Assembly: GCA_018969485.1 (NCBI GenBank)
Contig: JAGWYG010000033.1
Coordinates: 1-33,094 of the forward strand
Length of the DNA: 33,094 nt
Direction of reading: 5' to 3'
Source: Chloroflexota bacterium
GTDB taxonomy: Bacteria; Chloroflexota; Chloroflexia; Chloroflexales; Roseiflexaceae
Below the pieces are notes generated by a model, which saw nothing but the letters and a program-made list of their open reading frames with translations, was not told where the DNA came from and made no database searches. The translations under genes and the position numbers were made by a program. Shown piece by piece: positions 1 to 33,094 of the stretch. Each line of letters opens with the position of its first letter. Position 1 is the stretch's first letter.

Positions 1-21
1 CGGCGCGACGACGAAGAGTGA
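1..21 (+). CDS. 3' end of a Gly/Arg-rich (RGG-type) protein gene, partial
   Basis: The first 21 bases read in frame 1 as RRDDEE followed by TGA. The same bases end a Gly/Arg-rich repeat array about 448 bp downstream, so this is probably the true C-terminus of a gene that begins left of the window. In the downstream copy the array is preceded by VAVLNPAREGGYGG, which resembles the last strand of an RRM domain running into an RGG tail. The parent gene may therefore be an RRM-RGG RNA-binding protein. That identification is inference; only seven codons are visible. Confidence 0.35.
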   Translation, partial: RRDDEE

Positions 22-128
22 GCAGTTGGCAGGCGCCCGGGCATGCCGACGGCGGCCGGGTGGCAGGCAGGGCGGCGATCCGGCATGGCACGGGTCGTCG
101 TCCTGGCCCGGGCGTGGCTGCCACGCGA
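1..128 (+). repeat. Copy A of a 128-bp near-perfect direct repeat
   Basis: Positions 1-128 recur at 449-576 with only a couple of substitutions (for example GGCACGGG versus GGCGCGGG). The repeat covers the RRDDEE-stop codons and the roughly 107 bp of flanking sequence that follow. After CCACGCGA the two copies diverge. The offset of 448 bp is not a multiple of three. This looks like a tandem duplication of a gene 3' end plus its downstream flank, or an assembly join through a repeat. Confidence 0.85.
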
Positions 129-129
129 C

Positions 130-469
130 GTGACTGATGCAGTGGCCGTGCTCAATCCAGCGCGCGAGGGTGGCTACGGCGGCCCGTGGCGTGAGGGCGG
201 CTACGGTGGCCCACGGCGCGAGGGTGGCTTCGGTGGACCACGGCGCGACGATGGCCCGCGGCGCGAGGGTGGCTTCGGTGGACCACGGCGCGACGATGGC
301 CCACGGCGCGAGGGTGGCTTCGGTGGACCACGGCGCGACGATGGCCCGCGGCGCGAGGGTGGCTTCGGTGGACCACGGCGCGACGGCGGCCCGCGGCGTG
401 AGGGCGGCTTCGGTGGCCCGCGGCGCGACGGCGGCCCGCGGCGACCCACGGCGCGACGACGAAGAGTGA
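130..469 (+). pseudogene. Duplicated RGG-repeat tail, probably a non-functional gene fragment
   Basis: In frame 1, VAVLNPAR is followed by two 27-bp units (163-189 and 190-216, REGGYGGP plus W or R) and five 45-bp units (217-441, REGGFGGPRR-D-D/G-GPR). There is no upstream domain and no convincing ribosome site. The first ATG in frame, at 43, lies in the flank of copy A. After 441 the unit is broken, so the expected RRDDEE-stop (449-469) lies in frame 2 and not in the frame of the repeats. The fragment is best explained as a duplicated and frame-disrupted C-terminal part of the gene ending at 21. A true frameshift and an assembly error cannot be told apart here. Confidence 0.5.
217..441 (+). 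repeat. Five tandem 45-bp units encoding a Gly/Arg/Asp-rich 15-mer
   Basis: Units start at 217, 262, 307, 352 and 397. Each encodes REGGFGGPRRDDGPR, or DG in place of DD in the last two. They are adjacent with no spacers. Gly-Phe/Tyr-Gly with flanking Arg is typical of RGG-type RNA-binding tails. Confidence 0.9.
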
Positions 470-576
470 GCAGTTGGCAGGCGCCCGGGCATGCCGACGG
501 CGGCCGGGTGGCAGGCAGGGCGGCGATCCGGCATGGCGCGGGTCGTCGTCCTGGCCCGGGCGCGGCTGCCACGCGA
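449..576 (+). repeat. Copy B of the 128-bp direct repeat
   Basis: This is the second copy of positions 1-128. It includes the RRDDEE-stop segment and its downstream flank, then diverges into GATAGTGCACGC. Confidence 0.85.
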
Positions 577-577
577 G

Positions 578-1104
578 ATAGTGCACGCTGAGCGCTGACG
601 TGGGGGCATGCGTCAGTGCCGGCGCGTGGGGCACGGGTTCCGCCGGCCTGGGCTGGCACGTCCGTACAATCCTGGCGCTACGCTCGCATGGAGACCGCCG
701 GCGTACGCATACGCCGTGCTATCCGCCGCGAAAGCGCGGTCGGAGTTCCGCTGGCGATGCACAGCACGTCACCACCACACGCAACGCCGCCTTCACATGC
801 TGGTGCGCCTGCATGCGCACCAGCCATTCCCGATCGTTCGGCCGCCCAAGTGCGTCGGCAGTGCTCAGGGGATGCCAGGCGACGGAACGCTGCGCACCGA
901 TCGGGCACGCGCCCCTGATGGCGCGGGACCTCGGTCGCTGGCCCATGAAGCCCCGGGCGATCCAGTCCGTTGCACCCACGATCGTACGCCGCCGGCGTCC
1001 GTCTCGCAGATTCACACGACCCACGCCCACCAGTGCGCATCCAGCGCCAGCCATGCTGCGTAGTGAACGACACGGCGCGTGTATGGTATGCAAAGGATTC
1101 TTCG
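578..1104. other. Intergenic stretch with no supported gene
   Basis: About 530 bp between the duplicated fragment and the aldehyde dehydrogenase. Open frames of up to about 200 codons exist on both strands, but they overlap each other, give Arg/Ser/His/Pro-rich protein without recognisable domains, and lack ribosome sites. These are typical random open frames in high-GC DNA. A TACAAT at 664-669 and a TATGGT at 1083-1088 are possible -10 boxes; the second lies just before the aldehyde dehydrogenase ribosome site. I see no tRNA or hairpin terminator here. Confidence 0.5.
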
Positions 1105-2649
1105 ATGACCAAGATGATCGCTCCGGAAGTCGAGTGGTCGGGCCTGCTGTCGCAGGCGCGGAGCGCCTTCCCCGAGGCGTTCGATTCCAGTGGCCATGCC
1201 CTCAACCTGATCGCCGGTGAGTGGGGCCATCCCGGGAACGGCAAGCACTTCCTCTCGCCGGTCGATGGCAGCGAGCTCGGCCTCTATCCGATGATCGACC
1301 TCGACACTGCCTTGCGTGCCGTCTCGGCCGCCGCCGAAGAATTCGATACCTGGTCGCGCGTCGACCTCGATACCCGTCGGACGCGGGTGCTGGCCTGTCT
1401 CGACGGGCTACGGCAGCATCGCGATCTGATCGCCCGGCTGCTGATCTGGGAGATCGGCAAGCCCTGGGCGCAGGCCTGCGTCGACGTCGACCGCTGCATC
1501 AGCGGCGTCGAGTGGTACCTCGAGCACATTCCCTCGATGATGCAGTGGCGCAAGCCGCTCGGCCTGATCTCGAACATCGCCTCGTGGAACTATCCGCTCT
1601 CGGTGCTGGTGCACGCGATGCTGGTGCAGGTGCTCGCCGGCAATCCGGTGATCGCCAAGACGCCCAGCGACGGCGGCCTGTATGCGCTGACCGTCTCGCT
1701 GGCGATCGCACGGCGCGCCGGCCTGCCGGTGTCGCTGGTGAGCGGCTCGGGCGGCCAACTGAGCGAGGCGCTGGTGCGCAATCCCGATATCGCCTGTCTG
1801 GCGTTTGTCGGCGGCAAGACCAATGGCCGCGACATCGCATCGAGCCTGTATGATCGCAACAAGCGCTACATGCTCGAGATGGAAGGCGTCAACGCCTACG
1901 GTATCTGGCAGTTCAGCGACTGGGACAGCCTGGGGAAGCAACTGAGGCGTGGGTTTGACTACGGCAAGCAGCGCTGCACCGCCTATGTGCGGCTGGTCGT
2001 CCAGCGGCAACTGTTCCCGCAGTTTCTCGAGATGTATCTGCCGGTGCTCAAGTCGCTGCGCTTCGGCAATCCGACGCTCGTCGACCAGCCGGGCGATCCG
2101 CTGCCGACTCTCGACTTCGGCCCGATGATCAACAGCCGCAAGGTCGAAGAGCTGCGGGTGATGTACAGCGAGGCGATCGGCAGCGGTGCGGTCAGCCTGT
2201 ACGAGGGACATTTCGACGAGGCGATGTTCTTGCCCAATCAGGATATTTCGGCGTACATCGCGCCGGCGTCGGTGTTCAATCTGCCGCGCAACTGCCGGCT
2301 GCACCACAACGAGCCGTTCGGCCCGATCGACAGCGTCGTGGTGGTCGATCGCGTCGAGGAACTGATCGCCGAGATGAACATCTCGAACGGCTCGCTGGTG
2401 TCGTCGATCGCCAGCGACAACAAGCGGCTGGCACAGCAGGTCGCCAGCGAGATCCGCGCATTCAAGGTCGGCATCAACACCATCCGCTCGCGTGGCGACC
2501 GCGATGAAGTCTTCGGCGGCATCGGCCAGTCATGGCGCGGATGCTTCGTCGGCGGCAAATACCTGGTCGAGTCGGTCACGATTGGCGCGCCGGGCGAGCG
2601 GTTGATGGGCAACTTCCCCGACTATACGCTGATGCCCGACGCACGCTGA
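1105..2649 (+). CDS. Divergent aldehyde dehydrogenase family protein
   Basis: A 514-residue protein of the NAD(P)-dependent aldehyde dehydrogenase superfamily, which oxidises aldehydes to acids through a cysteine thioester. The catalytic set is visible: Asn162 in SWNYPL, Glu258 in LEMEG and the nucleophile Cys291 in KQRCTA. The Glu-Cys spacing of 33 matches the family. Near the C-terminus, NEPFGPI corresponds to the usual E-x-FGP motif. Several signatures are unusual: LEMEGVN replaces the common LELGG, and VGGKTNG replaces the F-TGS-x-x-x-G nucleotide-binding stretch, so substrate and cofactor cannot be assigned. The frame is open from 970, but I chose ATG 1105 because AAAGGA (1093-1098) is well placed and the upstream residues are low quality. 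It stands alone, with no obvious operon partner. Family assignment is secure; the substrate is unknown. Confidence 0.85.
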   Translation: MTKMIAPEVEWSGLLSQARSAFPEAFDSSGHALNLIAGEWGHPGNGKHFLSPVDGSELGLYPMIDLDTALRAVSAAAEEFDTWSRVDLDTRRTRVLACLDGLRQHRDLIARLLIWEIGKPWAQACVDVDRCISGVEWYLEHIPSMMQWRKPLGLISNIASWNYPLSVLVHAMLVQVLAGNPVIAKTPSDGGLYALTVSLAIARRAGLPVSLVSGSGGQLSEALVRNPDIACLAFVGGKTNGRDIASSLYDRNKRYMLEMEGVNAYGIWQFSDWDSLGKQLRRGFDYGKQRCTAYVRLVVQRQLFPQFLEMYLPVLKSLRFGNPTLVDQPGDPLPTLDFGPMINSRKVEELRVMYSEAIGSGAVSLYEGHFDEAMFLPNQDISAYIAPASVFNLPRNCRLHHNEPFGPIDSVVVVDRVEELIAEMNISNGSLVSSIASDNKRLAQQVASEIRAFKVGINTIRSRGDRDEVFGGIGQSWRGCFVGGKYLVESVTIGAPGERLMGNFPDYTLMPDAR

Positions 2650-2663
2650 GCCGCGCGCGCGGC
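2650..2663. terminator. GC palindrome just after the aldehyde dehydrogenase stop (possible hairpin)
   Basis: GCCGCGCGCGCGGC is a perfect 14-bp palindrome starting directly after the TGA. It could form a short stem-loop at the 3' end of the transcript. No T-tract follows, so an intrinsic terminator is only a weak suggestion. Confidence 0.25.
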
Positions 2664-2693
2664 AGTGCGGTGGTTGTCGATCCTGCGCACGCC

Positions 2694-2730
2694 CCACGAA
2701 CCGTGCCACCGGTGCGGTTCGTGGTATGAT
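2694..2730 (+). promoter_or_regulatory. Inverted repeat abutting a TATGAT -10 box upstream of the AcuI-type gene
   Basis: CCACGAACCG (2694-2703) and CGGTTCGTGG (2715-2724) form a perfect 10-bp inverted repeat around a loop containing the palindrome CACCGGTG (2707-2714). TATGAT follows at 2725-2730, about 60 bp before the reductase start. No TTGACA-like -35 is visible. The repeat occupies the spacer and -35 area, so it could be an operator, or a hairpin ending the upstream transcript. Its function is inferred from position only. Confidence 0.4.
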
Positions 2731-2789
2731 CTGGCGGCGGCCCGCCGGGCCGTGGGCCGCGCGGCGGCCGTGATTCGGGGGGCGATATC

Positions 2790-3785
2790 ATGAGCGGGAT
2801 GGTTCGTGCGCTGCTGCTTGAGCGCACCGGCGATGGTGCGTTGCGCTGTACGGTTCAGCAGCTCGACGATGCGGCGCTGCCGGCCGGCAACGTCGTCGTC
2901 GATGTCCAGTACTCGAGCCTGAACTACAAGGACGGCTTGAGTATCAGCGGCGCTGCGCGCATCGCACGCAGCTTCCCGATCGTCCCGGGCATCGATCTGG
3001 CAGGCGTCGTGCGTGAGTCGGGTGATGCGCGGTTCGCGGCCGGCGATGCGGTCGTCCTCACGGGCTATGGCATCGGCGAGCGCCATTGGGGCGGCTATAC
3101 CGAGCGGACCCGCGTGTCGGCCGACTGGCTGGTGCCGCTGCCGGCGCCGCTGACGCTGCGCCAGGCGATGGTCATCGGTACCGCCGGGTTCACCGCGATG
3201 CTGGCGGTGATGGCGTTGGAGCGCGCCGGCGTAACGCCGCGCGGCGGCGAGGTGCTGGTGAGCGGCGGCGGTGGCGGCGTGGGTGGCGTCGCGATCGCGC
3301 TGCTGGCGCGTCGCGGCTATCGGGTGGTGGCGGCGAGCGGGCGGCCCGAACTGGGCGACTATCTGCGCGAGCTTGGGGCGACGGCAGTCATCGAGCGCGG
3401 CGTGCTGAGCGCACCCGGCAAGCCGCTCGAATCCGAGCGCTGGGCTGGCGCCATCGACACCGTCGGCGGTGACACACTGGCGGGCATCATTCGCGGGCTG
3501 GCCTATGGCGGGGCGGTGGCCGCCTGCGGCAACGCTGGCGGCGCGACGCTCGCGACCACCGTCTTTCCGTTCATTCTGCGTGGCGCCCAACTCATCGGCA
3601 TCGACTCGGTGCAGTGCCCGGCGGAGCCCCGCCGCGCGGCGTGGCGCCGTCTGGCCGACGATCTCAATGCGGCGCAGCTCGAACGCCTGGCGCACGAGAT
3701 CGGCCTGGCCGATGTCCCGCACTACGCCAGCGAGATCGTGGCCGGCCGGGTTCGCGGCCGGGTGGTGGTCGACGTGCGCCGCTGA
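2790..3785 (+). CDS. acuI: Acrylyl-CoA reductase-type MDR oxidoreductase (AcuI/YhdH family)
   Basis: A 331-residue zinc-free medium-chain dehydrogenase/reductase of the YhdH/AcuI family. The characterised members reduce acryloyl-CoA to propionyl-CoA with NADPH, in the cytoplasm. Family hallmarks are visible: SSLNYKDGL near residue 45, PGIDLAG near 68, a glycine-rich Rossmann loop (SGGGGGVG) near 153 and the late segment FILRG-x-x-L-x-GIDSV. The length matches the family. ATG 2790 follows a GGGGGG stretch at 2777-2782; ATG 2799 is an alternative. A promoter and inverted repeat lie upstream, and the M23 peptidase gene starts 21 bp after the stop, so they may be co-transcribed. Family assignment is firm. 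A role in propionate-type metabolism, such as the 3-hydroxypropionate cycle of some Chloroflexota, is only a possibility. Confidence 0.85.
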   Translation: MSGMVRALLLERTGDGALRCTVQQLDDAALPAGNVVVDVQYSSLNYKDGLSISGAARIARSFPIVPGIDLAGVVRESGDARFAAGDAVVLTGYGIGERHWGGYTERTRVSADWLVPLPAPLTLRQAMVIGTAGFTAMLAVMALERAGVTPRGGEVLVSGGGGGVGGVAIALLARRGYRVVAASGRPELGDYLRELGATAVIERGVLSAPGKPLESERWAGAIDTVGGDTLAGIIRGLAYGGAVAACGNAGGATLATTVFPFILRGAQLIGIDSVQCPAEPRRAAWRRLADDLNAAQLERLAHEIGLADVPHYASEIVAGRVRGRVVVDVRR

Positions 3786-3806
3786 TGCGCCCGGCAGAGA
3801 GACCAC

Positions 3807-5846
3807 ATGGACAGGCGACGACGGGCCGTATGGCTGGCATTGATCGCAATCCTGGCGCTGCCGTTACCGGCACGGGCCGCCACTGCCGGCTGCGATGGCG
3901 TGCGCGTGGGGTTGCCGGCAGGCAGCGTCGCGGCCGCTGATGCCGCCACCGCGCTGTCGCTGGTGCTGTCGACGGCGGCGCTGAGCGGCGCGCCGGCGTG
4001 TGTGCTGGTCGGTCTGCTCGCCGCGGGCGATGCGGTCGCTGATCGTCCGATAGCGCCGGGCGGGCCGCCCGGCCTGGCCGCCCAGCTCGAATGGGCGGCC
4101 GCGTGGCTGCGCACTGACACCGTCCCGAATGTGCTTGAGTTCCGCGACGGCCGGATCGTGCTGCCGGCGAAGCTCACGCTGCAGGAGCGCGCCGTGTGGC
4201 AGGTGCTGGCCGCCGGGCGCAGCCAGGCGGCGTGGCTGCGCGCACGCGCGAAGTTCGCCCGGCACCCCGCGGCCGACGAGGTGCAGCGCGTCGCGCCGGC
4301 CGCGCCACGCGACACCGGCGGCGTCGTGCTCGGGCGTCCCTGGCCGGCCGGCACCAATGTGGCGCACCTCAGCTTCTTCGACCACTACTTCCCGGATGTC
4401 GATCGTGTGCCGGCGCAGCAGCGCAACCGTGTGATGATCGACTATCTCGGCCGTACCGGCTCGCGCTACGATGGCCACGACGGCCATGACTACACCTTTC
4501 CCGATGCCCAGCTTGCGACCCCGGTGCTCGCTGCGGCGCCCGGGACGGCCTATGCATTCGGTACCGATGCGCGCGGCCTGGGGGTGGTCATCCGCCATGC
4601 TGCCGGCTTCGAGACGGTGTACTGGCACCTCGGGTCGATCGATGGTGGTCTGGCGGCGCTGATCGACCGTCAGATCGGCCTGCCGGTGGCGGCCGGCGAG
4701 CGCATCGGCACCAGCGGCGCGAGCGGCACGACGGGTGTGCCGCACCTGCACTTCGAGGTGCGCCGCCATGGCAGGCAGTTCGATCCGTATGGCTGGTATG
4801 GGCCGGCCGGCGATCCGTGCGCCGGCTATGCCTGGTGTGCGACGAGCAGTTGGCTCTGGAGCCCAGCGCTCGCCGGCGAGTTCGATTTCACGCCACCGGT
4901 CACCGATGCGGTCGCGCCACGGCTGACCATGACCGTCGACCCGGATCCGGCGGTCGGGCTGCTGGCGCGGCTCGACGGGGACGCGCTGCAGGCGATTGGC
5001 CAGGGCACTCCGCAGCTCGCCGGCGCCCCGACGTTCGTCAGCGGTCGCGTGGGCGATGCGGTGACGCTGAGCGGCACGGATCGGCTGGCGTATGCTGCCG
5101 CGCCCCATCTCGATCCGGCGCTGGGGGCGATCGCGCTGTGGGTCTATGTGCCGCTGGGGGCCGTCGGGACGGTGCTGGCGAGCAGCGCCGATCCGACGGC
5201 GCCGCGGGGTGGCGCCGGCACGCTGGAGCTGCGCCGTGAGCTGCGTGGCGTGACGTACACCTGGGTGTTCGCGACGGTCGGCGATGCCGGCACCACGCAG
5301 CGCGACGAACTGCTGGCAGCCGACGGACTCGCGCCGGGATGGCGGCATCTGGTGGTGGTGTGGCGGCGTAGCGATGGCCTCAAGCAGCTCTCGCTCGATG
5401 GCCGGCTGGCTGCGAGCACGACGCAGGTGCCGCTGCCCGCGGGCCTCGGGCTCACCGTCGAGCTTGGCCGGCTCGCGCCCGACGCGCCGGCGGCGCCCTT
5501 CAGCTATGATGAGCTGGTGATCTATCGGACGATCCGCACCGCATCGCAGGTGAGCGCCCTGGCGAATGGCAGCGCGCGCTTCAGCATCACGCCCGTGCCG
5601 CGCGACCGCATCACCGTCGATGTGAATGCCATGGATCGCGAGAGCAGCCTGGGCGAACTGGTGCTGTACGTCGACGATCGGCCGGTGAGTCGCGGCGCGT
5701 TCCGCGAGACCCTGCTGCTGCAGCCCCCGGCCGCGCTCTGGTCGCTGACGGTGCGCATCGCAGACGTCGCGGGCAATGCCACCGCCGCGACGCAGGTCGT
5801 GCCACTCGGCCGACAGCTGTTCGTGCCGCGCGTCGCGGCACCGTGA
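3807..5846 (+). CDS. Secreted M23 (LytM-type) metallopeptidase with a LamG-like domain
   Basis: A 679-residue exported protein. Residues 1-24 form a signal peptide (basic start, hydrophobic core, ARA-A cleavage). The middle holds an M23 peptidase fold: metal ligands His224 and Asp228 in HDGHD, the segment AxGTAYAFG, TVYWHLG near 273, and His313-Leu-His315 in the diagnostic HLHFEVR. Such enzymes cut peptide cross-links in cell walls or other glycine-rich peptides. Residues about 405-575 look like a concanavalin/LamG beta-sandwich (DAVTLSG, IALWVYVP, WRHLVVVW, YDELVIY), often a carbohydrate-binding module. The last 100 residues resemble an Ig-like beta domain. ATG 3807 has a weak GAGAG site. 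All zinc ligands are present, so it is probably active outside the membrane. The substrate is not known. Confidence 0.85.
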   Translation: MDRRRRAVWLALIAILALPLPARAATAGCDGVRVGLPAGSVAAADAATALSLVLSTAALSGAPACVLVGLLAAGDAVADRPIAPGGPPGLAAQLEWAAAWLRTDTVPNVLEFRDGRIVLPAKLTLQERAVWQVLAAGRSQAAWLRARAKFARHPAADEVQRVAPAAPRDTGGVVLGRPWPAGTNVAHLSFFDHYFPDVDRVPAQQRNRVMIDYLGRTGSRYDGHDGHDYTFPDAQLATPVLAAAPGTAYAFGTDARGLGVVIRHAAGFETVYWHLGSIDGGLAALIDRQIGLPVAAGERIGTSGASGTTGVPHLHFEVRRHGRQFDPYGWYGPAGDPCAGYAWCATSSWLWSPALAGEFDFTPPVTDAVAPRLTMTVDPDPAVGLLARLDGDALQAIGQGTPQLAGAPTFVSGRVGDAVTLSGTDRLAYAAAPHLDPALGAIALWVYVPLGAVGTVLASSADPTAPRGGAGTLELRRELRGVTYTWVFATVGDAGTTQRDELLAADGLAPGWRHLVVVWRRSDGLKQLSLDGRLAASTTQVPLPAGLGLTVELGRLAPDAPAAPFSYDELVIYRTIRTASQVSALANGSARFSITPVPRDRITVDVNAMDRESSLGELVLYVDDRPVSRGAFRETLLLQPPAALWSLTVRIADVAGNATAATQVVPLGRQLFVPRVAAP

Positions 5847-5877
5847 GCGACACGCCACCGCGCGGCGGGGCCGGTGG

Positions 5878-5906
5878 TTGACGCGGCCGGCCATGCTGCC
5901 TATAAT
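5878..5906 (+). promoter_or_regulatory. Sigma70-type promoter (TTGACG - 17 bp - TATAAT)
   Basis: TTGACG at 5878-5883 and a consensus TATAAT at 5901-5906 are separated by exactly 17 bp. They sit about 48 bp before the start of the small membrane protein gene, between it and the M23 peptidase stop at 5846. It is one of the two best promoters in the window. Confidence 0.75.
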
Positions 5907-5953
5907 GCGTGCCGGTCCCGTCCGTCGTTCCACCGAGAGAGGATGCCGTCGTC

Positions 5954-6427
5954 ATGTGGTACCCACTGGTGCTTTCGCTGCACTCGATCACGCGCTGGGC
6001 AGTCATCATCTTCGGCGTCATGGTCATCGCACAGGCAGTCCTCGGTATCGCCGGCAGACGCGCCTGGCTCGCGAATGACCAGCGCGGCGTCAGCGGGTTC
6101 TTCTGGTCGGTCAACATCCAGATCGTGCTGGGGCTCATCCTGTACGTGTTTCTCAGCCCCGTCGTCCAGGGCGCACTGAGCGATCTCGGCGGCGCGATGC
6201 GGGATGGGCGGGTGCGCTTCTGGCTGGTCGAGCACATGACGATGATGATCGTGGCGCTGGGGCTGGTGCACATCGGCGTCGCACGGATCCGGCGCGCCGC
6301 CGAAGCGCCCGCGAAGCACCGCGCCGCGCTGATCTTCGTCGGCATCGCTATGCTGCTCATCCTGGTCTCGATCCCGTGGCCCGGTACTGGCGCCGACCCG
6401 CGGCCGCTCTACCGCCTGCCGTGGTGA
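5954..6427 (+). CDS. Small four-helix membrane protein, cytochrome b-like family
   Basis: A 157-residue integral membrane protein with four predicted helices (about residues 5-30, 50-72, 95-115 and 125-145). It carries histidines in LHSITRW near the N-terminus, in LVEHMTMM, in LVHIG and in AKHRAA, and ends in a PWP segment. This pattern resembles a bacterial family often labelled cytochrome b, with the same VEHxTMM and KHR motifs. Haem binding is not demonstrated and is inferred from the paired membrane histidines. I chose ATG 5954 because MWYPLVLSLHS matches the usual start of such proteins; GAGAGG lies at 5937-5942. It has its own promoter, and a short hairpin follows the stop. Function unknown. 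Confidence 0.65.
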   Translation: MWYPLVLSLHSITRWAVIIFGVMVIAQAVLGIAGRRAWLANDQRGVSGFFWSVNIQIVLGLILYVFLSPVVQGALSDLGGAMRDGRVRFWLVEHMTMMIVALGLVHIGVARIRRAAEAPAKHRAALIFVGIAMLLILVSIPWPGTGADPRPLYRLPW

Positions 6428-6428
6428 T

Positions 6429-6446
6429 CCGGCGGCACACCGCCGG
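6429..6446. terminator. Short GC hairpin after the small membrane protein gene
   Basis: CCGGCGG (6429-6435) and CCGCCGG (6440-6446) are perfect 7-bp arms around a 4-base loop, directly after the TGA at 6425-6427. No T-run follows, so it may be a weak terminator, an mRNA-end stabiliser or chance. Confidence 0.35.
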
Positions 6447-6478
6447 AGTGCTGCCCGGGTTCTGTCGAGGAGCGGACG

Positions 6479-7729
6479 GTGGATGAGCGCTCGACGGAGC
6501 TGGAGCTGGTCCTCGATGGCATCGCCCAGGGTGGCGAGGCGGTCGGCCGGCATGCCGGAATGGTCGTGTTCGTCGCCGGTGGCCTGCCCGGCGAGCGCGT
6601 GCGGGCGCGTCTGGTGGCGCAGCAGGCCGGCTTCGGCCGTGCCCGCGTCCTCGAGATCCTGAGCGTATCGCCCGACCGGGTGGCGGCGCGCGAGCCGGAC
6701 GCAGCGCATATCGACTGGCAGCACATCGCTCCGGTGGCCCAGCAGCGGTTGCGTCAGACGATCGTGGCCGAGCAGTTGACCAAATTCTGTGGGACGGATC
6801 CATCGCTGGTCGGCGCGACGGTCGCCACGGCGGCGCCCTGGCACTACCGGAACACGCTGCGGCTTCACGTCGCAGGGCGGCAGGTCGGGTATTTCCGACG
6901 CGGCAGCCGATTGCTGCAGCCGCGTCGCGGCGATCCGCTGGCGCAGCCGCTGCTGAACGCGGTGCTGGAGCGACTCGCCGACGCGCTGTCTGTCGCGCCT
7001 GCCGACATGACCGGCGACATCACGCTCCGGCTGAGTGAGACGCACCAGTATGCTGTGGCGGCATGGCATGGCACCGATGCCGCGCGGCCGGCCCTGGCGC
7101 GCTGGCGTGCGGCCACGCCGGCGCTCGCCGGGATCGTCATGGGCGCCGGGGACGCGATCATCGGGGCGACCGACGTCATCGAGCGGCTGGATCCGGTCGT
7201 CTGGGCATTGCATCCGATGACGTTCACCCAGCCGAACCGGGCGGTGGTGCGGCACCTGGTGGCGCTGGTGCATGCCGGCCTGCAGTTGCGCGGCGGCGAG
7301 CGCGTGCTCGACCTGTATTGCGGTGCCGGTACGTTCGCCTTGCCGCTCGCGAGCCGTGGCATGCGCGTTACCGGCATCGAAGAGCAGCATGAGGCAGTGC
7401 ATGATGCCCGACGCAGCGCCGGCTACAGCGGAATCGCCGGGGCGCGATTTCATGTCGGGCGCGTCGAGGATGGCATCACGTCGCTCACCGGGCGCTTCGA
7501 CGCGGTCGTGCTCGACCCGCCACGCCGCGGGTGCCATCCGCGGGCGCTCGCGGCGCTCGGGCCGCTTGGCGCCAGGCGCCTGGCGTATGTCTCGTGCCAT
7601 CCCGGCACGCTCGCCCGCGACTGCCGGCAGTTGATCGATGCGGGCTATCGGCTGTGCCAGGTCACGCCGGTGGAATCGTTTCCCCAGACACCGCACGTCG
7701 AGGCGGTCGCGATCCTCGAGCGCGACTGA
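6479..7729 (+). CDS. RNA m5U methyltransferase (RlmD/TrmA family) without the Fe-S cysteine motif
   Basis: A 416-residue SAM-dependent enzyme of the RumA/TrmA family, which makes 5-methyluridine in rRNA or tRNA. An N-terminal TRAM domain spans about residues 5-60. The catalytic domain shows FTQPNRAV, the SAM site LDLYCGAGTFALPL, DPPRRG and the nucleophile Cys373 in YVSCHPGTLARD, followed by a late Glu in the PHVEAVA segment. In most RlmD/RlmC proteins a C-x5-C-G-G-C motif binding a 4Fe-4S cluster precedes WQH. Here that stretch reads AREPDAAHIDWQH and has no cysteine. The start is GTG 6479, with GAGGAG at 6467-6472. The target could be 23S rRNA or tRNA; sequence alone does not decide. The catalytic residues suggest an active enzyme. 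Confidence 0.88.
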   Translation: MDERSTELELVLDGIAQGGEAVGRHAGMVVFVAGGLPGERVRARLVAQQAGFGRARVLEILSVSPDRVAAREPDAAHIDWQHIAPVAQQRLRQTIVAEQLTKFCGTDPSLVGATVATAAPWHYRNTLRLHVAGRQVGYFRRGSRLLQPRRGDPLAQPLLNAVLERLADALSVAPADMTGDITLRLSETHQYAVAAWHGTDAARPALARWRAATPALAGIVMGAGDAIIGATDVIERLDPVVWALHPMTFTQPNRAVVRHLVALVHAGLQLRGGERVLDLYCGAGTFALPLASRGMRVTGIEEQHEAVHDARRSAGYSGIAGARFHVGRVEDGITSLTGRFDAVVLDPPRRGCHPRALAALGPLGARRLAYVSCHPGTLARDCRQLIDAGYRLCQVTPVESFPQTPHVEAVAILERD

Positions 7730-7988
7730 TCCCGATGCTTGCGCGCGGTCGGTGCGGCACGACCATGCAGGCAGATGCCCTTGCTCCTGCGGGGGCTGTG
7801 CCATGCGCGTGGTCGCTGCGCTGTCGAAGCAGCCGGCATTGGGTCCGGCAGCGCGCCGGCACGTGCGGGCCGGATTGTGCAGCGGCGCTACGCGACGACG
7901 GAACCGCGCCCGCCCTGGACCCGTGCCCGCGCCGCACGGGAGCGCAGAACCCGTAGGCATGCCCCTCCCCCGTTCCTCGAGGCAGCGG
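7730..7988. other. Intergenic stretch upstream of the SRP RNA promoter
   Basis: About 260 bp between the methyltransferase stop and the -35 box of the SRP RNA gene. Only shadow frames rich in Arg/Ala/Cys are open here. I see no RNA gene or clear terminator. Confidence 0.4.
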
Positions 7989-8017
7989 TTGACAGCACCC
8001 GCGAAGCACGATATAGT
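7989..8017 (+). promoter_or_regulatory. Strong promoter of the SRP RNA gene (TTGACA - 17 bp - TATAGT)
   Basis: A consensus TTGACA at 7989-7994 and TATAGT at 8012-8017 are separated by 17 bp. Transcription should start near 8024, where the folded RNA begins. Such a near-consensus promoter suits a stable RNA. Confidence 0.8.
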
Positions 8018-8023
8018 GGGCAC

Positions 8024-8111
8024 GCGTCACGGTACGGCAGATACCTGCTCAACCCCGCCAGGGCCGAAAGGCAGCAACGGTCGGTGGGTTCCTCTGGGTG
8101 TACCGTGGCGT
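8024..8111 (+). ncRNA. ffs: Signal recognition particle RNA, small bacterial (4.5S-like) type
   Basis: The core GCCAGGGCCGAAAGGCAGCA matches SRP RNA domain IV: a symmetric internal loop (CAGG / AGCA) closed by a GCC/GGC stem and a GAAA tetraloop. This is the binding site of the Ffh protein. The outer stem is also visible: CACGGTAC (8028-8035) pairs with GTACCGTG (8100-8107), extended by a few wobble pairs to about 8024 and 8111. The length of about 88 nt fits the short form without an Alu domain. The RNA works with Ffh and FtsY in co-translational targeting of membrane proteins. A strong promoter sits just upstream. The 3' end coincides with the stop codon of the opposing Nudix gene. Ends are approximate. 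Confidence 0.9.
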
Positions 8112-8545
8112 CATGCGCTCCGCGCTGCCGCGATGGCACGGCGCCCCAGCACCCGCACGTCCTCGGCAATCTCCGGCGCCGCAAGATCATCGGACGAAAA
8201 CCAGCGCAGGGCGTGTGCCTCACGTTCGGCCGCGCGCGGCACGCCGCCCGGCGCGCGTGCGAAGTAAATCAGATCAATGTGCTGATGATCGGCAGCGATC
8301 GTCTCGAGCAGGATGCAGTGGGGCTGCGGCAGCACCGGCACCGTGCCGAGGCGTGAGCCAGCGTCGAGCAGCAGCACCTCGAGACCAGTCTCCTCGCGCA
8401 CCTCGCGCAGTGCCGCCTCGTGGGGCAGTTCGCCCGGCTCGATATGACCACCGGGCGGGAACCATCTGCCAAGTTTGCGGTGGAGCAGCAGCAGGGTCGC
8501 GTCATGGCGCACGACGAACGTCGTCGCGGTAAAGTCACGGGTCAT
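8111..8545 (-). CDS. Nudix hydrolase
   Basis: A 144-residue protein with a perfect Nudix box, G-x5-E-x7-REVREETGL, starting at GHIEPGE near residue 33. The family hydrolyses nucleoside diphosphates linked to another group, using Mg2+ held by the box glutamates. Length and position of the box are typical of stand-alone Nudix enzymes. I chose the ATG whose complement ends at 8545 (MTRDF), because GGAGAGAG lies just upstream of it. It converges on the SRP RNA, sharing base 8111. The YchF-like gene runs the other way upstream. Substrate not predictable. Confidence 0.85.
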
Positions 8546-8696
8546 CGTCTCTCTCCGTACCGCAGCCTGCATTCGCTCGCCGGGCGTTGCGCTGCCGGCC
8601 GATCAGATGGCGCGCCGCGCAGCCGCGATCGCTGTGGATCCGGCGCGGGTGGCCCGCCATCCCACGCCGTCACGAGACGGCCGAGCCGTTCCGGGG

Positions 8697-8702
8697 TATA
8701 AT
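8697..8702 (+). promoter_or_regulatory. TATAAT -10 box upstream of the YchF-like gene
   Basis: TATAAT at 8697-8702 in the context GGGGTATAATAC lies 30 bp before the ATG. No good -35 is seen 16-18 bp upstream (GAGACG). It probably drives the YchF-like gene and, through it, the FtsW/RodA gene. Confidence 0.5.
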
Positions 8703-8732
8703 ACCGCAGAGTGATGACACGGGAGCCGGTGC

Positions 8733-9803
8733 ATGAAGATGACCATCATCGGTCTGGCCAACAGCGGCAAGACCACGGTGTTTAACGCGTTGACGCGCAA
8801 TACCATCGAGACGACGACGTACAGTTCGGGGCAGCTCGAGCCCAACCTCGCCACCGTGAAAGTTCCCGACGCGCGGCTCGAGGCGCTCGCGCGCATCTTC
8901 CAGCCGCGCAAGGTGACCTATGCCGATGTCCAGTACATCGACATCGCCGGAATCGGTGGCGGAACCCCCGGCAGCGGCCTGCCGCCCGCGCTGCTCAACT
9001 ACCTCGGCGGCGCCGACGCGCTGCTGCACGTCGTCCGTGGCTTTGCTGCCGACGACGTGCCGCACCCGGAAGGGCGCGTCGATCCGGCGCGCGACATCGA
9101 GGCGATCGACCTCGAGCTCGCCTTCTCCGACATGGCGATCATCGAGCGGCGCCTGACCCGGCTCAACGCCGAGATCAGCAAGATGCCGCTCAAGGAGCGC
9201 GAGATCCGCACAGGCGAGCGCGATCTGCTCGTCAGGCTGCAGAGCCAGCTCGAAGCCGGCATTCCGATCCGCGACATCGCCCTGAACGACGACGAGGCAC
9301 GCCTGCTGCGCGGCTACCAGTTCCTCACCGCGAAGCCGATGCTCATCGTCATCAACATCGGCGAAGCACAGCTCGCCGCGCCCGCTCCCGTCATCGGCCA
9401 GCATCGTATCGTCGCGTTGTGTGGCAAGATCGAGGCGGAGCTCGCCCAGCTCGACGACGACGACGGGCGCGTCTTCATGGACGATCTCGGCATCAGTGCG
9501 CCCGCGCGTGACCGTGTGATCGCACAGACCTACGAACTGCTCGGGCTGATCAGTTTCCTGACCGCCGGCCCCGACGAGGTGCGTGCCTGGCCGATCCGGC
9601 GCAACACGCCCGCCGTCGAAGCTGCCGGAACGATCCACACCGACATCCAGCGCGGCTTCATTCGCGCCGAGATCGTCGCCTATGAGGATCTGATGCGCTC
9701 CGGCAGCATACCCGAAGCGCGCAAGGCCGGCACGGTCCGCATGGAAGGCAAAACCTACATCGTGCGCGATGGCGACGTGTGCCATTTCCTGTTCAATGTC
9801 TGA
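8733..9803 (+). CDS. YchF/OLA1-like GTPase/ATPase with TGS domain
   Basis: A 356-residue TRAFAC P-loop NTPase. G1 is GLANSGKT (7-14), G3 is DIAG (70-73) and the G4 position is N208-I-G-E211, the NxxE that lets YchF proteins bind ATP. A coiled helical domain lies between (about 125-190), and the C-terminal 75 residues are a TGS domain (TAGPDEVRAWPI...DIQRGFIRAEIVAYEDL). In well-known YchF proteins G1 is GLPNVGKST and switch I contains a conserved NYPF segment. Both differ here, so it may be a divergent paralogue. Known members bind ribosomes and act in stress responses. ATG 8733 has GGGAG at 8721-8725. The FtsW/RodA gene follows after 15 bp. Confidence 0.85.
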   Translation: MKMTIIGLANSGKTTVFNALTRNTIETTTYSSGQLEPNLATVKVPDARLEALARIFQPRKVTYADVQYIDIAGIGGGTPGSGLPPALLNYLGGADALLHVVRGFAADDVPHPEGRVDPARDIEAIDLELAFSDMAIIERRLTRLNAEISKMPLKEREIRTGERDLLVRLQSQLEAGIPIRDIALNDDEARLLRGYQFLTAKPMLIVINIGEAQLAAPAPVIGQHRIVALCGKIEAELAQLDDDDGRVFMDDLGISAPARDRVIAQTYELLGLISFLTAGPDEVRAWPIRRNTPAVEAAGTIHTDIQRGFIRAEIVAYEDLMRSGSIPEARKAGTVRMEGKTYIVRDGDVCHFLFNV

Positions 9804-9818
9804 GTCGGACGGCAGGCG

Positions 9819-11189
9819 ATGATGATATTCCGACGCGTGTTGGCACGCTTGCGGTTACGTGAGCTCCAGTTGATCGTCACCGCGTTGTTATTCTTCGCGT
9901 GTGGCTACATCCTGGTCGCCGCCACCACCGGCAGCCGCGCCGTCGTGCTCGATCGCGTCGGCATCGCCGACCTGCTCTGGCCGTCGATCGTTCCATCGCT
10001 GCTCTTCATCGGGATATCCCTGATGTTGAGCTGGCGCATGCCGAACGCCGATCAGTTCGTCCTGCCGCTGGTAGCATTGCTCGTCGGGCTCGGGCTGCTG
10101 ATGATGGCGCGGCTCGCGCCGGCGCTCGGCAGCGACTACGCCGACGTCGACTCGCGGCAGTCGCTGTGGGTCATGATCGGCATCATCGCCCTGGGCAGCG
10201 TGCTCTTCGTGCCATGGGATCAGCTGCTGCGTCGTTATCTGCGCACCAGCCTGATGGACTGGCTGGCGCACTACCGATACGTCTGGCTGGTCACCGGCAT
10301 CATGCTCATCCTGTCGACATTCGCCCTCGGCGTCGATCCGAACGGCAGCGGCGTGAAAGCCTGGTTCAACCTCGGGTTCTTTCACTTCCAGCCCTCAGAG
10401 CTGCTGAAGATCATCCTGGTCATCTTCCTGGCCTCCTATCTCGACGAACACCGCGAACTGGTGACGCGCAGCTATCACCTCGGGCCAGTCCGGCTGCCCC
10501 CGCTGCCCTACCTGGTGCCCCTGACCGGAATGTGGGGGCTGGCGATGGGTCTGATCATCTTCCAGCGCGATCTTGGCGCCGCACTGCTGCTCTTCTCGGT
10601 CTTCCTCGCCATGCTGTACGTCGCCACCGGTCGGGGCAGCTACGTCATCGCTGGCCTCAGCGCCTTCGCCATCGGCTCGTTCGCGCTCTACACCGTCGTA
10701 GCCGTCGTCCGCACGCGCGTGATGATCTGGCTCGACCCATGGATCGTCGCGCAGAGCTCGGGCTATCAGATCGTCCAGTCGATCTACGCCTTCGCATCCG
10801 GCGGCCTGTTTGGCAGTGGGCTAGGCCGGGGCGTGCCCACCGTCATCCCGGCAGTGCACACCGATTTCATCTTCAGCGCCATCGGCGAGGAGCTCGGGCT
10901 CGCCGGCAGCATTGGCGTCCTGATCGCCTACCTGCTGCTCATCGGCCGGGGGTATCACATCGCGCTGCGCATCCCGGGTCGATTCCGCGGATTCGAGCAA
11001 CTCATGGCGGTCGGTCTGACGACCATCCTGGCGATGCAGACATTCATCATCATCGCGGGGAACGTGCGGCTGATCCCGCTCACCGGAATCACGCTGCCAT
11101 TCATCTCGTACGGTGGCTCGTCGATCCTGATGAACTTCGTCATCATCGGGCTCCTCCTGCGGATCTCGGCGGGCGAGCGCCGCAACTGA
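9819..11189 (+). CDS. FtsW/RodA/SpoVE family (SEDS) protein
   Basis: A 456-residue polytopic protein with about ten membrane helices, of the SEDS glycosyltransferase family that polymerises lipid II into peptidoglycan with a partner class B penicillin-binding protein. Family landmarks: the FQRDLG segment, the large outer loop around DPW-x7-GYQ, SGGLFGSGLGRG, then DFIFSAIGEELG and the closing LPFISYGGSS. Whether it acts in division (FtsW) or elongation (RodA) cannot be told. ATG 9819 (or 9822) has GGCAGG just upstream. It lies 15 bp after the YchF-like gene, so the two are probably co-transcribed. No penicillin-binding protein gene is in the window. Confidence 0.9.
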   Translation: MMIFRRVLARLRLRELQLIVTALLFFACGYILVAATTGSRAVVLDRVGIADLLWPSIVPSLLFIGISLMLSWRMPNADQFVLPLVALLVGLGLLMMARLAPALGSDYADVDSRQSLWVMIGIIALGSVLFVPWDQLLRRYLRTSLMDWLAHYRYVWLVTGIMLILSTFALGVDPNGSGVKAWFNLGFFHFQPSELLKIILVIFLASYLDEHRELVTRSYHLGPVRLPPLPYLVPLTGMWGLAMGLIIFQRDLGAALLLFSVFLAMLYVATGRGSYVIAGLSAFAIGSFALYTVVAVVRTRVMIWLDPWIVAQSSGYQIVQSIYAFASGGLFGSGLGRGVPTVIPAVHTDFIFSAIGEELGLAGSIGVLIAYLLLIGRGYHIALRIPGRFRGFEQLMAVGLTTILAMQTFIIIAGNVRLIPLTGITLPFISYGGSSILMNFVIIGLLLRISAGERRN

Positions 11190-11223
11190 CGCAGGCCCCA
11201 TCCGGTGCATGCCAGGCGTGGTG

Positions 11224-11232
11224 TGGTATAAT
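11224..11232 (+). promoter_or_regulatory. Extended -10 promoter (TGG-TATAAT) of the hydrogenase-like operon
   Basis: TATAAT at 11227-11232 is preceded by TGG, an extended -10 form, and lies 34 bp upstream of the large-subunit GTG start. No -35 match is seen. It separates the complex genes from the FtsW/RodA gene, whose stop is at 11189. Confidence 0.55.
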
Positions 11233-11266
11233 CACGCATCGGGTTCCGATTGCAGCGGGGCAACTT

Positions 11267-12343
11267 GTGAGCTACACCTTGCCACTCGGCCCATTCCACC
11301 CAGGGCTGCTTGCCCCACAGGCGTTCGTCTTTCGCGTCACCGACGAGCACATCGTCGACGTGGAATACCAGAACGGGGTCAACGAGCGGAACTGTGCCGA
11401 GCGCATGGTGCGCCTTGATCCCGCATCAGCCTTCTTTCTCGCCAGCCGCGTGTGTGGCGAGTGTTCATTCGCCCACGCCGCAGCATTCAGCACTGCGGTC
11501 GAACAGCTCTGCGGCCTGACGCTCTCGCGGCGGGCGCAGCAGCTACGCGTGGTCGCCGCCGAGCTCGAGCGCAGCATCGCGCATCTGCGTGGCAGCGCCG
11601 GCGTCCTCGAGGCAGCCGGCATGACGGTGCGGGCGCGGCCGCTGCTCGCCGTACGCAGCGAGCTCATCGGGTTGTTCGAGCGGCTCACCGGCGCACGGAT
11701 CGCCGCCGACTACTGCGTGCCCGGCGGGCTGAGCCGTGATCTCGGGCAACTCCAGCGCAAGGAGATCCTCACCGGCCTGTCCGGCCTGGAGCGCACGCTC
11801 TACACCGAAGTCGATCTGCTGATCGATCACCAACTCCTGCTCCTGCGCACCATCGACGTCGGCACGATCCTGCGCGCCGCCGCCGAGCAACTCGGCGTAC
11901 GCGGGCCGCTGGCGCGCTCTGCCGGCGTTGCCCGCGACACCCGGAGCGACATGCCCTACTGGATCTACGGCGAGTACGGTTTCAGCCCGGTCGTGCAGGA
12001 AGGTGGCGACGTCTACGCGCGCCTGGTCGTCCTGCTGCTCGAAGCCTACGAGAGCATCAAGCTTGCGGAGCGCTGCGTCCGCGAGCTCGACGACGCGCCC
12101 TCGCGCGGCACCTTTCCCGCCGAGGTGCCGTCGGGCAGCGCCAGCGCCACCATCGAGGGGCCGCGTGGCCGGATCCGGTATGCCATCGAAAGTGACGGAA
12201 CCCGCCTGACGACGGTGCGCATCGATACGCCGCGTCAGTTCGACCGACTGCTGGTGCGCACATTCTTCAGCGGTGCCGCCATCGACAACGCGGCGTTGAT
12301 CGCCGCATCAGCGTATCCGTGCATCGCCTGTGCCGAGTGTTGA
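11267..12343 (+). CDS. Group 4 [NiFe]-hydrogenase-like large (catalytic) subunit
   Basis: A 358-residue protein related to Complex I NuoD and to HycE/EchE-type hydrogenase large subunits. The N-terminal LGPFHPG...DEHIVDVEYQNG matches the start of this family. The L1 motif RVCGECSFAH places Cys63 and Cys66. The C-terminus PCIACAEC places Cys352 and Cys355, plus a final Cys358. True NuoD proteins have lost these cysteines, so a Ni-Fe site is plausible. The usual DPC of L2 is YPC here, and the protein ends three residues after the second pair, leaving no tail to cleave. GTG 11267 follows CGGGG at 11256-11260. It is the first gene of a six-gene cluster. H2 activity is an inference; the family is clear. 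Confidence 0.82.
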   Translation: MSYTLPLGPFHPGLLAPQAFVFRVTDEHIVDVEYQNGVNERNCAERMVRLDPASAFFLASRVCGECSFAHAAAFSTAVEQLCGLTLSRRAQQLRVVAAELERSIAHLRGSAGVLEAAGMTVRARPLLAVRSELIGLFERLTGARIAADYCVPGGLSRDLGQLQRKEILTGLSGLERTLYTEVDLLIDHQLLLLRTIDVGTILRAAAEQLGVRGPLARSAGVARDTRSDMPYWIYGEYGFSPVVQEGGDVYARLVVLLLEAYESIKLAERCVRELDDAPSRGTFPAEVPSGSASATIEGPRGRIRYAIESDGTRLTTVRIDTPRQFDRLLVRTFFSGAAIDNAALIAASAYPCIACAEC

Positions 12344-14081
12344 TGTGAGTGTAACGTTCATCTTCATCGTGCCACTCATCGTCGCGATCGTCTGCATCGT
12401 CGCCAGCGCGCGCGTCGCGACGCGCGTGCTCGGGCTGGCATCGGCGGCGAGCCTGCTGCTCGCCGCGCTGACGGTCGTCGCCATCCGCGTCGTCGGGCCC
12501 CTGCCGCAGACGCTGGTCAGCTACCCATGGGTCACGATCGCCGACCGGGAACTGCAGATCACGGCAGTGCTGAGCGAGACCACCTGGCTGCTTGCCCTGC
12601 TGCCGCTGATCGGTGGTGGCACCACAGCGCTGCTGCTGGCGCTGGCGATCGCACCGGCCCTGCGTGGCTTCGGCGCGCTGTTCGCCGCCGTGACCGCCGT
12701 CTCGGCGGTCGCCGCCGCGGGCATCCTGGGCGGCGACAGCGCCGCCGTACCGATCGCGTGGTCGATCGTCGCCGGCGGGAGTTTCATCGCCCTGCGCTCG
12801 AGCGGCGTCTTCAGCGAGCACGAGGCGCCGATGAGCATCGCGATCGGCGGGCAGACCGGCGCGCTGATGATCCTGGCCGTCGCCATGCTGACTCCACTCG
12901 CCAGCAGCGACCGATCGATCGACGTGTTGCGTACCGCGCTGCTGTTCATCGCCGTGGGTCTCACCGTCGGCGTGCTGCCGCTGTGGCGCGCTCCCGACGC
13001 GCTCGCCAGCGCGCCAGCCGCGCTCGCCGGCACGCTGCTCGCCTTCGGCACCCCGCTGCTGGGCGCCTCGGCGCTGGTGAGCTTCCTCGCCGACTCGCAG
13101 GTCATCGCCGAGCGGGGCTGGCGCGACGGCACCGCGGCAGTCGGCATCGCCATCGCGCTGCTGAGCGCATTCGGCGCCCTGGGTGCCCGTGGCCTGCATC
13201 AGACGATCGGCCGGCAGCATCTCGCGCACATTGGCTTCATCATCGCCGCCAGCGCCACCGAGATCGGCCGCGAGGTCATCGCGCCGCTGCTGATCGTCAA
13301 CGCCGCGCTGAGCAGCTTCGTCATGATGCTCGCCCTCGTCCCGCTCAACCGGCGTGCCGATGACGACCGGCTGGAATCGATCACCATCGAGCAGGCCGCC
13401 GCCGTTCCCGGCGTCCTGTTCTTCATCGGTGCCGCCTCGGCGATCGGCATTCCCGGCACGCTCGGGTTCTGGGGGCGCCTGTGGTGGCTCGACGAGATCC
13501 GCACCGTCATTCCATGGCTCGTCGCGCCGGCCCTCGCCACGCTCGCGCTGCTGCTGGTCAGCTCGCTCGCCCCGGTCGCGGCGGTCATCCGCCCGCTGGC
13601 GGCGCGCCAGCGGCGGGGCCGGATGGCGTTCACTGATGCGGCCCAGGCATCCGCCGCCATCCTGGCCAGCCCGCTGATCGTGCTGGGCATTGCGCCGAAC
13701 ATTGCCTGGAACCTGTGGCTGACGACGCCGCTCGGCGCCGGCGTATCGATCGCCGACCTGGTGCGGTTGCCCGATGTTCCCGGCATGATCGCGGCGGCCA
13801 CTGCGGCGACGGCCAGCATTGCGATCATCGTCATCGCCCGGCGCGCGCCACGGCCGATGCCCGAGCTGGATGCCCGGATCGCCGATCATGGCATCATCGC
13901 GCCGCGCGCCATCGCGGGCGGCGTCAGCACCACGCCCAACCTGGCGCGGCGCCCGCAGTCGTGGTGGGAGTGGCTGCGGCGCATCGGCGAATGGCTCAAC
14001 CGGCTCTCGCCGTTCGAGCAACGATACTACATGGCCAGCCTCGTGATCTCGCTGCTGGTCATGCTGCTGCTGTTCTTCTGA
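12330..14081 (+). CDS. NuoL/MrpA-like antiporter-type membrane subunit, divergent
   Basis: A 583-residue very hydrophobic protein with about 14 helices, in the place where group 4 hydrogenases and Complex I carry a NuoL/HyfB/F-like proton-channel subunit. The central GLHQTIGRQHLAHIGF resembles the conserved stretch that precedes the channel half in the Proton_antipo_M family, and GIPGTLGFWGRLWWL resembles the later loop (usual GxPxxxGFxxK). The lysine of that loop appears as Arg. The usual WE...GL helix with its buried Glu reads WSIVAGGSF. GTG 12330 overlaps the large-subunit stop by 14 bp; GTG 12345, directly after that stop, is an alternative. Membrane-arm assignment is by similarity of pattern and by neighbours, and is less sure than for the redox subunits. 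Confidence 0.65.
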   Translation: MPSVDVSVTFIFIVPLIVAIVCIVASARVATRVLGLASAASLLLAALTVVAIRVVGPLPQTLVSYPWVTIADRELQITAVLSETTWLLALLPLIGGGTTALLLALAIAPALRGFGALFAAVTAVSAVAAAGILGGDSAAVPIAWSIVAGGSFIALRSSGVFSEHEAPMSIAIGGQTGALMILAVAMLTPLASSDRSIDVLRTALLFIAVGLTVGVLPLWRAPDALASAPAALAGTLLAFGTPLLGASALVSFLADSQVIAERGWRDGTAAVGIAIALLSAFGALGARGLHQTIGRQHLAHIGFIIAASATEIGREVIAPLLIVNAALSSFVMMLALVPLNRRADDDRLESITIEQAAAVPGVLFFIGAASAIGIPGTLGFWGRLWWLDEIRTVIPWLVAPALATLALLLVSSLAPVAAVIRPLAARQRRGRMAFTDAAQASAAILASPLIVLGIAPNIAWNLWLTTPLGAGVSIADLVRLPDVPGMIAAATAATASIAIIVIARRAPRPMPELDARIADHGIIAPRAIAGGVSTTPNLARRPQSWWEWLRRIGEWLNRLSPFEQRYYMASLVISLLVMLLLFF

Positions 14082-14124
14082 TGACGACGCAGATGATCCG
14101 GCATGCTGCGGGGGAGGCGCCGCG

Positions 14125-14838
14125 ATGAACGACACCAACTGGGTTCTGGTCGGGATCGGCATCTCGGGCGGCCTGATCCTGCTGCTGCGCGACTGGCGCC
14201 TCACCGTGCCGGCGCTGCTGATCAACTATGGCTGCATTGCGGCATTCCTGGCACAGCAGCAGTTCCTCGCCGCCGATCTGGTCATCTCCGGCGTCGAGCT
14301 CAGTTCGACCGTGCTGGTCAAGGTGATCACTGGCTTTGCCACGACCAGCATTCTGGCGATCACCGCGCTGACGTTTTCGCGCGAGTATAACCAGGAGAAC
14401 CTGGACGAGTTCTCGCTGGCCGAACTGCGCCGCGCCGCGCGCCGCGCCCAACGCGAGCGCGCGTCCCAGCCGTTTCATCTCGGCGACTATGTGGTGCCGT
14501 TCTGGTCGCTGGTGCTCGCGGGCATCGCCAGCCTGGCCTTGCCGCGGCTCTATCCGATCGGCAGCTACGAGGTCGACTTTGTGTGGTACTGGTTGGGGTT
14601 CACCGGCTTGTTCACGCTCGTCACTGCCAACGATATGCTCAAGATCGGGCTGGGTCTGCTGCTGATCGCGGGCAGCATCGATATGCTCTATACTGCGATC
14701 TCACGTACGGTGCAGATCTTCCCGCTGGCGATGCTGAGCCTGATGACCATCGTCCTCGCACTGGCGATCGCTTACTTGAGCGGCTTGCTGTTCAGCCGGC
14801 TCAAGACGCTCGAGCTCAATGAACTCTATAAACCATAA
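14125..14838 (+). CDS. HyfE-like (NuoK-related) membrane subunit
   Basis: A 237-residue membrane protein with six or more helices and one basic, Ala/Arg-rich cytoplasmic linker (about residues 95-120). Its size and gene position fit HyfE, the NuoK-related subunit of formate hydrogenlyase-2-type complexes, which links the antiporter-like subunits to the NuoH-like part. ATG 14125 has an excellent site, GGGGGAGG, at 14109-14116. It lies between the NuoL-like and NuoN-like genes with short gaps. The call rests on context and topology more than on motifs; another small membrane subunit is possible. Confidence 0.55.
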   Translation: MNDTNWVLVGIGISGGLILLLRDWRLTVPALLINYGCIAAFLAQQQFLAADLVISGVELSSTVLVKVITGFATTSILAITALTFSREYNQENLDEFSLAELRRAARRAQRERASQPFHLGDYVVPFWSLVLAGIASLALPRLYPIGSYEVDFVWYWLGFTGLFTLVTANDMLKIGLGLLLIAGSIDMLYTAISRTVQIFPLAMLSLMTIVLALAIAYLSGLLFSRLKTLELNELYKP

Positions 14839-14852
14839 CGCACGGTGGTGAG

Positions 14853-16307
14853 ATGCCGTATCTGTTGTTGATCGCCTTTCCGATCATGATGGGGGCCAGC
14901 CTGTTCATGATCCGAAAGCAGACGCAGTTGACATTAGGGTTAGCGTGCGTGATTGCGCTGGCGCAGATCGTGCTGGTGACCCAGTTGCCGATCGACACGC
15001 CGTCGCGGCTGCTTGGTCTGACGTTGACGCTCGATCCGCTCGGCAGGCTGTTCCTCATCACCTTCGTCGCCATCAGCGCGCTGGCATTCGTCATCGCCTG
15101 GATGTTGCCGCATGGCGAGCACTTTGCGCCGATCACGCTGGTGATGCTCGGGCTGATCAGCTCAATCATCGTCTTCCTGCAGGAGCCATTTGTCGTCGCG
15201 CTGTTGCTCGTGAGCGTCGGTCTCGTCGCCGTGCTGGCGATCATCGATCTCCCGACCGGCAGCCGGCAACTCGTCGAGCGCACAGCGCTCGCCGCTGCGC
15301 TGAAGTACCTGGTGATGATGACGCTCGCCGGCGTGATGATGTACATGGGGTTCGTGCTGGTGAGCATCTACACCCCGGGCGAATTCCCCGGGCGCATTTC
15401 GCCGGCGCATCTCGTGCTCGGTCTGCTGGCGATCGGCTTCGGGCTGCGGCTCGCGATCCTGCCATTCCACTCATGGCTCCCCGATCTGGCCCGCGAGACC
15501 TTTCCGATGGTGTCGGTGCTGGTGATCGGCGTGATCAACGCCACCAGCCTGTTGTTCCTGGTCAGCGCGCTGCAATTCTTCCCGGTGATCGTCCTCGAGA
15601 ATGCGCGTGGCCTGACGGTGCTGATGTGGATCGGCGCCATCACGGCGGTGTATGGGGCGCTGCTCGCGCTGGCGCAGCCCGAGATGCGGCGCATGATCGG
15701 GGCGCTGCTCGTCTCGAACTCGGGGATGATCATCTTCGGCATCGCGAGCACCAGCATCAAGGGGCTCACCGGCGCGCTGTTCGAGAGCTTCAACCAGTTG
15801 ATCGTCCTGGCGCTGCTGTTCGTCGCGATCGCGCTGCTCGAGCGCCCGGACGGCCGCCCGACCAATGTCGTGCGGCGTGATCTGCTGTGGCGCTGGCCGA
15901 TCGCCGGCGCCGGCCTGATCGGCGGCGTGATGGCGCTGCTGGGCGTCCCGCCATTCGGCGGGTTCGCCAGCAAACTGCTGCTCTACGAGGCGGCGGCGCA
16001 GCTTGATGGCCGGTACCTGGCGCTGTTCCTGGCCGCCACCTCGCTCGGGCTGGTCGCGCTGGTACGGCTGGCGCAGAATCGGCTGCTGGGCCCACCGGAG
16101 GAGCAGCCGGTCGACGAGCAGCCAGTCCTGCTGGGCACCACCGAACTCGACCGGCCCGCCGAGCGGCGGCTGGATCCCGAGCCGCGCGGCCTGGCGATCG
16201 TGACGCTGGTGCTGCTCGGGGCGTGTCTGGTCGTCGGCGTCTTCCCCCAGCCGATCATCGCGACGATTGCCGAGGTCGTGCAGGGGCTGACGTTCGTGCG
16301 TGCGTGA
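14853..16307 (+). CDS. NuoN/HyfF/MrpD-like antiporter-type membrane subunit
   Basis: A 484-residue protein with about 13-14 helices of the Proton_antipo_M type found in Complex I and group 4 hydrogenases. Recognisable parts: AALKYLVM with the helix-7 type lysine (around residue 150), LPFHSWLPDLARETFPMVSVL with its histidine and proline breaks, and GVPPFGGFASKLLLYEAA with the second lysine of the broken helix 12. The helix that normally holds the buried Glu (helix 5) reads FVVALLLVSVGL and has none. ATG 14853 is preceded by GGTGGTGAG. It lies 14 bp after the HyfE-like gene. It is the most convincing channel subunit of the cluster. Confidence 0.78.
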   Translation: MPYLLLIAFPIMMGASLFMIRKQTQLTLGLACVIALAQIVLVTQLPIDTPSRLLGLTLTLDPLGRLFLITFVAISALAFVIAWMLPHGEHFAPITLVMLGLISSIIVFLQEPFVVALLLVSVGLVAVLAIIDLPTGSRQLVERTALAAALKYLVMMTLAGVMMYMGFVLVSIYTPGEFPGRISPAHLVLGLLAIGFGLRLAILPFHSWLPDLARETFPMVSVLVIGVINATSLLFLVSALQFFPVIVLENARGLTVLMWIGAITAVYGALLALAQPEMRRMIGALLVSNSGMIIFGIASTSIKGLTGALFESFNQLIVLALLFVAIALLERPDGRPTNVVRRDLLWRWPIAGAGLIGGVMALLGVPPFGGFASKLLLYEAAAQLDGRYLALFLAATSLGLVALVRLAQNRLLGPPEEQPVDEQPVLLGTTELDRPAERRLDPEPRGLAIVTLVLLGACLVVGVFPQPIIATIAEVVQGLTFVRA

Positions 16308-16350
16308 GAGATGACCGTGATTTCAGGCGGCGAAGGGCGATGAACTGATC

Positions 16351-16725
16351 ATGATCCGTATCTTTCGCGTCAACAGTGGTTCATGCGGTGCATGCGATCT
16401 GGAGATCATCGCCACCGTCGAGGCGACGCCCGAACTCGCGTGGGCGGTCAGCCCGGCCGAGGCCGATGCGTTGTTGCTGACCGGGCCGATCACTGCGGCG
16501 GCGCGCGCTACGGTGCTGGGGCTGCTGCGCGAGTATGGCGAGCGCATCCCGGTGGTTGCCGTCGGACGGTGTGCCATCGATGGTGCACCATTCGGTCGCG
16601 GCGGAGTCGCGGCGCACCCCGATCTGAAGATCGCCGTACGCATCCAGGGGTGTCCAGTCGCGCCCAAGACCATCGTCGCGGCGGTCCGTACGGCACTTGA
16701 GCGACAACGCGAGGGGATCCAATGA
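16351..16725 (+). CDS. Group 4 hydrogenase / NuoB-like small subunit
   Basis: A 124-residue protein of the NuoB/HycG/EchC family, which carries the 4Fe-4S cluster that passes electrons to or from the catalytic subunit. Four ligands are visible: Cys12 and Cys15 in SGSCGACDLE, Cys74 in VGRCAIDG and Cys101 in IQGCPVAP. The C-x-x-C spacing with a following acidic residue is that of hydrogenase-type small subunits; Complex I NuoB has adjacent cysteines. The protein is about as short as the family allows, with no membrane anchor. ATG 16351 has no closely spaced site (AAGGGCG lies about a dozen bases upstream). The NuoH-like ATG overlaps its stop by four bases, which suggests coupled translation. 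Confidence 0.82.
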   Translation: MIRIFRVNSGSCGACDLEIIATVEATPELAWAVSPAEADALLLTGPITAAARATVLGLLREYGERIPVVAVGRCAIDGAPFGRGGVAAHPDLKIAVRIQGCPVAPKTIVAAVRTALERQREGIQ

Positions 16726-17540
16726 CCAATGTGTTGCTCGCTGCCGCGCTGTATCCCGGGTTGGCGTCCGTGGTCGTGCTGGTGGTGATCACCGCAGTCC
16801 TCGGCGGCGAACGCCCGGTGCTGCGGCTGGTGTTCCAGCGGGGATCACGTCCGGGGTTTGATGGGCTGGTGAACGCAGCGAGCATGATCATGGCCCTCGC
16901 GGCGGTGATCGTCGCGCCCTGGCCGCTACATCCCGCACAGGGAGATTCGGTCGTCGGCGATCTGGTGGTGCTGTTCTTCTGCATCGAAGCGGCATCGCTG
17001 CTGCCGGTGCTCGCCGGAACGATCACCCGGTCGCCGCTGGCGATGCGGGCTGCGAGCCGCACGCTACAGCTCGGCGTCGCCGGGCGCGCGGTCATCTGGC
17101 TGGCGATCGGGGCGACGGCGATCGATGTCGGCGACGGGCCGGAGTACTGGATCGCACGCGTCATGCTGGCGGTCGCATCGGTGCTGGCGCTCCCGGCGGC
17201 GCTCGGCGTCGGGCCGTTCGCCGTCGAGTGGGGGCTGACCCCAGCGGGGATGGAGGAGGGGCTGGGCGCGGGCGAAGCCGAGCGCGCGCGGCTGGCGCGG
17301 CTGATGCGCAATGCCGCGATGATTGCGGTGACGCTGGTCTATCTGGTGCCGCGCGATGCGCCGATCATCAGCGCGGGCGTCATCGTCGCCTGCTTTCTTG
17401 TCCTCACGGTCGCGTTCAGCCGCCTCACCGCGCTGCCGCGGTTTCCACTGCCTGCCGGATTGCGCTGGTGCTGGTTCGTCGCCGCGCCGCCGGCCGTGCT
17501 CGCCACCCTGTGGCTGGCATGGCTGGCGGTTCAGCAGTGA
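16722..17540 (+). CDS. NuoH/HycD/EchB-like membrane anchor subunit
   Basis: A 272-residue protein with about seven or eight helices. The segment GLTPAGMEEGLGAGEAERARLARLMRNA near residue 170-195 (key Glu residues) has the layout of the NuoH loop PF-x-L-P-E-x-E-x-E-L-x-x-G that faces the quinone or redox module, and an acidic helix FFCIEAASL precedes it. In the family this subunit joins the redox arm to the proton channels. It is shorter than NuoH (about 320), as in HycD/EchB. ATG 16722 overlaps the small-subunit stop by four bases. The ABC ATPase starts 6 bp after its stop. Confidence 0.7.
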   Translation: MTNVLLAAALYPGLASVVVLVVITAVLGGERPVLRLVFQRGSRPGFDGLVNAASMIMALAAVIVAPWPLHPAQGDSVVGDLVVLFFCIEAASLLPVLAGTITRSPLAMRAASRTLQLGVAGRAVIWLAIGATAIDVGDGPEYWIARVMLAVASVLALPAALGVGPFAVEWGLTPAGMEEGLGAGEAERARLARLMRNAAMIAVTLVYLVPRDAPIISAGVIVACFLVLTVAFSRLTALPRFPLPAGLRWCWFVAAPPAVLATLWLAWLAVQQ

Positions 17541-17546
17541 TCGCCG

Positions 17547-18638
17547 ATGACCCTCGCGATTGATATTGATCAGCTGAAGAAGTCGGTGGCGGGCATGCCG
17601 GTCTTGCAGGAGTTCGCACTGCAGGTTCCGGCACATCTGTCGTATGGGCTGCTGGGGCCGGCGCGCAGCGGGAAGTCGCTGGTGCTCCAGATCATCCTGG
17701 GGCTGGTGCGCCCGGATCGTGGCATGGTGACGGTGCTGGGGCACCGCGTGACGCACCGCCGGCTGGAGCATGTCGGATACGTGCCGCCACGCCAGCCCTA
17801 CCATCCGCACATCACCGGTCGCGAGTATCTGCTGGAACTGGGCGCATTCAGCGGGCTGCGCGGCGCCCTGCTGCAGCGGCGGGTCGATGACCAGCTTGAT
17901 GCGGTCGAGCTCGCCGACGACGGCGATGCACCGATCTTCATGTACAGCCGCCTGATGCTGCAGCGCCTCGGTCTGGCCCAGGCGCTGCTGAATGACCCCG
18001 AGCTGATGCTGATCGATGAGCCGCTCGGCGGGTTGAACGCCGATGAGGCCGCGCAGCTGCTGCCGACGCTCCAGCGGCTGCGCAGCCGCGGCATCACGAC
18101 GCTGGCGGTGACGCGGGCGCCGGCGTTCGCCGAGGCATTCTGCGATCGCGTCGGCATCCTGACGGACGGGCGGGTCGCTGCCGAGTTCACCATCGCCGGG
18201 CTCCATGATGTCGGGCAATCGGTGACGATCCATCTGGGCGGGCTGCCGCCGGCGGTGCGCGGTGCGCTGCGCGCGCTCGGGCCGGCGGTGCGCTGCGAGG
18301 ATCTGCGCGTGACGATCGAGCCAAATACGGCCGAGCTCCAGGCCGAGGTGCTGCGGACGCTGCTCGATGCCCGCGTGCCGATTCTGAGCCTCGATGGCCA
18401 GCGCCGGCCGCTGGAAGAGCTGTATCGCCGGGTCCTGAGCCATGATTACGTCCCGTCGCGGCGCAGTGATCCGCGCGCGACGCCGATCGAGACGCCGGTG
18501 GAGGCGCGCAGCGCCGCTGCCCGCGCGCGCCGTGCGGCGCTGCGTGCCGCCAATCGTGGCGAGACGCTGCTGCGCGATCTGATCCAGCGCGCGCCGGCGT
18601 CACCACCGGATGATCCTGCCACGCGCGATCAGGGGTAG
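17547..18638 (+). CDS. ABC transporter ATP-binding protein with altered signature and switch motifs
   Basis: A 363-residue ABC ATPase of the ABC-2 export type. Walker A is GPARSGKS (37-44) and Walker B is LMLIDEP (153-159) with catalytic Glu158. The signature normally reading SGGQ or SKGM is SRLM (134-137), losing the glycine that touches ATP, and the switch histidine position reads Arg190 (AVTRAP). The Q-loop is also atypical (VPPRQP). The 120-residue C-terminal extension after the usual domain is Arg/Ala-rich and not recognised. It starts 6 bp after the NuoH-like gene and precedes the permease gene by 87 bp. It is probably a functional pair with that permease, but with weakened or asymmetric ATP hydrolysis; that part is inference. 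Confidence 0.82.
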   Translation: MTLAIDIDQLKKSVAGMPVLQEFALQVPAHLSYGLLGPARSGKSLVLQIILGLVRPDRGMVTVLGHRVTHRRLEHVGYVPPRQPYHPHITGREYLLELGAFSGLRGALLQRRVDDQLDAVELADDGDAPIFMYSRLMLQRLGLAQALLNDPELMLIDEPLGGLNADEAAQLLPTLQRLRSRGITTLAVTRAPAFAEAFCDRVGILTDGRVAAEFTIAGLHDVGQSVTIHLGGLPPAVRGALRALGPAVRCEDLRVTIEPNTAELQAEVLRTLLDARVPILSLDGQRRPLEELYRRVLSHDYVPSRRSDPRATPIETPVEARSAAARARRAALRAANRGETLLRDLIQRAPASPPDDPATRDQG

Positions 18639-18664
18639 GGGCTCCGCACACACGAGGGGATGGC
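18638..18664 (+). repeat. 27-bp direct repeat, first copy
   Basis: GGGGCTCCGCACACACGAGG plus GGATGGC recurs at 18699-18725 with a single mismatch (T to G), 61 bp downstream. Both copies carry a GAGGGG ribosome-like site followed by ATGGC. The repeat fills most of the gap between the ABC ATPase and its permease. Confidence 0.8.
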
Positions 18665-18698
18665 TCCGGGCTGCACGGTTCGGTCGGTCCGGCAGCAA

Positions 18699-18725
18699 GG
18701 GGCGCCGCACACACGAGGGGATGGC
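18699..18725 (+). repeat. 27-bp direct repeat, second copy with the permease ribosome site
   Basis: Second copy of 18638-18664. Its GAGGGG (18715-18720) is the likely ribosome site for the permease ATG at 18726. Confidence 0.8.
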
Positions 18726-19484
18726 ATGCAACCGGCTGCATTGTTCACGCAGTTCACCCGCTTTACGCTGATGGAGTATCTGCGCTCCGGGCGCGCGCTG
18801 ATCGAGTTGTCGGCGACAGTCGCGATGTTTCTGGCAGCCATACGCGGTCGCGCCCTCGATGCGGAGAGCTTCTTCGCGAATGCTGCGCTGTTCTCGCTGG
18901 TGCTGGCACTGTATACCGGATCGACGATCATCGGGCTGGGCGATCGTCCCCATGGCTATCTGCTGGTGATCCGGCCGCTCGGGCGCACGGGGTACCTGGT
19001 CGGGCTCTACAGCGCCATCCTGATCGTCGTCGTCGTGTGCTACGCGCTGCTGTGCCTGCTGACGGCGATCGCCGCACCGGTGGAGGGCATGGGCGTGCGC
19101 GGCTGGCTGGCGGGGAGCGTGCCGCTGCTGCTGAATGTCGCGCTGCTGAGCGCGCTGCTGAGCCTGCTGGCGCCGTTCGTGCTGCCACCCGCCTGGCGCC
19201 TTGCGGTGCTGGCCCTGGTCGCCCTGGCGTTCTCCAGCAGCCTGCTGGGCGGTGCCACGCTGCAGTCGCTGCCGACGGCCGCGGTGCTGGTGCTCGAGGC
19301 GCTGCGCACCATCTCGGGGGCGCCGCTGATGCCGGCCTTCGCCGGCTATGCGCTGTCGGTGAGCCGCGACTACAGCGGCGTCGCGCCGCTGATTCCGCTG
19401 GCGCAGCTCACGCTGACGACGGGCATGCTCGCGATTGCGGTCTACTCGTTCAATCGGCGCGATCTGGCATTTGACGCCCCGTGA
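18726..19484 (+). CDS. ABC-2-type membrane permease subunit
   Basis: A 252-residue protein with six predicted helices, starting MQPAALFTQFTRFTLMEYLRSGR: an amphipathic interface helix followed by membrane spans, the layout of ABC-2 permeases. It follows an ABC ATPase, as expected. The frame is open from an ATG at 18660, but there the site abuts the ATG with no spacing, so I chose 18726, where GAGGGG is 5 bases upstream. It has no sequence that reveals the cargo. It converges with msrQ, 29 bp apart. Confidence 0.75.
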   Translation: MQPAALFTQFTRFTLMEYLRSGRALIELSATVAMFLAAIRGRALDAESFFANAALFSLVLALYTGSTIIGLGDRPHGYLLVIRPLGRTGYLVGLYSAILIVVVVCYALLCLLTAIAAPVEGMGVRGWLAGSVPLLLNVALLSALLSLLAPFVLPPAWRLAVLALVALAFSSSLLGGATLQSLPTAAVLVLEALRTISGAPLMPAFAGYALSVSRDYSGVAPLIPLAQLTLTTGMLAIAVYSFNRRDLAFDAP

Positions 19485-19513
19485 TCGGGCCGGCCGCCGG
19501 GCGGGCGGTGCGC

Positions 19514-20092
19514 TCAGCGGCGGCGTGCGCCGGTCGTCGGCGGCAGGCGCATCAGCAACACCAGCCCGGTGACCAGCGCGAAGAGCACGGCGAGCCGGAT
19601 ATCGCTCTTGGCCTGCCAGATCTGGTGAACGACGGCCAGCGGCACCGCCAGATAGACCATGCGGTGCATCCGGCGCCACTGCCGCCCCAGGCGGCGCTGC
19701 CACGCTGCCGTCGAGGTCAGCGCCAGCGGGATGAGTATGGCGAACGCCAGCGCGCCGACGATCAGGTAGCGCTTCTCGGCCAGTTCGGCCATGATTGCGC
19801 TGCCATCGGCGGCGTAGTCGATCACGACGAAGATCAGCACGTGGATCAGCGCGTAGCCGAAGCCGTACAGCCCCAGCGGCCGGCGCCAGGCCGCCGCCCG
19901 GCGCACCCCGGCGATGCGGTTGGCCGGCGTACACGCCAGCGAGGCCAGCAGCAGCGCCAGCGCGCTGAAGCCGCTGCGCTGGGTCCACGTCTGGATCGGG
20001 TTGATGCTGCGCTGGCCCGTCAGTTGATCGAAGACGATCCAGACGAGTGGCGCGAGGGCCAGCACATGGATGAGCCCATCGCTGCGCCGCAT
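19514..20092 (-). CDS. msrQ: MsrQ, haem-binding membrane subunit of the MsrPQ system
   Basis: A 192-residue protein with six helices of the ferric reductase-like / YedZ family. It passes electrons from the membrane to MsrP. Landmarks: HVLALAPL near the start, the paired membrane histidine in YALIHVLIFVVIDY, EKRYLIVG, TSTAAWQRRLGRQWRRMHRMVYL and VVHQIWQ, in the order known for MsrQ. The ATG (complement ending at 20092) lies 8 bp after the msrP stop, so the two are co-transcribed. The usual haem-ligand histidines seem present. Confidence 0.9.
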   Translation of the reverse strand: MRRSDGLIHVLALAPLVWIVFDQLTGQRSINPIQTWTQRSGFSALALLLASLACTPANRIAGVRRAAAWRRPLGLYGFGYALIHVLIFVVIDYAADGSAIMAELAEKRYLIVGALAFAILIPLALTSTAAWQRRLGRQWRRMHRMVYLAVPLAVVHQIWQAKSDIRLAVLFALVTGLVLLMRLPPTTGARRR

Positions 20093-20100
20093 GATCGCGC

Positions 20101-21054
20101 TCAATAGTTCGCTCGCAGATCCATCCCGGCGTACAGGCTGGCGACGTCGGCGGCGTATCCGTTGAACGGCAGCGTCTCGCGCCGCGACAGCTCGCCGATG
20201 CGGCGCTCGGTCGCCTGCGACCAGCGCGGGTGGGCGACGTCGGGGTTGACGTTGGCGTAGAAGCCATACTCGTGCGGCGCCGACGCCATCCAGAGCGACG
20301 TCGGCTGGGCCGCGGTGAGCTCGATGCGAACGATTGACTTGATGCTCTTGAAGCCGTACTTCCAGGGTACGACCAGCCGCAGCGGCGCGCCGTTCTGGGG
20401 CAGCAGCGTCTGGCCGTACAGCCCGGTGGCGAGGATGGTCAGGTCGTGGCGCGCCTCGTCGAGCCGCAGCCCCTCGACGTACGGCCAGGTGAACCATGGA
20501 TCACGCTGGCCGGGCATGCGCTCCGGATCGTGCAGGGTCGTGAACCGCACATAGCCCGCCTCGGCGGTGGGCTCGGCCTCGGCGAGCAGCCGGTGCAGCG
20601 GAAAGCCCTGCCATGGAATGACCATCGACCAGCCCTCGACACAGCGCAGCCGATAGATGCGCTCTTCCTGGTCGAAGCGGCCGAGCAGATCCTCGATGGC
20701 GTAGGTCTGCGGGTTGCGCACCAGGCCGTCGACGGTGACCTGCCACGGCGTGGCGACGAACCCGGCCGACGCGCGTGCGACGGCCTCTTTGTCCATGCTG
20801 AACTCGTAGAAGTTGTTGTAGTTGGTGACTGAGTCGAAGTCGGTGAGCGGATCACCGCGCTCATCGGCCGTGCCCGCAGCCCGTGGTGCGGGCACGGCCG
20901 GCTGCGTCGGCGCGGGCATGGCGGGCTGTGCCGGCGCACCGCAGGCGACCAGCGCCGCGGCGGCCAGGCCGAGCGCCCCGGTGCTGCGCAGGAACTGGCG
21001 CCGCTGTCGGTAGAGCCATTCCGGAGTGATCTCGGAGGCGGGAATGCGATTCAT
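20101..21054 (-). CDS. msrP: MsrP, molybdopterin-dependent protein-methionine-sulfoxide reductase
   Basis: A 317-residue periplasm/envelope enzyme that reduces methionine sulfoxide in proteins, using a molybdenum cofactor. A twin-arginine signal is plain: RRQFL with Arg18-Arg19, a hydrophobic stretch and a lipobox-like LVACG, so it may be a Tat-exported lipoprotein. Cys138 in LRCVEGW ligates Mo. Other landmarks: [41 protein letters not shown] and the C-terminal [13 protein letters not shown] placed the start at the ATG ending at 21054, because [21 protein letters not shown] matches known MsrP starts and GGAGA lies upstream. Longer starts (21066, 21114) are possible but less likely. It is followed by msrQ. 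Confidence 0.93.
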
Positions 21055-21140
21055 GGCGGTCTCCATCCGTGTGCTGTGGGCCGCTGGGCCCGATGTGCCC
21101 ATGCCCGGGCGCATCGCCGCACCATCAGCATGTCACTGGT

Positions 21141-21150
21141 ATTATATAAT
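21141..21150. promoter_or_regulatory. Palindromic ATTATATAAT: shared -10 region of divergent genes
   Basis: ATTATATAAT is its own reverse complement, so TATAAT is read on both strands (21145-21150 on +, 21146-21141 on -). It lies between msrP (start 21054, -) and the zinc dehydrogenase (start 21186, +). No clear -35 is seen on either side. Confidence 0.55.
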
Positions 21151-21185
21151 CAGCGACGGCGACGCTGCGACTGCGGGAGCGACCG

Positions 21186-22244
21186 ATGAATGATCTGATG
21201 CGTGCGGTGGTGTACCGTGGGCCACGGGCCGCCACGGCGCTCGAGCTCGTGCCACGCCCGACGCCGGCACCCGGCGAGGTGCTGCTGCGCGTCGCCGCCG
21301 TCGGCGTCTGCGGCACCGACGTCCATGTCTGGCAACATGGCATGGGTGATGCGCCGCCGGTGGTGCTCGGGCACGAATTCGCGGGCGTCGTCGCCGCCGT
21401 CGGCGCCGGCGTGGCAGGTGTGCGCCCGGGCGACCGCGTCGTCTCCGAGACGGCGTCGGCGGTGTGCGGGCGCTGTGTCTATTGCCTCGGCGGCCACTAC
21501 AATGTCTGCCCGCAGCGTCGCGGCTTCGGCTTCCAGGCCGATGGCGCGATGGCCGAATATGTGTGCAGCCGCCCCGCGATCCTGCATCATGTGCCGCCGG
21601 GCCTGCCGCTGGCGCTGGCGGCGCTGACCGAGCCAGGCTGTGTCGCATACAACGCCATCGTCGAGAAGAGCCGCCCGCGCCCCGGCGATCATGTGGTGGT
21701 CATCGGCCCCGGGCCGATCGGCCTGATGTCGCTGGCGGTCGCACGCCTCGGCAGTCCGTCACGCCTGACGCTGGTCGGCTTGCGGCGCGACGGCATCCGG
21801 CTCGAGCTCGGCCGCCTGATGGGCGCCGACGACGTGATCATCGCCGACGAGGACGATGCCGTCACCCGGGTGATGCAGGCGGGCGACGGCTTCGGCGCAC
21901 ATCTCGTCATCGATGCGGTCGGCGTCTCGACAACGCTACAGCAGAGCCTGGCGATGGTCAGGCCGAACGGCCAGATCACCAAGATCGGCTGGGGGCCGGC
22001 GCCGGTCGGCTTCAGCCTGGACGCACTGATCCGGAAGGCGGCGACGCTCCAGGGCTCGTTCAGCCACACCTATGGCACCTGGGAGCGCGTCGTGGCGTTG
22101 CTCGCCGGTGGCCAGATCGATGTGCGGCCGCTGGTCAGCCCGTTTGCGCTCGATGAGTGGTCGGCCGGGTTCGGCGCGATGGAGTCGCTCGACGTGGCCA
22201 AGGCTGTGCTGCTGCCGCACGGTCGCGCGTACGCCGAGATCTGA
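21186..22244 (+). CDS. Zinc-dependent MDR sugar/polyol dehydrogenase
   Basis: A 352-residue medium-chain dehydrogenase of the sorbitol/threonine dehydrogenase group. Catalytic zinc site: Cys in GVCGTDVH and the GHEFAG motif near residue 65. The structural zinc lobe is present, with cysteines in CGRCVYC and NVC. The Rossmann loop reads VIGPGPIGLM near 180. These enzymes oxidise a secondary alcohol of a polyol or sugar with NAD(P)+ in the cytoplasm. ATG 21186 has GGGAG at 21175-21179. It heads a + strand operon with an isomerase and two SDR enzymes, so it probably handles a sugar or sugar acid. The substrate is not determined. Confidence 0.88.
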   Translation: MNDLMRAVVYRGPRAATALELVPRPTPAPGEVLLRVAAVGVCGTDVHVWQHGMGDAPPVVLGHEFAGVVAAVGAGVAGVRPGDRVVSETASAVCGRCVYCLGGHYNVCPQRRGFGFQADGAMAEYVCSRPAILHHVPPGLPLALAALTEPGCVAYNAIVEKSRPRPGDHVVVIGPGPIGLMSLAVARLGSPSRLTLVGLRRDGIRLELGRLMGADDVIIADEDDAVTRVMQAGDGFGAHLVIDAVGVSTTLQQSLAMVRPNGQITKIGWGPAPVGFSLDALIRKAATLQGSFSHTYGTWERVVALLAGGQIDVRPLVSPFALDEWSAGFGAMESLDVAKAVLLPHGRAYAEI

Positions 22245-22264
22245 AGCGTCATCACGAGGTGCTC

Positions 22265-23299
22265 ATGCCACTCATGCTCGGCCCCAATTCGATCGGCATC
22301 GCCGCGTACAGCATGCCGTGGCGCTGCGGCTTCGCCGGCGCCGGGACGCCGCGCGCCTGCGCGAGCCCGCTGCGTGCCGGCGATCTGCTCGATCTGGCGA
22401 TCGATCACGGGCTGGCGACCGTCGAGTTGCCGCTCGAGATGCTGGCCGATGCGCGCCCGGACGCGCTGCAGCGCGTTCGGGCGCGTGCCGCGGCGCATGG
22501 CGTCGGCATCGTGGTCGACACGCCGGTGATCGACGAGGCCCGCCTGGCGCAGGCGCTGCCGCTCGCCGCAGCGCTGGGCGCGCGCGTCGTGCGCGTCATG
22601 CTGAGCACGGTCCTCGAGGGCGCGCGCCACACCGTCGCGGGTGGCTGGCCGGCGCACCTCGAGGCGATGATCGCCATCCTGCGCCGCCTGCGCCCGCTGG
22701 CCGAGCGCTATGAGCTGATCATCGCCCCCGAAAACCACCAGGACGCCACCGGCGACGAGCTGGCATACCTGTGCGACGCCGTGGGCGGCGATTCTATCGG
22801 CATCACGCTCGACGCGGTCAACCCGCTGGCGGTCGCCGAGGATCCGCTGGCGACCGCGCGGCTGCTCGGCCGGCGCATCGTGAACGTCCACCTCAAGGAC
22901 TACCAGTTGTATCCGAGCGCCGAGGGCTATCGGCTGGTGCGCTGTGCGCTGGGCGATGGCGTGCTCGATCTGACCGGGCTGTTCGCCATCCTGGCCGAGC
23001 ACGCGCCGCATGCCCGCTGTTCGATCGAGCTGGCGGCGCTGCATGCGCGCCACATCCGGATCTACGACGAGGCATGGTGGCAGGGGTTTGGGCCGCGCGA
23101 TGTGCGGAGCCTGCTGCCGGTGCTGGCGCTGGTGCGCCGCCACGGCCGCCCGGCCGATGCCGACTGGCGCACCCCCTGGGAGGCCGGCGCCGACGCCGGG
23201 CGGCTGGACGATTACGAGACCAGCCAGGTGCTGCAGAGCATCGCGCGTCTCAAGCAACTGGCCGATGAGCGCCTCGCCCGTGCTGTCACAGAGGAGTGA
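22265..23299 (+). CDS. TIM-barrel sugar isomerase/epimerase (AP endonuclease 2 fold)
   Basis: A 344-residue protein of the xylose isomerase-like TIM-barrel superfamily. Metal and substrate residues appear at the expected strand ends: PENHQD (Glu), GITLDAVNP (Asp), NVHLKDYQ (His) and SIELAALH (Glu). ATG 22265 with GAGG at 22256-22259 gives an N-terminus (GPNSIGIAAYSM) typical of this fold; longer frames upstream lie inside the previous gene. It is 20 bp after the dehydrogenase. Likely role: isomerisation or epimerisation of a keto-sugar in the pathway encoded around it. Confidence 0.8.
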   Translation: MPLMLGPNSIGIAAYSMPWRCGFAGAGTPRACASPLRAGDLLDLAIDHGLATVELPLEMLADARPDALQRVRARAAAHGVGIVVDTPVIDEARLAQALPLAAALGARVVRVMLSTVLEGARHTVAGGWPAHLEAMIAILRRLRPLAERYELIIAPENHQDATGDELAYLCDAVGGDSIGITLDAVNPLAVAEDPLATARLLGRRIVNVHLKDYQLYPSAEGYRLVRCALGDGVLDLTGLFAILAEHAPHARCSIELAALHARHIRIYDEAWWQGFGPRDVRSLLPVLALVRRHGRPADADWRTPWEAGADAGRLDDYETSQVLQSIARLKQLADERLARAVTEE

Positions 23300-23303
23300 G
23301 CCG

Positions 23304-24077
23304 ATGACCACGCCTTCGTCACTGTTCGATCTGACCGGCCGCACCGCACTGATCACCGGCGCGGCCGGCGGCCTGGGCACGGTGTTCGCTCACGCGCTGG
23401 CCGGCGCCGGCGCGGCCGTCGCGCTGGTTGGCCGACGCCCCGAGCCGCTCGCGCGCCTCGCCGCCGATGTCGCCGCCGCGAGCGGCCGCCCGGCTGTGGC
23501 GCTGGCCGCCGACGTCACCGACGAGGCGGCGGTGCATGCGCTGGTCGGCGCCGCCACCGCTGCGCTCGGCCCGGTCGACATCCTGGTGAACAGCGCCGGC
23601 ATCAACATCCGCCGGCCGGGCGTCGATTACGATCTCGCCGACTGGCAGCGGGTCCTGCAGGTCAATCTCACCGGGCCGTTCCTGTGTGCGCGCGCATTCG
23701 CACCGGCGATGCTGGCGCGTGGCTGGGGCCGGGTGATCAATGTCAGTTCGATGCTCGGCCAGGTCGGCCTGGCCGAGCGTTCGGCATACACCGCCACCAA
23801 GGGTGGCCTGCTCAACCTCAGCCGCACGCTGGCGCTCGAATGGGCCGGCCGGGGCGTGACGGTCAATACGCTGGCGCCTGGGCCATTCATGACCGAGCTG
23901 AACCGGCCGCTGCTGGATAACCCGGTAGCCTATCAGGCGTTCGTCGACCGGATTCCGCTGGGGCGCTGGGGTGAGCCCGATGAGCTCGCCGGGCCGATCC
24001 TGTTCCTGGCCTCGCCGGCGTCGAGCTTCATGACCGGCGCCGTGCTGACGGTCGACGGCGGCTGGACGGCGCAGTGA
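23304..24077 (+). CDS. Short-chain dehydrogenase/reductase
   Basis: A 257-residue classical SDR. The cofactor loop is TGAAGGLG (about 19-26), NSAG is near 96, the catalytic Ser is in NVSSM, the catalytic pair is in YTATKGG, and the C-terminal segment is [16 protein letters not shown]. Such enzymes interconvert alcohols and ketones with NAD(P)H. The closest flavour is gluconate 5-dehydrogenase-like or 3-oxoacyl reductase-like enzymes; the operon favours a sugar acid. ATG 23304 uses GAGGAG (23291-23296), which overlaps the previous stop region, so the genes are coupled. Confidence 0.88.
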
Positions 24078-24087
24078 GCAGGAGGCG

Positions 24088-24828
24088 ATGATGCGCACGG
24101 TCTTGATCACGGGTGCGGCGGGCCGGATCGGCACGTTCCTCGCCGGGCAACTGGCCGGGCGCTACACGCTGCGCCTCAGCGATCGCGTGGCGGCGACGAC
24201 CGACGTCGCGCCGTTCGTGCCGGCGGATCTGGCGGTGTATGACCAGGTGCGCGCGGCGTGCGACGGCATCGACACGGTCGTCCATCTGGGCGCGGATCCG
24301 CGGGTCGACGCGCCGTGGGAATCGCTGCTGCCGGCCAACGTCGCCGGCACCTACCATGTCTTCGAGGCCGCTGCCGCGGCGGGCTGCCGCCGGGTGGTAT
24401 TCGCCAGCAGCATCAATGCGATGGGCGCATATCCCCACGATACCCAGATCCGGACCGACATGCCGCTACGCCCGGCGAACCTGTACGGCGCGACCAAGGC
24501 CTGGGGCGAGATCCTCGGCCGGCTGTACGCCGATACGCGTGGCCTGTCGGCGCTGTGCCTGCGCTTCGGCGCCGTGATCACCGGCCCGGTGCACCACTGG
24601 ATCTACCCCGGCAGCCCGTTCATGAGCGCAGTCCTGACGCTGCACGACCTGACGGCGCTGGTCGCTGCCGCCATCGACGCGCCCGACCGGCTGCGCTTCG
24701 GCATCTACCATGGGGTGAGCGCCAATCGCTGGCAACGCATGGATCTGAGCGATACCCGCGACGAGCTGGGCTACGCCCCGCAAGACGATGCGTTCGCCAT
24801 GCTGCCGGCGCCGGAGGCCGAACCATGA
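24088..24828 (+). CDS. NAD-dependent epimerase/dehydratase family, uronate dehydrogenase-like
   Basis: A 246-residue extended-SDR protein, shorter than sugar epimerases but the usual length of uronate dehydrogenase. The nucleotide loop is TGAAGRIG (8-15), HLGADPRVDAPWE is near 70, SSINAMG holds the catalytic Ser, and the Tyr/Lys pair is in LYGATKAWGE. The DLTALVAAAID and YHGVSANRW-x-x-MDLS segments also fit uronate dehydrogenase, which oxidises glucuronate or galacturonate to the aldarolactone. ATG 24088 is preceded by AGGAGG. The TGA overlaps the next ATG. Enzyme class is sure; uronate as substrate is likely but not proved. Confidence 0.8.
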   Translation: MMRTVLITGAAGRIGTFLAGQLAGRYTLRLSDRVAATTDVAPFVPADLAVYDQVRAACDGIDTVVHLGADPRVDAPWESLLPANVAGTYHVFEAAAAAGCRRVVFASSINAMGAYPHDTQIRTDMPLRPANLYGATKAWGEILGRLYADTRGLSALCLRFGAVITGPVHHWIYPGSPFMSAVLTLHDLTALVAAAIDAPDRLRFGIYHGVSANRWQRMDLSDTRDELGYAPQDDAFAMLPAPEAEP

Positions 24829-26297
24829 CGACCGACACCATCGTGATCGGCGGCGGGCTCGGCGGCCTGGCGGCAGCCATCACGCTCGCCGCGGCCGGCC
24901 ATTCCGTCAGCATCATCGAGCAGCTCGACCGCGTCGGCGGCAAGCTCAACCTGGTGGAGGTCGCCGGCTTCAGCTTCGACACCGGACCGTCGCTGCTGAC
25001 GATGCCCTGGGTGCTGCGCGAGCTGTTCGCCACCGCCGGCACCAGCCTCGAGGCCGAGCTGACGATCGAGCCGGTCGATCCGCTGTGCCGCTATGTCTGG
25101 TCGGATGGCACCGTGTTCGACATGACGCCGCATCTGCCGCGGCTGGCAGCCGAGATCGCGCGCCTCGAACCGGCTGATGTCGCCGGGTTCAGCCGCTTTC
25201 TTGGCTATACGGCACAGATCTATGATGCGGTCGCCGAACCGTTCCTCGCGCGGCCGTTTCGCGGGCTGCGCGACATGGTCAACCAGCGGATGCTGCGCGA
25301 TTCCCTGCGCATCGATCCGCTGCGCACGGTCGATCAGTCGCTGCGCACGTTCTTCCGCAGCCCACGGCTGCGCCAGGTGTTCGGCCGCTACGCCACCTAC
25401 AATGGCTCGTCGCCGTTTCGTGCGCCGGCGACGTTCAATCTCATCAGCTATGTCGAACTGACCCAGGGTGGCTGGCATGTCCGCGGCGGGATGTACCAGA
25501 TCGCCCGGGCGCTGGAACGCACGGCGCGCCGGCTGGGCGTCGAGATCCATACGGGCGTCGCCGTCAGCCGCATCGTCGAGCGCGATGGTGCGGTGGCGGG
25601 CGTGCAACTGGCCGACGGGAGCAGCATCGCTGCCCGAACGATCGTCGCCAACGTCGATCCGCGGATCGTCGCCGAGCGCCTGCGCGCGACGCCACAGCCG
25701 CGGCCTGCCGGCGAGCTGTCGTACAGCGGGTTCGTGCTGATGCTCGGCGTGCGGGGCGTCGATCCGCTGCTGCGGCACCACACGATCTTCTTCAGCGATG
25801 ACTACCGGCGCGAGTTCGACGCGATCGTCGGACGGGGCGTCCCGGCCGAGGACCCTACGGTGTACGTCTGTGCGCCGTCGGTGAGCGATCCGTCGGTCGC
25901 GCCGCCCGATCACAGCAATCTGTTCATCCTGGTGAATGCCCCGCACACCGGGCAGTACGCCCGCTGGCCCGCCGAGGCCGCGCGCTACCGCGAGCTGGTC
26001 CTCGATCGGCTCGAGCGCAACGGGCTGGCGGGATTACGCGGGCGCATCGTCGTCGAGCGCATGCTGACGCCCCATGATCTCGAGCAGCGCTACGCCGCGC
26101 CGGGTGGAGCGATCTACGGGCTGGCGTCGAACAACCCGTTCGCCGCGTTCCTGCGGCCGGCACAGCGCGCGGCCGGGCTGCGCGGGCTGTACTTCGCCGG
26201 CGGCGGGACACACCCTGGCGGCGGGATTCCGCTGGTGCTGCTGTCGGGGCGCGCCGCCGCACAGCACCTACTCGCCGATGCCGGCCAGACGCCCTGA
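24825..26297 (+). CDS. CrtI-family carotenoid desaturase / phytoene dehydrogenase-related oxidase
   Basis: A 490-residue FAD enzyme. The N-terminal dinucleotide fold is VIGGGLGGLAAAITLA, followed by DRVGGKLN and FDTGPSLLTMP, the CrtI pattern. The C-terminal GGTHPGGGIPLVLLSG is the second FAD-binding signature, here closer to CrtD-type (later carotenoid) desaturases than to STHPG-type phytoene desaturases. ATG 24825 overlaps the uronate-dehydrogenase-like stop as ATGA, so it is translationally coupled to a sugar gene, an odd partner. The 3' end overlaps the opposing glycosyltransferase by 30 bp. Desaturation of a carotenoid is the likely job, but a different isoprenoid or polyene substrate is possible. 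Confidence 0.82.
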   Translation: MTTDTIVIGGGLGGLAAAITLAAAGHSVSIIEQLDRVGGKLNLVEVAGFSFDTGPSLLTMPWVLRELFATAGTSLEAELTIEPVDPLCRYVWSDGTVFDMTPHLPRLAAEIARLEPADVAGFSRFLGYTAQIYDAVAEPFLARPFRGLRDMVNQRMLRDSLRIDPLRTVDQSLRTFFRSPRLRQVFGRYATYNGSSPFRAPATFNLISYVELTQGGWHVRGGMYQIARALERTARRLGVEIHTGVAVSRIVERDGAVAGVQLADGSSIAARTIVANVDPRIVAERLRATPQPRPAGELSYSGFVLMLGVRGVDPLLRHHTIFFSDDYRREFDAIVGRGVPAEDPTVYVCAPSVSDPSVAPPDHSNLFILVNAPHTGQYARWPAEAARYRELVLDRLERNGLAGLRGRIVVERMLTPHDLEQRYAAPGGAIYGLASNNPFAAFLRPAQRAAGLRGLYFAGGGTHPGGGIPLVLLSGRAAAQHLLADAGQTP

Positions 26298-27518
26298 GGC
26301 TGCGACCGTCGCGGCGAGCAGCGCCTCGGTCGCATCGATCATGGCCTGGTGGCTGAAGCGCGTCAGCGCCGTGGCACGCGCCGCCGCGGCCAGCGTCGCC
26401 CGACGCTCCGGCCGTGCCAGCAGCGTACGCAGCGCGGCGGTCAGCGCCGCCGCATCGCCCGGCGGCACCAGTTCACCGTCGTGTCCCGGCGTGATCGCGT
26501 GGCGCGCCGCGCCGCCATCGCTCGCGATCGTCGCCAGGCCGGCCGCCATCGCCTCGATGATGCTGAGCGGGAACGCCTCGGCGCACAGCGACGGCATCAC
26601 GAAGACGTCGGCGGCGGCCAGCAAGCGCGCCAGTTCGTCGCGGGTCAGGTAGCCGGTGAGGCGCGTGCCACCGACAGCGAGCGCGCGCCGGGCGAGGTGC
26701 GTCGCATCGCTGCCGGCGCCGGCGATCAGCAGGCGGGCCTGCGGGAATGCGGCACGCACGCCGGCGAAGGCCTCGAGCGCCACGCGGAAGCCCTTCTCGG
26801 GCTCGAGCCGGCCGGCTGCGACCACCAGCGGCTGGCGCTCGGTCAGCTCGAGCGTGCGCCGCTGCGCGCTGCGCAGCAGGGCGTCGGGGCGGAAGCGCGT
26901 CGTGTCGATGCCGTGCGGGATGATGGTGATGCGCTCGGCGGGCGCGCCGGCCTCGCGGCGCCAGGCGCGTGCGAGATGCGGCGAGGGGACGATCCAGCGC
27001 GCCACGCTGGGCACCGACTTCCGCCAGAGCACCAGGTGGAGCGGCAGCTGGCTGAGCAGGCGCCCGAGCCGGTACATCCCGCGCGGCGACCATGCGGCGC
27101 GCAGATGGTTGTGCAATTCCCCGAGCGGCGTGCCGTGGAGCATCACTACCAGCGGCACCTGCAGGTCCTGCGTGATCCACTCGACGATGCCGAGCGCGCC
27201 GGCGCTGTGGCTGACGACCACATCGAACGGCTTGATGGCGTGCTGCCGCCCGAGCTCGGCGCGTATCGCCTGCCACCAGCCGCGCTGGTAGCGCCGATAG
27301 CTGCCCGGCGCCACGTACCAGGTCGGCATCGGATCGTTCGAGATGGCATCGCGCGCCGTGAGCGGGGTGGTGAGCGTGCGCACGTCGTGGCCGCGATCGC
27401 GCAGCCCCAGCGTCAACGCCTGCGCCTGTGCCTCCATGCCGCCACGCACGCCGTGGGCCATGGTCAGCCGCTGGACGACGGCGACGCGCATGCCGGCGCT
27501 GTGCTGCCCGTCACTCAC
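26268..27518 (-). CDS. GT4-family glycosyltransferase (GT-B fold)
   Basis: A 416-residue retaining glycosyltransferase of group 1. The N-terminal glycine-rich loop GVRGGMEAQ binds the acceptor side, IIPHGIDTTRF and GRLEPEKGF mark the second domain, and CAEAFPLSIIEAMAAGL holds the E-x7-E sugar-nucleotide motif. These enzymes transfer sugars to lipids, glycans or proteins. The GTG at 27518 overlaps the M14 peptidase stop as GTGA, showing coupling; ATG at 27491 (MRVAVV) is an alternative start. The last 30 bp overlap the convergent desaturase gene. Confidence 0.88.
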   Translation of the reverse strand: MSDGQHSAGMRVAVVQRLTMAHGVRGGMEAQAQALTLGLRDRGHDVRTLTTPLTARDAISNDPMPTWYVAPGSYRRYQRGWWQAIRAELGRQHAIKPFDVVVSHSAGALGIVEWITQDLQVPLVVMLHGTPLGELHNHLRAAWSPRGMYRLGRLLSQLPLHLVLWRKSVPSVARWIVPSPHLARAWRREAGAPAERITIIPHGIDTTRFRPDALLRSAQRRTLELTERQPLVVAAGRLEPEKGFRVALEAFAGVRAAFPQARLLIAGAGSDATHLARRALAVGGTRLTGYLTRDELARLLAAADVFVMPSLCAEAFPLSIIEAMAAGLATIASDGGAARHAITPGHDGELVPPGDAAALTAALRTLLARPERRATLAAAARATALTRFSHQAMIDATEALLAATVAASGRLAGIGE

Positions 27519-28852
27519 TGGAGATGATGCCGCGTCATCGCCGCGTCGAGCCGCTGACGCACGACCGCGTACCAGCCGAGCGGCTCGAGCCGCACCTGGT
27601 TCTCCTCGGGATAGTAGGCGAACACGGCCCGCTCGAAGCGCTGCATGATGCGCCGCTCGCCGTCTGCCGCCAGGTCTTCGTACTCATCGCTCACCGGCAA
27701 CCCGAAGACCCGCGCCGCACCCGCGCGCTGCCAGAAGGTTGCGAACGCGCCGTAGAGCGGCGCGCCGGTCTCCTCGAAGATCCGGGCGTCGGCGGGTGTC
27801 GGCAGCAGCGTGATGTCGTGTGGCGCGACATCCAGGCCGAGCGGTAGCGCCCGGATGTATGCCACCGTGTCGATCCGCGCCGGATCGAGCTCGAGCACCA
27901 TGGTGGTGAACGGCTGCCGCGTCACCCCGGCGTCGTCGGTCGCGGCGGGCGCCAGCGGCCGGCCAAACCGCTCGTAGCCGCCATGCATCCGCCAGAAGCG
28001 CCAGATCGGCTCGGGCAGCGTGATGCCGAGCACGACGCGCTCGCGCGGCAGCGGCACCAGCGCTTCGGCATTCGCCAGGACCGCCAGGACGCCGCCCAGA
28101 TTCTCCTCGAATTCGGGCAGGTCGCCGGTGATGAACTCGGGGATGATCGCGGCGATGTCGAGGCTGCCGGCCCAGTCGTGCATGCCGCCGGTGATGTTGT
28201 AGGGCTCCCAGCGACGGGCGTAGGCGTAGCTCGAGCCGGACGCATAGGCCTGCGCCAGCGCGATCGACGGGGCGTGCTCGCATGCTGCCGGAAACACGTT
28301 GCCGGCATTCGAGTGGAAGAAGATCGCCGCCGAGGCGTCGACCAGGAAATCCCGGATGATCTGCGACTCGATCTCGGAATCGGCATACGCGCCGCCGGTG
28401 TCCGACACGATGCCATACGCGCCCTGCACGGTCACCTGCCAGTCGTTCTCGGGGCAGGCGTCGAAGGTGGTGTTCATGTTGCGGTTGAGGTCGACGCCGC
28501 GCGCGTTGAATCGCGAGCCGAGCGCCAGCCCGTCGGGGTTGAGCGTGGGGATGATGTAGAGCCGGACGCTCGCCGGCACCAGCGCAGGGTCGGCGCGGAA
28601 GTGCTCGATCAGCAGCATCGCCAGCGTGTAGGTGTTGGCTTCGGGAAAGCCGTGGGTGTTGCCCACCAGCACGAGCTTGCGCGGCCCGTCGCCGAAGCGC
28701 CACGCAGTGATCGGCCGACCTTCGCTCGACCGGCCGATCTCGAACTCGCTCACGGTGGCCTGGCGCAGCGGAGCCGCCGCGACCGACTGGCCCAGGCTCG
28801 CGAGCCCGGCTATGATCAGCACGACCCAGACGTACACCTGCCGCCAGTCCAT
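27515..28852 (-). CDS. Secreted M14-family zinc carboxypeptidase with C-terminal repeat modules
   Basis: A 445-residue exported protein. Residues 1-26 form a signal peptide ending AAA. The M14 zinc site is complete: His and Glu in THGFPEAN, the NPDG and DLNRN substrate segments, the second His in FFHSNAG and the catalytic Glu in PEFITGD. Residues about 285-430 contain modules of the type FW-x3-GG-x3-FGRPL and FW-x-RAG-x3-VFGLP, ending RFERAVFAYYPE. Such modules are common in secreted proteins of Chloroflexota and may bind the envelope. I chose the ATG ending at 28852 because GGTGAG lies six bases upstream; 28858 would leave no spacing. It lies 7 bp after upp. Confidence 0.85.
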   Translation of the reverse strand: MDWRQVYVWVVLIIAGLASLGQSVAAAPLRQATVSEFEIGRSSEGRPITAWRFGDGPRKLVLVGNTHGFPEANTYTLAMLLIEHFRADPALVPASVRLYIIPTLNPDGLALGSRFNARGVDLNRNMNTTFDACPENDWQVTVQGAYGIVSDTGGAYADSEIESQIIRDFLVDASAAIFFHSNAGNVFPAACEHAPSIALAQAYASGSSYAYARRWEPYNITGGMHDWAGSLDIAAIIPEFITGDLPEFEENLGGVLAVLANAEALVPLPRERVVLGITLPEPIWRFWRMHGGYERFGRPLAPAATDDAGVTRQPFTTMVLELDPARIDTVAYIRALPLGLDVAPHDITLLPTPADARIFEETGAPLYGAFATFWQRAGAARVFGLPVSDEYEDLAADGERRIMQRFERAVFAYYPEENQVRLEPLGWYAVVRQRLDAAMTRHHLQ

Positions 28853-28859
28853 CGTCATC

Positions 28860-29486
28860 TCACCCAGTGCCGAACTGCCGGTCGCCGGCGTCGCCCAGCC
28901 CCGGAACGATGTACCCACGCTCGTTGAGGCGCTCGTCGAGCGCGGCCAGGAAGATCGGCACGTCGGGGTGGGCGGCCTGCAGCGCCTGCACGCCCTCGGG
29001 CGCGGCGATCAGGCCGAGAAAGGCGATGCGCTGTGCTCCCCATTGCTTGAGAATGTCGACGGCGGCACACGCCGAGCCGCCGGTCGCCAGCATCGGATCC
29101 AGCACCAGGCACAGATCGACGTCGACCTCCGGCGGCAGTTTGTTGTAGTACGTCACCGGCATGAGCGTGGCGTGATCCCGGTAGACGCCGAGATGCCAGA
29201 CGTGCGCCGTCGGGATCAGGTCGAGGATGGGATCGACCATGCCCAGGCCCGCCCGCAGGATCGGCACCAGGCCGATGCGCTCGGCGATGCGCGCGCCGGT
29301 GAGCGGTGCGAGCGGCGTCGTGATCGCCCGTGGCTCGAGCGGCAAGTCGAGCGTCGCCTCATAGATCAGGAACTGGGTCAACTCGCGCACCAGTTCACGA
29401 AACTTCTTCGGCTCGGTCGCCGTGTGCCGCAACAGCGTGAGCTTGTGCTGGACCAGGGGATGTCGGGAGATGTTCACCGCCGCCAC
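28860..29486 (-). CDS. upp: Uracil phosphoribosyltransferase
   Basis: A 208-residue enzyme, exactly the usual length. It makes UMP from uracil and PRPP in pyrimidine salvage. Landmarks: [16 protein letters not shown] at the start, [23 protein letters not shown], the PRPP loop [12 protein letters not shown] and [17 protein letters not shown] at the uracil-binding end. The start is GTG (ending at 29486) rather than ATG, with AGGAGG at 29492-29497 on the minus strand. It is the first gene of a three-gene operon with the M14 peptidase and the GT4 enzyme. Confidence 0.96.
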
Positions 29487-29516
29487 GCATGCCTCCTCAT
29501 CAGGATCGCTCCCTGC

Positions 29517-29522
29517 ATTATA
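29517..29522 (-). promoter_or_regulatory. TATAAT -10 box of the upp operon
   Basis: On the minus strand GGTATAATGC places TATAAT at 29522-29517, about 31 bp before the upp start. No convincing -35 is seen. Confidence 0.55.
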
Positions 29523-29640
29523 CCGCGAGTCGGCGTGGCGATCTGGCGCACGCACGGACGGCTGCGCGCTGGCGCGGCCAGCCGGGCGGCGCCGGCGGCT
29601 CACGCATGCACAGGCGCCGGATCGCCAGGGGGTGTGCGGC

Positions 29641-30561
29641 TCAGGTGCCGGCGAGTTGCTGCAGCGCATCCTGCTCGAGCGCCTCGAGCCCGGCAGCATC
29701 GACCGCGGCCAGCACTCGCTGGCGTTCGTCGGCGGTCAGCGGGCGCTGCGGACGGCGCGGCGCGCCGCACGGGTAGCCCCAGCCCGACAGGATGACCTTC
29801 AGGCCGGCGATGACGGGCACCTCCAGCAGGGCGCGGATCACCCGGTTGGCGCGGAACTGCAGCGCCTGCGCCTGCGCCAGGTGCCCGCCGCGCCACGCCC
29901 GATACAGCGCGGCGAAGGTCGCCGGCATCACGTTGTAGGTGCTGCCGATGGCGCCGTGCGCGCCCATCACCAGCGCCGCCAGGCAGACCTCGTCGTTGCC
30001 CGAGAGCACCGTCAGTTCGTCGGGGAGCAGCTCAATGATGTTGCGCAGATCGAACAGGTTGTACGATGAGTACTTGATGCCGCGCACGGTGGGAATGGTG
30101 ATCAGCCGCGCCATGGTGCGCGCAGTGATCTCGACGCCCGTCGCCGACGGAATGTTGTACAGATAGACCGGCGTGCCGTCTGCCGCGTCGGCGATGCCCT
30201 GGTAGTGCGCGAGCAGGGCGTCGTCGTCGACGCGGAAGTAGACGGGCGGCACGGCGGCGACGGCGGCGACGCCGCAGCGCGCGGCGTGCGCGGCGAGCTG
30301 CCGGGCGCTGGCGCTGTCCAGCGCGCCGATGTGCGCGATGATCTGCCCGCGCCCGCCGTTGGCCGCCAGCACCGTCTCGAGGACGGCCTGGCGCTCGGCG
30401 ACGCTGAGCAGCAACCCCTCGCCGCTGCCGCCGCACACGAAGAACCCGGCGGCACCACGCTGCAACTGCACATCGACCAGCCGGCCGAGCGTCGCGTGGT
30501 CGATGACTGCGCCGTCGTCGTCCATCGGCGTCACCAGCGCCGGGAAGATGCCGTGTACCAT
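29641..30561 (-). CDS. DHDPS/N-acetylneuraminate lyase-family aldolase
   Basis: A 306-residue class I aldolase of the DapA/NanA family. The N-terminus [11 protein letters not shown] and the loop GGSGEGLLL are typical; the catalytic Tyr is in [10 protein letters not shown] and the Schiff-base Lys in GIKYSS. The GGSGEG loop differs from the TTGE of DapA and fits sugar-acid aldolases or lyases (2-keto-3-deoxy sugar acid type or sialic acid type). The neighbouring rhamnulokinase-like gene and the sugar enzymes elsewhere favour a sugar-acid role. I chose the ATG ending at 30561, since GGGAGG lies 7 bases upstream; ATG 30579 is possible. Confidence 0.85.
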
Positions 30562-30614
30562 GCCCAGACCTCCCTTCATTGAGGTGCCGCCGGCGCCACT
30601 GCCGCGGCGCGCCC

Positions 30615-30620
30615 AGTATA
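30615..30620 (-). promoter_or_regulatory. TATACT -10 box upstream of the aldolase
   Basis: TATACT is read on the minus strand at 30620-30615, about 54 bp before the aldolase start and 22 bp after the kinase stop. It could give the aldolase its own transcript. Confidence 0.35.
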
Positions 30621-30641
30621 GCATCGCCGCGCCGGCGCTCC

Positions 30642-32126
30642 TCACCCGCCGATCAGCGCGGCGAAGCGCGCCCGGGCCGCCAGCCACGCATCGCGGTCGC
30701 GCGGCTCGTAGCCCGCCAGCGGCAGCGACTCGCCGAGGATGCGGCGGCCGGCGGCGACGTCGGGGATGGCGCCGAGCGCGATGGCCTGCATCACGACGTT
30801 GCCCAGCGCGGTGGCCTCGACCGGGCCGGCCACCACCGGCCGGCCCGCGGCATTGGCGGTGAACTGGTTGAGCAGCGCATTCTGGCTGCCGCCGCCCACG
30901 ACGCGCAGCACCCGGATGGTGCGGCCGGTGAGACGCTCGAGGCCATCGAGCACCACGCAGTACTTCAGCGCCAGGCTCTCGAGGCAGCAGCGCGCCAGCG
31001 CCCCGACACCCTCGGGCTGCGGCTGGCCCGTCCTGGCGCAGAAGGCGCGCAGCGCCGCCGGCATGTCGGCCGGCGCCAGGAACTCGGGCGCGTCGGGATC
31101 GACCAGGCTGGCGAACGGCGGCGCCGCGGCGGCGGCGGCGAGGATGTCCTCCCAGCGCTGGTCGGCGCCGGCGCGCTGCCAGTGCCGGCGGCATTCCTGC
31201 AGCAGCCACAGCCCCATCACGTTCTTGAGCACGCGGGTCGTCCCGGCGACGCCGCCTTCGTTGGTGACGTTCAGCGCCAGGGCTGCCGCATCGACGATCG
31301 GCTGGTGCGTCTCGATGCCGATCAGGCTCCAGGTGCCGCTGCTGATGTAGGCGCTGTGCCCGTCGAGGCCCGGCACGGCCACCACCGCATTGGCGGTGTC
31401 GTGGGTGCCGGTGGCGATCACCGGCACGCCGGCGCGCAGGCCGAGGTGTGCCGCGAGCGCGTCGCGCAGCGGCGCCACCACGCTGCCCGCCGCGATCAAC
31501 TCGGGGAACAGCCGGCGCGGGATGGCCAGGGCATCGATCAGGTCGTCGGCCCAGACGCCACGGTGAACATCGAGCAGTTGCGTCGTGCTGGCGTTGGTGC
31601 GCTCGGCGGTGATGCGCCCGGTGAGCCAGTAGTGCAGCAGATCGGGCATCAGCAGCAGGTGCTGCGCCGCCGGTAGCCACGGGTCATCGCTGATGACCAT
31701 GCTGGCCAGCTGATAGATCGTGTTGATCGGCATGAACTGGATGCCGGTCCGCGCGAAGATCGCCTCGCGCCCGAGGCGCGCCAGCACCGCCTCGAACGCG
31801 CCGCGGGTGCGCGCGTCGCGATACGCCACCGGGTTGGCCAGCAGCCGCCCCGCGCGGTCGAGCAGGCCGAAGTCGACGCCCCAGGTGTCGACGCCGATGC
31901 CGGCCGGGGCGCTGCCGCGCGCGTGGGCATAGCGCTGCACGCCGTGCAGCAGCGACTGCCAGAGCTGCAATGCGTCCCAGTAGAGCGTGCCGTCGAGCGC
32001 GATCGGCTCGTTGCCGAACCGGTGCAGTTCGCTGAGCGCGATCCGCTGGCCGTCAAATGCGCCGCACAGCACTCGGCCGCCCGAGGCGCCGATGTCTACC
32101 GCGATCAGGTCGAGGGTCGCAGCCAT
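30642..32126 (-). CDS. Rhamnulokinase-like FGGY-family sugar kinase
   Basis: A 494-residue carbohydrate kinase. The first ATPase-type loop is AVDIGASGGRV; GVDTWGVDFGLLD, AYRDARTRG and FMPINTIYQL are the RhaB-like set. The second domain has ATGTHDTANAV and SSGTWSLIG, and the ATP site has VGGGSQNALLNQ. RhaB phosphorylates L-rhamnulose at O-1; related kinases take L-fuculose. No rhamnose isomerase or RhaD aldolase is in the window, so the sugar is not fixed. The start is the ATG ending at 32126, with AGGAGG 9 bases upstream. It lies 35 bp after the phosphatase-superfamily gene and 80 bp before the aldolase. Confidence 0.85.
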   Translation of the reverse strand: MAATLDLIAVDIGASGGRVLCGAFDGQRIALSELHRFGNEPIALDGTLYWDALQLWQSLLHGVQRYAHARGSAPAGIGVDTWGVDFGLLDRAGRLLANPVAYRDARTRGAFEAVLARLGREAIFARTGIQFMPINTIYQLASMVISDDPWLPAAQHLLLMPDLLHYWLTGRITAERTNASTTQLLDVHRGVWADDLIDALAIPRRLFPELIAAGSVVAPLRDALAAHLGLRAGVPVIATGTHDTANAVVAVPGLDGHSAYISSGTWSLIGIETHQPIVDAAALALNVTNEGGVAGTTRVLKNVMGLWLLQECRRHWQRAGADQRWEDILAAAAAAPPFASLVDPDAPEFLAPADMPAALRAFCARTGQPQPEGVGALARCCLESLALKYCVVLDGLERLTGRTIRVLRVVGGGSQNALLNQFTANAAGRPVVAGPVEATALGNVVMQAIALGAIPDVAAGRRILGESLPLAGYEPRDRDAWLAARARFAALIGG

Positions 32127-32161
32127 AGGGGGTGGCCTCCTGTCGCTTCGCCCGGCCTGGT

Positions 32162-32938
32162 TCAGATCAGCATCTCGGTGATGGCGCGCCCTTCCCAGGC
32201 TGCGTCGGGGCCGATGCCGAGCAGGTGAGCGATCGTCGGCGCGGTGTCGAGCAGGCTCACCGGCCCGGCGATGGTGTAGCCGGCGCGGATGCGTGGGCCA
32301 CAGGCCATCCATGGGATGGTCATGTCTTCGGGGCTGGCGGTGCCGTGGGTGCGCTCGTGGCCGCCGTGATCCGCCTGCACGATCACCGTCGCGTCGGCCG
32401 GCACGGCCGCGATGATGGTGCCCAGGTCGGCGTCGAGATGGCGCAGTTGCTCGAGATAGCCGGACGACATCCAGCCGAATGCATGCCCGGCGACGTCGAC
32501 GCCGCCGAGGTAGGCGAACACGAAGGTATGCCGACCATCGGCGATCACGCGCGCCGCCTGGGTGGCCACGTCGTTGTCGTACTGGTGTGTGTAGGGAGGC
32601 TCGACATAATATGACAGCGCCAGGGTCTCGGGGCGGTTCAGATCGCGCAGCGGTTCCCAGTTGTGGATGAACGCGCTGCGGTGCCCGTGGTGTCGCAGCC
32701 GTTCGACCAGCCCGGTGACGGGCCGGGCCATCGGCAGATACAGGTTGTCGGTGATGCCGTGGCGCGCCGGCGGCACGCTATGGAAGATCGACATGTGGCA
32801 CGGCAGGGTCACCGATGGCATCACGCTCTGGGCGTGCAGCGTGCTGGCGCCGCGGGCGCGGAGGGCGGCGAACGTCGGGCAGGGCGTTGCGTCGAGCGCG
32901 TCGGGGCGGACACCATCGACCATGACGAGGATGATCAT
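32162..32938 (-). CDS. Alkaline phosphatase superfamily / type I phosphodiesterase protein
   Basis: A 258-residue protein of the nucleotide pyrophosphatase/phosphodiesterase branch of the alkaline phosphatase superfamily. Metal ligands and nucleophile are visible: Asp in MVDGVRPDALD, Thr in PSVTLPCH, GGVDVAGHAFGW and DHGGHERTHG. It hydrolyses a phosphoester, possibly a phosphonate. No signal peptide is seen with the ATG ending at 32938 (MIILVMVDG), which I prefer because the core strand begins there; AGGAG is 11 bases upstream. It opens a minus-strand group with the kinase and aldolase. Its partner role is unknown. Confidence 0.85.
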   Translation of the reverse strand: MIILVMVDGVRPDALDATPCPTFAALRARGASTLHAQSVMPSVTLPCHMSIFHSVPPARHGITDNLYLPMARPVTGLVERLRHHGHRSAFIHNWEPLRDLNRPETLALSYYVEPPYTHQYDNDVATQAARVIADGRHTFVFAYLGGVDVAGHAFGWMSSGYLEQLRHLDADLGTIIAAVPADATVIVQADHGGHERTHGTASPEDMTIPWMACGPRIRAGYTIAGPVSLLDTAPTIAHLLGIGPDAAWEGRAITEMLI

Positions 32939-32972
32939 GGGGGGCCTTTCTCCTTCGGCGGGAACCGCTGCC

Positions 32973-32978
32973 ATTATA
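32973..32978 (-). promoter_or_regulatory. TATAAT -10 box upstream of the phosphatase-superfamily gene
   Basis: TATAAT is read on the minus strand at 32978-32973 (context GGGTATAATGG), about 35 bp before the start. No clear -35 is present. Confidence 0.5.
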
Positions 32979-33010
32979 CCCGGCTTGTCTGCGCGCGGCG
33001 CCGTGTGCGG

Positions 33011-33094
33011 CACGAAGACACGAAGGGGCGGGGGACGGGTTCACACGAAGACACGAAGGCACGAAGGGGCGGGAGACGGGAGACGGGGGACGGG
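33011..33094. repeat. CACGAAG / GGGACGGG imperfect repeats at the window end
   Basis: CACGAAGACACGAAGGGGCG followed by GGGGACGGG occurs at 33011-33039, and again, with extra CACGAAGG and GGAGACGG units, from about 33044 to the end. This is low-complexity, purine-rich intergenic sequence of the kind that recurs in some genomes and breaks assemblies. No gene is seen in it. Confidence 0.8.

Follow-up and report, generated by a model that had tools for sequence, protein, structure and literature searches.

The question raised by this locus is whether a compact six-gene block of a Chloroflexota bacterium, built like a group 4 [NiFe]-hydrogenase, encodes a working hydrogenase or serves another purpose. 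Complex I and its relatives are known for linking redox chemistry with the movement of ions, and the sequence-only reading had suggested that the block could belong to a group 4 lineage that does so too. We analyzed the block within a window of 33,094 nucleotides, the whole stretch of DNA under study, and compared it with its relatives in the order Chloroflexales and in the rest of the class; these comparisons showed homology, synteny, erosion of ligands, purifying selection, and co-occurrence. The results suggest, with a probability of roughly 0.6, that the genes do not encode a working [NiFe]-hydrogenase but a Chloroflexia-specific Ehr-type complex, which would have been repurposed away from H2 chemistry and would act in alliance with an ABC transporter. 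The complex is probably not a hydrogenase because residues for metal binding and proton pumping have been lost or replaced and because its usual company is an ABC transporter.

The conserved block (11267-19484) comprises the six genes of the complex, followed by an ABC ATPase and an ABC permease gene (Table 1). All six genes are present and co-directional in the order that had been claimed, namely, large, NuoL-like, HyfE-like, NuoN-like, small, and NuoH-like subunit, and the hydrogenase-type cysteines attributed to the redox pair are in place in the window (L1 RVCGEC and L2 YPCIAC in the large subunit; CGAC..C..C in the small subunit). Pfam matches were obtained for only three of the six proteins: the large subunit (Complex1_49kDa, 6e-39, plus a sub-threshold NiFe match), the NuoN-like subunit (Proton_antipo_M, 1.4e-22), and the small subunit (Oxidored_q6, 6e-11). 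The window's NuoL-, HyfE-, and NuoH-like proteins had no significant Pfam match. The AF2 model of the large subunit (pLDDT 92) had HycE as its best fold match in the PDB (TM 0.93). For the NuoH-like subunit, modeled at pLDDT 90.5, the top Foldseek matches in the PDB were all complex I NuoH/ND1 chains or Mbh/FHL homologues, with query TM-scores of 0.6-0.7, and the assignment is confirmed by this predicted fold. Support for the NuoL-like assignment comes from a weak match to NCBIfam NuoN (3.5e-6) and from the Proton_antipo_M match (3e-7) of the C. aurantiacus-type orthologue, and the HyfE-like assignment is supported by gene position and family alignment. The ABC ATPase matched ABC_tran in Pfam (1.5e-16), and its Walker A (GPARSGKS) and Walker B (LMLIDEP) motifs were read from the sequence; with the adjacent permease, the pair has the parts of an ABC-2 type exporter. 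The block contained no NADH module and no NuoC/I genes, no ferredoxin-type electron-input subunit was found in the block or its conserved neighbourhood, and a promoter scan of the block revealed no sigma-70 promoter.

Table 1. Genes of the conserved block, with positions in the window
Feature	Position	Strand	Remark
Large subunit (NuoD/HycE-like)	11267..12343	+	L1 RVCGECSFAH; L2 YPCIACAEC at C-terminus
NuoL-like antiporter-type subunit	12330..14081	+	TM5 Glu replaced by S and TM7 Lys by T here
HyfE/NuoK-like membrane subunit	14125..14838	+	Hydrophobic residue at both NuoK Glu positions
NuoN-like antiporter-type subunit	14853..16307	+	TM5 Glu lost; TM7 Lys replaced by Arg
Small subunit (NuoB/MbhJ-like)	16351..16725	+	Four Fe-S cysteines present in window genome
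NuoH/HyfC-like subunit	16722..17540	+	Coupling Glu of SYE motif replaced by Arg
ABC ATPase (DrrA/GldA-like)	17547..18638	+	Starts 6 bp after the NuoH-like stop
ABC permease, family without Pfam model	18660..19484	+	Order-restricted; co-occurs with the complex

Among 60 relatives, almost all had an orthologue of the large subunit, with E values from 1e-59 to 1e-222. A profile search over the class detected the large subunit in 76 of the 82 genomes of the order, including Chloroflexus, Roseiflexus, and Herpetosiphon (364-545 bits); a next tier of 206-288 bits came from the families f5, f6, and f8 of the class, in which the gene order is unchanged. Genomes G045, G054, and G003 are presumably C. 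aurantiacus, C. aggregans, and Roseiflexus RS-1. When 84,980 named genomes were scanned, close orthologues were confined to Chloroflexota records, with Herpetosiphon aurantiacus DSM 785, Roseiflexus MAGs, and Ca. Viridilinea among the named carriers. In an 81-sequence tree of the large subunit, which was a quick search with several long branches (L119, L130, and L137), the order-level family grouped as a single clade (SH-aLRT 98), and the class-level loci branched next to it. The clade stood apart from E. coli HycE/HyfG, MbhL, the Dehalococcoides-type Ech, and the broad cysteine-less Ehr clade among 14 group 4 reference sequences, in which subgroups 4b, 4c, and 4f-4i are thinly sampled. The suggestion of a separate, unclassified group 4-related lineage with conserved synteny therefore holds, because the orthologues are present in 76 of 82 genomes and occupy a deep monophyletic branch of their own, outside the group 4 references included in the tree; the block also recurs in other Chloroflexota, across Chloroflexales, far beyond chance. 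Some absences stem from fragmented MAGs, such as G012, in which the NuoH-like and small subunits lie on a contig and the large subunit was not found. The genes upstream of the block differ from clade to clade.

The membrane arm was compared with its proton-pumping relatives in alignments of 20-30% identity, anchored by conserved Trp and Pro residues. At the positions of E. coli NuoM E144 and K234, the NuoN-like family carries V, S, A, or L and Arg, respectively, and the NuoL-like family has lost both the TM5 Glu and the TM7 Lys throughout. The sister-clade loci L117 and L118 keep the Glu and Lys of the NuoL-like subunit; at L119, the pair is Glu and Arg. In the HyfE-like subunit, hydrophobic residues occupy the two NuoK Glu positions. 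In the NuoH-like subunit, the Glu of the SYE motif has become Arg, and only a reduced form of the acidic PFDxPEAExEL loop is left. Judged by these alignments, the canonical Glu/Lys proton pathway is lost across the order. The complex thus has the antiporter-like subunits of an Ehr complex, in its NuoN- and NuoL-like proteins, without the canonical Glu/Lys pair.

The small subunit was detected in 44 of the 82 genomes of the order and has been lost in most Chloroflexaceae; the complete putative Chloroflexus genomes lack it, with only two NuoB left. The loss of the small and NuoH-like subunits from Herpetosiphon was considered and ruled out, for the block is split in two in this genus and both genes lie in the second cluster, SSU-NuoH-ABC-ABCperm. 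The Herpetosiphon small subunit has none of the four Fe-S cysteines, that of KatS3mg057 has lost all four, and that of L118 (f5) has likewise lost them. The other subunits persist under constraint: pairwise NG86 comparisons of ten genome pairs, including Herpetosiphon and Chloroflexus, yielded dN/dS values of 0.008-0.30 for all subunits, low also in lineages already without ligands, which indicates that the complex is under purifying selection across Chloroflexales. These results bear on the possibility of a classical Ehr complex, in which Ni-free electron transfer, for example from an unknown donor through the small-subunit cluster to quinone, is coupled to ion movement. The relatedness to group 4 and complex I and the intact cluster motif in most f1 genomes are in keeping with such a complex. 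We nevertheless consider it unlikely, given that about half of the order has lost the small subunit or its Fe-S ligands while the remaining subunits stay under purifying selection and that the Glu/Lys proton pathway is gone.

The ABC ATPase and permease genes follow the complex in f1, in f3 (with SSU-NuoH), and in most of f4. The permease family occurs in 78 of the 82 genomes of the order, compared with 1 of 76 in the rest of the class; the single outside carrier, G089, has a complex with a large subunit lacking all four cysteines. In f5 and f6, the complex keeps most of its large-subunit cysteines and the permease is absent. The transporter might still be a neighbour by descent only, and the complex might work by itself, for instance as a membrane scaffold or a passive ion channel. 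In f2 and G051, the ABC pair is encoded away from the complex, and the variable upstream neighbours point the same way. This explanation appears improbable, because linkage has been kept in f1, f3, and f4, even through the split of the Herpetosiphon operon, and co-occurrence is near-perfect, although shared ancestry of the order could by itself produce much of the latter. The preferred reading of an alliance with the transporter includes the proposal that the complex physically works with the ABC ATPase and permease of its block, which we hold less firmly. A link to gliding, considered in view of the GldA-like ATPase and the filamentous gliding habit of the order, was set aside; no direct evidence was obtained, and nothing specific was found in the literature.

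All four Ni-ligand cysteines (CCCC) were present in 29 of 45 sequences of the order. At least one was lost in the other 16, whose states include CDCC, CHCC, SADD, ACCC, and CSCC, and a tree built without the motif columns implied at least eight changes of the four-cysteine state. Among the 29 CCCC sequences, 8 came from genomes without HypD and 14 lacked an accompanying small subunit. The L2 motif of the window reads YPCIAC in place of DPCxxC, with Asp changed to Tyr, and the large subunit has no C-terminal extension to cleave. Other f1 genomes have AVC or similar at L2; DPC is retained in most of f4, yet those f4 genomes lack the small subunit. HypD and HypC were absent from the window genome (95.6% complete) and from its congener. 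HypD was missing in 30 of the 60 relatives, nearly all of which carry the complex, and HypC was missing in all 22 HypD-less genomes tested; in the genus g8, HypD was absent in 11 of 11 sampled members, and the inspected members keep the four cysteines. The PF00374 signals in the window genome were all weak, the best being the large subunit of the complex itself (24.6 bits, under the family cut-off). Separately, the idea that the cysteines track HypD was dropped after an independent-pairs test, with only 3-5 pairs, revealed no association.

On this evidence, the complex is very unlikely to be a genuine, if divergent, group 4 [NiFe]-hydrogenase with activity in at least the Roseiflexus-like lineages, which combine the four cysteines with the small subunit and Hyp proteins. 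MbhL and HycE are the best solved relatives, and in Roseiflexus-type genomes activity is conceivable because four cysteines, an intact small subunit, and HypD coexist, but the L2 motif has no Asp-Pro there, as in most of f1. HypD-positive relatives carry other recognisable hydrogenases, and type-I hydAB and hyp genes have been described in Roseiflexus RS-1 (PMC5459899); HypD is probably present in Roseiflexus-type genomes because of these other hydrogenases. Moreover, the motifs are intact in the window genome and g8, yet Hyp proteins are missing, the block has no ferredoxin-type input, and the proton-path residues are lost in the whole order. The relatedness to group 4 hydrogenases in the sequence-only reading was thus upheld, whereas a [NiFe]-hydrogenase coupling redox chemistry to ion movement was not, because HypD and HypC are absent from the window genome, Ni and Fe-S ligands have been lost repeatedly in orthologues, and the proton residues are gone. 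That the complex is a decaying relic heading for loss, as might be concluded from the small subunit and catalytic ligands having been lost repeatedly, is hardly credible and was rejected, since it is contradicted by the dN/dS values of every subunit, ligand-less lineages included, and by the retention of the NuoH-like gene in 77 of 82 genomes and in all 56 high-quality ones.

The alignments show the predicted H2 site and Fe-S cluster to have been lost as a lineage-by-lineage mosaic and the proton-transfer residues to have been lost as well. The repurposed complex that we favour may have descended from a redox-driven group 4-type ancestor, which would have been recruited in the Chloroflexales lineage to a new, largely non-redox role. 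Its large/small pair would sit over a NuoH-HyfE-NuoN-NuoL membrane arm, and the complex might serve as a structural or regulatory partner of the ABC exporter, or its membrane arm might be moved by ATP hydrolysis in place of electron transfer. In the most specific form of the latter option, electron transfer would have given way to ATP hydrolysis by the ABC ATPase, and the membrane arm with its NuoD/NuoB-type cap would form a device for transport or gating that is non-redox, coupled to the ABC proteins, and characteristic of Chloroflexales; we regard this form as rather doubtful. We infer that a non-redox role would extend to the lineage of the window, which has kept the cysteines and the cluster motif. 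As a counterpoint, the cysteines kept in the window and in 29 of 45 orthologues and the complete Fe-S motif of the window ask for a function. A residual metal-binding or redox-sensing role is possible in the window lineage because it retains four Ni-type cysteines along with the motif for the proximal cluster, and a quinone-linked role is possible where the small subunit is intact. The NuoD fold passes electrons in complex I without the need of Ni.

Ehr complexes are homologues of group 4 hydrogenases and complex I without Ni-Fe ligands and of unknown function (PMC6349859, PMC10284858). The Chloroflexales complex shares this homology, and Ni-Fe ligands are missing in many of its orthologues. 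However, it lies on a branch separate from the broad cysteine-less clade and has its own gene order; its cysteines are eroding and not uniformly absent, with four kept in the window, its small subunit is lost or stripped, its proton residues are lost, and it has an ABC partner. Hyc/Hyf (group 4a) contains the nearest large subunit in fold and profile (HycE, 238 bits) and a HyfE-like subunit, but our block differs in gene order and lacks the HycB/HyfA or HyfH electron-input subunits, the L2 Asp, and the C-terminal extension. Pyrococcus Mbh provided the best single-sequence PDB match of both redox subunits, whereas the present complex has lost the proton residues, has another subunit set, and has no Hyp proteins in the window genome. 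The DAB2 (DabA-DabB) CO2 uptake complex has a NuoL-type subunit in a non-redox setting, and DabB keeps its proton-transfer residues (PMC13144422); in contrast, the Chloroflexales complex has lost those of NuoL and retains NuoD/NuoB-type subunits.

Selection on both arms while the H2 site, Fe-S cluster, and proton residues were discarded would make this complex a natural experiment on other uses of the scaffold. The reading would further set automatic annotation right in Chloroflexus, Roseiflexus, and Herpetosiphon, where the genes are readily labelled as subunits of a hydrogenase or of NADH dehydrogenase. The available excerpts of the C. aurantiacus genome paper describe two complex I clusters, and the six-gene complex is not among them (PMC3150298). 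The complex resembles complex I in its NuoD/B/H/K/L/N-type folds and differs from it in that the block has no NuoA, C, E, F, G, or I genes. The window genome has two separate NuoD genes; in the search for orthologues among the relatives, the two NuoD genes scored approximately 1e-30, well apart from the large subunit.

Beyond the class, the closest relative may be the locus L130 (genome G233). Its large subunit, which carries the motifs LCGSAAHHH and LDICVAC, lies on a long branch, and its small subunit is intact.

Second loci of the energy-converting hydrogenase-related (Ehr) type were observed in two Chloroflexaceae genomes (L138 in G074 and L139 in G060); both belong to the broad cysteine-less Ehr clade, and their gene order differs. 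Loci of other Chloroflexota (L133-L136, L140, and L154) encode Hyf-like large subunits ending in FELCYxCxDR, the branch of which adjoins this cysteine-less clade.

The FtsW/RodA-family gene occupies the same upstream place in the two nearest relatives (L034 and L035); in other clades it does not stand there.

Genes flanking the block in the window
Feature	Position	Strand	Remark
YchF-type GTPase	8733-9803		
FtsW/RodA-family gene	9819-11189		immediately upstream of block
Oxidored_molyb domain protein (sulfite-oxidase-type molybdopterin)	20101-21114	(-)	3' of block
Phytoene desaturase family protein, CrtI/CrtD-type	24258-26297		3' of block
Long open frame ending in N-acetylneuraminate lyase/DapA-like domain	29641-31680	(-)	3' of block
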